From assembly GCA_003222395.1 (NCBI GenBank), contig QHWB01000052.1:310001-374000 (forward strand): 64,000 nucleotides of DNA. Reading direction: 5' to 3'. Shown piece by piece: positions 1 through 64,000 of the stretch. Numbering within the stretch: position 1 is the stretch's first letter; each line of letters begins with the position of its first letter. A program made the translations under genes and the position numbers. The DNA is from Acidobacteriota bacterium (GTDB taxonomy: Bacteria > Acidobacteriota > Vicinamibacteria > Vicinamibacterales > CAVVIG01). The notes beneath the pieces were generated by a model that saw only the letters and a program-made list of their open reading frames with translations, was not told the origin of the DNA and did no database searches.

Positions 1-1324
1 TCTGCAGGCCCCACATCTGCTTGTAAGCGTCCTTCGAGTTCAACGTGCTGCCATCCGCCGCCGCGACGACCAGCGTGAGCGGGTTCGAGCCGCCGTTGCG
101 ATCCACGTATTCCAGCCCGTCGCGGAGCTCCTGATGCGGTTTGAAGTACTCCAGCAGGTTGGGATCGGTGTTCAGGCGCGTAAGGCCCAATCCGAGGCCG
201 AGGCTCACCACGATCACGCCCGTTGACAGAGGGACGAACCGGCGCGACCAGAACCGCCGTCCCGGTCCCATTTCCATCACTGCGCTGTCGCGCGGCACCG
301 CCCACCTCAGAAATGCCGGATACATGAGGTACGCACACAGCAGCGCCAGCGCGCTTCCAAGTACGCCGCCGAACCCCAGTTCGCGCAGCGGCTTCGCCTG
401 AACGAACAGCAGGCTGCCGAATCCGAGCGACGCGCAGACCATCGACCAGAACGACGCGGGAAAGGTCATTCGACGGGCCGCCGCCGCGAGATCGTGCGCC
501 CGCCTGCCGGTCTTGGAGGCGAGCGTCTGCCAGTTGAACGTCATGTACACGAGGTGCGACAAGGCGATCACGAACACGATGGTCCCGAGGTTCGCCGTCA
601 GCACCCCGATCTTCTTGCCGAAGAGCGACTGCACCAGCAACGTCGACAATACCGCGCTCATGCACGTCGCGAGCATCCCGATGAACAACCGCGCCGACCG
701 GAACACCCACCACATCGTCACGCCGAACAGGACGACGGCCGTCAGGCTGAAGTAGATGAAGTCGTGCACGATGCTGCGGCGAATCATCTCCACCACGTAC
801 GGGGCGCCTGCAATCCGGATTCGAAAATCGTCGCGATCGAATTCGTGAACGACGCGTTCCACCTGCGGAATGAGTCGTTCCGTCTCGTTTCCCGGGGTCA
901 ACACGATGACGTTGCTGGAGCGGTGGTTTTCGGCGATCAACAGTCGGCTCCAGAACGGACTGGCTTGCGCATCGCCGAAATCCTTCGGTCCATCGGCGAG
1001 ACTTCGTACGCCGGTCACCGATCTGATGGCTGCAATCCGCCCGGTGAGCTGTCGCAGCTTGTCGAGGTAACGCTCCGAGGAGATGTCGGATGACGAAACG
1101 CTGAGAATGAGCTGACTGCCGGACGGGAACCGCCGGTCAATCGTGTTCGATTCCTGCAGCTGCGGGTCATCCGACGAAAAGAAGAAATGCTGATCCACGC
1201 GCGGCGTGAGGTCGACGACGGCGTAGACGAGAACGAGCAGGACGACTGCGGCGGCGAGCGCCAACCAGTGTGCCCGTGAGCCGCTTGGCTTCGAACCGGC
1301 CGTCACCGCTCGCGGCTGCTGCAT
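1..1324 (-). CDS. RND/MMPL-family exporter, N-terminal part (runs off left edge)
   Basis: The gene continues past base 1; about 441 N-terminal residues are visible, read directly from the minus strand. The translation starts MQQPRAVTAGSKPSG, has a first membrane helix at about residues 18-36, a periplasmic domain to about residue 215, then five closely packed hydrophobic helices, a further helix near residue 370 and the start of a second periplasmic domain. This is the half-transporter layout of RND/MMPL exporters, which use the proton gradient to move lipids or hydrophobic compounds from the inner membrane or periplasm. ATG at 1324 is the most upstream plausible start; a GTG 18 bases downstream is an alternative. 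Substrate cannot be told. Family call is firm, subfamily is not. Confidence 0.85.
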   Translation of the reverse strand, partial: MQQPRAVTAGSKPSGSRAHWLALAAAVVLLVLVYAVVDLTPRVDQHFFFSSDDPQLQESNTIDRRFPSGSQLILSVSSSDISSERYLDKLRQLTGRIAAIRSVTGVRSLADGPKDFGDAQASPFWSRLLIAENHRSSNVIVLTPGNETERLIPQVERVVHEFDRDDFRIRIAGAPYVVEMIRRSIVHDFIYFSLTAVVLFGVTMWWVFRSARLFIGMLATCMSAVLSTLLVQSLFGKKIGVLTANLGTIVFVIALSHLVYMTFNWQTLASKTGRRAHDLAAAARRMTFPASFWSMVCASLGFGSLLFVQAKPLRELGFGGVLGSALALLCAYLMYPAFLRWAVPRDSAVMEMGPGRRFWSRRFVPLSTGVIVVSLGLGLGLTRLNTDPNLLEYFKPHQELRDGLEYVDRNGGSNPLTLVVAAADGSTLNSKDAYKQMWGLQ

Positions 1325-1415
1325 TCGACACGCCAGGCTACTGGCGAGCCAGCACGACGAGGGTGTATGGCTGAGAAGAAATGGGACGTGCGCATGGATC
1401 CGGGCGCCCGCCGGC

Positions 1416-1706
1416 TCAGCGGCTCCGGGAAGCGAGTCGCCTTTTCCTGGCGGCGGCGCGACGTTGCAGGATTCGTTTCGCTCGCTCGAGCTCGCGCCGT
1501 CGCGTCGCCGAGAGCCCCTTGCCACCGCGGTTGATGAAGTACTGGATCATGCGAACGGCAGACCCCAGGCCTTTGGGCGAGACGTCCTTGCGCGCCATCG
1601 TCCGGGCGATCTGGGATGCCGATCCGGCGAAGGTCCGTTTGGGCGGGTGCGTCGAGTCGGTCGTCACCTGTCTGACCCAGCGGCGCTTCGATCGTCTGAT
1701 CGCCAT
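1416..1706 (-). CDS. DUF3175 family small basic protein
   Basis: A 96-residue, strongly basic protein starting MAIRRSKRRWVRQVT and containing SPKGLGSAVRMIQYFINRGG followed by an Arg/Lys-rich tail. The order 'basic N-terminus, SAMxMLxFYINRAGKxL-like core, basic helix' matches DUF3175, a small family of unknown function found in many soil bacteria. The tail after about residue 75 is almost entirely Arg, Ala and Lys, which suggests nucleic-acid binding, but that is inference. It lies 6 bases downstream of the cyclase stop on the same strand, so the two are probably co-transcribed. Confidence 0.75.
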   Translation of the reverse strand: MAIRRSKRRWVRQVTTDSTHPPKRTFAGSASQIARTMARKDVSPKGLGSAVRMIQYFINRGGKGLSATRRRELERAKRILQRRAAARKRRLASRSR

Positions 1707-1712
1707 TGTTTC

Positions 1713-2822
1713 CTAGAATACGCCCAGCGCGTTGAACGGCGTGGCGGTGCCGCCGGTAATCTTCGTCAGCTGCACCGTCATGAAGAAATCCCAGCGCTTG
1801 AGGCGCGCCGCTTCCTGAGCCGCATCCTCGAAATACCCGTTGTCGACGAGCGGCATGCCCATGATCGCGATCGACAGCGTATGCACCGGGCGGTTCGACG
1901 CTTCGCCGCTGCCGCCCGCCACGCCGGAGGGCTGGACGTCGTTGACCGCGTCGCTGCCGAGCAGCGAGACGTCGCGCTGCTTCAGCCACGGCATCACGGA
2001 GACGTGCAGGCCGGCGGCTTCGCGCGCGGAGTTCCACGGACCCTTCGCCGCGCGCAGCGCCCAGCGGCCGGTCCGAATCAGCACGGCATCGCCGCTGCCG
2101 ATCTTCACGTTCGCGAACTTCTCCCACGCTTCGAGATCGGCCGGATAGATCGGCGTCGTCGGCGCCAGATACGGCACGTTCTTCAGCAGCGGCATGTCGA
2201 CGAGGACGGCGCGCGTCGCGATGCCGGGACCCATGTGATCGATCGCGTTCGCCTTGCATCCTTTCTCGTCGAGATCCTGAGGGTGCCCGTTGTAGACCGT
2301 CGCCTTCCCGTCGCGCAGGATCGAATAGTGGCAAAGCGCGTCGAGATGTGAATTGGTGCCGTCGTGCGTGCCGAAGCTGATGGTGTCGAGCGCGGCGCGG
2401 GCAACGGCGGGATTCCACGGCTGTCCGCCAGGATTCCACATCTCATGCTTCGTCTCTCCGAACTGGAAGTTGTCGATCGCCTTTTCGAGGCTCGCAAAAT
2501 GCGCGAGCGAGACGCTGACGCCCTCCCGCACGAGCCGCGCCGCCTGCCTGGTCTTCTCCGGCGTGACGAGATTGAACGCGCCGCGCTCGTCCGCCTGTCC
2601 CCAGCGGCCCCAGTTCGACAGCTCCGTTTCCATCTTGATGACCTGCTCGTAGGTTGTCTTGTGCGCCGGCTCCTGCGTCGACGGATTCGGCGGGATCGGC
2701 GTCAACCCGCCGCGCGCCGGCGCCTGCGCCTGGCCGGCCGCGCGCGCGCCGATCGACCAGGCGACGCCGATCGTCAGCACGGCGACGCATGACGCGACGA
2801 CACATACAGAACGTATTTTCAC
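1713..2822 (-). CDS. secreted cyclase-family hydrolase (kynurenine-formamidase-like)
   Basis: A 369-residue protein with a signal peptide (hydrophobic residues 7-30). The metal-binding motif HDGTNSHLDALCH at residues 153-165 corresponds to the HxGTxxHxDxxxH signature of the cyclase family (PF04199), metal-dependent amidohydrolases such as bacterial kynurenine formamidase and isatin hydrolase; His159, Asp161 and His165 are present. The long N-terminal region with GRWGQADERGAFN is typical of the larger members of this family in soil bacteria. Substrate is unknown; a cyclic imide, lactone or formamide is likely. It is exported, unlike classical KynB. The DUF3175 gene follows 6 bases downstream. 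Confidence 0.85.
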   Translation of the reverse strand: MKIRSVCVVASCVAVLTIGVAWSIGARAAGQAQAPARGGLTPIPPNPSTQEPAHKTTYEQVIKMETELSNWGRWGQADERGAFNLVTPEKTRQAARLVREGVSVSLAHFASLEKAIDNFQFGETKHEMWNPGGQPWNPAVARAALDTISFGTHDGTNSHLDALCHYSILRDGKATVYNGHPQDLDEKGCKANAIDHMGPGIATRAVLVDMPLLKNVPYLAPTTPIYPADLEAWEKFANVKIGSGDAVLIRTGRWALRAAKGPWNSAREAAGLHVSVMPWLKQRDVSLLGSDAVNDVQPSGVAGGSGEASNRPVHTLSIAIMGMPLVDNGYFEDAAQEAARLKRWDFFMTVQLTKITGGTATPFNALGVF

Positions 2823-2833
2823 GGTTGCCTCCG

Positions 2834-3127
2834 TTATCTTGATTCAATCCTGTCGCGCCACACGTCGTGAATCTTCTCGGCGAGCTGCGCGTATTGGGCA
2901 TCGACCATCAGGATCCCGTCCGCGCCGGTCAACACGCCCACCCGGCCTCCGGCCGCGTCCTGATGGCCAGGGTCGAGACCCGCCGAACCGGACAGCATGT
3001 AAAGATTCGGCGCGATCTTGTCCGCCGTGATGTCGATCTTGCTGTAATCGGTTCCCTGCGCCCATACGTTGATGGCGAGAGCTGCCGCCGCCAGTCCGGC
3101 TGAGGACACGTGCCATGCTGATTTCAT
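2834..3127 (-). pseudogene. N-terminal remnant of a secreted metallo-beta-lactamase-fold hydrolase
   Basis: A 97-residue reading frame starting MKSAWHVSSAGLAAAALA behind a good ribosome site (AGGAG, nine bases before the ATG at 3127). It has a signal peptide and then the start of an MBL-fold domain: ITADKIAPNLYMLSG and GVLTGADGILMVDAQYAQL are the first beta strands. The frame stops at 2834, before the zinc-binding HxHxDH motif that should follow within some 30 residues; intact relatives have about 300 residues. The DNA downstream to 2823 is only 11 bases and the next gene begins there, so the rest is deleted rather than frameshifted. It may be expressed as a short secreted peptide but cannot be a metallo-hydrolase. 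Confidence 0.75.
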
Positions 3128-3337
3128 TTGGCGCTGCTCCTTTTCGAGGCGGCATCTTACCCACAAAGCGACGCGTCGCGGCGGTAATCGTGACCGGCTT
3201 ACGCGGATGCAGTGGACGTTCGGCAACCATCCGTTCCGCGCCGGCAATGCTCTTGCGCGATTCGTTCTCGAAGTACGATCGCGCGAGGAGGTCGGCATCG
3301 GCGCTCGCGCGAGGCAGAAGCCGAAGCCAGCAGAAGC

Positions 3338-3523
3338 ATGGTCGAACCGAAATCAGCCGAATCCGACGCGATTGTGCTGCGGCACCTGCGCGAGCTCGTC
3401 GCGGCGCTCGATCAGCGAGTGCCGCACATCGAGCGCGCGGGCGAGGCGCAGATCGCGCGCGATGCGGCCGAATTGAGAGAAAAAGCCTTGCGGCGGATTG
3501 CGGAGCTCGAACGAAACCGCTAA
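3338..3523 (+). CDS. small conserved-type hypothetical protein
   Basis: A 61-residue acidic/basic helical protein starting MVEPKSAESDAIVLRHL and ending in LREKALRRIAELERNR. The composition (Leu, Ala, Glu, Arg with heptad-like spacing) predicts one or two amphipathic helices. An upstream ATG at 3212 exists in the same frame, but the extra residues are Arg/Ser-rich and look non-coding, so I prefer 3338. No strong ribosome site is visible. Function is unknown. Its TAA stop overlaps the TAG stop of the convergent GGDEF-EAL gene by two bases. Confidence 0.5.
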   Translation: MVEPKSAESDAIVLRHLRELVAALDQRVPHIERAGEAQIARDAAELREKALRRIAELERNR

Positions 3524-6018
3524 TGCAACGGTACAGTCAGCGGGACGACGGCGGTTGACCGGGGGACCAACGATCCGTAGCCGTCCTCGAGCCGTTCAAG
3601 GAGACTGTCCACGACATCGGCCGGTATCGGGCGCGAGAAGAAGTAGCCCTGGCCGAACCCGCAATCGAGCGATTCGAGAAAGTCGACCTGTGAGGACGTC
3701 TCCGTCCCTTCGGCAACGACGTCGAGGCGCAGCGTGCGTGCGAGGTTCAGCATCGTCCGAATGATCTCGCGGCAATCGTGCTGATCGATTCGCGCGATGA
3801 ACGATTGATCGATCTTGAGCGTGTCGACGGGAAAACGCTGCAGATAGCTGAGCGATGAGAACCCGGTGCCGAAATCGTCGAGGCTGAGGCGCACGCCGAG
3901 CGCCTTCAGATCCATCAGTACGGCGCGGGCGCGCTCCGCATCGGCCATCGCCGCGCCCTCGGTGATCTCGAGTCGAAGGCAATTCGGCTCCAGTCCCGTT
4001 TCCTGCAGCGTGTGCGTCACGTGCCGCACGAGGTCCGGCTGCGCGAAACTGCGGGCGGAAATATTGACGCTGACGGTCAGCGGCGAGCCGTGCGGGAACC
4101 GCGTATGCCATTCGCGTGCAGCCTGACACGCCGCGCGCAGGACCCATCGATCGATGTGCGCGATCAGTCCCGTATCCTCGGCGACGGGGATGAATGCGGC
4201 CGGAGAGAGAAAGCCTTGCTGCGGATGGTTCCAGCGGACCAGCGCTTCGAACCCGGTCAGCCGGGAGTCGCCCAGGTGGACGATCGGCTGATAGTACACC
4301 TCGAACTCGTCCCGTTCGATGGCACGGCGGAGAGCGGTCTCGAGCTGCAGACGTTCAACGGCGCCGCGATGCATCGTGGCGTCGAATACCGCGTATCGAT
4401 TGCCTCCCATCGCCTTGGCGCGGTACATGGCCGTATCCGCGTCGCGAACGAGCTCCTCCGCTCCGCCATGGCCCGACGTGCTCACGGCGATGCCGATGCT
4501 CGCTGTTGCAAAGATGTCGGTGCCTTCGAGGCGCACCGGCGCCGCAATCGTTTCGAGCAGCCGTTCGGCGATGCGCACCGCGTCGCTTGCGTCGCGAATG
4601 TTCTCGAGAAGGACGGTGAACTCGTCGCCGCCGAGCCGCGCCAGCGTCGAATCGGAGCCGTGGCGCTGCTCGAGCCCCGGAACGTGCGGCGCCGCGTCGT
4701 TTCCAGCGGTTGCCTCTCGCAGCCGCTGGGCGATTTCGAGCAGCAGGCAGTCGCCGACTGTGTGACCGAGGCTGTCGTTGACCGTCTTGAATCGATCGAG
4801 ATCGACGAACAGAACCGCAAAAGTCTGAGGACGCCGCGCCGTGTGACTGCGTGCGTGGCTCACGCGGTCCATGAACAACGCGCGGTTCGGCAGCCCGGTC
4901 AGGTGATCGTGAAGCGCATCGTGCAGGAGGCGCTCCTGCGCGGCGCGAAGGCTCGACGTCATCTCGTTGAAGGCGACCGCCATCGTCGTCGCTTCGGCGC
5001 TGCCGCGAACCGGAACCTGGTGGTGCCAGTTCCCGCCGGCGATCTCTTCCGCCGCCGCCGCGACGTTCCTCAGCGGAAGATCGACGTAATGGCTGAACAG
5101 CAATCCGCCGGCGATCGCGAGGACGAAGACGACGCCGCCGGCAACGAGGATCCGCGTTTGAATCGCGTCGACGAACTGCTGCGTCGGCTGCCACGGCTTG
5201 AGCAGCACCAGCCGGTCGAGCGCAGCGGCGTCCGCGCCGTGAACGAGTGGAAAGCTGCCCCGGATGTATTCCGCGCCGCCGACCCGAATCTCCGACAGGT
5301 TCACCGGCGCCGCCGCTCCGTCGGACAGCATCCGGGCGAGCGCCGGGCGTTCGTCGCCCGACAGGCTGCTGCCGGAAATGTAGGAGCGCGACACGAGGTT
5401 GACCTGGCAATGCGTCACCTCCGCGAGCTCTCTCGCCACTCCGTCGTCGAGGACGAATCCAACCGTCATCGTGCCGAGCACTTCTTCGGAGAATCGGACA
5501 GGCTCGGAGACGACGAGATATAACCGGTCGTCCACGGAGAGGATCGCACGGTCGGCCGCGCCGCGCCCGGCGGCATCGATGCTCGAGCGCAGCGCCGGTA
5601 CACGCTGGCCTGCCGTCCAACCCGAACTGCCGAGCCACGCGCCGTGTCCGTCGGTGACGATGACGAACTGCGCGTTCAGCTCGTGCCGGTAACCGTCGGC
5701 CATGTGGGCGATCGTTTCGGGATCGTCGGCGAGACGCGCGTCGGACATGTGCGCGCGGAACACGGGGAGCTCGGTGATCAACCGCGTCAACGCGGCCGCC
5801 GAGTCGGCGCGCGCATCGACGAGCCGATAGAAGGCCGAGCGCGCAACCTCGAGCTCCTCCGAAGCGCGGCTCAGCGACCGACTCCTCACCACTCGCGTCG
5901 TCGCAACCAGCACCGATCCGAGCGACAGACCGATGAGGAGCGTCAGACCTACAGCGACTCTCGCCCCGAGGCGGCGATACCAGCGTACGGTCGATCGAAG
6001 CCGCAAGGCGTTGTGCAC
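3520..6018 (-). CDS. membrane-bound GGDEF-EAL protein (diguanylate cyclase/phosphodiesterase)
   Basis: An 832-residue c-di-GMP enzyme. Order: membrane helix near residues 18-40, a periplasmic sensor of about 250 residues (CACHE-like), second helix near 290-310, HAMP linker at about 305-350, GGDEF domain at about 380-545 (LARLGGDEF intact) and EAL domain at about 560-815 (FEALVRW, DDFGTGFSSL, KIDQSFI, AEGTET all present). Both catalytic motifs look intact, so it may make and break c-di-GMP. I do not see a canonical RxxD inhibitory site. The start is a GTG at 6018, behind AGGGGA and seven bases after the stop of the barrel gene; a longer frame to 6171 overlaps that gene and is rejected. Third gene of the cupredoxin-barrel operon, so the signal may be metal- or redox-related. 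Confidence 0.92.
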   Translation of the reverse strand: MHNALRLRSTVRWYRRLGARVAVGLTLLIGLSLGSVLVATTRVVRSRSLSRASEELEVARSAFYRLVDARADSAAALTRLITELPVFRAHMSDARLADDPETIAHMADGYRHELNAQFVIVTDGHGAWLGSSGWTAGQRVPALRSSIDAAGRGAADRAILSVDDRLYLVVSEPVRFSEEVLGTMTVGFVLDDGVARELAEVTHCQVNLVSRSYISGSSLSGDERPALARMLSDGAAAPVNLSEIRVGGAEYIRGSFPLVHGADAAALDRLVLLKPWQPTQQFVDAIQTRILVAGGVVFVLAIAGGLLFSHYVDLPLRNVAAAAEEIAGGNWHHQVPVRGSAEATTMAVAFNEMTSSLRAAQERLLHDALHDHLTGLPNRALFMDRVSHARSHTARRPQTFAVLFVDLDRFKTVNDSLGHTVGDCLLLEIAQRLREATAGNDAAPHVPGLEQRHGSDSTLARLGGDEFTVLLENIRDASDAVRIAERLLETIAAPVRLEGTDIFATASIGIAVSTSGHGGAEELVRDADTAMYRAKAMGGNRYAVFDATMHRGAVERLQLETALRRAIERDEFEVYYQPIVHLGDSRLTGFEALVRWNHPQQGFLSPAAFIPVAEDTGLIAHIDRWVLRAACQAAREWHTRFPHGSPLTVSVNISARSFAQPDLVRHVTHTLQETGLEPNCLRLEITEGAAMADAERARAVLMDLKALGVRLSLDDFGTGFSSLSYLQRFPVDTLKIDQSFIARIDQHDCREIIRTMLNLARTLRLDVVAEGTETSSQVDFLESLDCGFGQGYFFSRPIPADVVDSLLERLEDGYGSLVPRSTAVVPLTVPLH

Positions 6019-6025
6019 GATTCCC

Positions 6026-7096
6026 CTAGTCGAGCCGCAGTGAGTACGAGACGCCCATGTCGAAGACGGTTGGCCGGCGATCGGAAAATCCGCCTGTAGT
6101 GTGGAGCATTTCGACATGCGCGATGATTCCACGCCCGGCGCGGATGCGCATGGCCGCGACGTATCGTTCACCGTTCAGCACGTCCACCGACCCCTCGTGA
6201 TGAGCGAGGTGTTCGGCGCGAAGCGCGGCGGTAACCGGGCCCATCGACGGCCGGTGGACGATCAGATCGAGGTAGCCGCCGTCGGTTCTGGCTCCGTCGA
6301 AAGGCCGACCGGCGATGAATTCACCTCGCAGCTGCACGCCGTCGCGCATCCATCGCACGTCGACGCCGCCGAACATCGCGCGGCCCGGAGCGGCCGGATC
6401 CTGCTCGTGCGTGTCCAGATCGGTGGGCGCATGGTCGGTGGCGCCGATGGGCAGATCGCTCCCGGCGCGCGCCAGATGCGGACGCGTATCGATGTAGCTC
6501 GCGCCGACGATGAAAGGCCCGGCCGCGGCCTGAGCGCGCAGCACGCTGTCGAATCCGGTCGATCGCGTGTGCTCGCCGACATCCGCCGAGGCGCCGAGGC
6601 TCGCTTCAAGGGACAGTCGCGGCCAGCCGACCACCACGTCGGCGCCGTGCTCGAAGAACGTGCTCGACAAGGCGAAGAAGTCGTCGTAGCGGATCAGCGG
6701 ATCGCGCAAAAATCCGACGTAGCCCTGATCGCTCTCGCTCGAGATGCCAAAAGGCGTCCGATACCGTCCGACGCGGAGGCCGAACAGTCGTCCCGCCGGT
6801 CGGAACGTACGTTCGGCGTACGCGTCGAGCACCACCGGATGATCGGTATATGGATAGGCGGCGCCGAACGCGTCCGACTCCTGGGACTGCTTGCCCCAGA
6901 CGCTCGTGGCGTTGAAGCGCAATCCGCCGGCCGCTTCACCGAACGCGTGAAGCCTCAGGTGAGCGGCCATCACGTCCTCTGTCGAGTAGCCGGCGCTCTC
7001 GTCGAATTCGACCGCGATTGACTGGGCGCTCGCGACCGTCGCGTGCAGCATCGCCGCGGCGCAGACGATCGTGCCGGCGAATGTCTTCACCGCCAT
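6026..7096 (-). CDS. outer-membrane beta-barrel (porin-like) protein
   Basis: A 356-residue protein with a signal peptide ending near VASAQS (residue 26) and alternating hydrophobic/polar strands throughout, with aromatic-rich turns and short strands such as GRLFGLRVGRYRTPFGISSE; this GxRxGxxxxPFG signature resembles phosphate-selective/OprP-type and alginate-type porins. It ends in SYSLRLD rather than the usual aromatic residue. The start ATG at 7096 overlaps the end of the upstream cupredoxin gene by ten bases, which indicates translational coupling. It probably provides an outer-membrane channel for the same substrate or ion that its operon partners handle. Exact subfamily is uncertain. 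Confidence 0.7.
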   Translation of the reverse strand: MAVKTFAGTIVCAAAMLHATVASAQSIAVEFDESAGYSTEDVMAAHLRLHAFGEAAGGLRFNATSVWGKQSQESDAFGAAYPYTDHPVVLDAYAERTFRPAGRLFGLRVGRYRTPFGISSESDQGYVGFLRDPLIRYDDFFALSSTFFEHGADVVVGWPRLSLEASLGASADVGEHTRSTGFDSVLRAQAAAGPFIVGASYIDTRPHLARAGSDLPIGATDHAPTDLDTHEQDPAAPGRAMFGGVDVRWMRDGVQLRGEFIAGRPFDGARTDGGYLDLIVHRPSMGPVTAALRAEHLAHHEGSVDVLNGERYVAAMRIRAGRGIIAHVEMLHTTGGFSDRRPTVFDMGVSYSLRLD

Positions 7097-7716
7097 TGCA
7101 GATCGAGCACCGTTGCGGGCGTCAGCGGCGACGAGCCGGTCAGTTCCTCTCGACCCGGCCGCCACGCATGGTAGGTATAGGTCCCTTGTGGAACCGAGGA
7201 GATCGTGAACCGCCCGTCGCGATCCGACACCGCGAAGTACGGCGAATCGACCACCTTCACGTACGCCGCCATGTTCGGATGGATGTTGCAGAACACGCGG
7301 TTCACGCCGGGTTTGTCGAAGCGCACCTGCCTGCTCGTTCCGACGGGATAGAGGCCGAGATCGAATCGTTTGCCGTCGTGAAACGAAAAGACGTTGTGGA
7401 ACACGCGATCGTTGTTGGGCAGATCGACGGTCGTTCCCATGCGAACGGCGAGCACGTGCGGGAAGAACGTGAAGTTGCGCTGATCGAGGACGATCGGCTT
7501 CCCGGACGGAGAAGGCGGCCCATTCGGCGCTTCGAGCCAGACCACTGCATCCGGCTCCGGGTGAACGGCCACTCTGACCGTGCCGCGCAGGTCGAAGTCG
7601 CCATCGTGAGCGCCCGCGAGGACCGTCGATGCACACCACAGCGCCGCCAGAAGAACGGCGCGAACGGCGCGACGCGTCGAAGCCTTCACCGTGCAGATGT
7701 GGAACCGCCGTGACAA
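7087..7716 (-). CDS. secreted cupredoxin-like protein with carboxypeptidase-regulatory-like tail
   Basis: A 209-residue protein with a signal peptide ending around LAGAHDG. The first half is a cupredoxin-like fold with candidate type-1 copper ligands in VFHNVFSFHDG (His) and VFCNIHPNMAAY (Cys, His, Met). The end, from about PYFAVSDRDGRFTI to TYTYHAWRPGREEL, is the beta-sandwich 'prealbumin-like' module seen in methylamine-utilisation-type proteins. Probably a periplasmic copper or electron-transfer protein. I favour a TTG start at 7716, five bases after GGAGG; a GTG at 7689 is the alternative. First gene of the operon with the barrel protein and GGDEF-EAL enzyme. A paralogue lies at 56174-56908. 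Confidence 0.75.
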   Translation of the reverse strand: MSRRFHICTVKASTRRAVRAVLLAALWCASTVLAGAHDGDFDLRGTVRVAVHPEPDAVVWLEAPNGPPSPSGKPIVLDQRNFTFFPHVLAVRMGTTVDLPNNDRVFHNVFSFHDGKRFDLGLYPVGTSRQVRFDKPGVNRVFCNIHPNMAAYVKVVDSPYFAVSDRDGRFTISSVPQGTYTYHAWRPGREELTGSSPLTPATVLDLQWR

Positions 7717-8008
7717 GCATTCCTCCCGAGAATTCTCATATCCGCCTGAAATTGCTCGCACTTCCGTCCGATGCGGCGTTGATGGCGCTTCTCCGCGAGC
7801 AAGCTTCGCGCCGCACCCTGCCACGGCGCGGTGTCAGCCGGTGGGCTTCGCTGTCAGGCAGTTAGCGCGATCCGCGCGGCCACTCAGGATCTTTCGGATT
7901 CGAGGTGTCTCATACGGCAACGTGGAGGTCAGTGCGTTCGCTGCGAATGAGGTGCGTTGCCGCAGAATCCAAAGGAGTTATCAGCGTTTGTGCTGGCGCT
8001 GGACATGT
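7717..8008. other. intergenic spacer, nothing recognised
   Basis: This 292-base spacer separates the end of the giant repeat gene from the start of the cupredoxin operon, both on the minus strand. It should hold the promoter of that operon. Apart from the GGAGG ribosome site at about 7721-7726, I see no convincing promoter, terminator hairpin or small gene. Confidence 0.5.
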
Positions 8009-11000
8009 TTAACAAATGAACAGCGGAAATTGTGCGGCGACGGTTGCTTCGAACGCCGGCACGCCGCGACGCCGCAGCCGGCCGGCAACGGCATCATGAG
8101 GCGTCAGAACGTTCTGGTACTGCGTATACGGCGACTCGAATTTCGCCATGCTGATCGAGTTCGCGTCCGAAGCATCGGCGACGTTCGAGACAACGTCGTG
8201 GCCGCTCGCGGCGGGCACGTCGGCGCTTGTCACCAATGCGGTTGGCTCGGTCACGTCGATCGTCACGCTCGCATCGGCGTTCGCGTAATTCGTGGTGTCG
8301 AACGGCATGAACGTAACGGAAAGCTTCCGACCGGCGCCGACTGGAAGAATCGTGCCGGACGGCGGATCGTAAACGAACGCTCCAGGCGCGTTCGCTGTCG
8401 CGTTCAACTGCGTTCCGTCGAGCGCCGTGCCGAACGTGATAGTCGCAGGCGCAGGCCAGGTAATGATCGGCGTCAGCTTCGCGACGATGAGATCGACGGT
8501 CGCGGCGCTCGGTGCATATACGTCGTCGCCGACGAATGTCGCGTACACCGCGTTCGGGTACGTCCCGGCGTTGATGCCGGCGAGGCTGGCGTCGCTCATC
8601 GTCGCTATGCCGAATGCATCCGTGATCGCCAGGCCGACTGCCGATCCGTTGATCGCGAAGCTCACCTCGCGTCCTGCGATTGGCGAACCGGCGGCAGTCA
8701 GCGTCGCGGACACCGAGGTCGTGCCGCCATAGAGTGGATTCGCTATCGAAACCGAGAGCTGAGTGGCTGTTCGCAGGCTGATCCGGAATACCGTTCCGTA
8801 ACCGAAGCCTCCGGTGTAGGCCGCGCCGTAGAGTTTCTTGTCGCGTGCCTCGATCAAGCCTCCGATTGGAAATGAGCCGTCGCTGTAGTTGAAAGTGTGG
8901 AGCGTTGTTATCGCGCCGCCGCCGTCGATGCGGTACACCGTGCCGACGCCGCTCGATCCGCCGGACGACGTCGAACCGTAGAACAAGCCATCGCTCGCCT
9001 GGATCAGCGGCGCGTACGGGTATGCGCCGTCACTGTACGCGAACATGTGCAGCGTCACAAAGTTGGACGACGCATCTATCCGATATATCGTGCCGACACC
9101 ACTGCTCCCGCCGTAGAGCGTCGTGCCGTAGAAAGATTCATCGCTCGCTTGAAGAAGTCTCGCGAGGTAAGGATTTGCGCCGTCGGTGTAGGCAAAGCCG
9201 TGGACAACGGTGACCGTGCCGGTGGCGTCGATGCGATAGACGGTTCCGTAGCCGTTCGGTCCGCCCAGATAAGTCGTGCCATAGAACAGGCCGTCGCGTG
9301 CCTGGATCAAGCCGGCGAACGGATACGCGCCGGTGGCATAATCGAACACGTGCAGCGTGGTCGTGTCACCGGTTGCGGGATCGACTCGATACACCGTCCC
9401 TACGAAATTTGCTCCGCCGTAGTACGTCGTCCCGTACAAGAATCCGTCAGTCGCGCGAATCACGCCTGAGTACGGGTACGCACCGTCGCCAAGGCTGAAC
9501 GAGTGCAGCGTCGTGACCGTGCCGGTGGCGTCCATGCGATAGACGGTGCCGTAGCCGCTCGAGCCGCCCTGAGACGTCGTGCCATAGAACAGTCCATCGC
9601 TCCCCTGAATGACACCGGTTGTTGGATATGCGCCATCGCCGGACGTGAACGCGTGCAGCGTCGTCACAGACCCATCGGCGTCCGTGCGATACACGGTTCC
9701 ATAACCAAAGCCTCCGGAGGAGGTGGTTCCGTAAAAGAAACCGTCGTTGGCTTGCATGAGGCCGCCGTAGGGATTCGCGCCATCGCTGTACGCAAAGGTG
9801 TGCAGCGATTCGAATGTTGGTGATGTCGGCGCGCCGGCGGGGCTCACGTCGATGAGGACGTGAGCAATGACCGACGCATAGATCGCCGAATCCGCTGGTA
9901 CGAACTGCACCGTCAGCACCTGTTGTGGACCGACGGGCAGAATCGTTCCTGCAGGTGGCGAATAGAAGAACGCGCCGGGCACATTCGCCGTCGCGTTCAA
10001 CTGCGTCGCATCGAGCGCCGTCCCGTAGACGATCGGCGATGGCGTCGGCCACGTGACCAACGGCGTCAGCTTCGCGATGACGAGATCGGTGGCCGCGCTG
10101 CTGGGTGAGTACGTGTCATCGCCGGCGAAAGTGGCCTGCACCGGGTAGGTGCCGGGACTGAGGCCGCTCAGGCTCACATCGGCGAGTCTTGCCACGCCGT
10201 TCGCATCTGTCGTTGTCGTTCCCGCGGACGAGCCGTTGATCGTGAAACTCACTTCGCGGCCGGCCAGCGGCGCCATGCCGGCTGTGAGCGTCGCCGACAA
10301 CGACGTCGTGCCGCCGTAGGAACCGCTCGCCGGCGAGACGAAGAGTTGAGTCGCGGCGCGGCGAAGCGTGATTCGAAAAACCGTGCCATATCCGACACCG
10401 CCGCCGTAAGTCGTGCCGTAAAAACCTTTGTCGAGGGCCTGGAGCAACCCGGCGAGTGGATTCGCTCCGTCAGAGTACGAGAAGGTGTGGAGCGTCGTCA
10501 GCACGCCGGCGCCATCGACCCGGTACACGGTGCCTGCGCCCGATGATCCACCGAGGTACGTCGTTCCGTAGAAGAAGCCATCATCAGCCTGGATCAGCGG
10601 AGCGTACGGGTACGCGCCATCGCCGTACGTGAACGTGTGCAGCGTTGCGAAATTCGACAACGCATCAATCCGAAACAGGGTGCCGACGCCAGACGCGCCG
10701 CCGTTGGGTGTCGTGCCGTAGAACGATCCGTCGCTCGCCTGTAGAAGGCGACCTATGTACGGATACCCGCCGTCGTTATAGGCGAAGCCATGCAGGACGG
10801 TGACCGTTCCGGTGGCGTCCATGCGATACACGGTTCCGTAGCCGCTGGGGCCGCCTTGATTGGTCGTGCCGTAAAACAACCCGTCCCTCGCCTGGATCAA
10901 TGTGGCGAAGGGATAGGCGCCATCGGCATAGTTGAAGGCGTGCAGCGTGGTTGTCTCACCTGTCGACGGATCGACTCGATAGACCGTGCCCAGGAAATTC

Positions 11001-14000
11001 GTTCCGCCGTAGTACGTCGTTCCGTACAGGAACCCGTCGGTCGCCTGAATCACGCTCGAGTACGGGTACGCGCCATCACTCAAACCAAAAGCGTGCAGCG
11101 TCGTGACCGTGCCAGTGGCGTCCATGCGATAGACGGTGCCGTAGCCGTACGCTCCGCCTTGATAGGTCGTGCCGTAAAACAGCCCTTCGCTGCCCTGGAT
11201 GACGCCCGCGATGGGATATCCACCGTCGCTGTACCCGAACGCGTGCAGCGTCGTCACCGATCCGGCGGAGTCGGTGCGAAACACCGTTCCATATCCAAAG
11301 CCTCCGGAGAGCGTGGTTCCGTAGAACGAACCGTCGTTCGCCTGCACGAGTCCGGCGTATGGATTCGCGCCGTCGGCGTACGTGAAGTTGTGCAGTGTTT
11401 CGAAGGACGGTTCGGTCGGACCTCCGGCGCGCGAAACGTCGATGAGCACGTGCGCGACGATCGACGCGTAGATTGTCGAATCGGCGGGCATGAACTGAAC
11501 GGTCAACACTTGTCCCGCGCCGACCGGGAGAATCGCGCCGGCGGGCGGCGAGTAGAAAAACACGCCGGGCACGTTCGCCGTGGCGTTCAACTGCGTCGCA
11601 TCGAGCGCCGTTCCGTACACGATTGAAGCGGGCGTCGGCCACGTGAGGAGCGGCGTCAGCTTTTCGACGATGAGATCGGCTGTTGCGCTGCTCGGCGCGT
11701 ACAACTCGTCGCCAACGAACGTTGCTACAACGGCGGCGGCGTACGTGCCGGGGCTGAGACCCATCAGGCTAACATCGGTGACCGTTGCTACGCCGTTCGC
11801 ACCTGTTGTTGCCGTTCCTACGGGCGAGCCATTCAGCGTGAAGCTCACGTCGCGTCCGGCGACAGCCGATGAGGCCGCCTTCAACGTCGCCGAGAGCGTC
11901 GCCGTGCCGCCATAGACGCCCGTCGCCCGCGTCACGACGAGCTGCGTGGCCGTGCGAAGCGCCACACGGAAGACGGTGCCGACGTTGTGCGCCCCGCCCT
12001 CCTGCGTCGCGCCATAGAGGAATCCATCCCGACCTTCTGTCACGCCTGCGTACGGCGTCGCGCCATCGGTCCACGCGAAGGCGTGTTCGGACGTCAGCGT
12101 GCCGTTCGCATCGATCCGATAAACGGTGCCGCGACCGCTCGCGCCACCGCCGGACGTCGTCCCGTAGAAGAACCCATCGCTTCGCTGGAACAGATTCGAG
12201 TACGGATACGCGCCGTCGGATCCGGTAAAGCTGTGGATCCATGTCGCCGTGCCCGAGGAATCGATTCGAAAGACGGTGCCGGACCCGCTGGATCCGCCGT
12301 ACGACGTCGTGCCGTACACGCCAAGGTCGGAGCCTTCGATCAAAGCGGCGTAGGGATACGCGCCGTCGTTCCAGGTGAACCCGTGTAGCGGCATGACGGC
12401 GCCGTTTCCGTCCATGCGATACACAGTGCCGTAGGTAGCCGTTCCGCCCTGAAGCGTCGTGCCGTAGAAGAAGCCGTCGGTCGCCTGCACGAGCCCTGCG
12501 TATGGATACGCGCCGTCGATGTTGGTGAACGCGTGCAGCGTCGTCGCGTTGCCTATCGGATCCATGCGGAACACCGTGCCGTATCCGGTGAATCCGCCTT
12601 CCGACGTCGTGCCGTAGAAGAAGCCGTCGCGACCCTGGACGAGACCGGCGTACGGATACGCGCCATCGCTGCCCACGAATTCGTGCAGCACGGTGAAGTT
12701 GCCGCCCTCATCGAGACGGAACACGGTGCCGTTGCCGCTCGGACCCCCGAACGCGGTCGTCCCGTAGAGGAAGCCATCGTCGGCTTGGATCAGCCTCGCG
12801 TACGGATACGCGCCGTCGGTCGCGGTGAACGCGTGGAGCGTCGTCAAGGAACCCCGGCCGTCGGTTCGATAGACCGTGCCGTATCCATTCACGCCGCCAT
12901 ACGCCGTGGTGCCGTAGAAGAAGCCGTCGTTTGCCTGTGTCACACCGGCGTACGGAGTCGCGCCATCGGCGCCGGCGAAATCGTGGACTTGATTCAGCGT
13001 CGGACGAGTCTCGGCTGCGCTCGTCACGTCGATCGGACGGCGATCGATCAATGTCGCGTAGTTCGTCGCGTCGGATGGCGTGAACGTCAGCGAGATGATC
13101 TGTTGTGAGCCGACGGGCAGAATCGTCCCGGCAGGCGGCGCATAGGTGAATGCGCCCGGAACGTCAGCGGTCGCGTTCAACTGGGTCGCATCGAGCGCGG
13201 TGCCGTGGACTATTGGCGCTGGATACGGCCAGAAGATCGCAGGCGTCCGCTTGAGCACCACCAGATCGGCGGCGGCGCTGCTCGGCAGATACGACGCGTC
13301 GCCACCGAAGCTCGCGACGATGGCACCTGGATACGTTCCAGCGTTGACGCCGGCGAACGACACATTGAAGAGAAACGCGAATCCATTTGCATCAACGGCT
13401 GCCGTACCGACCGGCTGTCCATTCACCGCAAAGCTCACGGTGCGGCCGGACAACGGCACGCCCAATGACGTCAGCGTCGCCACGAGGTTCGTGGCGCTGC
13501 CGAACTGAACGCTGACCGGATAAACGAAGATCTGCGAGCCCGCGACGAGCGGACGCGGCGCCTGCAGCGTGACGCGAAAGACAGTGCCCGCGTTCTGAGG
13601 TCCGCCCGATTGGGCGGTGCCGTAGAGATAGCCGTCGCTGCTCTGGAGGAGCGCCGCGTACGGACTAGCGCCGTCGCTGCGCGCGAACGCGTGAAGCGTC
13701 GTCACGGTGCCGGAAGCGTCCATTCGGTACACCGTGCCCGCTAAGCTCGCGCCGCCGCCGGACGTGGTGCCGTAGAAGAATCCGTCGCTCGCCTGAATCA
13801 GCGGTGCGTACGGATTCGGGCCATCGGAATTCGTGAAGACATGCAAGGTCGTCAGCGCACCGGTGTTGTCCATGCGATAGACGGTTCCTGCACCACTCGA
13901 ACCGCCGATGAACGTCGTTCCGTAGAACTGACCGTCGCTGGCCTGGATGACGCCCGTGTACGGATAGGCACCGTCGCCATACGAGAAGCCATGCAGCGTC

Positions 14001-16180
14001 GTCACAGTTCCGCTCGAATCCATACGAAACACGGTCCCGTAGCCGCCCGGCCCGCTCGTCTGTGTCGTGCCATAAAACGAGCCGTCGCTCGCCTCGATGA
14101 GTCGACCCAACAGAAATGCACCATCGCCGAAGCTGAACCCGTGCAGAGTGGTGACGGTGCCGGCGTTATCCATGCGATACACAGTTCCGACGCCGGACGG
14201 TCCACCTTGATAGGTGGTGCCATAGAAGAATCCGTCGGATGCTTGAATCAGGCTCGCGTATGGATACGCCCCATCGATGTACGAGAACTGGTGCAGCGTC
14301 GTTACCGTGCCGGCCGAGTCCATTCGATAGACGGTGCCTGCGCCAGACAATCCACCGGACACCGTCGTGCCGTAAAAGAAGCCATCGCTCGCGAGAAGCA
14401 GCGATGCAAACGGGTTCGCGCCGTCGCCGTAGTTGAAGGAATGCAGCGTCGTCAGCGAGCCGGCCGCGTCGATCCGATAGATGCTGCCGTAACCGATCGA
14501 GCCGCCCTGATAGGCCGTTCCGTAGAAGAACTTGTCGTTCCCCTGAACGAGGGCTGTGTATGGACTGTAACCCTCGGAGAACGTAAACGCGTGCATCAAC
14601 TGAAACGGCGGCTGCGCGGGAGGACCGACTGTGGTGACATCGATCGTGACGGAGGCCGTCGCAGTCGTGTAGTTCGTCGAATCGTCCGGCACGAAGAACG
14701 CCGACAGCGGATGCGCCGCTCCGAGCGGCAGGATCGTTCCCGCCGGCGGCGAATAAAAGAAGGTGCCGGACACGTTCGCCGTGGCGTTCAGTTGCGCCAC
14801 GCCGAGCGACGTTCCAAACAAGATCGCCGCCGGCCTCGGCCACGCGATCGCCGGCGTCGCTTTCGAGACGTTGATGAGGACGCTCGCGCTCGTCTCGGTG
14901 AACGTCTGCAGGTCGTCAGGCGTGAACGTGACCGACAGCGTCTGACCGTCGCCCGCTCGCAACACCGTTCCCTCTGGCGACGAGTACGTAAACGTTCCCG
15001 GCACGTCCGCCGTTGCATTCAGCTGTGTCGCGCCGAGCGCGGTGCCGTAGACGATGTCTGCCGGAGTTGGCCATGTGATCGTCGGCGTCGCTGCGGCCGA
15101 TAACTGCCACAGCGACGCGTGGGTTTCGCCCGACGCCGTGCTGCTGCTGCCAACGACCGTGCCTTGGTTGTTGACACCGAACGCCGCGCTGAACGTTCCT
15201 TCGACGGTGCCGAGATCGATCATTCCGTTCGCCTGCGTCCACGCGAACGCATGAGTCGCGGCATCGTTCGCGGTGTAGCTGTAACCCACGACCGTCGCAT
15301 GGTCGTTGATCCCGCTGGCGAAGCTCAAACTTCCGCCAAGCGTGCCGAGATCGATGAACCCAGCATCGCCCGTCCATGCGAACGCGTGGCTCGGAGCACC
15401 AATGATGCCGACAACCATTCCGTTGTTATTGACGGCGCTCGCGTAGCGGGAGCTTGCGCCTAGAAGATCAACGTCGATCATACCGCCGTGTTGAGTCCAC
15501 ACGAACGTATGCGTGCTGACGTCGCCGGCTAGCGTGCTACCCCCGACGACCATCGCATCGTTGTTCACGTCGTCGGCATTGCTGGTCCTTCCGCCGAGAG
15601 TGCCGAGGTCGACCATGCCGCCTTGTTCGGTCCACGTGAAGGCATGCCTGGCGATGTCGCCTGGCAACGAACTCGTCCCGACTACGGTTCCGCTGTCGTT
15701 GACACCGAGGGCAAAGCTCGCACTTCCACCCAAAGTACCGATGTCGATCATCCCGGCGCTTCGGGTCCACACGAACGCATGTGTCGTCGTGTCTCCCGGC
15801 AACGAACTGAAGCCGACGACCATTCCGCTGCCGTTGATCGCACGCGCGGCGCTCTGATTTCCGCCAAGCGTGCCGATGTCGACCATCCCTCCGGCTCGCG
15901 TCCACACGAAAGCGTGGCCCGCGATATTTCCGGGCAGTTCGCTCATGCCCACGACGGTTCCGCTGTTGTTGACATCATTCGCCTGCGAGAATGTGCCGCC
16001 CAGCGTTCCGAGATCTGCTGGTGAAGGCGGCGACGTCGTCGCAGGAGCCGCCGTGGGACTCTCCGCCAACATCAAAAGCATCGGAACGAAGAGTGCCGCT
16101 TTCGCGAGCAGTGAAACGGCCGCTCTTCCCGTGAACGGCGTGAGGGTGACGCACGCGGACGTGTGAGATCGACTCGTCAT
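8009..16180 (-). CDS. giant secreted repeat protein: 7 HAF units + 4 x 7 GloVer-type units with Ig-like linkers
   Basis: A 2723-residue exported protein. The start ATG at 16180 follows GAGG by eight bases and gives a signal peptide (hydrophobic LLAKAALFVPMLLMLAE). Order by nucleotide: seven HAF-type repeats (each DLGTLGG...VNNSGTVVG...HAFVWT, 15100-16020); Ig-like domains (14640-15090); then four blocks of seven GloVer-type repeats (SDGAYPYAGLIQ...DGFFYGTT..GG...GTVYRMD..G..TTLH) at 13570-14625, 11965-13005, 10370-11410 and 8785-9815, each followed by Ig-like domains (MBG/Big_3 type, WPTPA..YGTALDATQLNA). Each seven-unit group probably folds as one seven-bladed propeller, giving five propellers. 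The last 80 residues show no sorting signal that I recognise. HAF and GloVer (TIGR03803) repeats are known extracellular repeat families of unknown role; adhesion or polysaccharide binding is inference. Isolated: no partner gene on either side within the same operon. Confidence 0.9.
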   Translation of the reverse strand: MTSRSHTSACVTLTPFTGRAAVSLLAKAALFVPMLLMLAESPTAAPATTSPPSPADLGTLGGTFSQANDVNNSGTVVGMSELPGNIAGHAFVWTRAGGMVDIGTLGGNQSAARAINGSGMVVGFSSLPGDTTTHAFVWTRSAGMIDIGTLGGSASFALGVNDSGTVVGTSSLPGDIARHAFTWTEQGGMVDLGTLGGRTSNADDVNNDAMVVGGSTLAGDVSTHTFVWTQHGGMIDVDLLGASSRYASAVNNNGMVVGIIGAPSHAFAWTGDAGFIDLGTLGGSLSFASGINDHATVVGYSYTANDAATHAFAWTQANGMIDLGTVEGTFSAAFGVNNQGTVVGSSSTASGETHASLWQLSAAATPTITWPTPADIVYGTALGATQLNATADVPGTFTYSSPEGTVLRAGDGQTLSVTFTPDDLQTFTETSASVLINVSKATPAIAWPRPAAILFGTSLGVAQLNATANVSGTFFYSPPAGTILPLGAAHPLSAFFVPDDSTNYTTATASVTIDVTTVGPPAQPPFQLMHAFTFSEGYSPYTALVQGNDKFFYGTAYQGGSIGYGSIYRIDAAGSLTTLHSFNYGDGANPFASLLLASDGFFYGTTVSGGLSGAGTVYRMDSAGTVTTLHQFSYIDGAYPYASLIQASDGFFYGTTYQGGPSGVGTVYRMDNAGTVTTLHGFSFGDGAFLLGRLIEASDGSFYGTTQTSGPGGYGTVFRMDSSGTVTTLHGFSYGDGAYPYTGVIQASDGQFYGTTFIGGSSGAGTVYRMDNTGALTTLHVFTNSDGPNPYAPLIQASDGFFYGTTSGGGASLAGTVYRMDASGTVTTLHAFARSDGASPYAALLQSSDGYLYGTAQSGGPQNAGTVFRVTLQAPRPLVAGSQIFVYPVSVQFGSATNLVATLTSLGVPLSGRTVSFAVNGQPVGTAAVDANGFAFLFNVSFAGVNAGTYPGAIVASFGGDASYLPSSAAADLVVLKRTPAIFWPYPAPIVHGTALDATQLNATADVPGAFTYAPPAGTILPVGSQQIISLTFTPSDATNYATLIDRRPIDVTSAAETRPTLNQVHDFAGADGATPYAGVTQANDGFFYGTTAYGGVNGYGTVYRTDGRGSLTTLHAFTATDGAYPYARLIQADDGFLYGTTAFGGPSGNGTVFRLDEGGNFTVLHEFVGSDGAYPYAGLVQGRDGFFYGTTSEGGFTGYGTVFRMDPIGNATTLHAFTNIDGAYPYAGLVQATDGFFYGTTLQGGTATYGTVYRMDGNGAVMPLHGFTWNDGAYPYAALIEGSDLGVYGTTSYGGSSGSGTVFRIDSSGTATWIHSFTGSDGAYPYSNLFQRSDGFFYGTTSGGGASGRGTVYRIDANGTLTSEHAFAWTDGATPYAGVTEGRDGFLYGATQEGGAHNVGTVFRVALRTATQLVVTRATGVYGGTATLSATLKAASSAVAGRDVSFTLNGSPVGTATTGANGVATVTDVSLMGLSPGTYAAAVVATFVGDELYAPSSATADLIVEKLTPLLTWPTPASIVYGTALDATQLNATANVPGVFFYSPPAGAILPVGAGQVLTVQFMPADSTIYASIVAHVLIDVSRAGGPTEPSFETLHNFTYADGANPYAGLVQANDGSFYGTTLSGGFGYGTVFRTDSAGSVTTLHAFGYSDGGYPIAGVIQGSEGLFYGTTYQGGAYGYGTVYRMDATGTVTTLHAFGLSDGAYPYSSVIQATDGFLYGTTYYGGTNFLGTVYRVDPSTGETTTLHAFNYADGAYPFATLIQARDGLFYGTTNQGGPSGYGTVYRMDATGTVTVLHGFAYNDGGYPYIGRLLQASDGSFYGTTPNGGASGVGTLFRIDALSNFATLHTFTYGDGAYPYAPLIQADDGFFYGTTYLGGSSGAGTVYRVDGAGVLTTLHTFSYSDGANPLAGLLQALDKGFYGTTYGGGVGYGTVFRITLRRAATQLFVSPASGSYGGTTSLSATLTAGMAPLAGREVSFTINGSSAGTTTTDANGVARLADVSLSGLSPGTYPVQATFAGDDTYSPSSAATDLVIAKLTPLVTWPTPSPIVYGTALDATQLNATANVPGAFFYSPPAGTILPVGPQQVLTVQFVPADSAIYASVIAHVLIDVSPAGAPTSPTFESLHTFAYSDGANPYGGLMQANDGFFYGTTSSGGFGYGTVYRTDADGSVTTLHAFTSGDGAYPTTGVIQGSDGLFYGTTSQGGSSGYGTVYRMDATGTVTTLHSFSLGDGAYPYSGVIRATDGFLYGTTYYGGANFVGTVYRVDPATGDTTTLHVFDYATGAYPFAGLIQARDGLFYGTTYLGGPNGYGTVYRIDATGTVTVVHGFAYTDGANPYLARLLQASDESFYGTTLYGGSSGVGTIYRIDASSNFVTLHMFAYSDGAYPYAPLIQASDGLFYGSTSSGGSSGVGTVYRIDGGGAITTLHTFNYSDGSFPIGGLIEARDKKLYGAAYTGGFGYGTVFRISLRTATQLSVSIANPLYGGTTSVSATLTAAGSPIAGREVSFAINGSAVGLAITDAFGIATMSDASLAGINAGTYPNAVYATFVGDDVYAPSAATVDLIVAKLTPIITWPAPATITFGTALDGTQLNATANAPGAFVYDPPSGTILPVGAGRKLSVTFMPFDTTNYANADASVTIDVTEPTALVTSADVPAASGHDVVSNVADASDANSISMAKFESPYTQYQNVLTPHDAVAGRLRRRGVPAFEATVAAQFPLFIC
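8250..14625 (-). repeat. four higher-order repeat units of about 1.6 kb inside the giant gene
   Basis: The unit 'seven propeller repeats plus Ig-like pair' recurs four times. The corresponding first-blade positions lie near 14583, 12977, 11381 and 9789, giving a spacing of 1.59-1.61 kb. Units 3 and 4 are closest: the same blade order recurs, including the unusual blade ending GTVYRVDPxTGxTTTLH at the same position in both. This indicates growth by duplication of whole propeller modules rather than single blades. Confidence 0.85.
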
Positions 16181-16768
16181 CGCAGTACCTCGTCGAGGTG
16201 TTGATGTCAGCGAAATTGCGCCGCGAGATTCCGTTACCGGACGCCGCCAGGGCACGCCGACGTGGACGCGAGAGCGGGAGCCTTTGGGAAACCTGTGGGG
16301 TGAGGATCAATGGGGACGAACCGCACTGATGATCAGCCGGCGGATTCTTCCACTCGCACAGGGCGAATAGCAATAGGCAATGAGCGCGATTTGCATGGAA
16401 TCGCGTCTGCTGTTCGACGACCGCGAATACAAGACCGTCAAGGAACGTCGGCGCAGCGAAAGAAGACGTCGCACGCGAGCACAGTCATGCGCGGTCAGGC
16501 ACCAAGGTGCTCGGTCACGAGCCAACGAACCGTCCACGGGACGCGGTTCGAACCGTCCGTCTACGGCGAAGAGGACGCGATCGAAATCGGCAAAGGCGAT
16601 CTCCGTTTTCGAATAATCCGTAATCGTATTATCTACGCCGGAGCACGCCATGCGGCAGCGGACCGTGAAGTCGCGCCGCTCCGTGTGCTAGAGTTCGCTC
16701 GATTTCCGGTGGCCGGCCATCGAATGCGGCCCGGGAACACGCCGCGCCGGCCTCAACGAGGAGCAACC
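16181..16768. other. 588-base divergent intergenic region
   Basis: This stretch separates the giant minus-strand gene from the plus-strand DUF6152/DUF6644 operon and must carry promoters for both. Open frames exist on both strands (for example 16380-16616 plus and 16307-16651 minus) but their products are Arg/Ser-rich with no recognisable fold or ribosome site, so I do not call them genes. A locally AT-rich patch at 16610-16640 is the best candidate region for the rightward promoter. Length and divergence suggest a regulated region. Confidence 0.5.
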
Positions 16769-17587
16769 ATGAGAAGCACAAGCCTGCGGTCACCTCGCAG
16801 ACGATATGTCGGGCTCGTGTGGGGCGCGGTTTTGCTGATGGCTTCGAGCGGACACGCGCTGCACGTATTGAAGGCGCAGTCGGCGCCGACCTCCGCCGCG
16901 ATCCCCGATCTCGCCGGCGTCTGGGACGGGACGCGTCGCGCGCATCCGACCAACAGTCCGACGGTCCCCTGGGCTCGGACCGTGGCCGAGGGGACGATCC
17001 TTCCCGACGGCACGCCGGCCGGCAAGGACTACGTCTCGAATTTTCCGGTCCTGAACGAGAGAGCCCTGGCTTTCCAGAAGATATTCGATGAGCCGCTCTC
17101 GCCGAAGTACGATTGCCAGCCGTCCACGCCGCCGGCTCTCGAGTACGATCCGTTCTACATGGAGCTCGTGCAGTGGCCGGATCGGGTCCTGTTCCGCTAC
17201 GAGAAAGACGATCAGCTTCGCACGGTGTGGCTCGACGGACGACAGCCGACGTCCCGCGATTACGGGATTCAGGGATTCTCGGTGGGCCACTACGAAGCGA
17301 ACGCCCTGCTGGTGGAAACGACTCATTACGTGTTCGACGTCACCGGATTCGACGACTACAACGGCATTCCATCGTCGCAGCAGAAGAAGGTGACGGAGCG
17401 GTACTGGCGCGACGGCGAGCAGTTGAAGGCGACGGTCACCGTCGAAGATCCGATGTTCCTGAGGAAGCCGGCTTCGTACACGATGCGCTATCTGCCGGCG
17501 CCGAAGGGGTACAAGCTGAAAGCGTTCGATTGCGATCCGGAAGCGGCGCGACTGTCGGTGCAGTTCATTCCGCCGAGGTACAAGTAA
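16769..17587 (+). CDS. secreted protein of unknown function (DLxGVWxG type)
   Basis: A 272-residue protein with a signal peptide (hydrophobic VGLVWGAVLLMASS near residues 14-28). After cleavage it begins IPDLAGVWDGTRRAHP and carries RVLFRYEKDDQLRTVWLDGR, FSVGHYEANALLVETTH and a C-terminal beta-rich segment. The same skeleton (DLSGxW, a VxxDGR turn, GYSVGxWxGDTLVVE) occurs in the protein at 19105-20166, so the two are distant paralogues of a family common in Acidobacteriota; function is unknown. Start ATG 16769 follows GAGGAG by six bases; in-frame sequence upstream to 16310 lacks coding character. First gene of the run DUF6152, DUF6644, DUF6644. Confidence 0.75.
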   Translation: MRSTSLRSPRRRYVGLVWGAVLLMASSGHALHVLKAQSAPTSAAIPDLAGVWDGTRRAHPTNSPTVPWARTVAEGTILPDGTPAGKDYVSNFPVLNERALAFQKIFDEPLSPKYDCQPSTPPALEYDPFYMELVQWPDRVLFRYEKDDQLRTVWLDGRQPTSRDYGIQGFSVGHYEANALLVETTHYVFDVTGFDDYNGIPSSQQKKVTERYWRDGEQLKATVTVEDPMFLRKPASYTMRYLPAPKGYKLKAFDCDPEAARLSVQFIPPRYK

Positions 17588-17607
17588 GACAACGGGAGGG
17601 GTTCCTC

Positions 17608-18012
17608 ATGACAGTCGGACTGCGGATTTCAATGGCATCGATGCTGGCCGTGGGATTCCTGCTGATCGTGACGCCCGTCGTGGCCCATCATTCGGCCGCC
17701 GCGGCGTACGACGAGACCAAGCGCGTGGAGGCGCAGGGCACCATCACGAAAATCCTCGTGAGGAATCCGCATTCGTGGGTGTTCCTCGAATCGGCCGACG
17801 ACAAGGGCCAGAAGATCGAATGGCAGATCGAAATGGGCGGCGTGCCGTCGATGGCATGGGCGAAGGACGGGCTCCCGATTGGAATGGTCGTCAAGGTCGC
17901 GGGACATCCGTCTCGAGCCGAGGGTTCGCACGGCATCACCGGCGCGACGTTCACCAAGACGGACGGGACTCCGATAGGACCTCGCGGCGGGCGTGAATAC
18001 ACGCCGCAATAG
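17608..18012 (+). CDS. DUF6152 family exported protein
   Basis: A 134-residue protein with a signal peptide ending VVAHHS, then AAYDETKRVEAQGTIT, VRNPHSWVFLE and WQIEMGGVPSMAWAKDG. The conserved 'AHHS', 'NPHSW' and 'GxP..MxW..DGLxxG' pieces are the hallmarks of DUF6152, a small periplasmic beta-barrel (OB-like) family of unknown function. It starts 20 bases after the upstream stop behind GGGAGGGG. The next gene begins three bases after its TAG stop, so it belongs in the operon with the DUF6644 proteins. A second DUF6152 protein lies at 49162-49608. Confidence 0.82.
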   Translation: MTVGLRISMASMLAVGFLLIVTPVVAHHSAAAAYDETKRVEAQGTITKILVRNPHSWVFLESADDKGQKIEWQIEMGGVPSMAWAKDGLPIGMVVKVAGHPSRAEGSHGITGATFTKTDGTPIGPRGGREYTPQ

Positions 18013-18015
18013 CGA

Positions 18016-18495
18016 GTGGCGAACTTCACAATCTGGCTGGAGGGCTCGGCGCTCGCGGTCTGGACGCGCGAGTCGCCCTCCATCTGGGCCTACCCGACCG
18101 TTCTGACGCTGCACACGGTGGGCCTCGGCGTGCTCGTCGGCGCGAACGCCGTCATCGACTTCCGGCTGCTCGGGTTCGCGCCGCGTCTACCCATTCCTTC
18201 GCTGGCTCCGTTGTACCGTTTCATGTGGGCCGGCTTCGGCATCAACGCGGTCACCGGCGTCCTGCTGTTCGCGATCAACGCGACGACCAAGGCGAGGCAG
18301 CCGGTCTTCTACATCAAGCTTCTGCTCATCGCGCTGGCGCTGCTCGTCACCGCGGCGATCCGCAGAACCGCGGAGCGCGGCTCCGCGTTCGATGACGCGG
18401 CGCCGGCAGCTCCGCGAGCCAGACGCCTGGCGGCACTGTCGCTGCTGTTGTGGGCCGGCGTCGTCACCGCGGGGCGCCTGATGGCGTATCTGTGA
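18016..18495 (+). CDS. DUF6644-like membrane protein (first of pair)
   Basis: A 159-residue integral membrane protein with a GTG start three bases after the DUF6152 stop. It opens FTIWLEGSALAVWTRESP and has about four membrane helices (near residues 25-45, 65-85, 95-113, 138-157). The pattern 'W.E.S.L...R.S.W.W...H..GL.LLVG...D.RLLG' is shared with the next gene and with DUF6644. Function is unknown; both genes always seem to sit next to DUF6152 here, so a membrane partner for that periplasmic protein is likely (inference). Confidence 0.75.
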   Translation: MANFTIWLEGSALAVWTRESPSIWAYPTVLTLHTVGLGVLVGANAVIDFRLLGFAPRLPIPSLAPLYRFMWAGFGINAVTGVLLFAINATTKARQPVFYIKLLLIALALLVTAAIRRTAERGSAFDDAAPAAPRARRLAALSLLLWAGVVTAGRLMAYL

Positions 18496-18505
18496 GCGAC
18501 GCATC

Positions 18506-18994
18506 ATGGACGGGTTTGTCGTGTGGGTCGAGAGCACGACGCTGTCGCGGAGCATCGTGCAGTACCGCTGGATCTGGCCGCTCTGCGAAGTCATTCACTT
18601 CATCGGCCTGACGCTGGTCATCGGCATCGCCGGCTTCTTCGACGTGCGGCTCATGGGATTCATGAAGCGCGTGCCGTTGTCCGCGGCCAGGGACCTGATG
18701 CCGCTGGCGATTGCCGGCTTCCTCATGAACCTGACGACGGGCGCGACATTCTTCATCGGCGCCCCGCATCAGTACGTGAACAACGTCGCGTGGTGGGCGA
18801 AGGTGTTCTTCCTCGTGCTCGCCGGGCTCAACGCGATGTTCTTCGAGACGACCCTCGGTGCCCGCACGATGAACCTCGGCGCGGGCGACGACACGCCGCG
18901 TTCCGCGAAAATCGTCGGCGCCGTATCGCTCGTCTCGTGGCTCGGCGTTCTGTACTGGGGCCGGATGCTTCCGTACATCGGCAACGCGTTCTGA
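18506..18994 (+). CDS. DUF6644-like membrane protein (second of pair)
   Basis: A 162-residue membrane protein starting MDGFVVWVESTTLSRSIVQ with IWPLCEVIHFIGLTLVIG, FDVRLMGF and four predicted helices, the layout of DUF6644. It contains HxxG in the first helix and APHQYVNNVAWWAKVFF before the third; histidines at these positions could bind heme or metal, as in other small four-helix membrane families, but this is inference. It begins ten bases after the stop of its paralogue and probably forms a hetero-oligomer with it. Confidence 0.78.
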   Translation: MDGFVVWVESTTLSRSIVQYRWIWPLCEVIHFIGLTLVIGIAGFFDVRLMGFMKRVPLSAARDLMPLAIAGFLMNLTTGATFFIGAPHQYVNNVAWWAKVFFLVLAGLNAMFFETTLGARTMNLGAGDDTPRSAKIVGAVSLVSWLGVLYWGRMLPYIGNAF

Positions 18995-19104
18995 ATTGAA
19001 CCGGAATCCGGCTCGCGCGCCGCAAAAAGCGATTCGTTGGATAATTGCCGGGGCCGGCCGGCCCGCCCGCACCGCTGCGGGCGGACCAGGAGGAGGATCC
19101 ACCG

Positions 19105-20166
19105 ATGAAAGCCTCTCTGATCGCCGCCGTCACGCTCGCGTTGAGCGCGCCGCTCGCGGCTCAGTGGTTGAATCATCCCACGCCGGGAATTCCGCGCACG
19201 CCCGACGGCAAACCGAATCTGACGGCGCCCGCGCCGCGCGCGCCTGACGGCAAACCCGATCTCTCGGGCCTGTGGCTCAGGATTTCCCCGAAGTATGCGC
19301 GCAACATTGCCGCGGACCTGAAGCCCGAGGAGACTCAGTCGTGGGCGCGGGCGCTGGTCGATCAACGCCGAGAAGATCTCGGCAAGGATTACATGAACGT
19401 GAAGTGCGTGCCGTTGGGGCCGGGCTACGCCACCTCCGCCGACATCACCGGCGCGGAGATGATGAAAATCGTCCAGACCCCCGGGCTCATCGTCATTCTC
19501 AATCCCGATCTCACGTATCGCCAGATCTTCCTCGACGGCCGCTCGCTGGAAACGGCCCCCAATCCAAGTTGGATGGGATATTCGGTTGGGCGTTGGGATG
19601 GAGACACGCTGGTGGTGGAGAGCTTCGGATTCAACGATCGCACGTGGCTCGATCACGATGGCCATCCGCACACTGAAGGCTTGCGCACGACCGAACGCTA
19701 CCGCCGCCGCGACTTCGGCAATCTCGAGCTCGAGGTGACGTTCTCCGACCCGGCGGCTTACGCAAAGCCGTGGACGGTCGCCGTTCGCGCCGAATTGGCG
19801 CCCGATACCGAAATGATCGAGTTCGTCTGCAACGAAAGCGATCACGGCGTCGAGCACTGGGTCGGCAAGGCTTCCGATGAGAAGAAGAACGAGGTACACG
19901 TCGCCCCCGAGATTCTCGCGAAGTACGTCGGCACCTATGAGGAGCAGCCTCCGCTCTGGAGAGCTCTGCCTCGAGTCGTCGAGATCACGCTCTCGAACGG
20001 CAGACTGCTCGCCAACATGGACGGCAGAGGGAACGTCGCGCTGATCGCCACCTCCGAGACCGCGTTCTCCGGTTTGAATGGACTCGGCGTCGAGTTCGTG
20101 CAGAACGGCGGCGGCGGGCTCTTCGTGAAGCACGTCTCGGGCAATTACCGCTTCGCACGGAAATAA
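19105..20166 (+). CDS. secreted protein of unknown function (DLSGLW type, paralogue of 16769 gene)
   Basis: A 353-residue exported protein: signal peptide to about LAAQW, a Pro-rich linker with a duplicated TPDGKPNL/APDGKPDL motif, then DLSGLWLRISPKY, a central beta domain with LTYRQIFLDGRSLE, WMGYSVGRWDGDTLVVES and FGFNDRTWLD, and a C-terminal domain of about 80 residues with YVGTYEEQP that resembles the tail modules of serine hydrolases. The central part matches the 16769 protein and many Acidobacteriota paralogues. Strong ribosome site AGGAGGAGG. Function is unknown. It precedes the Oar-like receptor by 159 bases. Confidence 0.75.
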   Translation: MKASLIAAVTLALSAPLAAQWLNHPTPGIPRTPDGKPNLTAPAPRAPDGKPDLSGLWLRISPKYARNIAADLKPEETQSWARALVDQRREDLGKDYMNVKCVPLGPGYATSADITGAEMMKIVQTPGLIVILNPDLTYRQIFLDGRSLETAPNPSWMGYSVGRWDGDTLVVESFGFNDRTWLDHDGHPHTEGLRTTERYRRRDFGNLELEVTFSDPAAYAKPWTVAVRAELAPDTEMIEFVCNESDHGVEHWVGKASDEKKNEVHVAPEILAKYVGTYEEQPPLWRALPRVVEITLSNGRLLANMDGRGNVALIATSETAFSGLNGLGVEFVQNGGGGLFVKHVSGNYRFARK

Positions 20167-20325
20167 GCGCAGCCGCGATTGAGCTGAGATCGTCATCGCG
20201 CGGCAATAAAAATCTCGGCAAAGATATGTAAGGACGGCGTCAGGACGCAAGGCCGCGCAGGCAGGGTGTAGCATCGCCCCCGCTCGGGAACGGCGAATCG
20301 GAAATCTTCGACGAGCGAGGTACAC

Positions 20326-23244
20326 ATGAAATCCACGACGACGAGGCGATTGGTTCTTGCGACCGCGATTCTGGCGATCCTGGGCGTGCCTCGCGCGGGA
20401 CACGCGCAGGAAGCGACGGTGACCGGCACCGTGACCGACACGACAGGCGGCGTGCTGCCCGGCGTGACGATCAAGGGAGTGAACGAAGCATCGGGCAACA
20501 GTTTCGAAACGGTGACCGATGCACGCGGCGCATATCGACTCGCCATGCGCATCGGTGTCTACCAGATCACGGCGACACTCGCCGGGTTCGGCGCCGAGGC
20601 GCGCAGCCTCGAACTGCTGGTGGGACAAACCACCGTGCTCAACATTCAGATGGCGCCGTCGACGCTGCAGGAATCGGTAACCGTCAGGGGCGCATCCGCG
20701 CTCATCGCGACCACGACGTCCAGTGTGAGCGGCAACATCGATCCGAAGCAGATGTCGGAGTTGCCCGTGCTCGGCCGCAATTGGATGTCGCTCTCGCTGC
20801 TGGCGCCAGGGAACCGCACGAACACGCAGGGCTCCGTTCCGGTGCAGGATAGACATGCCGGAGACGTCAGGGAATTCGAGCTCAACATCGACGGTCAGCA
20901 GGTGACCGCCGTTCTGGGAACCGGCAATCAGGCGAGGTACAGCAAAGATTCGATCGCGGAATTTCAGTTCATCGCAAACCGCTTCGATGCCACGCAGGGG
21001 CGGTCGTCAGGCGTGCAGGTGAACGCGATCACCAAATCGGGCACCAACAAGCCTTCGGGATCGTTCGTCGGCAATTTCCGCGACAGCAAGTTCAACGCCC
21101 AGGATCCCGTGCTGCACCTCGTCGTTCCGTACTCGGACCAGCAGTGGTCCGGAACCTTCGGCGGTCCGATCCGGAAGGACAAGGTGCATTTTTTTGCGAA
21201 CTACGATTACGAGCACCAGCCGATCACCTCGATCTGGAACACACCGTATCCGGCCTTCAACATCTCGCTGGCTGGCGTCACGAGCATCAAGATGGCAGGC
21301 GTGCGTCTCGATTATGAGCTTTCACCCAAGACGCGCCTGATGACCAAGGTGAGCGGGTCGAGTCTCTTTCAGCCGTTCGGCGCCGGCAACAACAACCACC
21401 CTGGCGCCACCAACAGCAACTCCGAGGTTTCGCGCGAGGTCCTGGCTCAATTCACGCAGGTCCTGGGCGGTCGGACCGTGAACGAGATCAAGGGTGGGAT
21501 GTCTTCCTACCTGCTCGATCAGCAGGCCGTGGCCACGTGGTCGCACCATTGGCTGGCACCCGATATCACCGCAGGCGGACCACGGATCCTGTTGAGGGGC
21601 TTCTCGAACAGCCAGAACCAGAACCTGCCACGGTACCGAATTCAGAGAGTCTGGAGCGTGCGCGACGACTTCACGCTGCAGTACGAAGCGGCAGGTACTC
21701 ACGCCCTCAAACTCGGCGGCGAGCTTCTCTACCACGACGAGTTCACGCGCAATTGTCTCTGGTGCATGGGCGAGCTGACCGCGAATTCGGCGCCGGCGCC
21801 AAATGCGGCGGCGCTCCAGGCCATATTCCCCGATCCGTTCAACGCCGACACCTGGAACCTGAATGCGCTCTCATCGATCACGACGCGCTACAAGGTCGGC
21901 GTATCGACCGGCGAATTCAACACGCCGTACTCGATTCCCAAGTACGGCGCGTGGGCGCAGGACGATTGGACGATCGGGCCGCGCGTGACGCTGAATCTCG
22001 GCGTGCGGTGGGATCTCGCGTGGAACGGGTTCGCGCAGGAAGTCAGTCTGTCGCCCTGGATGGCGCCCAACCGCCCGCAGGATGGCAACAACGTTCAACC
22101 GCGCGTCGGCGTCGCCTATTCGTTGAACGACCGGACGGTGCTGCGTGGAGGTGGCGGGTTGTACTACGCCGACGTGACGTCGCCGAACGTGCAGTGGGCG
22201 GAGTCCGCAGCCACGATCGCACTCATCACGGCGAACAACGATGGCCGCGCAGATTTTGCCTCGAACCCGTTCAACGGACCGCTACCGACATTCGATCAAG
22301 CCACGAAGCTGTTCTGCTACGCAAATAACTATGGGCCCGGATGTCTGATCCGCGATCTGCAGGAGTTGGCGCCGCCGCCCGGGAAGTTGGCGGAAGTCGG
22401 CCACAGCTGGCAGACCTCGGTCGGCATGGCGCGGCAGCTCGGGAGCGATATGGCGCTCGAGGCCGACTACGTGTTCACGGGCAGTCGCAACGAGCATCGT
22501 ATCCAGGACAACGTGAACGTCCTCTTCGATCCCGCAACCGGCCTGCCGCTGAATTTCAACGTGAAGAATGCGAGCGGCCGGTTCATCAACCGGCCCTATC
22601 CGGACTGGGGCGTGGTCGGCTTGTATCTGATGAATGGCCGCTCCAACTACAACGGCCTGCAAACCGTATTCACCAAACGAATGAGCCATCGGTGGCAGGG
22701 AACGCTCACCTATACGTTGTCGACGCTCAAGGATAGCGATCCGCGGCCGCTGAGCGGGCTGACCGAGGTTCCCTTCCAGGTCAACGCGGCGTTCGGCGAC
22801 GATTACGGGCCGGCGGTCTCCGATCAGCGGCACCGCGCGGTGTTCAACGGCATCTGGAACGCCGGCTATGGCTTCCAGTTGAGCGGCATCTACTTCTACG
22901 GCTCCGGCGAACGCTTCGCGGTCACGTCTGGCGCGGGCGTCAGTACGACTCTGATTGGGGCGGCAGGATCCGACCGGCTGCGTTCCGACGGGACGATCGT
23001 CGCGAGAAACGGCCTCGTCGGCTTCCCTATCCACAGGCTGGACATGCGGCTGCAGCGACGTTTCAAGATCGCCGGCGGCGTGGCAGGCGATGGGATCGTC
23101 GAGCTGTTCAACGTGCTCAATCGTGCGAACTACGGCGGCTACGTCACGAACGAATCGAGTCTGCAGTACAAACAGCCGACGTCGAGCACGAATCTGTCCT
23201 ACGCCCCGCGGAGTTTGCAACTCGGCTTCCGCATTGTGTTCTAG
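20326..23244 (+). CDS. Oar-like TonB-dependent receptor 1
   Basis: A 972-residue outer-membrane protein. It has a signal peptide ending AGHAQEA, a carboxypeptidase-regulatory-like domain (about residues 25-115; TVTGTVTDTTGGVLPGV, DARGAYRLAMRIGVY), a plug-like segment with NIDPKQMSELPVLGRNWMSL and VNAITKSGTNKPSGS, and a long beta barrel ending RSLQLGFRIVF, with a terminal Phe for BAM assembly. This is the Oar-like receptor type abundant in Acidobacteriota, lacking a SusD partner. Substrate is unknown. The start follows GAGG by six bases. The YncE-like gene begins 44 bases downstream, then an NHL gene, suggesting a receptor-propeller operon. Confidence 0.93.
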   Translation: MKSTTTRRLVLATAILAILGVPRAGHAQEATVTGTVTDTTGGVLPGVTIKGVNEASGNSFETVTDARGAYRLAMRIGVYQITATLAGFGAEARSLELLVGQTTVLNIQMAPSTLQESVTVRGASALIATTTSSVSGNIDPKQMSELPVLGRNWMSLSLLAPGNRTNTQGSVPVQDRHAGDVREFELNIDGQQVTAVLGTGNQARYSKDSIAEFQFIANRFDATQGRSSGVQVNAITKSGTNKPSGSFVGNFRDSKFNAQDPVLHLVVPYSDQQWSGTFGGPIRKDKVHFFANYDYEHQPITSIWNTPYPAFNISLAGVTSIKMAGVRLDYELSPKTRLMTKVSGSSLFQPFGAGNNNHPGATNSNSEVSREVLAQFTQVLGGRTVNEIKGGMSSYLLDQQAVATWSHHWLAPDITAGGPRILLRGFSNSQNQNLPRYRIQRVWSVRDDFTLQYEAAGTHALKLGGELLYHDEFTRNCLWCMGELTANSAPAPNAAALQAIFPDPFNADTWNLNALSSITTRYKVGVSTGEFNTPYSIPKYGAWAQDDWTIGPRVTLNLGVRWDLAWNGFAQEVSLSPWMAPNRPQDGNNVQPRVGVAYSLNDRTVLRGGGGLYYADVTSPNVQWAESAATIALITANNDGRADFASNPFNGPLPTFDQATKLFCYANNYGPGCLIRDLQELAPPPGKLAEVGHSWQTSVGMARQLGSDMALEADYVFTGSRNEHRIQDNVNVLFDPATGLPLNFNVKNASGRFINRPYPDWGVVGLYLMNGRSNYNGLQTVFTKRMSHRWQGTLTYTLSTLKDSDPRPLSGLTEVPFQVNAAFGDDYGPAVSDQRHRAVFNGIWNAGYGFQLSGIYFYGSGERFAVTSGAGVSTTLIGAAGSDRLRSDGTIVARNGLVGFPIHRLDMRLQRRFKIAGGVAGDGIVELFNVLNRANYGGYVTNESSLQYKQPTSSTNLSYAPRSLQLGFRIVF

Positions 23245-23288
23245 AATCGCGCGTACACAGCGCTGTGCAACAGCTAGCGAGGTTTCCG

Positions 23289-24350
23289 ATGATCAGACAA
23301 TTGCTCGCCGCGCTCGCCTTCGTTTCCGCGGCCAGCCTGGCCGCACCCACCCTCGGCCGCGCGCAAACGTTCAAGGTCGAAAAATTCGACATCAAAGGTG
23401 AAGGCGGAACGGATTACGTCGCCGTGGAAGCCGCGACCGGCCGCGTGTTCGTTTCCCGTGGCACGCACATGATGGTCGTCGAAGGCGCCACGGGCAAAGT
23501 GGTCGGTGACATTCCGAATACGCAGGGCGTGCACGGCGCCGGACTCGTCACCAGGTACGGTCACGGCTTTACGACCAACGGCGTCGACCAGACCGTCACG
23601 ATGTTCGATCTGAAGACGCTGGACGTGATCAAGCAGATCAAGGTGGGCCCGGGTCTGGACGGCATCATGTACGACGAGGCCGACGACAAGATCATCCTCA
23701 CGAATCACAGCCGTCCGATCGGAACTCTCACCGCGATCGATCCCAAGACCGGCGACATCGTGGCGACCGTCGAGCTCGAGGACACCGCGCCCGAAGGGGC
23801 CGCGTCCGACGGCAAGGGACGCATCTTCATCAACAACGAGAGCAAGAACACGATCCAGGTGATCGACGCCAAAACGTGGAAGGCGACCGCGTCGTGGCCG
23901 CTCGCGCCGTGCGAAGGGCCGACCGGGATCGCGTATGACGCGCGGACGAACCGTATCTTCTCCGGCTGCAGCAAGACATCCGTCGTCGTGGACGCGAGCA
24001 CGGGTAAGGTCGTGGCGTCCATCACGAACGGCACGCGCGTCGATGCGTTGGGGTGGGATCCGTCCGAGAAACTGATCTACATTCCGAATGGCGGTGAAGG
24101 CAACGTCACCGTTGTCCATCAGGATTCGGCCGACAAGTACACCGTTGTGGCGACCGTCCCGACGTTCGCCGGCGCGAAGACGATCGCCGTCGATCCAAAG
24201 ACTCACAACGCGTACCTCTTCCAGCCCGAGCGCGGCCCTGCTCCGCCGACGCCACCCGGCGCGCCGCCGCCGGCGGCGGGCCCGGGCGGCCGCGGCCGCG
24301 GTCCTCTGGGTCCGATCGTCGCCGCCTGGTTCATCGTCATCAAACACTGA
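23289..24350 (+). CDS. exported YncE-like beta-propeller protein
   Basis: A 353-residue protein with a signal peptide (LAALAFVSAASLAAPTLG) followed by seven or so strand repeats of the type VEAATGRVFVSRG, DPKTGDIVATVEL, DAKTWKATASWPL, DASTGKVVASIT, ending with DPKTHNAYLFQPE. This is a YncE/YVTN-type propeller. The C-terminus is a Pro/Gly-rich low-complexity stretch (PPAAGPGGRGRGPLGP) before a last strand VAAWFIVIKH that probably closes the propeller. It lies 44 bases after the Oar-like receptor and may act as a periplasmic binding partner for it. Start ATG follows GAGG by six bases. Confidence 0.85.
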   Translation: MIRQLLAALAFVSAASLAAPTLGRAQTFKVEKFDIKGEGGTDYVAVEAATGRVFVSRGTHMMVVEGATGKVVGDIPNTQGVHGAGLVTRYGHGFTTNGVDQTVTMFDLKTLDVIKQIKVGPGLDGIMYDEADDKIILTNHSRPIGTLTAIDPKTGDIVATVELEDTAPEGAASDGKGRIFINNESKNTIQVIDAKTWKATASWPLAPCEGPTGIAYDARTNRIFSGCSKTSVVVDASTGKVVASITNGTRVDALGWDPSEKLIYIPNGGEGNVTVVHQDSADKYTVVATVPTFAGAKTIAVDPKTHNAYLFQPERGPAPPTPPGAPPPAAGPGGRGRGPLGPIVAAWFIVIKH

Positions 24351-24426
24351 ACCGGCACGCGAAGCGTCGTTTCTATCGTGACCTCACTCGCGCAGGCGCG
24401 TGCCGCCGTCCACTGAGAGGACGAAC

Positions 24427-25674
24427 ATGAACTGGAAACTCGGAACCGGAGCCGTCGCACTGTTGGCCGGCCTGGGCTGCTTCGTAGCGTACGGCATTCC
24501 TGGTGCGCAGGCGCAATCGGCGCCGCGTTATAAGTTCGATCCCGAGTGGCCGAAGCCGCTGCCGAACAAATGGAAGATGGGCGGCGTCACCGGGTTGGCC
24601 GTCGACAAGGACGACAACGTCTGGGTGTTGGACCGGCCGAACGATCTCACCGACATCGAGCTCGAAGCCGAGCTCTCGCCGCCGATCGCGGACTGCTGCG
24701 TGCACCCGCCGTCGATGATCCACATCGACAAGAACGGCAACGTCATCGGGTCGTTCGACGCGCCGCAGGGCCACGGCATGGACGTGGACGGTAGAGGGTT
24801 CGTGTACATCGGGCAGGACACCGTCCGCAAGTACGATCCGGCGACCGGCAAGGTCGTCGGCGAAGTGCCCCGCACGCCCGACAGGCAGCCGGGCGGCGGC
24901 GGAGGAGACGCTGCCGCAGGTCGTGGCGCCGCGCGCGTTCCCGGCCGCGGCAGTCAAGGCCCGGTCGTCGGATTTCTGACGCCGCCGGGCGGCGGCGCCC
25001 GCGGTCGCGGCAACGTGGACGCCGCGGCCGTCGCGGCTTTCAGAGCGAAGTATCCGCCGACCACGCCGATGATCGTCGGCGGCATCGAGGAAATCCGGAT
25101 CGATGAACCCGCGCGCGAGCTGTACGCTGCGGACAATTATCTCGGCGGACGCGTGATGGTGTTCGACCTCGAGACTCTCGCCTTCAAGCGCGGCTGGGGA
25201 GCCTACGGTCACAAACTCTCGGAAATCACCACCGATGACTTCGACCGCGCCTACACGCCTGGCGGACCGATGCCGAAGGAATTCCGCGGGCACCTCACGT
25301 TGAATTTCTCGAACGACGGCCTCGTCTACGCGGCCGATCGAAACGCGAACCGCATCCACGTCACGACGAAGGATGGCAGGTTCCTGAAGGAATTCATTCT
25401 CGCGCCGATGACCGGCGTCGGCGGATCCACGGGGGGCGTGGCGTTCTCGCCCGACAAGCAGCAGAAGTACCTCTTCATCTCAGACCTGACGAACAACCAC
25501 ATCTGGTTCCTGAATCGCGAAGATGGCAAAGTCGTCGGCCAGATGGGCAGCATGGGCGAAAACGGCGGACAGTTTTTCGGCCTGCACATGATTGCCGTCG
25601 ATTCGAAGGGCAACGTCTACACGGGCGAGGTGTTCGCGGGCGAGCGCGTGCAGCGATTCGTTCCGGTCAGATAA
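24427..25674 (+). CDS. exported NHL-repeat protein with Gly/Arg-rich insert
   Basis: A 415-residue protein: signal peptide (GAVALLAGLGCFVAYGIPGAQAQ), then NHL-type repeats with VTGLAVDKDDNVWVLDRP, GMDVDGRGFVYIGQDTV, EEIRIDEPARELYAADN, LTLNFSNDGLVYAADR and IAVDSKGNVYTGEVFAG. Repeats are interrupted at about residues 155-200 by a Gly/Arg/Ala-rich insert (GGGGGDAAAGRGAARVPGRG), probably a surface loop. Members of this group resemble the six-bladed peptidyl-alpha-hydroxyglycine lyase fold, but I cannot confirm catalytic residues. It follows the YncE-like gene by 76 bases. Two other NHL proteins are at 46234-47508 and 57553-58731. Confidence 0.85.
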   Translation: MNWKLGTGAVALLAGLGCFVAYGIPGAQAQSAPRYKFDPEWPKPLPNKWKMGGVTGLAVDKDDNVWVLDRPNDLTDIELEAELSPPIADCCVHPPSMIHIDKNGNVIGSFDAPQGHGMDVDGRGFVYIGQDTVRKYDPATGKVVGEVPRTPDRQPGGGGGDAAAGRGAARVPGRGSQGPVVGFLTPPGGGARGRGNVDAAAVAAFRAKYPPTTPMIVGGIEEIRIDEPARELYAADNYLGGRVMVFDLETLAFKRGWGAYGHKLSEITTDDFDRAYTPGGPMPKEFRGHLTLNFSNDGLVYAADRNANRIHVTTKDGRFLKEFILAPMTGVGGSTGGVAFSPDKQQKYLFISDLTNNHIWFLNREDGKVVGQMGSMGENGGQFFGLHMIAVDSKGNVYTGEVFAGERVQRFVPVR

Positions 25675-25727
25675 ACTTTCTGTCTCTGGTCGCTCCGATC
25701 CGATCCGCGTCGTGGAGCGGCGTCGCT

Positions 25728-25892
25728 TGGTGCGCCGCTCGCCGTCCGAACAACACGCGGCGTCAGCGGCATCATTTCCACACGACGCCAGCTTCCACAC
25801 GCGGCCGCATGCCTGCGGCCGCGTACGTGGGCAAGCGATTGAAATAAAGCTGCTGGCGTCGTGTGTTGTTCGGACGGTCGAACGGTGCGCCA
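25728..25892. repeat. long imperfect inverted repeat downstream of the NHL gene
   Basis: Arms at 25728-25770 and 25849-25892 are imperfect reverse complements of about 43 bases, with the core CGTCCGAACAACAC pairing with its complement GTGTTGTTCGGACG. The 78-base interior holds a second palindrome (GCGGCCGC..GCGGCCGC at 25801-25822). It could fold in RNA as a terminator-like or boundary structure between the convergent NHL and cytochrome genes, but there is no T-run. Confidence 0.75.
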
Positions 25893-25913
25893 GATCGAGG
25901 GCGGCCCGCACGC
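25864..25913 (+). repeat. 50-bp dispersed repeat, copy 1
   Basis: This 50-base segment, beginning TGTTGTTCGGACGGTCGAAC, recurs at 59812-59861 in the same orientation with one difference (T at 25895, G in the other copy). The left arm of the local inverted repeat (25728-25770) is a diverged, inverted third copy. All lie between genes. Confidence 0.9.
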
Positions 25914-25930
25914 CCGTCACTCGACGACTG

Positions 25931-27049
25931 TTACTGTCGCGGAGCGGGCGGCTTGCCGAACTTCGCGGGATCGATCGCGACGTTCGTCCGGATGTCGGTC
26001 AACTGAATGATGTCCTGGCCGTCGAGCCACGCGATCGTCAAGCCAAACGGCATCTTCACGCCTGAGACCTCGCGGTAGTCGGCATAGTCGATCTGCGTCG
26101 GGATGCGCCCGACCGGCGACGCGGCATACCGCACCTGCCGTACGAGCAGGCCCGACTCTTTGTCGAAGTAGAAGGTCGCAAGAGCGCCGTTTGGCGTCGT
26201 GCCCTGCACGACCTGGACGCCGCGACCGGCGATCGTGTCGCTCGGCCCGACGCGCCAGTTCGTCAGTGCATCCTTGAGGCGCGCGGGGAACGACAGATCG
26301 GCATCGAGCTTCAGGCCGTCCAGATCCTGTCCCGTCAGTGCGACCACCGGCACGGGACGATGCGGCGCCGCGGTCCAGGCCGACGCGCCGTCGAGCGCCG
26401 TCGTGCTGTCGCCGTCGAGCGTGTGCGTAATGGTCGTGCGCTGGCCCGGCGCCTTGGCAAACACTTCGAACTTGCGCGGATCGCCTTCAGGTCCATAGCC
26501 CTTGCTGGTCCCGGTGGCGACGAAACTGGTGATGCGCGCGAGCCGTTCGGCGCCGCCGAGCGCGCGAATGAACTTGTCGATCAGCTGATCGATCGACGGT
26601 GCGTTCGGGAACGGCGCGATGATGTCGGGACTCTCCACCATCTTCTCGCTGTACAGCGTCGCAAGGTTCGGCGTGACGATGGGTCGATCGCTCGCGCGGT
26701 GACACGTATAGCAGGTGACCAGCTGGCGCCCGCCGAAATTCGCGCGGTTGATCTCGGTCATCATCGTGACCATGCGCCGCGCGGTCCGCTTTCTCGGGTT
26801 CGTGTCGGCGGCGTACGCATCCCAGCCGGTGTCGCTCGAGGTATGGCAGTCCTCACACGACATCCCCAGCGCCGCGGAAAAGATCCCCATCGTCCCCATG
26901 AACTGATTCACGGTGATGCCCTTCAGCACCTGAACGTTCTTGAAGACCTCGTCTGCGACCACCGGTTTCGATTCAGCCGCGGTCTGACCATGAACGAGCG
27001 AGAGGAAGAGCACGCACAGCAGCGAACACGCGAACGAAGCGACCTTCAT
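25931..27049 (-). CDS. diheme reaction-centre-cytochrome-like protein with C-terminal lipoprotein-type domain
   Basis: A 372-residue exported protein. A signal sequence (ASFACSLLCVLFLSLVHG) is followed by a domain like the photosynthetic reaction-centre cytochrome c subunit, with two heme-binding motifs, CEDCH (residues 65-69) and CYTCH (113-117), and methionines in QFMGTMG and RRMVTMM as candidate axial ligands. The canonical subunit has four hemes; this has two. The second half (about 170-370) is a beta-rich domain like LolA/DUF-type outer-membrane lipoprotein sensors, with KLDADLSFPARLKDAL and GVKMPFGLTIAWLDGQ. Such proteins occur in non-phototrophic Acidobacteriota, so this is probably periplasmic electron transfer unrelated to photosynthesis. 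A start at 27076 is also possible. Confidence 0.82.
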   Translation of the reverse strand: MKVASFACSLLCVLFLSLVHGQTAAESKPVVADEVFKNVQVLKGITVNQFMGTMGIFSAALGMSCEDCHTSSDTGWDAYAADTNPRKRTARRMVTMMTEINRANFGGRQLVTCYTCHRASDRPIVTPNLATLYSEKMVESPDIIAPFPNAPSIDQLIDKFIRALGGAERLARITSFVATGTSKGYGPEGDPRKFEVFAKAPGQRTTITHTLDGDSTTALDGASAWTAAPHRPVPVVALTGQDLDGLKLDADLSFPARLKDALTNWRVGPSDTIAGRGVQVVQGTTPNGALATFYFDKESGLLVRQVRYAASPVGRIPTQIDYADYREVSGVKMPFGLTIAWLDGQDIIQLTDIRTNVAIDPAKFGKPPAPRQ

Positions 27050-27169
27050 GCGACGGAGTCTACCATCGGTCGGCAAACGCGCCGGACGGGGGCTGGGCGC
27101 GCCGAAGCCCTGTTGGAGGCGGCCTGGGTGCGCCGAAGTTTTGGTTGAGGGTTTGGACGATGAATTAGG

Positions 27170-27763
27170 TCATTGTCCGCCGCGGCCGCGGCCCTGAGTC
27201 GGCGTCGCTGGAGGCGGCAGCGGCGGCTGCGGACCGAGCACTTTCGTCAGCGCGGCATGCGCGCACTGTTCGTCGGCGTTGCCGCCGCCGACGCCGACCG
27301 CGCCGATCAGCTGGTCCTCGACGACGATCGGAAGCCCGCCGCCGACGAAGTAGTACGCGAGGCCCGAGGCCTTGCCGAGATCCAGCCGGATGACGCGGCC
27401 GTCGACGTTGCTGAAGCGTTCGGCCACCGCGCGCGACGACGACCGCGCGTAGAGCACCGTCTTCGCTTTCAGCAGGCCGGTCTCGGCGCCGATCGGCAGC
27501 ACGCCGTCCATCATGTGCGAATCGACGATATCGCCGTTCGGCGCGAGCACGAAGATGGCGACCGTCTGGTTGTTCGCCTTCGAGTAGTCGACGCACGCGT
27601 CGACGATCGCGCGCGCCGTGTCGGCGTTGATCTGGGCTTTCACCAGCGTCCGCTTCGCCGCCTCCGGCGGGAGCGTGACTTTGGCGAGCGGCGCCGCTGT
27701 CTGCGCCGAAGCCGTCGCCGTGACGAATACCAATGCGGACGTGCACACGACGAGTCTGATCAT
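27170..27763 (-). CDS. exported GlcG/HbpS-family (heme-degrading-type) protein
   Basis: A 197-residue protein with a signal peptide ending SASAQT, then LVKAQINADTARAIVDACVDYSKAN, VDSHMMDGVLPIGAETGLLKAKT and QLIGAVGVGGGNADEQCAHAAL. The 'A...A...K..T', 'GGGxPI' and 'GAVGVSGG...D..CA.A' order identifies the GlcG/HbpS (DUF336) family, which includes heme-binding sensors and proteins beside glycolate oxidase. The C-terminus is a Pro-rich tail ending RGRGGQ. Start at 27763 lies eight bases after AGGAG; another ATG six bases upstream is too close to the ribosome site. Confidence 0.85.
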   Translation of the reverse strand: MIRLVVCTSALVFVTATASAQTAAPLAKVTLPPEAAKRTLVKAQINADTARAIVDACVDYSKANNQTVAIFVLAPNGDIVDSHMMDGVLPIGAETGLLKAKTVLYARSSSRAVAERFSNVDGRVIRLDLGKASGLAYYFVGGGLPIVVEDQLIGAVGVGGGNADEQCAHAALTKVLGPQPPLPPPATPTQGRGRGGQ

Positions 27764-27870
27764 GTCCATCTCTCCTTTTTCGCGGGACCACGAAAGCACG
27801 AAGCCGCGAAAAGCACGAAAGACAATTGGGCGAATTCTCACGTTCGCTCTGACCCAGCGAAAGTCCGTCA

Positions 27871-28887
27871 CTACGAGTGTTGCATGATGATCTTCATCCG
27901 CCTGGCATCGTCCGTACCCAGCATCCCGATCGCCTGTTTCAACTCCGCGAGCGGCATCACGTCGCTGATGAGCGGCTCGAGGCGCACGATGCCCTTTTCT
28001 ACGAGCGCGAGCGAGGCCGGGTAGTCTTCGCTCCTGGCGACGCGGGCGCCGACGAGCGCGAGCTCTTTGAAGTACAGATCGTAAAACGGCAGCGCGCCGT
28101 CCTTCGCCGTGATGATGCCGAAGAGCAGCAGCCGGCCGCCGAACCGCGCCATGTCGATCGATGCGGCGAGGGACGGCAGCATCCCGGTCGTTTCGATCAC
28201 GACGTCGCCGCCGCGGCCTTCGGTCGCCTCACGCACCTTCGCGGCCGCGTCGGCGCCGCCCGCGATCGTCACGTCCGCGCCGAGCGTCTCCGCCAGCGCG
28301 CGCTTCCGCGCGCTGCGCGTCACGCCGATCACGGGGCTCGCGCCTCGTGCCTTCGCGAGCTGCACGTGCAGCTGACCGGTGACGCCGAGTCCGTACACGA
28401 CGACCGATTCGCCGGGAAACATCTGCACCTGACGCTGCGCGTGCACGCACGTCGTGAGCACCTGAACGAGCGGCGCGGTTCGACTCTCGATCGAGCCCGG
28501 CAGCCGAAACACATGAGTGGCGGGCGCCGCGACGTAGTCGGCAAATCCGCCGTTGGCGTCGCGGCCGAGGAGCATTCCGTTCGGACACAGATGCGTCTGG
28601 CCGATGCGGCAATGGAAGCAGGCGCCGCAGTACAGCTCCGGATCGACGATGACCCGGTCGCCCGGGCTGACAGCGCCGTTGCCGGCAGAGACGACCTCGC
28701 CGATCATCTCGTGCCCCATGATGCGCGGATAGCTGACAGGAATCGCGCCGCTGTAGATCTTGAAATCGGTTCCGCAGATGCCGCTGTGCGTCACACGCAC
28801 CAGGACGTCGCGCGCCGGATCTGCCGCGGGGACGGCGACGTCGTCCGCCACGAGATCCTTCGGCGCGCGCAGGACCATCGCTTTCAT
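27871..28887 (-). CDS. zinc-dependent medium-chain alcohol dehydrogenase
   Basis: A 338-residue MDR enzyme. Catalytic zinc ligands are visible as Cys38 (GICGTD) and His59-Glu60 (GHE), and the structural zinc site as Cys87, 90, 93 and 101 (CGACFHC...C). The nucleotide-binding fold carries VVYGLGVTGQLHVQLAK. It resembles sorbitol/threonine/galactitol-type dehydrogenases that oxidise polyols or amino alcohols with NAD(P). No ribosome site is visible upstream of the ATG: the bases before it belong to the composite repeat at 28888-29147. It is the last minus-strand gene of the metabolic cluster that starts with the molybdenum hydroxylase, though the repeat may separate its transcription. Confidence 0.9.
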   Translation of the reverse strand: MKAMVLRAPKDLVADDVAVPAADPARDVLVRVTHSGICGTDFKIYSGAIPVSYPRIMGHEMIGEVVSAGNGAVSPGDRVIVDPELYCGACFHCRIGQTHLCPNGMLLGRDANGGFADYVAAPATHVFRLPGSIESRTAPLVQVLTTCVHAQRQVQMFPGESVVVYGLGVTGQLHVQLAKARGASPVIGVTRSARKRALAETLGADVTIAGGADAAAKVREATEGRGGDVVIETTGMLPSLAASIDMARFGGRLLLFGIITAKDGALPFYDLYFKELALVGARVARSEDYPASLALVEKGIVRLEPLISDVMPLAELKQAIGMLGTDDARRMKIIMQHS

Positions 28888-29147
28888 AAAAGCTTTCAGC
28901 TGTCAGCTATCAGCGGTCAGCTGATCCCGCAAGGCGCTTGCGTTGACACAGCGCCGCTCACGCAGCGCAGGGCTTCAGCCCTGCCACTCGCGGCGCGGCA
29001 GGCCTGAAGGCCTGCGCTACGTGCCTCAAAGCAAGCGCCTTTCGGGATTCATCACATGGGAGCGCTCGCGAAGCTGATAGCTATTAGCTGAAAGCCGATA
29101 GCTGATAGCTGATAGCTGATAGCTGATAGCTGATAGCTGATAGTTAT
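28888..29147. repeat. composite inverted-repeat element with 7-bp tandem array
   Basis: The whole gap between two minus-strand genes is repetitive. From outside inwards: imperfect AGCTGATAGCT-type runs at both ends; inverted arms at 28924-28941 and 29031-29048 (18 bases, one mismatch); two near-perfect palindromes inside, GCAGGGCTTCAGCCCTGC (28967-28984) and GCAGGCCTGAAGGCCTGC (28998-29015). The right end is a tandem array (separate entry). The structure resembles a non-autonomous mobile or REP/BIME-like element. Confidence 0.8.
29097..29145 (+). repeat. 7 tandem copies of GATAGCT
   Basis: Seven consecutive 7-base units, the last reading GATAGTT, end two bases before the stop of the 2-hydroxyacid dehydrogenase gene. 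Such an array can change copy number by slippage. Confidence 0.9.
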
Positions 29148-30122
29148 TCATACCGTGCGCAGCACGTCAGGGTTGACCGGGTTGCGCGGAGGCTGTCCGG
29201 TGAGAACGGCGACGACTTCCTGCGCGGCTTTGGTCTGCAGCTCGACGAGCGACTCTTCGGAGTAGAAGCTCGTGTGGGGCGTGATGATCACGTTCGCCCG
29301 CCCGAACAGCGGCGAGCTGACTGGGGGCTCCTTGGGCATGACGTCGAGCGCCGCGCCGGCGAGGCGGCCGGCGTCGAGCGCCTCGGCCAGCGCCCGCTCA
29401 TCGACGATGGCTCCGCGCGCCGTATTAATGATGTAGGCGGTCGGCTTCATGCGGCGGAACGCCTCGGCATCGAACAGCCCGTGCGTTTCCCGCACGAGCG
29501 GCGTGTGGATCGAGATGTAGTCGGAAACACTCAGCAGATCCGCGAAGTCGACCCGTTCGACGCCGGCGCGCGCGAACACGTCGGCTGACACGTACGGATC
29601 GAACGCGACGACCCGCATGCCGAATGCTTTCGCCTTCGGCGCGACCAGCTGCGGAATTCTCCCGAAGCCCGCCAGACCGAGAACGCTCCCGCGCAGACGA
29701 TGGATCGGCACGACGGCCGGCATCTCCCAGCGGCCGGCATGCACCTGCGCGTTCGCCAGCGCAATCTTTCGCGCCAGACCCAGCAGCAGCGCCATCGCAT
29801 GATCCGAGACTTCGTCCATGCAGTAGTCCGGGACTTTCGTGACGACGATGCCGGCGCGCGTGGCCGCGGGAATGTCGACGTTGTCGACGCCGATGCCGAA
29901 GCGCGAAATGATCCGGCAGCGCGTCATCCGGGCGATCATGTCGCTGGTGATCCTCGCGTAGGTGACCAGCAACGCGTCGGCGTCGGCCGCCACGCGCACG
30001 ATCGCCTCGGGTGTCGGCTCCGGCGCGAGCGCGAGCGTCGCATCGATGCCGCGCAGCACCGCGCGCGCCGGATCGAGGTCGGGAAACACCGAATCAGCGA
30101 CGGCGACATGAAACGAGGGCAT
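29148..30122 (-). CDS. D-2-hydroxyacid dehydrogenase family protein
   Basis: A 324-residue NAD-dependent dehydrogenase of the phosphoglycerate-dehydrogenase/CtBP group. Catalytic Arg236 (NTARGAIVDE), Glu265 (DVMPKEPP) and His283 (TPHTSFYS) are present. The nucleotide-binding loop reads GLAGFGRIPQL, where Pro replaces the third glycine of the usual GxGxxG; this may weaken or alter cofactor binding. The typical substrate-binding motif ISRFGIGVDNVD is intact. It probably reduces a 2-keto acid or oxidises a D-2-hydroxy acid. ATG at 30122 is chosen; a TTG six bases upstream also fits. The stop of the M24 gene lies 12 bases upstream, so the two are co-transcribed. Confidence 0.88.
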   Translation of the reverse strand: MPSFHVAVADSVFPDLDPARAVLRGIDATLALAPEPTPEAIVRVAADADALLVTYARITSDMIARMTRCRIISRFGIGVDNVDIPAATRAGIVVTKVPDYCMDEVSDHAMALLLGLARKIALANAQVHAGRWEMPAVVPIHRLRGSVLGLAGFGRIPQLVAPKAKAFGMRVVAFDPYVSADVFARAGVERVDFADLLSVSDYISIHTPLVRETHGLFDAEAFRRMKPTAYIINTARGAIVDERALAEALDAGRLAGAALDVMPKEPPVSSPLFGRANVIITPHTSFYSEESLVELQTKAAQEVVAVLTGQPPRNPVNPDVLRTV

Positions 30123-30134
30123 GACCAAGGACCG

Positions 30135-31436
30135 TCACCGGGCCATCGCCTCTTCCATGTGCTCCATGCGCGTGAAGACGACAGGGCCCTTCGCCGTCAC
30201 GAGCACGTCCTCCTCGAGCCGGCACGTCTGCTCGAGGCCGGGATGTCCGGCGAACGTCTCGATGGCGAAGTACATGTTCTCCTTGATCTCCGCAGGGTAT
30301 TTGAGCGAGTACGCGCGCGAGATCCACATGCCCTCGTACAACGTGATCCCGATGCTGTGCGCGAACTGCTGCAGCGTCACGGTGCCGTACTTGTCATCGT
30401 CGTACGTCGGAAACGCCGCCGCGACGTCGGCGGTGGTGTTGCCGGGACGCAGCTTGTCGAGGCCGGCGTACATCGAGTCGTACACCTCGCGATAGAGGCC
30501 GACTTCCTTCTGCGTCATCTTCATGCCCTGCGCGCCACCGCATTTGAAGCAGCGCACGAAGTCGATGAAGTAGCCGGACGGCCCGACGGCGTTGATGTCG
30601 ACGATGACGAGATCGCCCTGGCGAATCAGCTTGTCGGTCGCCCAGCGGCGGTACGGGCTCGTGTTGCCCCCCGAGGCGACGATGATGTCGTAGATGATCT
30701 CGCAGCCGCGCTCGAGCATGAACTCGTGCACCTTGGCTTCGATCTCGCGCTCGCGCACGCCCGGCTTCAGCCACTCGTACTTGATCTTCCACATCGCGGC
30801 GTCGCCGATGCTCGATGCCTGCTTCAACAGCTCGACTTCGTCGCGCGTCTTGACGGTTCGGGCCTTCGACACGGTCGGCCACCCGTTGACGATCGTCAGC
30901 CCGGTCTGTTGAAACGCTTCGAGCGCGGGCATGTCGAGGTTGTCGATACCAATCCGTTCTTTCTGTACCCCGTACTCCTTCAGCGCGTCGACGACGCTTT
31001 CCGCCATGCGTCCGGCCATGTACGGAACAGCGCCTTCGGCCCACTGCCAGGTGATGGCCGGACGGATGCGATCCTCCATCCACGGCAGATCGATCTTGGC
31101 ACATTGGAGATCGGAGCCGGCGGTCTCGAAGAGGATCGGCTCGCCTTCGGCAGGCACGACGGCGTAGCGGATGTTGATGTTGTATTTCCAGTTGCCTTGG
31201 TACGATGCGGTGGCGTAGCGGATGTTCGCGCCCGCGAACAATACCAGCGCGCCGAGATCGTCGGCCTTCATCTGCGCGCGGAGCCGATCGAGGCGCTCGC
31301 GGCGGAGGCGATCGAAGTCGACGCGATGCTGCCAGTCGGCGCCGGTCTGACTGTAGAGACGCCGCGGATCCCACTCGTGCGGCTGCCCGATGAAACTGAT
31401 GTCCATCCCGGACACTTTGTCGACAACTTTGGCCAT
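30135..31436 (-). CDS. M24-family peptidase/creatinase-like metallohydrolase
   Basis: A 433-residue cytoplasmic protein with an N-terminal creatinase-like domain (residues about 40-195) and a C-terminal 'pita-bread' domain (200-425). The five metal ligands of M24 enzymes are all in place: Asp280 (VDINA), Asp292 (FIDFVR), His360 (QFAHSIG), Glu393 (AIETF) and Glu409 (EEDVLV). It is the size of Xaa-Pro peptidases, creatinases and DddP-type DMSP lyases; the unusual FVRCFKCGG following Asp292 separates it from ordinary PepQ. Substrate unknown. It sits 30 bases downstream of the molybdenum hydroxylase, so a role in the same catabolic pathway is likely. Confidence 0.85.
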   Translation of the reverse strand: MAKVVDKVSGMDISFIGQPHEWDPRRLYSQTGADWQHRVDFDRLRRERLDRLRAQMKADDLGALVLFAGANIRYATASYQGNWKYNINIRYAVVPAEGEPILFETAGSDLQCAKIDLPWMEDRIRPAITWQWAEGAVPYMAGRMAESVVDALKEYGVQKERIGIDNLDMPALEAFQQTGLTIVNGWPTVSKARTVKTRDEVELLKQASSIGDAAMWKIKYEWLKPGVREREIEAKVHEFMLERGCEIIYDIIVASGGNTSPYRRWATDKLIRQGDLVIVDINAVGPSGYFIDFVRCFKCGGAQGMKMTQKEVGLYREVYDSMYAGLDKLRPGNTTADVAAAFPTYDDDKYGTVTLQQFAHSIGITLYEGMWISRAYSLKYPAEIKENMYFAIETFAGHPGLEQTCRLEEDVLVTAKGPVVFTRMEHMEEAMAR

Positions 31437-31466
31437 GTGGTCGAGGTCCCTCCCGAAGGCACCGAA

Positions 31467-34259
31467 CTATACACCACGCTCTCGATCTTGCGGACTGCGG
31501 ACTGTGGATTGCGGATTGAATTGCGATTTGAGATTCGATCTGCTCCTTGGAACAGAAGACGCCGCCGCCGGCGCGTCGTCCATCGGCAGCTTGAACCGGC
31601 GGATGCCGTCGTACGAATGAAGGGCGCCGGCGACGGCGCTGGCGGTCGCCACGCAGCCGATTTCACCGACGCCTTTCGCGCCGTATCCGCCGATCTCGTC
31701 GGGCACTTCGATCAGGATCACGTCGACCTGCGGCATGTGCCTGGCGCGGACGATGCCGAGATCCTTCAGCGCGAGCGAGTCGGGCCTGCCGTCGGTCGAC
31801 GTGAAGTCTTCCGAGAGCGCGTAGCCGAGACCCATGTGCACGCCGCCCTCCATCTGCTCGGCGCAGAGCCGCGGGTTGATCGCGCGGCCGACGTCGTTGG
31901 CGACGACGAAGCGCTCGATGAGGCCGCGCTCGTCGACGAGCGCCACCTGCGCCGCGTAGCTGAACGTCAGGTGCGTATTCGGATTGGTCACCGCTTCGGG
32001 CGTGCCGGGGCGAGTCGTGAAGTTGTAGACGCATTCGTCGTAGTACTCGCGGCCGACGAGCTCGTCGAGCGTGTGCGCCGTCAGATCCTCCGCGAGCTTC
32101 CGGGCCGCGCGCTGCGCCGCGGCGCAGCTCAACGTCGTCGCGCGCGACGCCCACGTCTCGCCGCACTTTTCGCCCAGGTCCTTGTCCCATCGAACGGTCA
32201 TGATGTCGGCAGGAAGACCGGTCTCCTCGCACACCGCCTGCATCGTGGCGGTGTACACGCCTTGCCCCATTTCGGTGTAGCCGTTGAGAATCTCCAGTCG
32301 CGAATTGGGGAGGACGTGAATCGTGATGTAGCCGCCTTCGATCGTACCGTTGCCGAGGCCGGTGCTCTTCACACCACACCCTATCCCTTTGTACTTCGCG
32401 CGCTTGTAGACGCTTCTGACGGCGTTCAGCGTCTCGCGGATGCCGCGAACGCTCTCGCGCATGATCTGGCCCGTGCCGAACGCGTCGCCGGGGTTGAGGA
32501 TGTTCCGCTCGCGGATGTCCCAGCCGTCGACGCCCACGCGTTCCGCCAGGATGTCCATCACGCCTTCGATCGCGAACTGCGCCTGATTGCTGCCGAAGCC
32601 GCGCATCGCGCCGGCGTTCGGATTGTTGGTGTACACCGCCTTGGCTTCGACGTCGACGCTGGGAACCCGGTAGGCGCCGCACGAGTGGCACGCGGCGCGA
32701 AGCGCGCACTTGGCGCTCGTCGTGTGATAGCCGCCGGCATCGGCCACGATCCGCGATCGCAACGCGAGCAGGCGCCCTTCGGCATCGGCGCCGACCGTGA
32801 GCGCGATCGTCATCGCATGGCGCTTCACGTGGTGCTGCGTCGACTGCTGGCGGGTGAGCACGGTCTTGACGGGCCGCTGCAGAAGGTGCGCGGCAACCGC
32901 CGTCTGTCCCTGAATCGACAGCTCCTCTTTCGCGCCGAACGCGCCGCCGCTTGCCGCCAGAACGATCTCGACGTGTCTGGGATCCAGGTCGAGGATCTTC
33001 GCAATTTGCGCGTGGTCGTACACCGATCCCTGGCTCTGAGTGTGGACTCTGACCCCGTTGCCCTGCGGCACCGCCAGGCACGCTTCCGGTTCGAGAAAGG
33101 CGATGTCGACCGGCTGCGTCTGAAACGTCGCTTCGATGACATGCGCGGCCGTGGCGAGCGCCGCACCGGCGTTTCCGCGCGAGAACGCGGTGACCGGCTG
33201 GAGCACATTGGAGGGTCGCGGCGCAAAGACATCCGCCGAGTGCACCAGCGGTGCGCCGGGCTTCAGCGCGTCGAACGGATCGGTGATGGGTTCGAGCACC
33301 TCGTAATCGATCTTCACGTTCGCCGCGGCCTGACGCGCGTGGAATTGCGTGTCGGCCACGACCATTGCGACGAAGTCGGCGACGCAGCACGTCAGCTCCC
33401 CTTCCGCCACGAACAGGGGCTGGTCCGGATCGTTGAGTCCGGTCGCGCGCGATCCCGGAACGTCGGCGGAGGTGAACACCCGCACGACGCCGGGTACCGC
33501 CGCTGCATCGTCGGTGTGAATCTTCAGGATTCGCGCGCGCGGATGCTCGGTGAGTACCATCGCGCCGTGCAGCATCCCCGGCACACGCATGTCCTCGACG
33601 AACGGCGTCTCGCCGAGCGCCTGCGCGAAGCCGCCGACGCGCGGCACGGACTGCCCGATGCCGTCGTTGTTCGTCCGGCTGAAGCCGGACGCGACATCCG
33701 TCGCTGATTTGGCGAATGCTGGATTGCGACCGAGACCGAACTCTTCGCCGAAGAAGTGATGGCGCCGCGGCTCGTTGCGCGGCAGCCGTCCGCCATTGGC
33801 GTGCGCTTCGCCCGCTGTCTGAATCGCATCGATGATGCGGCCGTACCCGGTGCAGCGACAGACATGGCCATCGAGCGCCTTGGCCACCGCGTCCCGATCC
33901 GCCGTGCGTCGCTGCTCGATGAGCGACGCGGCGCGGATGACGATGCCGGGAATGCAGAAGCCGCACTGGACGCCGCCTTCGAGGACGAACGCGTCGCCGA
34001 TCGAGCCGCGCAACTCTTCGGACAGTCCTTCGACCGTGACGACGTCGCGGCCTTCCATCTGCTCGGGTTTGCGCAGACAGGGCAGCGCCGGGTGGCCGTC
34101 GATCATCACGAGGCAGCAGCCGCAGCTGCCTTCGGGCGCGCAGCCGTTCTTCGCCGACACGACGCCGAGCTCCTCGCGCAGCACCTCGAGGAAGTGCATG
34201 CCCGGCTCGTAGGAGGCCTCGACCGGCTTTCCGTTTAAGTTGAATCGAATCTTAGACAT
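31467..34259 (-). CDS. molybdenum hydroxylase, xanthine-dehydrogenase type (fused 2Fe-2S and Mo domains, no FAD domain)
   Basis: A 930-residue single-chain enzyme. Residues 1-160 carry two [2Fe-2S] clusters: Cys40, 46, 49 and 61 (NGCAPEGSCGCCL) and QCGFC...CRCTGYG. Residues about 200-905 are the molybdopterin-binding region, with a GVGEIG motif holding the probable catalytic Glu. The FAD domain of classical xanthine dehydrogenase is missing. This layout matches the 'selenium-dependent xanthine dehydrogenase' type of protein, which hydroxylates purines or other N-heterocycles; dependence on selenium cannot be read from sequence. The last 25 residues (with NLKSQFNPQSTVRSPQ) are encoded by a GCGGATT-type repeat and are probably an unrelated extension. 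Genes for M24 hydrolase and dehydrogenase follow. Confidence 0.88.
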   Translation of the reverse strand: MSKIRFNLNGKPVEASYEPGMHFLEVLREELGVVSAKNGCAPEGSCGCCLVMIDGHPALPCLRKPEQMEGRDVVTVEGLSEELRGSIGDAFVLEGGVQCGFCIPGIVIRAASLIEQRRTADRDAVAKALDGHVCRCTGYGRIIDAIQTAGEAHANGGRLPRNEPRRHHFFGEEFGLGRNPAFAKSATDVASGFSRTNNDGIGQSVPRVGGFAQALGETPFVEDMRVPGMLHGAMVLTEHPRARILKIHTDDAAAVPGVVRVFTSADVPGSRATGLNDPDQPLFVAEGELTCCVADFVAMVVADTQFHARQAAANVKIDYEVLEPITDPFDALKPGAPLVHSADVFAPRPSNVLQPVTAFSRGNAGAALATAAHVIEATFQTQPVDIAFLEPEACLAVPQGNGVRVHTQSQGSVYDHAQIAKILDLDPRHVEIVLAASGGAFGAKEELSIQGQTAVAAHLLQRPVKTVLTRQQSTQHHVKRHAMTIALTVGADAEGRLLALRSRIVADAGGYHTTSAKCALRAACHSCGAYRVPSVDVEAKAVYTNNPNAGAMRGFGSNQAQFAIEGVMDILAERVGVDGWDIRERNILNPGDAFGTGQIMRESVRGIRETLNAVRSVYKRAKYKGIGCGVKSTGLGNGTIEGGYITIHVLPNSRLEILNGYTEMGQGVYTATMQAVCEETGLPADIMTVRWDKDLGEKCGETWASRATTLSCAAAQRAARKLAEDLTAHTLDELVGREYYDECVYNFTTRPGTPEAVTNPNTHLTFSYAAQVALVDERGLIERFVVANDVGRAINPRLCAEQMEGGVHMGLGYALSEDFTSTDGRPDSLALKDLGIVRARHMPQVDVILIEVPDEIGGYGAKGVGEIGCVATASAVAGALHSYDGIRRFKLPMDDAPAAASSVPRSRSNLKSQFNPQSTVRSPQDRERGV
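31490..31520 (+). repeat. GCGGACT/GCGGATT heptamer repeat at the 3' end of the molybdenum hydroxylase gene
   Basis: Four or so near-identical heptamers (GCGGACT, GCGGACT, GTGGATT, GCGGATT) lie in the last 50 bases of the coding region and are translated as part of a basic, Asn/Pro/Gln/Ser-rich tail. The same heptamer occurs at 45333-45355. Confidence 0.75.
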
Positions 34260-34306
34260 CCGGCGGCATGGATAGTATCATTCGCGCTCCCGTTGGGAGG
34301 ATGAGG

Positions 34307-35536
34307 ATGCAGGAGCCCTGGAAGAGCGACAAATGGTTCGTCAGCCCCTGGTGTTATCTGCCGGAAGTGCGGAAGAACGATCGGTTCGTGCCGAACATCG
34401 AGATCCACGACGTGACGCTTCGCGACGGCGAGCAGCAGACCGCCGTCGTCTTCCGGCGGGACGAGAAGGTCGCGATTGCGCGGCAGCTCGATGCGCTCGG
34501 CGTCCACCGCATCGAAGCCGGAATGCCCGCCGTATCGGACCAGGATCGCGGCGCCATCGAGGACATCGCCGCGCTTGGACTGAAGTCGAAGGTCTTCGCG
34601 TTCGCGCGCTGTATTCCGGAGGAGATCAAAGTCGTCAAGGCGTGCGGCGTGAACGGCGTGGTCATCGAGATCCCGGTCAGCGACCACATGATCAAGAACG
34701 CGTACGGCTGGTCGATGGACCGCGCCATGAAGGCGTCGATCGAAACGACGATCGCGGCGAAAGAGGCGGGACTCTACACGGTCTTCTTCACCATCGACGC
34801 CACGCGCACCGAGCTCGATCGCTTCCTCGACATCGTCGAGCGCGTGGCGACCGAAGGGCACATGGACGCGTTGACGATGGCCGATACCGTCGGCGTGTGC
34901 ACGCCTGATGCCGTAGCGTACGCGGTGAAGAAGGTCATCGATCGCTTGAAGAAGCCGGTGGAGATCCACTGCCACCAGGATTTCGGCCTCGGCGTCGCGA
35001 ACACCACCGCAGCGCTCGCCGCCGGCGCGTCGGTCGCGCACACGACCGTCACGGGGCTCGGCGAGCGTGCCGGCAACGTGCCGATGGAAGACGTCGTGCT
35101 CTCGCTGCTCTGTCTCTACGGAAAAGATCTCGGCATCCGCACGGAGAAGTTCTGCGAAGTGTCGCGGTTCGTTCTCGATCTCGCGCGGGTCTCGGTGCCG
35201 CCGAATCGACCGATCGTCGGCGACAAGCTGTACGAAGTCGAGTCGGGCATCATCGCCGGCTGGGTTCGGCTTGCGCGCACCGAGCATCCGCTCGAATACG
35301 TCCCGTTCTCAGCCGATCTCGTCGGACAGAAGCCGGTGTCGATCGTCCTCGGCAAGAACAGCGGCCCGCCGTCGATCGAAGAATGGTGTGAGAAGCTTGG
35401 CGTCACCGCGACCGACGAGGAGCGGCTGGCGATGCTGAAGCAGGTGAAAGCGAAGTCGTTCGAGAAGAAGGACCTGCTGACCGCCGACGAATTCAGGGCG
35501 ATCGTCGAGCAGGTCTTGCAGAAAGCGTCCGTGTAA
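34307..35536 (+). CDS. DRE-TIM metallolyase (HMG-CoA lyase/homocitrate-synthase-like)
   Basis: A 409-residue protein with the DRE-TIM signature HDVTLRDGEQQ (Arg39-Asp40), a MADTVGVCTP strand, the metal ligands His221 and His223 (IHCHQDFGLG) and a glycine-rich GLGERAGNVP loop. These are the catalytic hallmarks of HMGL-like pyruvate carboxyltransferases such as isopropylmalate synthase, homocitrate synthase and HMG-CoA lyase. Length is that of homocitrate synthase without the LeuA regulatory domain. It is divergent from the molybdenum hydroxylase with only 47 bases between, so they share a control region. ATG 34307 is six bases after GGGAGG; ATG 34301 overlaps that site. Exact acyl-CoA substrate unknown. 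Confidence 0.88.
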   Translation: MQEPWKSDKWFVSPWCYLPEVRKNDRFVPNIEIHDVTLRDGEQQTAVVFRRDEKVAIARQLDALGVHRIEAGMPAVSDQDRGAIEDIAALGLKSKVFAFARCIPEEIKVVKACGVNGVVIEIPVSDHMIKNAYGWSMDRAMKASIETTIAAKEAGLYTVFFTIDATRTELDRFLDIVERVATEGHMDALTMADTVGVCTPDAVAYAVKKVIDRLKKPVEIHCHQDFGLGVANTTAALAAGASVAHTTVTGLGERAGNVPMEDVVLSLLCLYGKDLGIRTEKFCEVSRFVLDLARVSVPPNRPIVGDKLYEVESGIIAGWVRLARTEHPLEYVPFSADLVGQKPVSIVLGKNSGPPSIEEWCEKLGVTATDEERLAMLKQVKAKSFEKKDLLTADEFRAIVEQVLQKASV

Positions 35537-35554
35537 GAAGCAACCGCGGTTGCT

Positions 35555-35845
35555 CTACACGCCCTCGACGATCACGTTCTCCACGACGCCGGCGCCGGCG
35601 CGGCGGAACGCCGCGGCTTCGACGTACTCCGGCGACTCGAAGCATGCGACCGCCTGCTCGAAGGTAGGGAACTCGATCACGATGTGGCGTTCGAACTTCT
35701 CCGGCCCTTCCATGATCCGATAACGGCCGCCGCGCGCCAGGATGCGGCCTCCGTACCGGCTGATGATCGGCGGAACGCGGTCCGTGTACTTCTTGTAGGC
35801 CACCGGGTCGACAATCGTCGCGCGAGCAATCCAGTAAGCAGGCAT
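35555..35845 (-). CDS. DUF1330 family protein
   Basis: A 96-residue protein, MPAYWIARATIVDPVAYKKY to VVENVIVEGV, with the ferredoxin-like dimeric alpha/beta barrel pattern of DUF1330: a YW.A...I.DP..Y..Y start, GGR.L.RGG, a V.IEFP.FE.A..C..SPEY block. Function is unknown; related folds include ABM monooxygenases and stress-response barrels. It converges with the DRE-TIM lyase, 18 bases apart. A GTG start 21 bases upstream (35866) is also possible. Confidence 0.85.
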   Translation of the reverse strand: MPAYWIARATIVDPVAYKKYTDRVPPIISRYGGRILARGGRYRIMEGPEKFERHIVIEFPTFEQAVACFESPEYVEAAAFRRAGAGVVENVIVEGV

Positions 35846-35862
35846 CGGGTCCGCGGATTGTG

Positions 35863-36033
35863 TCACATCCCGTTAGGGTAGAGGCCAACGTCAATGCTCG
35901 TGAGCAGGCCGGCGGTGCCGACCGTAAACGTCTGTGCGAGACTCCGATCGGCGATGATCGCATTGGTGCGGATGACACAACTTGCGCGTGTGGTCACCGA
36001 CTGGTCGAACACGACCGGATAGGCTTGGGCCAA
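35863..36033 (-). pseudogene. possible fragment of a secreted beta-sandwich protein
   Basis: The minus-strand frame here encodes VVFDQSVTTRASCVIRTN and SLAQTFTVGTAGLLTSIDVGLY before a stop. 'xQTFTVGxxGxLTxIDVxL' is a phrase found near the start of many secreted beta-sandwich (choice-of-anchor type) proteins, which normally continue for 100-150 residues; here it ends at once. No signal peptide or ribosome site is seen. Best read as a decayed fragment; weak evidence. Confidence 0.3.
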
Positions 36034-36106
36034 CTCGTGTCCTCTGAAGCAGCCGGGCCGAGCGCGGATGCCGTTCGAGTGCAGTCGGTACGGTACACTC
36101 ATCGCA

Positions 36107-36382
36107 ATGACTGCTCAGACCAGTGAACGACCGGGCCGCAACCAGCCATGTCATTGCGGCTCGGGCCGAAAATACAAGCACTGCTGTCTGGAGAAAGACG
36201 AGGCACGGACGGCGGCCGCACGCGCCAAAGCCGCGGCTGAGGCGGCGGCCCAATCGCCGGAGATAGCCACCCCGGCTCCCACACGCGCCGCAAAACACCA
36301 GACGCATCAACCGTGGAAGGCGACTACCTCTCGCGGTTTCGTTCCGCGCACGCGGACGCCTCGTAAGGTGGGTGGCAGCTGA
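36107..36382 (+). CDS. SEC-C motif zinc-binding protein
   Basis: A 91-residue protein whose N-terminal part, GRNQPCHCGSGRKYKHCC (zinc ligands Cys15, Cys17, Cys26 or His25, and Cys27), is a SEC-C motif like that at the end of SecA and in many small stress or nuclease-linked proteins. The rest is Ala/Lys-rich and helical, then basic with TTSRGFVPRTRTPRK. It may bind ribosomes or SecB-like partners through the zinc knuckle, but this is inference from other SEC-C proteins. Start ATG 36107 is nearest to the motif; an in-frame ATG at 36068 is less likely. Confidence 0.8.
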   Translation: MTAQTSERPGRNQPCHCGSGRKYKHCCLEKDEARTAAARAKAAAEAAAQSPEIATPAPTRAAKHQTHQPWKATTSRGFVPRTRTPRKVGGS

Positions 36383-36514
36383 AGGAGCGATCACCAGAAC
36401 GTCTGTGGCCGAGCCGGACGTCTCGCCACTGACCCGCACGAAACGCCAAAAACATTTTCGTGTTTTCGTCATTTCGTGCGTTTCGCGGTGAGGTTGCATG
36501 TCTCATTACACCGA

Positions 36515-39397
36515 TCAGTACGTGATCCTGAACCCGAACTGCATCGTCCGCGTCTGCGCCGAAATGTGCTGCAAGTACTGCGTCGTCTGGTTCTCCTGGA
36601 CGCCGATTCCCCAGTTCGGCCGGTTGAAGATGTTGAACACCTCGGCGATGCCGTCGATCGACGCGTGGCCGTGCAGCGGAATGCGCTGCTGCAGCCGCAG
36701 ATCGGTCCGATTCTGCGGCGGCGCGATCACCGAGTTGCGCGGGACGATCGTGCCGTCCGGACGCAGGCGCGCGCTGAAGGTGGCGCCGGTCTGGCGCAGA
36801 TCGCCGCCGTAGCTGTTCGCCTGACGAATGCCGGCGCCGAGATAATGGAGTCCGCTCACCTGGAAGCCGTGGCCAACCTGCCAGATGCCGTTGAACACGG
36901 CTCGATGCCGCTGATCGTCGGCCGAGAAAGCCCATTCACCGCCCAAATCGATCGCGGTCGGGAAATCGGTCTGGATGAGGCCGCTGAACGGCTTCGTGTC
37001 CGCATTCCACAGGCCCGACAACGTATACGTCGCTGACGCCTGCCAGTGTTTGCTGAACCGCTTCTGCACACCCGTCTGCAGCGCGTGGTACGCGGATCGC
37101 CCGAGGTGCGCGTTCATCGAGACGATGCCCCAGTCCGGATAGGGACGGTTGGCCCGATTCGCAAACGGCAGATTGGCGCCGGTTGCCTGATTGAATTTCA
37201 GGTTGATGTTATCGACAACGTCTTTTTCGTGCGTGCCTTTGCTGTACACGTAATCGGCCTCGACGGCAATCGTTTCGCCGAACTGCCGCTGGACGCCGAT
37301 CGACGTCTGAAACGTGCGAGGCAGGTGAACGTACTGAGGCAGGCCCACGAACTCCTGCAGATCCCGGATGAGACATCCCGGCGCGTTGTTGTTGGCGTAG
37401 CAGAATCGCTGGATCGCCTGCTCGTAGGTTGGCAGCGGCTGACCATTGGTCGGGTTCGCGGCGAAGTCGGGACGGCCGTCGTTCGGATAATTGATGACGA
37501 CCAGCTGCGCGTTGCCCGTCGCAAACGATTGGTCGGCGCCGATGGCGTCACCGTAGTACAGACCGGATCCGCCGCGCAGCACCGTCCGGTCGTTCAGCCT
37601 GTACGCGAACCCGAGCCGCGGCTGGATGTTCTTCGTGTCGTTGGGACGCCCCGCCTGCTGGAACGGCAGCACGGTGACGTCGTTGGCGAACACGCCCATC
37701 TCGAGGTCGTAGCGCACGCCGAGGTTCAGCGTGAGGCGGTCGTTCATCTGCCAGTCGTCCTGCAACCAGCTCGCAAACTTCTTCGAATAGAGGTGGACGT
37801 TGAAGTCGCCGACGCCGATGCTGTAGTTCCGCGTAATGGATGAAATCGCCGCGAGGTTCCACGTATCGACGTTGAACGGATCCGGGAAGAGCGCTTCGAG
37901 ATTGGCCGGCGTCGGTCCGCCCCGCGCGTCGATCGTGCCCATGCACTGCCGGCAGTTGTCCTGAATCTGATGACGGTGAAGGAACTCGCCGCCGATCTTC
38001 AGGTCGTGACGTCCTCGCGCGTCGTACGAGTACGTGAAGTCGTCGCGCGCGTTCCATACCCACTGATCCTGGTGCCGCGGGTAGAACTGGTTGCCGGCAA
38101 TCGCAAAGTTGTTGAACGTGATGCGGGGCGAGCCGGTGTTGATGCCGTTCGCCTTCTGCCAGTGATTCGACCACGTGGTGAGATTCGCGTTCGCGAGACC
38201 GAAGATGGCCTCGCCGATCCTGAATTCGTTCAGCGCATGGTTGCTCAGGACTTGCGAGAACTGCACGAGACCCTCATCGTTGTACTCGCGGTTCGTGCCG
38301 GTGGCCGCCGGAGAGCTCTGAAGACTCGGCGGCACGACCGGCTGAAACTGCACGGCCCTCGAGAACTTGCCCATAATCCGCGACTTCGACGACAGCTGAT
38401 AATCGAGCCGGCCGCCCCCTTTTTTCTGCGAGTCGGTGCCGGTCAGGTCGATGTTGAACTTGGGGTACGGAGTGTTGAAGATGAAGGTCCTCGGCTCGCG
38501 CTCGTATTCGAAGTTGCCGAAGTAGTGCAGCTTGTCCTTCACGAGCGGACCGCCGAGCACGGTGCTGAGCTGTTGATTGTCGATCGGCTCGACACGGTTC
38601 AGCACCGGATTCGTCGCATTGAAGCGGCTGTTGCGGAAATTGCCTCGCACCAGGCCCGACACCGTGTTGGTGCCCGATTTGGTGACCGCGTTCACCTGCA
38701 CTCCCGTCGAACGCCCCATCGTCGCGTCGAACCGGTTCGAGATGAACTGGAACTCCGCGATCGAATCCTGGCTGTACTTCGGCTGACCGCCGACCCCGAT
38801 GTCGGCCGACACCTGCTGGCCGTCGATGTTGAGCTGAAAGTCGCGCGCCTCGCCGCCGTTTCTGTCGGGCAGCGGCGTTTGCGCTGCAACGCCCGTGGCG
38901 CTGGGATTCGTCCGACTGCCCGGCGCCAGGAGCGAGAGCGCAATCCAGTTGCGCCCGTTCACCGGCAGCTCCTGCACCTGACGCGGATCGACGTTGCCGC
39001 CGAGGCTCGACGTCGTGGTGTCGAGGAGCGGCGATTGCCCGCTGACCGTCACCGCCTCGGTGAGGCCGCCCGGCGCCATCTGCAGGTTGATGACCGCCGA
39101 TTGCCCGACGAGCAGCTCCACGCCTGTGCGCGTCACAGGGGTGAAGCCGGAGAGTTCGGCCGTGATGCGATACGTGCCGATGCGAACCGACAGCCGATAG
39201 GCGCCGCGCTGATCGGTGACGGCATCGAACGTATTACCCGAGGCTTCGTGCACCGCTCGAACGACGACGCCCGGAAGCACGGCGTTGGTGGAATCGGTCA
39301 CGGTGCCGCTCAGCACCGCTTCTTGCGCAGAGGCGAGAGACGGAAGGACGAGGGAAACGCCGACGACCACCAACCATCTGACGACGCCCGAAATCAT
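36515..39397 (-). CDS. Oar-like TonB-dependent receptor 2
   Basis: A 960-residue outer-membrane receptor: signal peptide ending SLASAQEA, carboxypeptidase-regulatory-like domain (about 25-115; AVLSGTVTDSTNAVLPGV), plug (GGNVDPRQVQELPVNGRNWI; VQVNAVTKSGTNTVSG) and barrel ending TMQFGFRITY, with a terminal Tyr. The first 230 residues are very close to those of receptors 1 and 3, so the three form one subfamily. Start ATG follows GGAGG by six bases. It stands alone: the SEC-C gene converges with it and the MFS gene lies upstream across a hairpin-rich spacer. Confidence 0.93.
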   Translation of the reverse strand: MISGVVRWLVVVGVSLVLPSLASAQEAVLSGTVTDSTNAVLPGVVVRAVHEASGNTFDAVTDQRGAYRLSVRIGTYRITAELSGFTPVTRTGVELLVGQSAVINLQMAPGGLTEAVTVSGQSPLLDTTTSSLGGNVDPRQVQELPVNGRNWIALSLLAPGSRTNPSATGVAAQTPLPDRNGGEARDFQLNIDGQQVSADIGVGGQPKYSQDSIAEFQFISNRFDATMGRSTGVQVNAVTKSGTNTVSGLVRGNFRNSRFNATNPVLNRVEPIDNQQLSTVLGGPLVKDKLHYFGNFEYEREPRTFIFNTPYPKFNIDLTGTDSQKKGGGRLDYQLSSKSRIMGKFSRAVQFQPVVPPSLQSSPAATGTNREYNDEGLVQFSQVLSNHALNEFRIGEAIFGLANANLTTWSNHWQKANGINTGSPRITFNNFAIAGNQFYPRHQDQWVWNARDDFTYSYDARGRHDLKIGGEFLHRHQIQDNCRQCMGTIDARGGPTPANLEALFPDPFNVDTWNLAAISSITRNYSIGVGDFNVHLYSKKFASWLQDDWQMNDRLTLNLGVRYDLEMGVFANDVTVLPFQQAGRPNDTKNIQPRLGFAYRLNDRTVLRGGSGLYYGDAIGADQSFATGNAQLVVINYPNDGRPDFAANPTNGQPLPTYEQAIQRFCYANNNAPGCLIRDLQEFVGLPQYVHLPRTFQTSIGVQRQFGETIAVEADYVYSKGTHEKDVVDNINLKFNQATGANLPFANRANRPYPDWGIVSMNAHLGRSAYHALQTGVQKRFSKHWQASATYTLSGLWNADTKPFSGLIQTDFPTAIDLGGEWAFSADDQRHRAVFNGIWQVGHGFQVSGLHYLGAGIRQANSYGGDLRQTGATFSARLRPDGTIVPRNSVIAPPQNRTDLRLQQRIPLHGHASIDGIAEVFNIFNRPNWGIGVQENQTTQYLQHISAQTRTMQFGFRITY

Positions 39398-39741
39398 GGT
39401 GTCCTCCAGGGTCAGGTTGCGACGTGACGCGCGGGCTTTTGCAGGGCGGAAACTAGCGTAGGCGCGTGCGGCGAGTCAACGAGATAAGCGCGCGAACCAT
39501 CGGTCTTGGGTGCGATTTTGGAGGTCCTACCAATGATTGGAGACGATCCGGGCCGTCGGGATTTAGATCGGCCGGGGACGGTCTTGAGACCGTCCCTGTG
39601 AGTCGGTAGGGGACGGCCTTCAGGCCATCCCGCAGCAGACGGTCCCCAAGCAACGAACTGGATTCGAATATCGCCGCACAGGGACGTGAATCCGGTAGGG
39701 TCGGTCTCTCGACCGTCCCGCTTCGACGGCGGCCCAGTACC
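39398..39741. repeat. 344-base spacer with three GGGACGGTC-type hairpins
   Basis: Three palindromes lie between the MFS stop and receptor 2 start: 39575-39596 (GGGACGGTCT/AGACCGTCCC, perfect 10-bp stem, 2-base gap), 39610-39631 (GGGACGGCCT/AGGCCATCCC, one mismatch) and 39698-39719 (GGGTCGGTC/GACCGTCCC, one mismatch). They are variants of one REP-like unit. No gene is apparent. They may act as transcription boundaries or RNA-stability elements between the two minus-strand genes. Confidence 0.85.
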
Positions 39742-41046
39742 TCACACAGGAAGCGGTTTGCCGCGCGTTTCCTCGCCGAGCGGCAGCAGGAGCAATCCAA
39801 GCACGAATGCCGTCGCGGTGATCGCGACCGGAATACCGAGCGTCTTGAAATGCGCGATGCCCGCGCCGACGAGAAACACCATCGCGCATCCGACGAAGCG
39901 GCCGATCGAGCTGGTGAAGCCGATCGCGCTGCCGCGGCACTCGGTCGTGTACTGTTCGGGAATCCAGAGCGTATACATCGCGAAGTTCGCGCCGCCGAGC
40001 CCGAGCAGGAACACCATGGCGAAGAACGTCGGCAGCGCGTTCGGCGTGATGTAGAACACGTAGCCGAACGCGAACGCGATGCTGATGCCCATCAACGTGA
40101 AGTACACCGCCATTCCCTTGCGGCGGCCGAGCCGCTCCGCGACGATCGGCAGCATCACGCAGCCGATGATCGTGCCGATCGACAGCAGTCCGGTGCCGTA
40201 CGAGGCGAGCCGCGCCGCATCAGGGCCTGACACGCCCTGGCGGACCGCGATCTGCGTGACCGCGGCCGGCACGTAAATCGATCCGGCCCACAGTCCGATG
40301 ATCGAGACGAGGAACAGCAGCGAGTTCACGATCGTCCTGCGCCGATACTTAGGCGAGAACAGCTTCAGGAACGCTTCGCTCATCTTCGGGACGCGCGCGG
40401 CGTCGCCCAGGTTCTGCTGCCACGCGGCCGACTCGCGGACGCCGCGCCGGATCCAGCTGACGAGCAGCGCCGGCGCGCCGCCGAGCGCAAACATCCACCG
40501 CCAGCCGAAGTTCGCGCCGATGAAATAATTCGCGAGCGCGGCGAGGAAGAATCCGAAGTAGTAGCCGGTGTGCATGTAGCCGGCGCCCATCTTGCGCCGA
40601 TCCTCGGGCCACTCCTCGGCGACGAATGTGCCGCCGATCGGCTGCTCGCCGCCGATGCCGATGCCGCACAACACGCGCAGCGCGGCGAGCTGCCAGATGT
40701 TCGTCACCAGCGCGCACAGGAACGTGAACAGCGAGTAGCAGAGGATCGTCAGCATCAGCGCGCGGACGCGGCCGAAGCGATCGGCCACCGGTCCCCAGAC
40801 CATCGACAGTCCCCATCCGAACAGGAACAGCGCGAGCAGAACGCTGCCGTAGTAGCCGACGTTGGCCGGCGTCGCGGCGATACCCGAGCGGGGCAGCAGG
40901 TCGGCGAGCGCCGGGACGAGCACCATGGCGTAAATCGACGCGTCCATGCCGTCGAGCGCCCAGCCGCCCCATGCGGCCCAGAACCCGCGGATCTGATTCG
41001 CCGTGAGCCTGCTCGGTACTCGCGCGGCCGGGACTGCGGTCAGCAT
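39742..41046 (-). CDS. MFS transporter (sugar/metabolite:H+ symporter type)
   Basis: A 434-residue membrane protein with 12 predicted helices. The MFS signature loop WGPVADRFGRVRAL lies between helices 2 and 3, RVLCGIGIGGEQPIGGTFVAE is the helix 4-5 region, and PIVAERLGRRKGM is the mirror loop in the second half. The GxGxGGExP helix-4 motif and ESxAW segment place it near the aromatic acid/sialate-type (AAHS/MHS) symporters. The substrate is probably an organic anion; not determinable here. The gene is monocistronic as far as can be seen. Confidence 0.9.
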   Translation of the reverse strand: MLTAVPAARVPSRLTANQIRGFWAAWGGWALDGMDASIYAMVLVPALADLLPRSGIAATPANVGYYGSVLLALFLFGWGLSMVWGPVADRFGRVRALMLTILCYSLFTFLCALVTNIWQLAALRVLCGIGIGGEQPIGGTFVAEEWPEDRRKMGAGYMHTGYYFGFFLAALANYFIGANFGWRWMFALGGAPALLVSWIRRGVRESAAWQQNLGDAARVPKMSEAFLKLFSPKYRRRTIVNSLLFLVSIIGLWAGSIYVPAAVTQIAVRQGVSGPDAARLASYGTGLLSIGTIIGCVMLPIVAERLGRRKGMAVYFTLMGISIAFAFGYVFYITPNALPTFFAMVFLLGLGGANFAMYTLWIPEQYTTECRGSAIGFTSSIGRFVGCAMVFLVGAGIAHFKTLGIPVAITATAFVLGLLLLPLGEETRGKPLPV

Positions 41047-41303
41047 GGCGGCCCCCGTAAAGTTTTGCGAGTCTATTGGCGCCAGCAGCGCGGGTCAAGG
41101 CTGCTTCCTCATCGATCGTCGTGCAGGTTGCATCGCGAACTCGTGTTAGAGTCCGGCCGCTCAAACAGCCGCTAACAAAACGCTCGGTGCGCGTCGATGC
41201 TCCGCGTCGGGATCGCAGACGGGACCTGACGTGTCGACGCACGTGCTCTTTCCGCGTCCGCTGTGACGGCACCGCTCGGGTTGGGATGCGCAGGGAGGTC
41301 GGC

Positions 41304-42746
41304 ATGAAGCGTGTGGGTCTTTTCGTATTGCTGATGTGCGCGGTGATGTCGCTGCAATCAAGTCCTGCATCGGCGCAAACGTGCTCGGTCCAGGTGACCA
41401 ACGCCGTCGGCGACACCATCGGCGTCACCGCGACGCTGGTGACCTCAGACCCGAACGAAAACGGAGAGGGTGAGCCGCTCGTCGTCTCGACCTCGGGGGG
41501 CGAGATCAATGCGGTGATCGGCGCGTACAGCGTACCGACGCCGTTCACGTTCACCGCCAGAGTGCCGAACGAAACCATCTCGGGGTTCATCATCGGCTTC
41601 GACGGCGACGAGGGCTGCAGCATCGGCGCGACGGTGAACGGCGCTCATACGTTCTCGCCGCAGACGAAGTCGACCGCCAACGTCGTCGCGACCGTCGGCG
41701 GCGTGGCCGCCGTTCTTCTTGGCGCGGTCGCCGCGGGCCTCGGCTGCACGTTCACGGCGGGAGCGCTGTGCGTCGGCCTGATTGTCGCTACCGCGGGCGG
41801 TGGCCTGAGTTGGGCGATCGGCGGCGGCGTCGCCGGCGATCCATCCGATCCGAATTTCAAGGTGGTCGCGACGCCAATCGTTGCCACCATTCCGTCGATT
41901 GTGGCGTCGAACGACACAGGCGGCGTGACGCAGGCCGAAGCCGATGCCTTCAACGCGCTCTTCGCGAACGAGGCGGCCGTCGTCGGCATTGGAAAGGCGG
42001 CGTTGACCTCGGCCAACCGTGCGCAGGGCGCTCACGATGCCGGCGACGCGTTCTGGGAAGGAAAGCAGACCGCTGCGGTGCAGCTCTATGCCGCACAGCT
42101 CGGCGCGCTGTTCGGCGGCCAGGTCGATCTGCTGAAATCGCTCCGCGACGCGCTGGCGGCCGCCGGCTTCTCGGCGACCGCTTCACCGTTCTCGATCCTG
42201 AGTTTCGAGCAGCAGCTGGCCTTCGGCGGGCTGCCCGACCCGTTCCTGCAGGCGCTCCATGAATTCGGCGCCGACGCGGATCTGATCGAGCAGGTGAGAC
42301 AGCTGCTGATGGTCCAGGACATCTTCGCGTCTGCCGGGACGATTCCGGACGGGTTGATTCCTCCGCAGCTCGAGAAGGCGATCAAGGACTTTGCCGGCGC
42401 GTTGTCGGGCGTGAAAATCCAGATCAAACCTGGAAGTACGGCGCCGGTTCCCGTCAATCCTCGCGCGGACGGCGTGATTCCAGTTGCAATCCTCAGCGCG
42501 GACGACTTCGATGCAACAACAGTCGACCCGGCGACGGTCAAGTTCGGTCCGAACGGCGCTGCAAATTCTCACCAGCCGTCGTTCGAGGATGTCGACGGCG
42601 ACGGGACGCTCGACATCGTCCTGCACTTCCGCACCGAGGATACCGGGATCGCATGCGGCGACACGCTCGGCGGGCTGACCGGCGCGACGACCGCGAAGCA
42701 GTCGATTGCCGGCGTCGAGCCCATCAGAACGGTCGGCTGCCACTAA
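41304..42746 (+). CDS. secreted protein with C-terminal Asp-rich calcium-type domain
   Basis: A 480-residue exported protein: signal peptide (LFVLLMCAVMSLQSSPASAQ), a beta-rich N-terminal domain with GFIIGFDGDEGCSIG, a Gly/Ala-rich hydrophobic segment (residues about 140-180, ending GLSWAIGGGVAGDPSDP) that may be a membrane or barrel insertion, a long helical region, and a C-terminal 90-residue module (VKIQIKPGSTAPVPVNPRA, VIPVAILSADDFDATTVDPA, FEDVDGDGTLDIVLHF). That last module recurs in many secreted bacterial proteins and has a DxDxDGxxD calcium loop. Function unknown. ATG 41304 follows GGGAGG by six bases. Confidence 0.78.
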   Translation: MKRVGLFVLLMCAVMSLQSSPASAQTCSVQVTNAVGDTIGVTATLVTSDPNENGEGEPLVVSTSGGEINAVIGAYSVPTPFTFTARVPNETISGFIIGFDGDEGCSIGATVNGAHTFSPQTKSTANVVATVGGVAAVLLGAVAAGLGCTFTAGALCVGLIVATAGGGLSWAIGGGVAGDPSDPNFKVVATPIVATIPSIVASNDTGGVTQAEADAFNALFANEAAVVGIGKAALTSANRAQGAHDAGDAFWEGKQTAAVQLYAAQLGALFGGQVDLLKSLRDALAAAGFSATASPFSILSFEQQLAFGGLPDPFLQALHEFGADADLIEQVRQLLMVQDIFASAGTIPDGLIPPQLEKAIKDFAGALSGVKIQIKPGSTAPVPVNPRADGVIPVAILSADDFDATTVDPATVKFGPNGAANSHQPSFEDVDGDGTLDIVLHFRTEDTGIACGDTLGGLTGATTAKQSIAGVEPIRTVGCH

Positions 42747-42758
42747 AATCTGCGTACA

Positions 42759-42802
42759 TGGCGCCACGGAGAGGTCGATTCGCGCTTTTCTCTGTGGCGC
42801 CA
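42759..42802. terminator. inverted repeat between two plus-strand genes
   Basis: TGGCGCCACGGAGA (42759-42772) pairs with TCTCTGTGGCGCCA (42789-42802), a 14-bp stem with one mismatch and a 16-base loop, 13 bases after the stop of the secreted-protein gene. It fits a hairpin terminator position, but lacks a downstream T-run, so it may be factor-dependent or only stabilising. Confidence 0.45.
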
Positions 42803-42826
42803 ACTCGAATGGGATTCCGGTGAATC

Positions 42827-43111
42827 ATGTCTATGCGAGCGCTGAGACTGACTGCGTTGGTCCTTTACGTCGCTGCTGCGTCGGTCATCGTGTGGTTGTG
42901 GATTTCGCCGGCGTCGCGTCCGCCGAGCGCGCAGTTTCGGCGCGGCGTCTTCCTCGCCGATCTGCTCATCGGCTCGGCCGTCGTTTCACAAGGCAGATTT
43001 CTGCAGCTGAAGGGTTCCACTCGCGGCGGTCGACTCGTTCTCGCGGTCGGCGCCGTCATCATTCTCGCCGGCGTCGTCTCGGCTTTGATGTGGATCGGGG
43101 GTCAATCGTGA
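42827..43111 (+). CDS. small integral membrane protein
   Basis: A 94-residue protein with three hydrophobic segments: about residues 6-26 (LTALVLYVAAASVIVWLWI), 42-58 and 69-90 (LVLAVGAVIILAGVVSALMWI). No charged catalytic motifs and no family that I recognise. It lies downstream of a hairpin and converges with the spermidine-synthase-like gene, 35 bases apart. No clear ribosome site precedes the ATG at 42827, and a second ATG six bases later is possible. The membrane pattern supports it being real. Confidence 0.55.
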   Translation: MSMRALRLTALVLYVAAASVIVWLWISPASRPPSAQFRRGVFLADLLIGSAVVSQGRFLQLKGSTRGGRLVLAVGAVIILAGVVSALMWIGGQS

Positions 43112-43146
43112 GCGACGCCGCGCTCGATTCAAGAGCTCGGCAAACT

Positions 43147-46077
43147 CTAGCGGCGACCGGATCGCATGGAGGCGAGCACGACGTCGAGGTCGTGTCGCGC
43201 GTTGGCGTTGGTGGGATCGAGCTCGAGGGCGCGGCGCAGGTGCGCGATCGCTTCGTCGCGCGCTCCCTCGCTTGCCAGCGCAGCGCCGAGATGCCAGTGC
43301 GTGCTCGCTGAATCCGGCGCGAGGCGCGCTGCCTCGCGAAATTCAGCCACGGCCTGCGCCATGTCGCCCCGCTCCGCGAACGAGATGCCGATGGCATTGT
43401 GCACCTCCGGCGAATCGGGAACGATCGCGCCGAGGTATCGGCTGCCGGCGATCGTCCGCGGCTCGCGTTCGGTGATCCGGCGGACGCGCGCCATCTGAGC
43501 CGGCGACGCCGCATAGGCGAGCCGGAGCAATCCAAGGTACGCGTCCAGCCCGTCGGCGAGCGGCGACGGCCGATCGCCCACGAAGCATCGTGGGCACCAC
43601 GCGGCCACCTGGCTCAAGTCGACGAGCGACGGCGGCACGGCCTCGCCAAGATTCAGCAGGGAGCGGACGCCGTACTCCTGAATCGGCCGATCGTCGGTAA
43701 CCGGATCGATGCCGCGCGTCGCCGACTCGAGCCGCGATGAGGCGCCGACGAACATGCCGGCGATCTCCCGCACGCTGCCGAGATCGATCTTCTCCAGGTC
43801 GCGGCGCACGTCGGGCGCGCGCGCGAGCGCCGTTGCGATCCGCTCGGGCTCGATCTCCACGCGCGGTGAATTCGATCCGATCAGCAGCAGATCGGCCTCG
43901 GCGCCAGAGAGGAGCACCGCGTTCGGGAACACGTCGACGAACGCGCGAACCATCGCGAGCGTCGTGTCGGCTGGCACCTGATACGCCGGCAGCCACTGGC
44001 TCATGAATCCTTTCGCGCTGAGGCGCGTGCGCGCGAGCGCGTAGAACTCCTTCGAATACAGCGCCGCCATCCCGGCGTACCCAATCGGCGGCGGCTCGAG
44101 CGTGACGAGATCGTACGACGACGCCGCCCGCATCTGCAGGTGATGGCGCCCATCGTTGACGTACACCGCCACTCGCGGATCCGCCAGCACGTCGCCGTTG
44201 ACCTCCTTGAAGTAGCCAGCGTGCGCCAGCACGTCGGGCGACAGATCTGCCACGTCGACGCGCGTCACCGATGGATGAAGCGTCGCGGCGTGCGTCGTGT
44301 TGCCGACGCCGAATCCAATCACGAGCACCGACTGCGGCCGCTCCATCGACAGCAGCGGGACGTGCGCGAGCGCACGCATGTACCGCTGGCTGAGCGTCGT
44401 CGTCGCCGACATCGGGTGGCCGTTCGTCAGCAGGCGCCGCCCCTGACCGGGCTGCTCGGTGATCGCGATGATTTCGTTCAGCCCTTCGCTGACGGCGAGC
44501 AGATGCTCGGTGTCGGCGGGCCGCAGCGCGCGCGTGTTGACGTAATCGGATGGAAGGCGCAGCCACAGGGCGAGAGCCGCGCCCGCGATGAACAGCGATG
44601 CGAGTTGTAGCGCGGGCCTTTCAGGCCCGCGTTCGCGGCCCTGCAAGGGCCGCCCCACAATTGTCATCAATGGTAGGACTGCGACCGTGGCGACGATCAT
44701 CAGAATCGTCGCGCTCGTCTGGATGCCGACCACCGGCAGCAGGATGAAGCCTGTCGCAAGCGATCCGCACACCGCGCCGCACGTGTTCGCGAGGTAGAGC
44801 GCGCCGGCGCGGCGGCCAACCGACTGTTCCACGCGCTGGACGATCGCGTTCGCGAGCGGAAACGCGAATCCCATGAGCAGCGCAGGCAGCGCGACCTCGA
44901 TCAGCATCGGCCTCGCGTTGAACCACAGCTCGCCAACCGCGCGCGACCACGCCGACGAGTCGACGCTCAACGCCGCGTCGAAGCTGCGGCCGGCCGCGGC
45001 GAGGAATGCGGGATCGGCGGCGACGATCGCCTCGAGGCGCCTGGCGTCCGCGGCCGTCAAGCCGATCAATGTTGCGGCCACGAACAGGCCCTGCACGACG
45101 ATCAGCCACCTGGCGGGATCGGCGGCGGCCTCACCGTGAGCGCGCCGGTTGAGAAACGCCGACGCGAGCGAGCCGGCGCCGATACCGACGAGAATCACCG
45201 TCAGCAGCAGCGAGAAGACCGATCGCAGTTGGCCCAGCAGAATGGTGAAATGCCGGAACCACAGGATCTCCATGCCCATGGCGGCGCAGCCGGTCATGGC
45301 GAGGGTGGAGGCAACCCACGCGGGTCGGGGACCGCGGATTGCGGATTGCGGATTCGGGATCGTGGATTGATGGCGGACGCGCGATCGCTCGCGGACCGCC
45401 CGTTTATCATGAGACGCTGCCTTCCAATCCGCACTCCGAAATCCGCGATCCGCAACGACAAGCGCTCCGACGCCGGCGACGATGTTGAACGCGACCGCGA
45501 CGAACTGTGTCGCCTGAAGGCCGTACGCCGGCACCAGCAGGAAGTCGGTGAGAAAACATCCGAGCGCCGCGCCGCCGGTGTTCACCGCGTACAGCACCGC
45601 GATGCGACGGCTGCCGATTGCGAAATCGTCCCGCACGAGATGACGGATCAGCAGCGTGAGCGTGCCGCCCATCAGCAGCGTGATCGGCGCCAGCACGATG
45701 AAGGCGATGGCGACGCGGCCGGCGTGCGTCGCGGCTGACAACACGTACCAGCCCGATGGCGCCCGCGAATACGACGAGAGGAGCGCGGACATTCGATCCA
45801 GATGCGGCAGCAGCAGCGAGACACCGAGGCCCAGCGCGGCGATGATCAGTTCGAAGCATCCGTACGCTCGCAGCAGCGAGCCGCGCCGCGCGGCGTATCG
45901 CATGTCTGCCCAGATGCCGGACACATAGCTGCCGACGCCGAGCCCAAGCATGAACACGGCGACGACGAGCGACGCGGAATGGATGGTGTTGCCGAAGACG
46001 TTGCCGAACTGACGGACCCAGACGACCTGGTAAATCAGTCCGCTCAGGCCCGAGCAGAAGAAGAGGAAGTAGACCAA
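43147..46077 (-). CDS. membrane-anchored spermidine-synthase-like protein with TPR tail
   Basis: A 976-residue fusion. Residues 1 to about 510 hold some 12-14 membrane helices of the MFS-like module seen in polytopic spermidine-synthase homologues (LIYQVVWVRQFGNVFGNT at the start is typical). Residues about 550-790 are the SpeE-like Rossmann domain (SVLVIGFGVGNTTHAA; DVLADPRVAVYVNDGR). Residues about 870-970 are TPRs (AIGISFAERGDMAQAVAEF; ALASEGARDEAIAHLR). Real polyamine synthesis is doubtful for this class. The apparent start is a TTG at 46077 with no ribosome site; the inverted octamer array abuts it, so the original start may have been lost. Repeats are embedded in the frame at 45333-45355 and 44612-44630. 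Confidence 0.85.
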   Translation of the reverse strand: MVYFLFFCSGLSGLIYQVVWVRQFGNVFGNTIHSASLVVAVFMLGLGVGSYVSGIWADMRYAARRGSLLRAYGCFELIIAALGLGVSLLLPHLDRMSALLSSYSRAPSGWYVLSAATHAGRVAIAFIVLAPITLLMGGTLTLLIRHLVRDDFAIGSRRIAVLYAVNTGGAALGCFLTDFLLVPAYGLQATQFVAVAFNIVAGVGALVVADRGFRSADWKAASHDKRAVRERSRVRHQSTIPNPQSAIRGPRPAWVASTLAMTGCAAMGMEILWFRHFTILLGQLRSVFSLLLTVILVGIGAGSLASAFLNRRAHGEAAADPARWLIVVQGLFVAATLIGLTAADARRLEAIVAADPAFLAAAGRSFDAALSVDSSAWSRAVGELWFNARPMLIEVALPALLMGFAFPLANAIVQRVEQSVGRRAGALYLANTCGAVCGSLATGFILLPVVGIQTSATILMIVATVAVLPLMTIVGRPLQGRERGPERPALQLASLFIAGAALALWLRLPSDYVNTRALRPADTEHLLAVSEGLNEIIAITEQPGQGRRLLTNGHPMSATTTLSQRYMRALAHVPLLSMERPQSVLVIGFGVGNTTHAATLHPSVTRVDVADLSPDVLAHAGYFKEVNGDVLADPRVAVYVNDGRHHLQMRAASSYDLVTLEPPPIGYAGMAALYSKEFYALARTRLSAKGFMSQWLPAYQVPADTTLAMVRAFVDVFPNAVLLSGAEADLLLIGSNSPRVEIEPERIATALARAPDVRRDLEKIDLGSVREIAGMFVGASSRLESATRGIDPVTDDRPIQEYGVRSLLNLGEAVPPSLVDLSQVAAWCPRCFVGDRPSPLADGLDAYLGLLRLAYAASPAQMARVRRITEREPRTIAGSRYLGAIVPDSPEVHNAIGISFAERGDMAQAVAEFREAARLAPDSASTHWHLGAALASEGARDEAIAHLRRALELDPTNANARHDLDVVLASMRSGRR
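44612..44630. repeat. GGCCT/AGGCC palindrome inside the spermidine-synthase-like gene
   Basis: GCGGGCCT-TTC-AGGCCCGC, a perfect 8-bp stem with a 3-base loop, lies in frame in the segment encoding the linker after a membrane helix (RPLQGRERGPERPALQ). It is the same kind of palindrome as those at 28967-29015 and 39575-39719. Confidence 0.75.
45333..45355 (+). repeat. GCGGATT heptamer repeat inside the spermidine-synthase-like gene
   Basis: Three GCGGATT units in tandem (GCGGATT GCGGATT GCGGATTC) are translated in frame on the minus strand as STIPNPQSAIRGPRP. Related ATCCGC-type units sit at 45423-45458 in the opposite orientation, flanking the loop region VRERSRVRHQ. The insert falls in a hydrophilic loop between membrane helices, where it is tolerated. 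Confidence 0.75.
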
Positions 46078-46080
46078 ATC

Positions 46081-46222
46081 GGGTAATTGGGTAATCGGGT
46101 AATCGGGTAATCGGGTAATCGGGTAATGTAATCGGGAAATTGGGCGGTTGGCTATACTCCGGCTTCGATTACTCGATTACTCGATTACTCGATTACCCAA
46201 TTACCCAATTACCCAATTACCC
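46081..46222. repeat. inverted pair of 8-bp tandem arrays (GGGTAATC / GATTACCC)
   Basis: The left array 46081-46128 has six GGGTAAT(C/T/G) units. The right array has three GATTACTC (46167-46190), one GATTACCC (46191-46198) and three AATTACCC (46199-46222). The two are reverse complements separated by 38 bases, so the whole forms a long hairpin or cruciform. It fills the gap between the NHL gene stop (46234) and the TTG start of the next gene (46077). Confidence 0.92.
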
Positions 46223-46233
46223 GATTTCTGGGA

Positions 46234-47508
46234 TCACGTCCGCGGAACCGGGCGGCCGAGCAGGAACGCAGGATTCGCGCCGGGACGCGGACGATACTTC
46301 TGCGCGCGGCCGCTGTCGACTTCCGCGACGTAGAAGTTGCCGTCCGGGTCGACGCTCAGCCCGTGCACGCCCCACATCCCACCCGGGAAATCGCCCCAGG
46401 TTCCGAACGCGTACAGGAAGTTGCCGTCGAGATCGTATTTCAGGATCTTCGACGTGCCGCGGTCGGCGGCCCAGAGGTGGCGATCGCTCGTGATGATGAA
46501 CAGGTGGATGTCCGACGGCGGCGGACCGAAGCTCCACTCGCGCAGATATTTCCCGTTCTCGTCGAACACCTGGACGCGATGATTCTGCCGATCGTTGACG
46601 AAGAGCTGACGCGTCTGCGGATCGATCGCGATGCCGTGGACGTTGTTGAAGTAGCCAGGCCGCTTCTCGTTCGGCGGGTTCCCCTTCTCGCCCCACGCCG
46701 TCACGTACTTGCCGTTCTTGTCGAACTTCACGACGCGCGTGTTGGCGTAGCCGTCCGCGACGAAGAACGTGCCGTCGGGCAGCCACGCGATGAACGTCGG
46801 CCGGTAGAAATGTCTGTCGTCGGCGGCATGCACGTTCGGTTCGCCGATCGTCTGCAGCAGCCGCTTGCCGTCGTTGCTGAAGATGAAAATCGCGTGGCGG
46901 TAATCGTCGACCACCCACACGCGCTTCTCCGGATCGTACGGGCTGATGTACACCGCATGCGGCCGGCGAAGCATCTTGTCCCACTGCGTCCAGTCCTCGA
47001 CCATGTTCCCGTTCGCGTCGACGACGACGATGCAGTGCTCCCAGCGGAAATCTTCACCGGCTTTGCCGACGTCGGAGTCGTCGCCGACTTTTCCATCGCG
47101 CGTTTCGAGCGCGCCGGGCGGGCTCGTCGACGTCGCATCGCGCCACGGCAGCCGTCCGATCGGGAATTCGATGTTCGGCCCGAGCTGCGGCAGCTTGATC
47201 TGTTTGGGCCGCTCGATGTTCGGCAGTTCGCCGCGCTGCAGGATGAACACGCGGTTCGCGCTCTCCGCGAACACGCTCTGTCCGGCGCCCCACGTCCACT
47301 TCTCATGGCCCGGCAGGCTCGAGATCGGCTTCGGCCAGTTGGCGACGACTTCATAGCCGCCGAAGACGTCCTGCCCGCCCTTCTCGGCCGGCACGGCCGC
47401 GAAGCGGGGATCCTGACGCGATTGTCCTTCGACGAGCGTCATCCGACTTGCGATCACCGATGCCGTCACGATGATGAGCGCGGCGACGATCGAGATGTGC
47501 TTGCGCAT
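46234..47508 (-). CDS. exported NHL-repeat protein (peptidylamidoglycolate-lyase-like fold)
   Basis: A 424-residue protein with a signal peptide (SIVAALIIVTASVIASRM), then NHL repeats of the type VDANGNMVEDWTQWDKML, VWVVDDYRHAIFIFSNDGKR, FFVADGYANTRVVKFDKNGK, LFVNDRQNHRVQVFDENGK, LWAADRGTSKILKYDLDGN and FYVAEVDSGRAQKYRP. This is a six-bladed NHL propeller with an inserted N-terminal region holding EKWTWGAGQ and LPWRDATS. It is the last gene of the nine-gene minus-strand run, 54 bases after the FG-GAP gene. Enzymatic activity cannot be inferred. Confidence 0.87.
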   Translation of the reverse strand: MRKHISIVAALIIVTASVIASRMTLVEGQSRQDPRFAAVPAEKGGQDVFGGYEVVANWPKPISSLPGHEKWTWGAGQSVFAESANRVFILQRGELPNIERPKQIKLPQLGPNIEFPIGRLPWRDATSTSPPGALETRDGKVGDDSDVGKAGEDFRWEHCIVVVDANGNMVEDWTQWDKMLRRPHAVYISPYDPEKRVWVVDDYRHAIFIFSNDGKRLLQTIGEPNVHAADDRHFYRPTFIAWLPDGTFFVADGYANTRVVKFDKNGKYVTAWGEKGNPPNEKRPGYFNNVHGIAIDPQTRQLFVNDRQNHRVQVFDENGKYLREWSFGPPPSDIHLFIITSDRHLWAADRGTSKILKYDLDGNFLYAFGTWGDFPGGMWGVHGLSVDPDGNFYVAEVDSGRAQKYRPRPGANPAFLLGRPVPRT

Positions 47509-47562
47509 GATGCTCCTTCAAGCTCTCACCACGGAGAACACAGAGGACACGCCTCGCAGCGT

Positions 47563-49161
47563 TCACCGAACGAAGACGTAAACCGCGCCGGCCTGCGACA
47601 TCGACGTCCCCTGCTGATTGCCGTTGACGCCTTTCGCGCCGCTCGATTCGAAATGCGCGCCGACCGCCATCGTCCGGCCGTCACGGCTGACCGCGACGGC
47701 GCTGCCGAACTCATCGAACTTTTTCGTGTTCGATCCCTTGAAGTACACCTGCTGCGACCACGTCGTGCCCTGGCGGTTGAAGAGGTACACGGCGCCCGCT
47801 TCGTCGGCGCCCTTGGCGTCCTGTTTGCCGTTGATGCCCTGCGACGCGCCGTCTTCGTTCGGCGCAGAGACCGCGAAGGTATTGCCGTCGCCGCTCAGGT
47901 GAAGATGGATGCCGAACCAGTCGTCCTTGCCGACGTTCGACGCCTTGAAATTCGCCTGCTCGGTCCACGTCGTTCCGTTGCGCACGAACACGTACGCGGC
48001 GCCCGAAGAGTTGTCGTCCGGCGCGTCGACCTTGCCCGAGTGGCCGCTTTGCACCACGTTGATGCCGCCGACCATCGTGTCTTCGTCGAGCGCGCCCGTC
48101 GCGACCGTGTTCCCGTCGTCGCTGATCGCGATCGAGCAGCCCATCGAGTCCTGCGGGTCGCCTTCCTTCGCCTTGAGGTACGCCTGCTGCGTCCAGCTCG
48201 CGCCGCTGCGAACGAACACGTACGCCGCGCCGGTGCCGGCGGCGCGTCGATCGTAGGGTCCGTTGATCTGTCGCGTCGATCCGGCTTCGTCGAACGAACC
48301 GACGGCGATGGTGCTGCTGTCGCCGCTGACCGCGACCGAGTAGCCGAAGAGAAAGTTGCGGCTGGCGTTCGCTGCTTTGAGATACGCCTGCTGCGACCAC
48401 GCGCCTGCGTTGCGAACGAAGACGTACGCCGCGCCCGCGTTCGGCGCCGAATTGTCTTTCTCGTCGCCGTTGACCGTGGTGGCGCCGCTGTCTTCGCCGA
48501 TCGCGCCGGCGACGAGCAGGTTTCCATCGCCGCTGAGGCTGATCGAATAGCCGAACTGATCGCCCTCTTCCGCGTCTCCGGTGTTCGAGGCCTTGATGTA
48601 GGCCTGCTGAGACCACGCCGTGCCGCTCCGAGTGAAGACGTACACCGCGCCCGCATTCGGCATCGAGTTGTCGGCCTGATTGCCGTTGATGCCTGTGGCC
48701 GCGCTGTCTTCGTACGGAGCGGAAACCGCCAGCGTGTTGCCGTCGGCGCTCAGGGCGACGTTGAACCCGAACTGATCGTCCTGATCGGTATTCGAGGCCT
48801 TGATGTACGCCTGCTGCGACCATCCGGCGCCGCCACGCGCGTAAACGTACACCGCACCGGCGCCGAACTTGGAGTGATCGTCCTGTTTGCCGTTGATGCC
48901 GGTGGCGCTGCTCTCTTCCATCTGTGAGCCGACGGCAAGCGTGCTGCCGTCGGCGCTGAGCGCGACGGCGAAGCCGAACTGCGCGCCCTCGCGCGGGTTC
49001 GACGCTTTGACGTATGCCGCCTGCTTCCACGGCGACGCCGTCTTGGAGCTCGACTCGGATGCTCGCGGCGGGCGTGCGGCCGGCTGCTGGCCGTCCGCCG
49101 ACAACGCCGCGGCGCCCGCCAACACGAAGACGAGGCCGACGATTCGGTGAGGCCCGTGCAT
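47563..49161 (-). CDS. exported FG-GAP-repeat protein, seven repeats
   Basis: A 532-residue secreted protein: signal peptide (IVGLVFVLAGAAALSADG), a short Ser/Ala-rich linker, then seven repeats of about 65 residues. Each has (Q/E)QAYxKASN...DxFGxxVALSADGxTLAVGxxxEDSxATGINGxQxD...AGAVYVFxR. The 'SxDGxTLAVG' and 'FGxxVAxS' pieces are FG-GAP/integrin-alpha-type blades, so it should fold as one calcium-binding seven-bladed propeller. No enzyme motif. Its ATG lies directly after the stop of the DUF6152 gene, so translation is coupled. Confidence 0.87.
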   Translation of the reverse strand: MHGPHRIVGLVFVLAGAAALSADGQQPAARPPRASESSSKTASPWKQAAYVKASNPREGAQFGFAVALSADGSTLAVGSQMEESSATGINGKQDDHSKFGAGAVYVYARGGAGWSQQAYIKASNTDQDDQFGFNVALSADGNTLAVSAPYEDSAATGINGNQADNSMPNAGAVYVFTRSGTAWSQQAYIKASNTGDAEEGDQFGYSISLSGDGNLLVAGAIGEDSGATTVNGDEKDNSAPNAGAAYVFVRNAGAWSQQAYLKAANASRNFLFGYSVAVSGDSSTIAVGSFDEAGSTRQINGPYDRRAAGTGAAYVFVRSGASWTQQAYLKAKEGDPQDSMGCSIAISDDGNTVATGALDEDTMVGGINVVQSGHSGKVDAPDDNSSGAAYVFVRNGTTWTEQANFKASNVGKDDWFGIHLHLSGDGNTFAVSAPNEDGASQGINGKQDAKGADEAGAVYLFNRQGTTWSQQVYFKGSNTKKFDEFGSAVAVSRDGRTMAVGAHFESSGAKGVNGNQQGTSMSQAGAVYVFVR

Positions 49162-49608
49162 TTACCGGCCGCCCGTTCTCGCCGGCGCGCACGGACCCGG
49201 CTGATTCGGCTGACCCGGATCGTTACCGCGGTAGATCTCTTTGCCGTTCGCGTCGAAGACGCGCGAGTTCTCCGAGAGCGTCATGTACGGCGACCCGTTC
49301 TTCAGGCGGCGTCCGACCATCGTCACCGTGTCGCCGACCTTGATGACGTCCTGGGTCCAGCACCAGCCTTTCAACTGCGTCGCGGAGCCCGCCTCGCCGC
49401 GCCAGCGCACGACCTTGTCGGCGTCCTCTTTCACGTCGACGACGACGATCGAGTGCGGGTTGATCAGCTGCAGCTCCACGACCGTGCCTTTGACGGTCGT
49501 CAGCTTGTCCTCGTAGCGACCGGCGTCGCCGTGGTGCGCGAGAACCGCGGCCGACATCGCCGCGAGGCACACGCCGACGAGTGAGACGAGCGAAGATTTG
49601 ATGTCCAT
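49162..49608 (-). CDS. DUF6152 family exported protein (second copy)
   Basis: A 148-residue protein: signal peptide (LVSLVGVCLAAMSAAVLAHH), then GTVVELQLINPHSIVVVDV, WRGEAGSATQLKGWCWT and GDTVTMVGRRLKNGSPYM. The 'AHHG', 'NPHS' and 'GDTVTxxGxxxxNGSP' elements identify DUF6152. Unlike the copy at 17608 it has no DUF6644 gene beside it, but sits between the tandem hydrolase (stop two bases upstream of its start) and the FG-GAP gene (starts right after its stop). Start follows GAGGA by eight bases. Function unknown. Confidence 0.82.
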   Translation of the reverse strand: MDIKSSLVSLVGVCLAAMSAAVLAHHGDAGRYEDKLTTVKGTVVELQLINPHSIVVVDVKEDADKVVRWRGEAGSATQLKGWCWTQDVIKVGDTVTMVGRRLKNGSPYMTLSENSRVFDANGKEIYRGNDPGQPNQPGPCAPARTGGR

Positions 49609-49610
49609 GA

Positions 49611-51980
49611 TCAGGTCCTCTGCACGTTCTTTTGAAGCCAGCTCACGATGAATTTGATGATCTCGTCGCTGTTCTTTTCGAGCATCATCATGTGACTGTT
49701 GCCGCTGATGCCGACAGTCTCGAGCCGGATGAAGTCGGTCTTCACGCCCGCCTGATTGAGCCATTTCGGAATGCACGGATCGTACACGCGATGATACGTG
49801 CCGCTGCCGGAAATCGACAGCACCGGAATGTGCTGCCAGTTGACGAGTTTCTTCGCCGGCTCCTCCTGCAACCAGCAGCGCACTTCGTCCGGCCGCTCGG
49901 ATTTGTCCTCGAGGTGGACTTTCAGGTCGGCGGGGTTCGCGGCGGGCGGATCGAAGAGGAAGCGACTCGTGGTGAGCCCCCACGATCGCGGGTTCCTCGG
50001 CCCGGCGGTAACCTTTGCCGTGTCGGCGGATCCGATCTGCGGACCACCCGGCTCCACCGTGACCATGGCTCTCACCAGCTTCGGACGCGCTTCCGTCACG
50101 TCGAAGCCGACGCCGCCGCCCTGCGAGTGCGTCAGCAGGATTACCGGCGTGCCGATCATCTCGACGAGCGCGATGCCCGCGTCGCGCGCCAGCTCGGTCG
50201 ACGCGCCGGCAAACTGCACCTGCGACCTGATGAACGTATCGAAGATCGGATCGCCCATCTTGCCGCTGCCCGGCCACTGCGTGTGGTTCATCTTGAGCGG
50301 GAAGTCGCCGCGCTCGCGCGCGTTGGTCCAGATGCGTTCGAGCTCCAGCGCGGTGCGAATACCGATCGCGCCGTCGATCGGTTTGCCGTCGGGTCCCGGC
50401 AGCGGCACGTACGCCGAGCGCCCGCGCGCCGGGTAGTCGACCATGTACAGCACGTATCCCTGCTGCGCGAGGTAGTACGCCCAGCCTGGCCGTCCGTCCG
50501 GCGTCTGCTGCCAGTCGACGCCGGTCTGGCCGTTGCCGTGGAAGAACACGATCGGCTCGGCGTGACGAATCTGTTTGGGTATCCACACCTCGGTATACAT
50601 CGCGCCGCGCATCACTTCCTTGCCGCGTTCGCCCCAGTACGCGCCGCCCGCGTAGAAGAATCCTTTGCGCGCGATGTTCTCGGTGGAGAACGTCGGAATC
50701 GATTTCGGCGGCATTGCTTTGGATGGTGACGCTCCGGCCGGCGCTCGCGCGGTCTTCGCGAGCCATCTGCCGATGTAGCTCGCGATGTCGGCGCTGTTCT
50801 TCTCGAGCATCATCATGTGGCCGTTGCCGGTGAGTCCGGCTTTCTCCATCTCGATGTACTCGGTCGCCACGCCGGCCTGCGTCAGCCATTTCGCGAGGCA
50901 GTGATCGTAGACGCGGTGATAGCCGCCTTCGCCGTTGAGGAACAGCACCGGCACGTTCTGCAGGTTTTTCAACTTCCGCGCCGGCTCCTGCTGAACGTAG
51001 CACGCGACTTTTCCCGGCTCCGCCCTGCCATCAAGCTCGGTCTTCAACTCGGATGCGCTCGCGATCGGCGGGTCGTACGCAATCGCGCTGTTGGCGACGC
51101 CCCAGCTCAGTCCGCCGCCGTCGGTGTACGCAACCTTCGCCGCGTCGACGCCTTTGATCGGCGGCGCGGCCGGTTCGACGGTCACGATCGCCTTGACGGC
51201 GTTCGGCCGTGCGTCGGCGATCAGCCACCCGAAGGCGCCGCCCTGTGAATGCGTCAGGAGAATCACGGGAGTGCCGATCGCGTCGACGAGCGCGACGTTC
51301 GCGTCGCGCGTCGACGTTTCCTGACGCGCGCCGGCGAGGAACTGCACCTGCGTTTTCGTGAACGCGTCGAAAATCGGATCGCCGATCCGTCCGCTGCCCG
51401 GCCACTGCATGTGCTTCTTGGCCTGGGGAAAGTCGCCGCGCGCCGCCGAGGCGGTGAACGTCTCTTCGAGGTTCGGCGCCGTGCGGATCGTCAGGTTCGA
51501 TCGCTCCGCCGTGCCGTCGACGCCCGGCACGTACTGCGATCGGCCGCGCGCCGGAAAATCCTCGAGATAGACGACGTAGCCCATCTCGAGGAAGTTGTAG
51601 GCCCAGCCCGGACGGCCGTCGGCTGTCTGCAGCCAGTCGACGCCGGTCTGCCCGGCGCCGTGCAGGAACACGATCGGGTAGGGCGAGCGAATCTGCTTCG
51701 GAACCATCACTTCGACGTACATCGCGCCGCCCATCGTCGATTCCCTGTCGGGTCCCAGCTCGCCGACGTACTTGCCGCCCGCGTAGAAGAACGCGTGGCG
51801 CGCAACCTTGTCGAGCGGGACCGTGCGAATCGCGTCGGACGGCGACGCCTTCGACGCGCCGGACTGAGCGATCGATGGACGAGCGAGGCCGACGAGAAAC
51901 AGCAGGACGAGACTGAACGCGCGCGATCGTCGATTACGCCGAGCGGCGAGGGCCGCGAGGGACAGGCTCCGCGTCTTCAT
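49611..51980 (-). CDS. exported tandem alpha/beta-hydrolase (two fused copies)
   Basis: A 789-residue secreted protein made of two homologous hydrolase domains, residues about 55-405 and 435-789. Each begins FFYAGGxYxGE, has an oxyanion segment (HGAGQTGVDW; HGNGQTGVDW), a nucleophile motif THSQGG (Ser near 246 and 618) and a His in GNGHMMMLEKN or GNSHMMMLEKN near its end. Single-copy homologues are about 350-400 residues, so this is a fused in-frame duplication. Both Ser and His survive, implying two active sites. Probably an esterase or lactonase acting in the periplasm. It follows the amidohydrolase by 27 bases in the run behind receptor 3. Confidence 0.88.
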   Translation of the reverse strand: MKTRSLSLAALAARRNRRSRAFSLVLLFLVGLARPSIAQSGASKASPSDAIRTVPLDKVARHAFFYAGGKYVGELGPDRESTMGGAMYVEVMVPKQIRSPYPIVFLHGAGQTGVDWLQTADGRPGWAYNFLEMGYVVYLEDFPARGRSQYVPGVDGTAERSNLTIRTAPNLEETFTASAARGDFPQAKKHMQWPGSGRIGDPIFDAFTKTQVQFLAGARQETSTRDANVALVDAIGTPVILLTHSQGGAFGWLIADARPNAVKAIVTVEPAAPPIKGVDAAKVAYTDGGGLSWGVANSAIAYDPPIASASELKTELDGRAEPGKVACYVQQEPARKLKNLQNVPVLFLNGEGGYHRVYDHCLAKWLTQAGVATEYIEMEKAGLTGNGHMMMLEKNSADIASYIGRWLAKTARAPAGASPSKAMPPKSIPTFSTENIARKGFFYAGGAYWGERGKEVMRGAMYTEVWIPKQIRHAEPIVFFHGNGQTGVDWQQTPDGRPGWAYYLAQQGYVLYMVDYPARGRSAYVPLPGPDGKPIDGAIGIRTALELERIWTNARERGDFPLKMNHTQWPGSGKMGDPIFDTFIRSQVQFAGASTELARDAGIALVEMIGTPVILLTHSQGGGVGFDVTEARPKLVRAMVTVEPGGPQIGSADTAKVTAGPRNPRSWGLTTSRFLFDPPAANPADLKVHLEDKSERPDEVRCWLQEEPAKKLVNWQHIPVLSISGSGTYHRVYDPCIPKWLNQAGVKTDFIRLETVGISGNSHMMMLEKNSDEIIKFIVSWLQKNVQRT

Positions 51981-52007
51981 GACGGTTCCCCTTCTGTTTT
52001 CGCGGGA

Positions 52008-53075
52008 TTATGTCGATCCGAGCCGCAGCAGCTTGACGAGCGTGCCGCCGAGGATCGCTTCCTTGTCCGCGTCGCTCAGGAACGACGCGCGCAGGATGAA
52101 GTCGACGCCGACAGGCCACGGAAACGGCATGTCGGTTCCGTAGACGATCTGACGCGCGCCCATCTCGGCGACGAGATGCCGCAGTCCTTCCTCGCGAAAC
52201 ACCATCGAGTCGACCAGGATCTGATCGCGGAAGTATTCGCCGAACTTGCGCTTCATGACGGCGCAGTTCTGCGGATCGCGAGTGCACGCCGCTTCCGACC
52301 GGCCGAGATACGACGGCAGGTAGCCGCCGGCGTGCGCCGCGCAGACGCGCAGCCCGGGAAACTTGTCGAGCGTCCCGTCGAAAATCAGATGCGAGAGAAA
52401 GACCGTCGTCTCGAGCGGATTGCCGATGGTGTTGCCCAATCCGCCGCGGCCGCGCAACCGCTGGTTCTGCGTCGTGCCCGGCGCGTTGCGCGGGTGCATG
52501 AACACGAGCACGCCGAGCTCCTGCGCTTTCGCCCAGAACGGATCGAATTTCGGCGACGACAGCTCCTCGCCTTCGACGCTGCCGCCGATGGCGGCACCGC
52601 GCAGCCCGAGCCTTTTGATTCCGTGTTCCAGCTGCTCGGCCGCCAGATCGGGAAACTGCAGCGACACCGTCGCGAGCCCGACGAACCGATCCGGATGCGC
52701 CGCGCACCACGCGGAGAGCTTCTCGTTCTCGACGGCCACGATCCGGCACGCGAGCTCGCGTTCGGCCGAGTACCAGAACGCGTTGACGCTCAAGACCTGC
52801 ACGTCGATCCCCTGCTCGTCGATCGCTTTGAGGCGTTCGGCGCCGAGCACGAGGCCGCCTTCCTGATCGCCGCCGCCCCCTCTCCCGCCGCCCGCGGGCG
52901 CGAGCTTCGTACCTTTAATGATGTCGCCGACCTCGGGCACCGACAGGTGGCCGTGGACGTCGACCACCTTGATGCGCCGGCGGCCGACGGAAACTTCGCG
53001 CCGTGGCGGCGTCTGGATGAAGAAGCCGGCGGCGGCGCCGGCGCCGGTCTTGACGAATGCTCTGCGGGTCAGCAT
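52008..53075 (-). CDS. Tat-exported amidohydrolase (ACMSD-like, amidohydrolase 2 family)
   Basis: A 355-residue protein with a twin-arginine signal (LTRRAFVKTGAGAAAGF). The metal motif VDVHGHL (His41, His43), a strand with HPRNAPG, CAAHAGGYLPS and YGTDMPFPW (the last Asp being the usual catalytic residue) mark a TIM-barrel amidohydrolase 2 enzyme, related to decarboxylases and hydrolases of aromatic acids. A Gly-rich loop (PAGGGRGGGGDQ) follows the first strand. ATG 53075 follows GGAGG. It is 128 bases downstream of receptor 3 and just upstream of the tandem hydrolase, suggesting joint processing of an imported compound. Confidence 0.87.
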   Translation of the reverse strand: MLTRRAFVKTGAGAAAGFFIQTPPRREVSVGRRRIKVVDVHGHLSVPEVGDIIKGTKLAPAGGGRGGGGDQEGGLVLGAERLKAIDEQGIDVQVLSVNAFWYSAERELACRIVAVENEKLSAWCAAHPDRFVGLATVSLQFPDLAAEQLEHGIKRLGLRGAAIGGSVEGEELSSPKFDPFWAKAQELGVLVFMHPRNAPGTTQNQRLRGRGGLGNTIGNPLETTVFLSHLIFDGTLDKFPGLRVCAAHAGGYLPSYLGRSEAACTRDPQNCAVMKRKFGEYFRDQILVDSMVFREEGLRHLVAEMGARQIVYGTDMPFPWPVGVDFILRASFLSDADKEAILGGTLVKLLRLGST

Positions 53076-53203
53076 GGCGGCTCCTCCGATTACGGCGCGA
53101 GCGACGCGAGGTACGCCGCCGTCGCCAGCCCTCCTGATACAGCGCGGGCCGGGCGGATTGCGTCCACCCGGCCCTGCGACATGCCTGACTCTGAACGTCT
53201 GTT

Positions 53204-56083
53204 TCAGAACGTCACGCGAAATCCCAGCTGCAGCGTGCGCGGCGCGAACGAGAGATTCGTGCTCGGCTGCGGCTGGCCGTACTGTGGATTGGTGACCCGC
53301 GTCTCGTACGCGCCGTAGTTCGCGCGATTGAAGACGTTGAACAGTTCCACGTAGCCGCCGGCTGTCGCATGGCCGTGGAGCGGCACCCGTTCCTGCAGCC
53401 GCATGTCGACGCGATGGATCGGCGCGAACACGAAACTCTCGCGCGGGATGATCGTGCCGTCCGGCAGCAGCCGATCGACGCTGGTGATCTGAAGCCCGCG
53501 CGCGTCGCAGCCGCAGGTCGCTTGCGTGCGCTGCCCCGAGCCGTAGAAGTAGATGCCGCTCAGCTGCAGACCGTAACCGACCTGCCAGATGCCGTTGAAC
53601 ACGAGCCGATGACGCTGATCGGTTTCCGCGAACGACCGTTCGCCGCCGGCGTCGTTCGTCACCGCGAATGGCACTTCGGCGAGACCGCTGATCGGCGCCG
53701 GGTCGCGGTCCCATAGGCCCGACAGCGTGTACGTGAGCGAACCCTGCCAGCGATGGCTCATCCGCTTCGTCAAGTGCGTCTGCAGGCCGTGATAATCGGA
53801 CATGCCGGTCATCGGGAACATGCCGACGACCCCGTAGAGCGGAAACGCGCGGCGGCTCGCGATCGAATACGGATAGGCAATGCCGGTGTCCGGATTGAAC
53901 GTCACGTTGACGTTGTCCTGGATCGATTTCTCGTCGCGGCTCTTCGTGTTCACGTAGTCGATTTCGATCGCCGTATCGTTGGTCATCTGCCGCGCGACGC
54001 CGATCGAGCTCTGCCAGCTGTGCGGCACGTGCGCGTACGCCGGCGGCGGCGCCTGCTCCTGCAGATCGCGCAGGAGACATCCGGGCGCGTTGTTGACGTT
54101 ACAGAACCGCTGCAGCGCCTGGTCGTAAGTCGGCAGCGGCCCGTTGAACGGGTTCGCCGCAAAGTCCGACCGCGTGCGATCGTTGTCGACGGCAATCACC
54201 GCGATCGTCAACGGGCTCATCGGCCACAGCACGTTCGTGTTGAGGATGTCGTTGTAGTACAGGCCGGCGCCGCCGCGCAGCACCGTCCGTTCGTTGAATT
54301 GATACGCGAAGCCGAATCGCGGCTGAATGTTGTTCGCGTCCTGCGGCCGACCCGCGTGCTCGAACGGCTCGAAGGTCACGTCCTGCGCGAACGCGTTCCA
54401 GATGAGGTCGTACCGCAGACCGAGGTTCAGCGTGAGGCGGTTGCTGACCTTCCAGTCGTCCTGCGCCCACGCGCCGTACTTCCACATGTGAATCGGAGTC
54501 AGAAAGGCGGACGAATCCGACACGCCGACGGTGTAGCGCGTCGTGATCGATGAGATCGCCGCAAGATTCCACGTATCCGCATTGAACGGATCGGGGAAGA
54601 GATCCTCGATGTTCGCGGGAACCGGCCCGCCGTTCGCCGTGATGACGCCGCCGCACCGGTTGCAGTTGCGCGTCTCGTCGAGGAGGTGCAGGTACTCGCC
54701 GCCGGCCTTCAGATCGTGGCGCCCCGCCGCGTCGTACGACAAGGTGAAGTCGTCGCGCAGCGTGTACGCGTTCTGATTGCGGTAGCGCGGCAGGTTGTTG
54801 TTGCGGTTGAACGAGAAGCCCCTGAAGTTGATGACGGGGCCGTCGGTCGTGATCCCGTTGCCGGCCTGCCAGTGCTGCGACCACTTCGTGAGGCTCTGCT
54901 GGTCGATGCCGTAGGAAGCGTAGCCGTATCTAAACTCGTTGACCGCGCGAGCGCTGATGACCTGCGTGAACTGACCGATGACGTCGGTGTTGTGCTCGCG
55001 GTTGCTGTTGGTTGCCGAGGGATGGTTGCCGGTTCCAGCTCCGAACGGTTCGAAGAGGCCTGAATGGGCGACCTTCCCCATCAGGCGCATCGTCGACGAC
55101 AGCTGTTGATCGAGCCGCACGCCGCCAAGCTTCACGTTTCTGATGCCGTCCAACTCGACGTTGAACCGCGGATACGGCGTCGTCCAGATCGAGGTCAGCG
55201 GCTGGCGCTCGTATTCATAGTTGCCGAAGAAATGCAGCTTGTTCTTGACGATCGGGCCGCCCAGCGTGCCGCTGATCTGCTGATTCTTGTAGGGGAGGAC
55301 GCGTTTCAGCACCGGGTCGGCCGCGTTCCACGCGCTGTCGCGGAAGTTGCCGACGAGCGAACCGCCCAGCAGGTTCGTTCCCGATTTCGTGACGACGTTC
55401 ACCTGCACGCCCGTGGAGCGTCCCTGCGTCGCGTCGAAGCGGTTCGAGATGAACTGGAACTCCGCGATCGAATCGTTGCTGTACCGCGACTGATTGCCCG
55501 TACCGAGATTTGCAGTGACCTGCTGGCCGTCGACGTTCAACTGGAACTCGCGCACGTCGACTCGATCCTGAACCGGCAGCGATCCCTGCGCGTTGGTCCT
55601 GTTTCCCGGCGCGAGCAGCGCGAGCGACATCCAGTTGCGTCCCTGCGACGGCAGTTCCTGCACCTGGCGCTGATCGATGTTGCCGCCCAGGCTCGACGTC
55701 GTCGTTTCGATGAGCGGCGACTGCGCGGTGACGACGACCGATTCCTGCACTGAAGCGGGCGCCATCTGCAGATTGATCACCGCCGTCTGGCCAACGAGCA
55801 GCTCCAGGCCGGTTCGCGTGAGCGTGCTGAACCCAGCGAGTTCCGCGGTCAACCTGTAGACGCCGATGCGCACGGGTATGCGGTAGACCCCGCGCTGATC
55901 GGTCGTCGCTTCAAAGCTGTTGCCGGTGGCTTCGAGGACCGCTCGAAGCGTGACGCCAGGCAGAATCGCGCCGGTGGAATCGGTCACCGTGCCGCTGAAC
56001 ACTGCCTCCTGCGCGAACGCCGCGATGGGCGCCGCTACGATTGCGCACACACAGATCAACCGCCGGACGACGCTCGATGTCAT
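53204..56083 (-). CDS. Oar-like TonB-dependent receptor 3
   Basis: A 959-residue receptor: signal peptide (ICVCAIVAAPIAAFAQ), carboxypeptidase-regulatory-like domain (EAVFSGTVTDSTGAILPGV; DQRGVYRIPVRIGVYRL), plug (GGNIDQRQVQELPSQGRNWM) and barrel ending RTLQLGFRVTF. Sequence is close to receptors 1 and 2. ATG 56083 follows GAGGGAG by five bases. A cupredoxin gene ends 90 bases upstream and an amidohydrolase, hydrolase and DUF6152 gene follow downstream on the same strand, so this receptor is the most clearly placed inside a functional locus. Substrate unknown. Confidence 0.93.
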   Translation of the reverse strand: MTSSVVRRLICVCAIVAAPIAAFAQEAVFSGTVTDSTGAILPGVTLRAVLEATGNSFEATTDQRGVYRIPVRIGVYRLTAELAGFSTLTRTGLELLVGQTAVINLQMAPASVQESVVVTAQSPLIETTTSSLGGNIDQRQVQELPSQGRNWMSLALLAPGNRTNAQGSLPVQDRVDVREFQLNVDGQQVTANLGTGNQSRYSNDSIAEFQFISNRFDATQGRSTGVQVNVVTKSGTNLLGGSLVGNFRDSAWNAADPVLKRVLPYKNQQISGTLGGPIVKNKLHFFGNYEYERQPLTSIWTTPYPRFNVELDGIRNVKLGGVRLDQQLSSTMRLMGKVAHSGLFEPFGAGTGNHPSATNSNREHNTDVIGQFTQVISARAVNEFRYGYASYGIDQQSLTKWSQHWQAGNGITTDGPVINFRGFSFNRNNNLPRYRNQNAYTLRDDFTLSYDAAGRHDLKAGGEYLHLLDETRNCNRCGGVITANGGPVPANIEDLFPDPFNADTWNLAAISSITTRYTVGVSDSSAFLTPIHMWKYGAWAQDDWKVSNRLTLNLGLRYDLIWNAFAQDVTFEPFEHAGRPQDANNIQPRFGFAYQFNERTVLRGGAGLYYNDILNTNVLWPMSPLTIAVIAVDNDRTRSDFAANPFNGPLPTYDQALQRFCNVNNAPGCLLRDLQEQAPPPAYAHVPHSWQSSIGVARQMTNDTAIEIDYVNTKSRDEKSIQDNVNVTFNPDTGIAYPYSIASRRAFPLYGVVGMFPMTGMSDYHGLQTHLTKRMSHRWQGSLTYTLSGLWDRDPAPISGLAEVPFAVTNDAGGERSFAETDQRHRLVFNGIWQVGYGLQLSGIYFYGSGQRTQATCGCDARGLQITSVDRLLPDGTIIPRESFVFAPIHRVDMRLQERVPLHGHATAGGYVELFNVFNRANYGAYETRVTNPQYGQPQPSTNLSFAPRTLQLGFRVTF

Positions 56084-56173
56084 ATGGGCTCCCTCTGAGG
56101 ACAATGAATCCCAACGACGCGGGCCCGAAATGAAGCCGAAATGGAGCGCATTCTACACCGCCGCTTCCCTCTG

Positions 56174-56908
56174 TCAACGTTGCGGATCCGGTTTTTCGCT
56201 TCCGGTGTAGATGAATTCGACGACTGCTGTGTTGCCGGCCGTGACGTCGACGCTCTGCGTCAACGTCCCGTACCGTTCGTGCCATGCACGGATCGTGTGG
56301 CGGCCGGGAGGAATCGCGTCGATCGTGAAGACTCCTGCGCCGCTGCTGACGGTGAAGTACGGGTGATCAACGACCCCGACGAACGCGGTCATCCAGCGGT
56401 GGACGTCGCAGGCGATGTGCAGCATGACCTCTTCGTGCTTCAACTCGACCTTGTAGACCATTCCCCTCAACGGCTGGCCGATGTTGAAGTCGTTCGACGC
56501 TTTGGAGAGCCCGTGCACGTCGTGCAGCGTTGGATCGCTGTTCCGGAACTCGATCGTCTGGCCGACGCGCGCGCCGACGACACGGGGCCGGTACATGCAG
56601 CGCTGCTGATCGATCGTCACGACGCCGGCGGGACGCGGAGCGTCCGGAAACGACCCCGCGAGGTGCACGAACGCGTTGGCGAGCCCGCCATCGTCGCTCG
56701 TCACGACCGCGTCCTGCACGATGCGCTTGCCGCGCGCCGCCTCTGCGCAGCGCGGGTCCATACCCATCCGGATGATCGGATTGCCCGGGGGCGGAGCGGT
56801 CAGCCGCACACGTCCCTGGATGGATCCGCCGGCGGCGGTCGACGGCTGCCAAGCGACGACCGGCACCACGGCGCACACGAGCGTGAGCGACAAGAGCCAG
56901 CGCATCAT
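56174..56908 (-). CDS. secreted cupredoxin-like protein with regulatory-like tail (paralogue of 7087 gene)
   Basis: A 244-residue protein with a signal peptide (LLSLTLVCAVVPVVAW). Candidate type-1 copper ligands are His in TLHDVHG and Cys, His, Met in IACDVHRWMTAF. An N-terminal insertion holds GMDPRCAEAARGKRI. The end, from FTVSSGAGVFTIDAIPPG, is the beta-sandwich tail also seen in the 7087 protein. Its ATG overlaps the stop of the cytochrome gene (ATGA), so expression is coupled: a likely periplasmic electron-transfer pair. Start ATG 56908 is chosen because of that overlap. Confidence 0.8.
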   Translation of the reverse strand: MMRWLLSLTLVCAVVPVVAWQPSTAAGGSIQGRVRLTAPPPGNPIIRMGMDPRCAEAARGKRIVQDAVVTSDDGGLANAFVHLAGSFPDAPRPAGVVTIDQQRCMYRPRVVGARVGQTIEFRNSDPTLHDVHGLSKASNDFNIGQPLRGMVYKVELKHEEVMLHIACDVHRWMTAFVGVVDHPYFTVSSGAGVFTIDAIPPGRHTIRAWHERYGTLTQSVDVTAGNTAVVEFIYTGSEKPDPQR

Positions 56909-57516
56909 TTCTTGTTCTTCGGATACCAGTACTTCAGGTGGCAGTGCTCGCATGCCGCGTCGATCGCGTCGCCCGAGTCGAGCAGGGCTTCAGCGTCTTT
57001 CTTTTCCGTCGCGTTCAGCGCCCGTGTCGCCGCGGCGACGAGCTCCTGCGCGCGCGCGATCCACGTCGCGCGATCCGATGCGACCAGCTTCGCGATCTGA
57101 TCCGGCGTCAGCTCGATCGCGCTCGCTTTTTCGGCGACCGACGTCGAAGACTCGGCGAGCGCATCGGCGGCGGCGATGCTGGCCGGGCTCGCGATGCGGC
57201 GGCCCGGCATCATGAGCAGATTGCCCGCCTCGACCAGCGTCAGCGCGTTGTTGCGGACCACGGCCCACTCGTGATCGTTTTTCGGCGTCTTCGTTTCCTG
57301 TCCTCTGATCGAAATCGTGGTCGACACCGCCTCGAAGACGACGTCGGAGCTCGGATCGACCATCGCGAGCATCAAATCCTGGACCGTCGCGACGGGCCGG
57401 CCGCCGGGACGCCGCGTCGATGCGATTGACTGAGGCGCCTGCTGAGCCGACACGACGCTCACCGAGCAGCACATGACGGCGATGCCAACCCGGTATCCGA
57501 ACCGACTCGTGGCCAT
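56905..57516 (-). CDS. exported monoheme cytochrome c
   Basis: A 203-residue secreted protein with a signal peptide (AVMCCSVSVVSAQQ) and one heme motif CEHCH near the C-terminus (ACEHCHLKYWYPKNKK). Before it are amphipathic helices (VQDLMLAMVDPSSDVVFEA; LVEAGNLLMMPGRRI; ATWIARAQELVAAATRAL), the four-helix arrangement of cytochrome c-prime-like proteins with a C-terminal CxxCH. ATG 57516 gives the best signal peptide. It follows the NHL gene by 36 bases and overlaps the cupredoxin start by four bases. Confidence 0.82.
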   Translation of the reverse strand: MATSRFGYRVGIAVMCCSVSVVSAQQAPQSIASTRRPGGRPVATVQDLMLAMVDPSSDVVFEAVSTTISIRGQETKTPKNDHEWAVVRNNALTLVEAGNLLMMPGRRIASPASIAAADALAESSTSVAEKASAIELTPDQIAKLVASDRATWIARAQELVAAATRALNATEKKDAEALLDSGDAIDAACEHCHLKYWYPKNKK

Positions 57517-57552
57517 CAGCGCTCCTGAAACGCGTCGGCGTCGACGATGCAC

Positions 57553-58731
57553 TTACCCCCTCGTTCCTTTCCTCGGGGCAATCATCTTCGTGATGCGTCC
57601 AACGCTCGTGTCGCCGGTATAGAGGTTGCCTTCCGAATCCATGACCATGTAGTTGGATTCGACGAACTGGCCCTCGCCTCTGCCGGGCCCGTTACCGATC
57701 GCGCCGAGCACGTTGCCATCCCAGTCTATTTTGAAGATCTGGCCATCCTGACCGGTCGCCAGCCATAACTGCTTGCGGGGATCCACATAGAGAGCGCACG
57801 TGAGGTTCCTCATTTGAATCGTTTTGAGGAACTTGCCATGTGCGTCGTAGACGACGAGTCGATATTCCTCCCGATCGGCGATATACACGTTGCCGTTGTC
57901 GGGGTTGATGGCAATCCCGTGGACCATGCTGAAGTGCCCCTGGCCGGCATGGTTGCCAAACCATTGATCGATGAATCTGCCGTTCTTATCGAGATGCAGG
58001 ACGCGCGCGGCGCCGATCTTGTTCGTCGGAGATTTGTCGGTGTCGTTGGGACTCTCGTTCGCGTGACCCTCGCCGATATAGACATCGCCGTTTGCCGCGA
58101 ACGCCAGGTGTAGCGGCTGCCAGAGAAGCCTCTGTCCCTTGGCTTCGTCCCAATCACCCCTCTGGTCCTTCACGCCGACGGTCATCAGCAGTTTTCCCTC
58201 GGGACTGAGTTTCATCACGGTGTCGCCGTTCTCGTCGCAGATCCAGATGTTGTCCTCTGCGTCGATGGTCATTCCGTGCGCCTTGTTCTGATGCCCGATG
58301 ACCTCGTCGCCGATCGCGCGAATCAGCGTGTGATTCCGGTCGAACTCGAACAACTGCGGTTTGCCCGCGGCGTTGCGCTGAAACGCGAACAGATGTCCTC
58401 TTGAATTGATCGCGACGGCCGAGACACCGCCGCCGCCTTCGGGCAACGCGAACGGGTACGCGTAGGTGAATCCCAGATCGGGTGTGCGCACTTCATGAGA
58501 AATGATGTTGCGCTCTCTTCCCCACGCGCAGATGGGCGAATGCGTGCACGGTTCCGCGCCGCTGTTCCCCTGGATGACCTCGCCTCGCCCTGCGAGTCTT
58601 CCGCCGCCTTGTGATTGCTGATCCAGAGCCGATGTCTGCGGCCGCCCGGCTCGCGCGTCAGCCGGAGGAAATGCCGGCGGTGAAGCAAAGAGTGCGAGTG
58701 CGATCACGCCGGCGAAAATGTGCCCTCTCAT
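57553..58731 (-). CDS. exported NHL-repeat protein (third in window)
   Basis: A 392-residue protein: signal peptide (GVIALALFASPPAFPPADA), a Gly-rich linker with CTHSPICAW, then six NHL-type repeats including VSAVAINSRGHLFAFQRN, MTIDAEDNIWICDENGD, LAFAANGDVYIGEGHAN, IAINPDNGNVYIADREE and MVMDSEGNLYTGDTSVGRI. A six-bladed propeller is expected. The two cysteines in the linker may form a disulfide. Start ATG 58731 follows AGGAGG. First gene of the nine-gene minus-strand run; it is divergent from the cupin gene with 159 bases between them. Confidence 0.85.
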   Translation of the reverse strand: MRGHIFAGVIALALFASPPAFPPADARAGRPQTSALDQQSQGGGRLAGRGEVIQGNSGAEPCTHSPICAWGRERNIISHEVRTPDLGFTYAYPFALPEGGGGVSAVAINSRGHLFAFQRNAAGKPQLFEFDRNHTLIRAIGDEVIGHQNKAHGMTIDAEDNIWICDENGDTVMKLSPEGKLLMTVGVKDQRGDWDEAKGQRLLWQPLHLAFAANGDVYIGEGHANESPNDTDKSPTNKIGAARVLHLDKNGRFIDQWFGNHAGQGHFSMVHGIAINPDNGNVYIADREEYRLVVYDAHGKFLKTIQMRNLTCALYVDPRKQLWLATGQDGQIFKIDWDGNVLGAIGNGPGRGEGQFVESNYMVMDSEGNLYTGDTSVGRITKMIAPRKGTRG

Positions 58732-58822
58732 TTCGGCCTCCTGACAGCTTCGAGCACGACGCGAATGAAATGAACGGTTCACCTTATACCAACGTCGACG
58801 CCTCGTCCACGAGTGCCGGCGG

Positions 58823-58828
58823 TATAAT
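58823..58828 (+). promoter_or_regulatory. candidate -10 element (TATAAT) for the cupin gene
   Basis: A perfect TATAAT lies 63 bases before the cupin ATG, in a divergent region. No good -35 hexamer is visible at 16-18 bases upstream, so support is modest. On the other strand TATAAG (58784-58789) sits in a corresponding place for the NHL gene. Confidence 0.35.
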
Positions 58829-58890
58829 TCGCGCAGCATTCGATCGACCGTCTGCATCTTCCAGCCGCGATTCACCGACGGGAGGTCGCG

Positions 58891-59661
58891 ATGATCAGAG
58901 GGATGATGGTCGGGGTCGCGGTTGCGCTGGCCGCGACGACGACGGCCGCACAATCGACTCGTGAAGGATCGGCAAAGAAAGCGACGGCCGCGCCCGCGCG
59001 AACATCGTCAGTGCAAATCTCCGTGCGCGACCAGAATCGCGCGCCGTTGTCCGGCGTTCATCTGATTCTTTCCGGCGCGGCAGCGGGAGCGTACACGACG
59101 GGCGCCGCAGGAACGACGGTCATTCCGAAGCTCAAGGACGGGTTGTACCGCGTACGGTGCGAGCACGCAGGCTTCATCACGCTCGAACGGGAGTTTACCG
59201 TTCGCGGCGGTGTGATGAAGAACGCCATCGACGTCGTGTTGAATCCGGCCCAGCCCTCCGCCGGATCCGCGCCATCCGACGCCGCGTCGGCTTCAACCGC
59301 CGGTCCGAGCGGGCCGCCAGTCACCGTGTCGATCACTGATTTCCTCGATCGAAATTTCATCGGCCGGGAGCCGATGCGGGAATCCGTATTGGCGTGCCGG
59401 CCGCTGGAGGCGGTGCGGCTGCTGCAAATGCGCGAACCCGTCGCGCGGCACGTTCACGATCGCGTGGACGAAATCATCTATGTCGTCGCGGGCGACGGCG
59501 TGCTTCGCCTCGGCGAAAACGCGATCGCGCTGCGCCCTGCCACGCTCGTCGTGGTGCCACACGGCAGCAATCACGCGTTCGAGATCCGCGGAAAGAAGCC
59601 ATTGATCGCCGTGTCGACGCTCGCCGGCGCCGCGTGCACGCCGCCCCCGACCGCACGCTGA
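58891..59661 (+). CDS. secreted cupin protein with N-terminal carboxypeptidase-regulatory-like domain
   Basis: A 256-residue exported protein. Residues 1-20 are a signal peptide (VGVAVALAATTTAAQS); about 38-115 form a regulatory-like beta sandwich (VQISVRDQNRAPLSGVHLIL; LKDGLYRVRCEHAGF); about 115-145 is an Ala/Ser/Pro linker; about 145-250 is a cupin with the metal motif RHVHDRVDEIIYVVAGDG and VVPHGSNHAFEI. A cupin exported with the same N-terminal fold as the Oar receptors is unusual. Start ATG follows GGGAGG by six bases. It may bind or remodel a periplasmic ligand; no substrate can be proposed. Confidence 0.82.
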   Translation: MIRGMMVGVAVALAATTTAAQSTREGSAKKATAAPARTSSVQISVRDQNRAPLSGVHLILSGAAAGAYTTGAAGTTVIPKLKDGLYRVRCEHAGFITLEREFTVRGGVMKNAIDVVLNPAQPSAGSAPSDAASASTAGPSGPPVTVSITDFLDRNFIGREPMRESVLACRPLEAVRLLQMREPVARHVHDRVDEIIYVVAGDGVLRLGENAIALRPATLVVVPHGSNHAFEIRGKKPLIAVSTLAGAACTPPPTAR

Positions 59662-59672
59662 ATCGCGTATAA

Positions 59673-59750
59673 AGAACAGAACGTCGCCACGCAGAGCATG
59701 ACGCCGCGAGGACGTCTCAAAGCGCTTACGGCTCGGTGACGTTCTGTTCT
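59673..59750. repeat. inverted repeat downstream of the cupin gene
   Basis: AGAACAGAACGTC (59673-59685) pairs perfectly with GACGTTCTGTTCT (59738-59750); the stem extends three more pairs with one G-T. The loop is 46-52 bases. It lies 11 bases after the cupin stop, between convergent genes, a place expected for a bidirectional terminator, but no T-run is present. A second hairpin, GCGTGGG..CCCACGC, follows at about 59787-59804. Confidence 0.75.
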
Positions 59751-59811
59751 GGATACGCCCGAGCGCTACGGCGCGAGGGCGTCAGCGCGTGGGGGGGCCC
59801 ACGCGAGTAAA

Positions 59812-59861
59812 TGTTGTTCGGACGGTCGAACGGTGCGCCAGAGCGAGGGCGGCCCGCACGC
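59812..59861 (+). repeat. 50-bp dispersed repeat, copy 2
   Basis: The same 50-base segment as at 25864-25913, same orientation, one mismatch. Here it lies between the cupin gene and receptor 4. No coding frame is conserved across it. Confidence 0.9.
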
Positions 59862-59945
59862 GGTCTCGCCGCCGTGAAGGAGCTACTGATCGACGTAGCC
59901 TTTAAAAGGTCTGCGCCGCATGCGTCGACGCAAGCGCCGTCCGGA

Positions 59946-62789
59946 TTAGAACGAGATCCGGAATGCGAGCTGTCCGGTCCTCGGGATACCAGCGGACGAA
60001 GTCGCCTGGCCGAACAGCGCGTTGCCGTAGATCGTGTTCCGATTGAACCGAGCGTAGTCATACAAGTTGAATACTTCGGCCATCCCGGTCAGCTTGATCG
60101 TACCGACGCGCACGTCCTTGGAGACGCGCAGATCCAGCGACTGCCATGGATCCTGACGGAACGTGTTACGTGGAATCACCGTGAGGTCGGCGAGCACGCG
60201 GCGTGCGCCATTGACCTGACCAAGCGGATCGGCAGGCGAGGTGATCGTCGAATAGTTGCCGGATCCGTAATGGAAAGATCCTGCGAGCAGCAGACCCCAG
60301 CGCACGTTCCAGACACCGTTGGCGTTCAGCGTGTTCCGCTGGAACTCCGAGGAGCGCGCCCATTCGGCCGACACGTCGAATGGGTTGAGCAGTTGGCTTC
60401 CATAGCCGGCGCTCGAGATGCCGGTGTCGTGCTTGTAGAACATCAACGTGTAGGTGAGGCCGAACTGGAAATTGCTCCGGTATCTCCGCGTGAACGAGCT
60501 GGCCAGCGCGAAGTAATCCGAGTACCCGATGCTCGCTTTGAGGTTGATCGGCCCGTAACTCGAGTTCGGCCGGCCGAACCTCGAGGGGTTCTTCGGAAAG
60601 CCGGTGACCGGATCGTAGAAGACGTTCGGATCGAGCTGCTCGTCCTCGCGGTACCCCTTGTAATACACCAGGTCAGCATCGACGCCCATCACATCGGTGA
60701 ATTGCTTCTGAAACCCGAACATGCTCTGCCAGGTCGAGGGCATCTGGAAACCCGGCTGAATGACCGAGATGGTCTGCGGCGGCAGCGGCACCTTGCCGGA
60801 CAGCACGTCGTTCAACGTCGCGCCGCGCGCCGGATCCTGCACGAAGCCCGGCTTTCCGTCGTTCTGGAATGAGGCGACGATGAGGCGCTGTCCGCCGAAC
60901 AGCTGCGCATCGACCGCCTGGTTGCCGCCCTGGGTTCCGAAGAACAGGCCGGAGCCGCCGCGTATCACCAAGTCGTTCTTGCCGGTGACGTTCCACGCGA
61001 ACCCCACGCGCGGGGCAACGTTGCTCAGATCGCGAATGTTGTTCTTGTAGCCGTAGTCCTGGACATTGAATCCGTTGTTGATAATGAGCGTCGTTTCCTT
61101 GTTGCCGGGCGAGACGAAGTCCTTCCACGCGACGTCGTAGCGCACGCCGAGATTGAGCGTGAGCCGGTTGTTGACGGCCCATGTATCGCCCAACCATCCC
61201 GCGTACATCGGCCGCGGGACGTCGTACGTCCAGTCGTCGCCCGGTGCGTAGTAAATGTCGAACCGCGTCGCGATCGAATCGAGGCCGGCGAGATTCCATT
61301 GCGCGGGATTGGTCCACTGCGCCAGCGGGACACGCTGCGACAGGTCGGCCGGCGTCGTGCTGAAGAACATCTGACCGCGCGAGCGCGCCCGCCACCACCC
61401 GGCATCTTTTTCGATGTGCAGCTCGCTGCCGACTTTCAGGTCATGCGTTCCTTTGTGCCATTTCACCTCATAGGTCGTCGTCACATGATCCTGGTTCCAG
61501 TCCTCCGGATAATTCCAGTTCGGACCGATCGTGATGCTGCCGAAGATGAACTCGGGGAACGACGAGGGTCCGTCCTTCAACGGCGCGTTGATGAACTGGT
61601 AGTGGAACCAGTTGACCTTCAACTCCTGCAGCAGATTGTTTCTGACAACGCGCGACCAGTTGCCGGTGACGAAGTTCGAGTGGTGGAACCGCTCGGCGCC
61701 CCGCGTTGGACTGGTGGTCGCGGAGAAGAAATGGGGGTTCTGCCAATCGAAGTAGTTGCCGCGGACGAGCAGGTGATCCTTCGGCGTCAACTGGTAATCG
61801 CCGCGCCCGAGCGCGTAGTGCTGAAACGTATCGGCTGGCAGGGTAATGGTCTCTCCTCTGTACACCGACGGGCCGATGACGATCGTGTTCGGCTCGCGCT
61901 GATACTCGTACGAGAAGAAGTAGTGCATCTTGTCCTTGATGATCGGACCGCCGAACGTCCCGCCCACCTGCTGATTGGAATACGGCAGCACCTTTCCTGT
62001 GTATGCGTCCGCTGCATTGAGCTTGTCGCTGCGGAAATAGCCGTACATGCTGCCGCTGTAGTTGTTCGCACCCGCTTTCGAGATCGCCTGCACCTGCAGC
62101 CCCACCGACCGGCCCATCGTGACGTCGAACATGTTCGTCACGATCTGATACTCGGCGATGGCGTCGCGGCTGATCCCTGGCTGACCGAAACCGGTGACCG
62201 ACGTCTCCTGCGTGATCTCCTGTCCGTCGAGGTTCACTCGAAAGGCCGCCGTTCTGCTGCTGCCGTTCGGCGTCGATGTATCGGTGATCTGGTTGGCGGT
62301 AATCCCTTTGACCATCGTGGAGAGCTGGAGCCAGTTCCGTCCATTGATCGGGAGCTCCTCCATTTGACGCCGATCGACGTTGCCCGAGACCTGCGCCTGC
62401 CGCGTGTCGACGAGCGGCGCGGCCGCGCTCACCGTGAGCGTCTCTGCGATGCTCGCCACCTTCATCGAAAACACGATCGTGGCGTTCTGTCCGACGAGCA
62501 GTTCGACTTCCGAAAGCACCGAAGGCGCGAAACCTGCCAGCTCGGCCTGCACTTTGTACTTTCCCGCCTGCATGCCGACGAGCCGGTACTCGCCGCGCAC
62601 GTCGGTGACAGCCGTGAACTGACGTCCCGTGGCGAGGTCGGCCGCGGTGACGGTGACGCCGGGAAGGACGGCTTTGGATTCGTCGGCGACCGTTCCGACG
62701 ATTGTGGCTTCGACCTGCGCGTACGCAGGCGCAACCACCGCGAGAAGGACGAACAAGGTGGCCACGAGACGGGCGCGAACGGGTTCCAT
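59946..62789 (-). CDS. Oar-like TonB-dependent receptor 4 (divergent)
   Basis: A 947-residue receptor: signal peptide (TLFVLLAVVAPAYAQ), carboxypeptidase-regulatory-like domain (VEATIVGTVADESKAVLPGV; DVRGEYRLVGMQAGKYKV), plug with VSGNVDRRQMEELPINGRNW and VQAISKAGANNYSGS, and a barrel ending TGQLAFRISF. Sequence differs throughout from receptors 1-3, which are closer to one another, so it probably takes a different substrate. ATG 62789 follows AGGAGG by six bases. The CehA-type gene ends 105 bases upstream on the same strand, which suggests joint expression. Confidence 0.93.
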   Translation of the reverse strand: MEPVRARLVATLFVLLAVVAPAYAQVEATIVGTVADESKAVLPGVTVTAADLATGRQFTAVTDVRGEYRLVGMQAGKYKVQAELAGFAPSVLSEVELLVGQNATIVFSMKVASIAETLTVSAAAPLVDTRQAQVSGNVDRRQMEELPINGRNWLQLSTMVKGITANQITDTSTPNGSSRTAAFRVNLDGQEITQETSVTGFGQPGISRDAIAEYQIVTNMFDVTMGRSVGLQVQAISKAGANNYSGSMYGYFRSDKLNAADAYTGKVLPYSNQQVGGTFGGPIIKDKMHYFFSYEYQREPNTIVIGPSVYRGETITLPADTFQHYALGRGDYQLTPKDHLLVRGNYFDWQNPHFFSATTSPTRGAERFHHSNFVTGNWSRVVRNNLLQELKVNWFHYQFINAPLKDGPSSFPEFIFGSITIGPNWNYPEDWNQDHVTTTYEVKWHKGTHDLKVGSELHIEKDAGWWRARSRGQMFFSTTPADLSQRVPLAQWTNPAQWNLAGLDSIATRFDIYYAPGDDWTYDVPRPMYAGWLGDTWAVNNRLTLNLGVRYDVAWKDFVSPGNKETTLIINNGFNVQDYGYKNNIRDLSNVAPRVGFAWNVTGKNDLVIRGGSGLFFGTQGGNQAVDAQLFGGQRLIVASFQNDGKPGFVQDPARGATLNDVLSGKVPLPPQTISVIQPGFQMPSTWQSMFGFQKQFTDVMGVDADLVYYKGYREDEQLDPNVFYDPVTGFPKNPSRFGRPNSSYGPINLKASIGYSDYFALASSFTRRYRSNFQFGLTYTLMFYKHDTGISSAGYGSQLLNPFDVSAEWARSSEFQRNTLNANGVWNVRWGLLLAGSFHYGSGNYSTITSPADPLGQVNGARRVLADLTVIPRNTFRQDPWQSLDLRVSKDVRVGTIKLTGMAEVFNLYDYARFNRNTIYGNALFGQATSSAGIPRTGQLAFRISF

Positions 62790-62807
62790 CGGTTCCTCCT
62801 AGATCCG

Positions 62808-62822
62808 GGGGGCTTCGCCCCC
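62808..62822. repeat. GGGGGC-TTC-GCCCCC hairpin before receptor 4
   Basis: A perfect 6-bp GC stem with a 3-base loop sits about 20 bases before the receptor ATG, between it and the upstream gene. More GC-rich inverted runs follow to about 62890. It could slow ribosomes or polymerase but lacks a T-run. Confidence 0.6.
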
Positions 62823-62894
62823 GCGGCCCCCCACGCCGTCGCTCGCGGCGGCCCCTTGCCCCGCTCCGCTCCGGCGGGCGCGCCTGTGGCGCGC

Positions 62895-64000
62895 CTAGCC
62901 AGGTTCCGGCAACGAGTCAGCGCGTCGACGTCGACCGCGGCCGCGAACGATCGCGAGCGCGAACGCCGCCACCACGACCAGCCCTGCACTTCCGAGTCGT
63001 GCCTGCGCCGACGAAGAACGCGCGGTCGCGCGGCGCAGGATGTCGTCGTACTTGGCGTCGGCCTGCTGCACGCGGGAACGCAGCAGATATCGCTGGCGTT
63101 CCCACTGCGGCGCGAGCACGCTCACGGTTTCCCATGCTTCGAGGTCGCCCATCGGGTCGACGGGAGCGGTGAGCAGATCCTGCAGAATCTGGTGTTCTCC
63201 GCGCACCAGCTCCGCGACGGCCGGCGTTTTCCAGAACGGCTGGTCGTCGACGACGACGTAGATTGGCGCCGAGTGCGCGATTGCGCCGAGCTCCTGCAGC
63301 TGGCCCTGCGCGGGCACTTCCCGGTTTCCGGTGGCGCGCACCGCGATCCACATGCTGTGATCGGCCGTCAACTCCTTTTGCAGCTCGATGCGGTCGCCGC
63401 CGCTCGCACGCTCGGTGACGGCAACGTCGCCCTGCACGATCAGGTCGAGACGCCCCAATGCGTCGATGTCGGGGTTGAGCCGCGCGGCCGCCGCGATCTG
63501 GAGCTGCGCGCCTCGCGCGACATGAATCTCGTCGCCCATTCCTCGTCCGTTGATCGTGAAATCGAGCAACGGACCGTTTGTGACGAACGCGTGGCCCGCT
63601 TTGAAGGATGAATACCAGGCGTCCGGATCGAACGGACCATCGAGCTTCACGTAGTACCGCTCGACGCCAGGCAGCGAGGGACCGAAGTACGGGTAATCGG
63701 ATCCGGCGGCGGGACTTATCTTGAACCCGAGATTGAGATACGGATACCAATTGTCGACGCCGAGGCGCCCGCCCTGCAGCACTTCGATGAAGTCGACGAG
63801 ACCGAACGGAGCATCGAGCGACAGACCGCGGCGGCCGTTGAAGATCTGCGCCATGTGCGCGTAGCCGGACACGCCGCCCTGCATGTGCGACGCTTCGAAG
63901 ACCTTGTGATACGAAAAGAAATCCTCCGGCGGAAGATGAATCGGCTTCTGCAGGTTGTGATGAATCGTGTGGCCGCGCTCCGTCGTTCGCGGATCTTCCT
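62895..64000 (-). CDS. CehA/McbA-type metallohydrolase, C-terminal part (runs off right edge)
   Basis: About 368 C-terminal residues are visible; the frame stays open to base 64000, so the N-terminus is outside. It reads EDPRTTERGHTIHHNLQKPI, then LVDFIEVLQGGRLG, AAGSDYPYFGPSLPG, WYSSFKAGHAFVTNGPLLDF and INGRGMGDEIHV. These are the PHP-like domain pieces of CehA/McbA metallohydrolases (carbaryl-hydrolase-type), including the invariant GSD and GxxFVTNGPL. At the end it has a C-terminal membrane helix (LGSAGLVVVAAFALAIV) followed by an Arg-rich RGRGRRRR, the pattern of a C-terminal membrane anchor. Substrate unknown. Confidence 0.8.
   Translation of the reverse strand, partial: EDPRTTERGHTIHHNLQKPIHLPPEDFFSYHKVFEASHMQGGVSGYAHMAQIFNGRRGLSLDAPFGLVDFIEVLQGGRLGVDNWYPYLNLGFKISPAAGSDYPYFGPSLPGVERYYVKLDGPFDPDAWYSSFKAGHAFVTNGPLLDFTINGRGMGDEIHVARGAQLQIAAAARLNPDIDALGRLDLIVQGDVAVTERASGGDRIELQKELTADHSMWIAVRATGNREVPAQGQLQELGAIAHSAPIYVVVDDQPFWKTPAVAELVRGEHQILQDLLTAPVDPMGDLEAWETVSVLAPQWERQRYLLRSRVQQADAKYDDILRRATARSSSAQARLGSAGLVVVAAFALAIVRGRGRRRRADSLPEPG

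Follow-up and report, generated by a model that had tools for sequence, protein, structure and literature searches.

A nine-gene run in an Acidobacteriota genome may join separately inherited pieces, one of them a candidate catabolic module with a PAL-like propeller

We studied nine same-strand genes at 46234–58731 in a 64,000-nt stretch of DNA from an Acidobacteriota bacterium ("the window"). On balance, and by a modest measure, we favor the view that this run is a junction at which pieces of separate inheritance meet, and that the lower half (from 53075 down to about 36515) is a single, patchily distributed extracytoplasmic catabolic module. From its predicted proteins, the module apparently joins ester hydrolysis to PAL-type C–N cleavage in the breakdown of a small compound, while the upper half of the run looks like a set of unrelated neighbors. 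The features concerned are:

57553..58731, minus strand: gene 1, first NHL propeller (Pfam NHL), module link absent
56905..57516, minus strand: gene 2, c-type cytochrome (no Pfam match; CEHCH motif)
56174..56908, minus strand: gene 3, cupredoxin-like, with a CarboxypepD_reg-like end (CarboxypepD_reg just under the Pfam cut-off)
56150..56177, minus strand: sigma70-like promoter, TTGACA-16-TAGAAT, 11/12, upstream of gene 4
53204..56083, minus strand: gene 4, TonB-dependent receptor (Pfam CarboxypepD_reg, OMP_b-brl_4 and TonB barrel)
53134..53206, minus strand: gene 4 stop codon plus 70 nt, strong hairpin without a T run (folding energy)
52008..53075, minus strand: gene 5, Tat-exported Amidohydro_2 protein, ACMSD/gamma-resorcylate decarboxylase-like (Pfam); module member
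49611..51980, minus strand: gene 6, fused double esterase (Pfam, two alpha/beta-hydrolase stretches); module core
49162..49608, minus strand: gene 7, exported DUF6152 protein (Pfam); occasional module member
47563..49161, minus strand: gene 8, exported FG-GAP_2 repeat protein (Pfam, seven FG-GAP_2 stretches); occasional module member
46234..47508, minus strand: gene 9, PAL-like NHL propeller (Pfam NHL); module core
46081..46222, no strand: two arrays of the octamer GGGTAATY, opposed to each other, in the gap from gene 9 to the tenth gene
43147..46077, minus strand: membrane protein combining a spermidine-synthase domain with TPR repeats (Pfam); module member outside the nine-gene run
39742..41046, minus strand: MFS carrier (NCBIfam); module member outside the run
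36515..39397, minus strand: CarboxypepD_reg/OMP_b-brl_4 TonB-dependent receptor outside the run, best window match of relatives' receptors
35555..35866, minus strand: DUF1330 protein (Pfam)
34268..35536, plus strand: isopropylmalate/homocitrate synthase-like enzyme, whose copy in locus L166 lies beside gene-9-type NHL genes

Long same-strand gene runs are common in bacteria. Here, all nine minus-strand ORFs that an earlier sequence-only reading had described as a unidirectional run are present, and its gaps of 0–128 nt closely match our recomputed range of −4 to 128 nt (36, −4, 90, 128, 27, 2, 0, and 54 nt from gene 1 to gene 9, using preferred starts). ORFs were taken stop-to-stop and uncurated; a crude codon-position GC filter lists seven of the nine, genes 5 and 7 being missed because their stop-to-stop ORFs begin far upstream, and these two are treated as coding on the basis of Pfam. 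The same reading had assigned an export signal to every product, and export-type N-termini are indeed predicted for all nine: a crude hydropathy test finds a hydrophobic N-terminal stretch in eight, and the amidohydrolase (gene 5) carries a Tat-type RRxF motif that is invariant in 16 sequences. Its domain calls (NHL, cytochrome c, cupredoxin-like, receptor, amidohydrolase, tandem hydrolase, DUF6152, FG-GAP, and NHL) agree with Pfam and motifs. Its boundary needs correction, as a tenth same-strand gene (43147–46077) starts 156 nt beyond gene 9.

Gene 6, at the core of the module, consists of two complete SulE/esterase-713-type domains, predicted to be ester hydrolases. Specifically, the triads S245/E269/H388 and S619/E643/H763 are invariant in nine sequences, each half supplying an HSQ Ser, an EP Glu, and a GN(G/S)H His, and the protein matches 1qlw at E 5.5e-23 and SulE entries at E 4e-19 to 3e-17. 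SulE itself is described, in the portion of the source available to us, as having a Ser-Glu-His triad, a nucleophile without the usual GxSxG, and a putative signal peptide (PMC10356948). Gene 6 has in common with SulE (8IVE among others) and with esterase 713 (1QLW) an alpha/beta-hydrolase domain, a Ser-Glu-His triad, and a nucleophile outside the usual GxSxG; unlike them, it has two domains in one 789-residue protein, or, in other loci, two genes around an NHL gene. In a tree that used nine fused proteins and omitted those of L077, L079, and L080–L083 and pieces of <250 residues, the halves fall in two old paralog clades (100/99 each). The A-type domains separate by phylum, barring one Actinomycetota-labeled record, so the patchiness of the module may reflect loss; lateral transfer, also considered, is unsupported.

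The second core protein, gene 9, is probably an enzyme, a C–N lyase of PAL type, as judged from its sequence and predicted model (pLDDT 83.5). PAL (3fvz) comes first in both structure comparisons (Z 30.7 over 304 residues, rmsd 3.0, the next match reaching Z 28.2; Foldseek rank 1), and by sequence it is first among enzymes (E 7e-26), though the top sequence match, ahead of PAL, is the non-enzyme Thin. Across 22 sequences, six residues (R92, H184, Y254, H291, R307, and H382) never vary. In the alignment to 3fvz, Y254 and R307 fall on its DGY and DRE residues and H184 and H291 on its His, while H382 and R92 are matched solely through the motif and an alignment of NHL proteins. Three His of PAL bind zinc, at positions for which we take H184, H291, and H382 to be the likely counterparts. 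Rat PAL also has a calcium-ligand Asp after the last His; this Asp is absent from the gene 9 set, where 21 of the 22 sequences have Gly at the position and the remaining one has Ala. The catalytic dyad of human PAL is given as Tyr651/Arg703 in the part of PMC10303134 consulted, and we read Y254/R307 as the putative equivalent positions. Gene 9 is thus like PAL in its NHL propeller and in retaining the putative Tyr/Arg dyad and the likely zinc His positions, and unlike it in being bacterial, stand-alone, set in an esterase module, and devoid of the calcium-ligand Asp.

PAL-type C–N cleavage is familiar from eukaryotic peptide amidation, where PAL follows the copper hydroxylase PHM and splits alpha-hydroxyglycine into an amide and glyoxylate. 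PAL is zinc-dependent and releases glyoxylate, according to the available portion of PMC6529398. Among the seven genomes searched, neither a complete PHM nor the PHM domain PF01082 (0/7) was found, the controls for these searches being silent; partial PF03712 matches above cut-off occur in two of the seven, including three in the genome studied here, outside the window. Methylguanidine lyase (MgdL) was considered as a bacterial precedent for PAL and set aside, as the portion of PMC12508155 consulted reports no sequence homology between PAL and MgdL, and a ScyF (NCBIfam) identity for both NHL proteins falls far under the cut-off.

A genuine module could instead perform ordinary ester or lactone degradation, with the PAL-like propeller serving as a lactonase, an arylesterase, or a binding protein; we regard this as rather unlikely. 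The gene 9 model also matches the beta-propeller lactonase RPA3624 (Z 24.7) and DFPase (Z 24.0), and Thin, its best sequence match, is no enzyme. Yet PAL leads by fold and leads the enzymes by sequence, and the dyad and likely His ligands are invariant throughout the 22 sequences. Many NHL proteins encoded in the same genome share the PAL-site pattern, so the pattern does not fix the reaction of gene 9. The sequence-only reading had taken the propellers to be ligand-binding, a description that for gene 9 gives way to a PAL-like protein that is probably an enzyme rather than a binder alone.

The remaining proteins of the module are consistent with uptake and further processing. Gene 5 has ACMSD as its top PDB matches (E about 9e-33), with H41, H43, H194, H248, and D315 invariant in 16 sequences. 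We take HxH, His, and Asp to be the metal ligands of ACMSD-type enzymes, a pattern that H41, H43, H194, and D315 reproduce. Metal-site His and Asp (HxH, H, H, D) are thus shared with ACMSD, gamma-resorcylate, and 5-carboxyvanillate decarboxylases, which differ from gene 5 in that it bears a Tat-type signal; with a best match of just 117 bits, its substrate is not readable. The best NCBIfam match of the MFS carrier (39742–41046) is the aromatic acid/H+ symport family, below cut-off. When receptors beside the module in relatives (an L073 fragment, L075, L076, and L079) were compared with the window, all four gave their top bit score against 36515–39397 with gene 4 second each time, the L073 fragment having slightly higher identity to gene 4 than to 36515–39397; this weakens gene 4 as a candidate for the module receptor.

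Beyond that receptor, locus L166 holds a 70% homolog of the DUF1330 protein, accompanied by a receptor, an HMGL-type gene, and two NHL genes of gene-9 type, and its copy of the synthase-like enzyme (34268–35536) is 82% identical. Both the DUF1330 protein (35555–35866) and the synthase-like enzyme may belong to a catabolic island that extends past the module. Two dehydrogenases resemble the glyoxylate-reductase and tartronate-semialdehyde-reductase families, below cut-offs.

The case for a module comes from recurrence. A double esterase match is present in 18 of 149 genomes of the order (own included), and in the seven closest loci (L031–L037) the membrane TPR protein and the MFS carrier each occur in six, and the amidohydrolase and the gene-9 NHL each lie near the esterase in five. 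Across 39 esterase loci, drawn from a species-genome collection in which several are the same contigs as in the other loci set, an NHL gene lies ≤600 nt from an esterase domain in 24, and 20 of these 24 are of gene-9 type and on the same strand. The same order appears in 11 proteobacterial loci with the esterases as separate genes, one on each side of the gene-9 NHL. No NHL lies within 600 nt in the other 15 loci, some of which are at contig ends: in L074 and L078 it is about 2–4.6 kb away, and L075, L080–L083, L090, L099–L101, L106, and L108 have no close NHL although kilobases of sequence flank the esterase to one side or both. Of the two divergent NHL genes in L073, one has an incomplete site.

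Partners around this core vary, with the amidohydrolase, DUF6152, FG-GAP, amidase, and receptor each absent from many loci, and in relatives the amidohydrolase is oriented opposite to the esterase. DUF6152 homologs lie near the esterase in 4 of the 39 loci (L076, L085, L102, and L103), joined by an FG-GAP_2 homolog in L076 and L085, and an amidase with a GSSSGS loop lies close to the module in loci of both phyla (L074, L078, L086, and L088). Loci were fetched for best matches alone, many on short contigs, and each of their genes is labeled by the window protein that it matches best in BLASTP. Depositor titles, which may be wrong, label L075 as Acidimicrobiia and L072 and L076 as Sulfopaludibacter, the other fused loci being labeled Acidobacteria.

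Such recurrence might be a composition effect, if the neighborhood were a loose, shuffled pool of extracytoplasmic genes common in the order: its own genome has many NHL genes (46 repeat matches), and several families (receptors, propellers, DUF6152 type) recur in unrelated loci. We consider this improbable, as in the proteobacterial loci the two esterases lie, with order kept, around a single NHL subtype, one that few genomes of the phylum carry (10 of 297 at E ≤ 1e-100, own included).

The upper half of the run behaves differently from this module. Genes 2 and 3 are a separate conserved pair of their own: they overlap by 4 nt, a gene 3 match is present in 133 of 149 genomes of the order (own included), and the two lie side by side in 13 of the 20 loci retrieved, a count that is no rate because these loci were chosen for carrying gene 2 or gene 3. 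Neither the gene-2 cytochrome nor the gene-3 cupredoxin occurs in any of the 39 esterase loci (0/39 each). Gene 2 is probably a class II (cytochrome c'-like) c-type cytochrome. Its one CEHCH motif is invariant in 16 sequences, and a single C-terminal CXXCH (C189/C192/H193, likewise invariant) agrees with the class II definition; the predicted fold is helical, with heme four-helix cytochromes as top PDB chains at Z 10.4–13.6, close to values that helical bundles commonly give, alongside non-heme fusions and weak Foldseek matches (best E 0.0075). Gene 3 retains H129, H132, C167, H170, and M173 in 13 sequences, a set that, as expected for a cupredoxin-like protein, would fit a type-1 copper site. 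Gene 1 has the PAL-site pattern RHHHRN, in which the Tyr and one His are not retained, and its close relatives in 16 genomes (one a fragment) share no contig with any gene-2 match listed. Gene 4 is the best-match receptor in 0 of the 39 esterase loci, and its membership in the module, though possible, is not supported.

Signals in the DNA point the same way. The promoter-like site before gene 4 is the sole site scoring ≥11 on either strand of the 64 kb, and such a site (≥11/12) arose in 3% of 200 simulated windows; a loose-threshold scan gave 3 sites vs. 2.0 expected in 17.5 kb and 5 vs. 8.4 in the whole window. The hairpin after gene 4 folds at −36.2 kcal/mol (z −3.4 vs. 100 shuffles preserving single-base rather than dinucleotide content), the next lowest of ten gene ends having z −1.6, and is a possible end of a transcription unit. 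A terminator scan by T-run consensus was uninformative (12 found vs. 12.0 expected). Together, site and hairpin suggest that the run is divided into separate units.

The sequence-only reading had proposed one self-contained nine-gene operon combining an importer, two hydrolases, a redox pair, and binding propellers, and there is little chance that this is right: despite the single strand, the short gaps, the export signals throughout, the overlap of genes 2 and 3, and gene-2 relatives adjoining a gene-9-type NHL in L140 and L156, no locus examined (many on short contigs) shows the nine-gene order, genes 2–3 are conserved alone, the run contains a promoter-like site and a hairpin resembling a terminator, and conserved partners lie outside it. 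A redox partner for the module is nonetheless possible, given those gene-2 relatives and the other c-type cytochromes that L071 and L076 have close to the module. What survives of that proposal is uptake and processing, a plausible function because genes 5, 6, and 9 (in a few loci also 7 and 8) recur, sometimes with an outer-membrane receptor; the best-matching receptor is the one outside the run.

If the junction view holds, gene content, recurrence, catalytic residues, and predicted folds are its observed basis, and the following step order, locations, and reactions are our conjecture. A small ester- and amide-like compound would enter through the TonB receptor at 36515–39397, and in the periplasm the fused SulE-like domains would hydrolyze its ester groups to a free carboxylate. 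The PAL-like propeller could then cleave the C–N bond beside that carboxylate, of hydroxyglycine type, yielding a glyoxylate-like oxoacid and an amide, and the Tat-exported metal enzyme might decarboxylate or hydrolyze a product. The MFS carrier would import the resulting acid, and cytoplasmic dehydrogenases and a condensing enzyme would consume the products. More specifically, and only tentatively, we suggest that bacteria of at least two phyla have an exported pathway of paired esterases and a PAL-type lyase, alongside a neighboring amidase or Tat decarboxylase, and that it lets them feed on a carbinolamide ester resembling an N-acyl-alpha-hydroxyglycine.

An analogy is offered by SusCD-type polysaccharide utilization loci, in which an outer-membrane receptor adjoins exported hydrolases. 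Unlike those loci, the window proteins scanned with Pfam include no SusD or glycoside hydrolase, and the module receptor is of CarboxypepD_reg/OMP_b-brl_4 type. No description of this gene combination was found in titles and abstract openings among the literature matches listed, where subscription journals are thinly covered.

These data relocate the stretch of interest to about 36515–53075, in place of 46234–58731. If the proposed pathway is correct, PAL-type C–N cleavage would gain a bacterial catabolic use beyond peptide-hormone amidation, and the module would provide a defined enzyme set with which to test PAL-type catabolism.

The nine minus-strand genes at 58731–46234 (genes 1–9: NHL protein, cytochrome, cupredoxin, TonB receptor, amidohydrolase, double esterase, DUF6152 protein, FG-GAP protein and a second NHL protein) had been proposed, in a sequence-only reading, to form one self-contained uptake and processing locus. 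The nine unidirectional ORFs were confirmed (gaps of −4 to 128 nt; 7/9 appear among those listed by a crude coding filter), Pfam domains largely agree with those assigned, and the export signal claimed for every product is borne out by N-termini that appear export-type (judged from a crude hydropathy test in eight cases and from a Tat-type motif in the amidohydrolase). Self-containment was not supported: half of the run lies within a recurring set of exported, putatively catabolic genes (the module, ~36515–53075) and half lies outside it. A tenth same-strand gene (46077–43147) follows gene 9, and the octamer GGGTAATY stands between them in opposed arrays (46081–46120 and 46191–46222); exact matches to its three-unit pattern, overlapping ones counted, number 69 in this 7.74 Mb genome (backwards-read control, 0), and in several places they form opposed pairs of arms separated by some tens of bases.

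The module recurs, and its catalytic residues are intact. Matches to the double esterase (E ≤ 1e-20) occur in 18 of 149 Vicinamibacterales genomes, its own included. The seven closest loci (L031–L037; L032 is a contig of only 5.3 kb) carry the amidohydrolase (5/7, one to three copies), the gene-9 NHL (5/7), a spermidine-synthase/TPR membrane protein and an MFS carrier (6/7 each) and a 36515–39397-type receptor (3/7); genes 2 and 3, sought in the same seven, were found in none. In L033 the place of gene 9 is taken by two more distant NHL genes, and in L035 the NHL is only partial and distant. Other module neighbours are an ABC ATPase, a 3-hydroxyisobutyrate-dehydrogenase-like protein, a metallo-beta-lactamase, a kelch protein and an amidase. 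Amidohydrolase and esterase point the same way in the window and opposite ways in all five closest loci having the former. Two genomes of the order (G001, G077) list five gene-9-type NHL genes apiece, some adjoining metallo-beta-lactamase proteins (L034, L036, L166–L173).

A pattern scan of a one-genome-per-species collection (84,980 species) returned 39 loci, several identical to L031–L037. An NHL gene lies ≤600 nt from an esterase domain in 24/39, 20 of these 24 being gene-9 type and on the same strand; in L074 and L078 it lies further away, beyond a methyltransferase/helicase-type (restriction-modification-like) gene or related ORF. At E ≤ 1e-10, none of the 39 loci has the gene-2 cytochrome or the gene-3 cupredoxin, and in none is gene 4 the best match of a receptor. 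Near the module were NHL genes with gene 1 as nearest label (25–31% identity; L073, L105, L107), c-type cytochromes other than gene 2 (L071, L076), DUF6152 with FG-GAP (L076, L085) and an amidase (L074, L078, L086, L088).

Genes 1–3 have distributions of their own. Gene 2, without a Pfam match, has an invariant CEHCH motif (16 sequences) and a predicted helical fold whose top structure matches are haem four-helix cytochromes (Foldseek E-values are weak); motif and fold point towards a cytochrome of class II. In gene 3, H129, H132, C167, H170 and M173 are conserved (13 sequences). Matches occur in 81/149 (gene 2) and 133/149 (gene 3) order genomes, own included; of 20 loci fetched because they carry one or the other, 13 have both side by side on the same strand. 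Gene-2 relatives adjoin a gene-9-type NHL in L140 and L156, so the two families are found together elsewhere. Relatives of gene 1 (58–87% identity) are present in 15 other genomes, and a sixteenth has a fragment; none of these 16, two of which list no gene-2 match, has it on the same contig as a gene-2 match among those listed, which is not proof of separation because the contigs are fragmentary. Genes 2, 3 and 4 were not found in the one such neighbourhood read out (L178). A second gene 3 homologue, with a CarboxypepD_reg-like end, lies at 7087–7824; a 2748-residue ORF (8009–16255) matches bacterial Ig-like and HYDIN/CFAP65-type Ig domains; a plus-strand CarboxypepD_reg and cupin protein (58891–59661) is divergent from gene 1. 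The stretch 25931–31436 holds M24, 2-hydroxyacid dehydrogenase, zinc alcohol dehydrogenase, HbpS-like and cytochrome genes, and in L141 the same set (75–97% identity) shares a stretch with a gene-2/gene-3 pair.

A promoter-like site (56177–56150), 67 nt upstream of the gene 4 start, is the sole 11/12 match on both strands of the window; 3% of simulated windows carry one. The gene 4 stop codon and 70 nt beyond fold at −36.2 kcal/mol (z −3.4, the second lowest among ten gene ends being −1.6) into a hairpin without a T run. Together, site and hairpin suggest that the run comprises more than one transcription unit.

The double esterase joins two halves 56% identical to each other, each keeping Ser, Glu and His (9/9 aligned proteins). 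In a tree of 55 esterase domains, the first half falls among the A genes, the second among the B genes (100/99 at each fork), which suggests that duplication preceded fusion; mean identity of the first half is 69% to A genes vs 54% to B genes. Eleven loci, labelled Gammaproteobacteria, Rhodospirillaceae or Proteobacteria, have the order esterase B, NHL, esterase A. The double esterase of L084 (also L038) is placed as a separate, independent fusion, its first half grouping with B-type domains. PDB relatives are esterase 713, which hydrolyses a methyl ester, and SulE, which de-esterifies sulfonylureas and has a putative signal peptide and a Ser209/Glu232/His333 triad (passages of PMC10356948).

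The amidohydrolase is nearest to ACMSD and related decarboxylases and keeps its metal-site pattern (16 sequences). The gene-9 protein matches PAL (peptidyl-alpha-hydroxyglycine amidating lyase) by sequence (E 7e-26); the NHL region of Thin, a non-enzyme, scores above PAL (6e-29 by sequence, better also in a profile search). With the predicted model (pLDDT 83.5), PAL ranks first in Foldseek and in VIA-align (Z 30.7 vs 28.2 for Thin). Gene-9 R92, H184, Y254, H291, R307 and H382 are invariant (22 sequences); PAL-site positions other than the Tyr651/Arg703 dyad are those of rat PAL. The full pattern is present in many other NHL proteins of the same genome. A variant, RHHHRE (PAL-site Tyr to His, last His to Glu), occurs in several (two at L054, also L056 and L060) and in L105, and may represent a second site type. 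Gene 1 reads RHHHRN and is therefore without the PAL-site Tyr. The dyad is that of human PAL (in passages of PMC10303134), and PAL is described as zinc-dependent and releasing glyoxylate (in passages of PMC6529398).

Some genes beyond the module also accompany gene-9-type NHL genes elsewhere: an HMGL-type enzyme (82%) and a DUF1330 protein (70%) with two such genes and a receptor in L166, and an M24 protein (91%) and a 2-hydroxyacid dehydrogenase (67%) with one at a contig end in L174. Their window counterparts are:

34268–35536, HMGL-type enzyme (L166)
35555–35866, DUF1330 protein (L166)
30135–31436, M24 protein (L174)
29148–30128, 2-hydroxyacid dehydrogenase (L174)

The dehydrogenases fall near phosphoglycerate dehydrogenase/glyoxylate reductase, and that of L033 near threonate dehydrogenase/tartronate-semialdehyde reductase (NCBIfam, all below curated cut-offs); these matches would fit a glyoxylate-like product but do not show one. 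On the reading we favour, these genes make up an extracytoplasmic module for catabolism whose reactions, and their order, are predicted: esters would be hydrolysed first and a C–N bond cleaved afterwards, with import via the TonB receptor and the MFS carrier.
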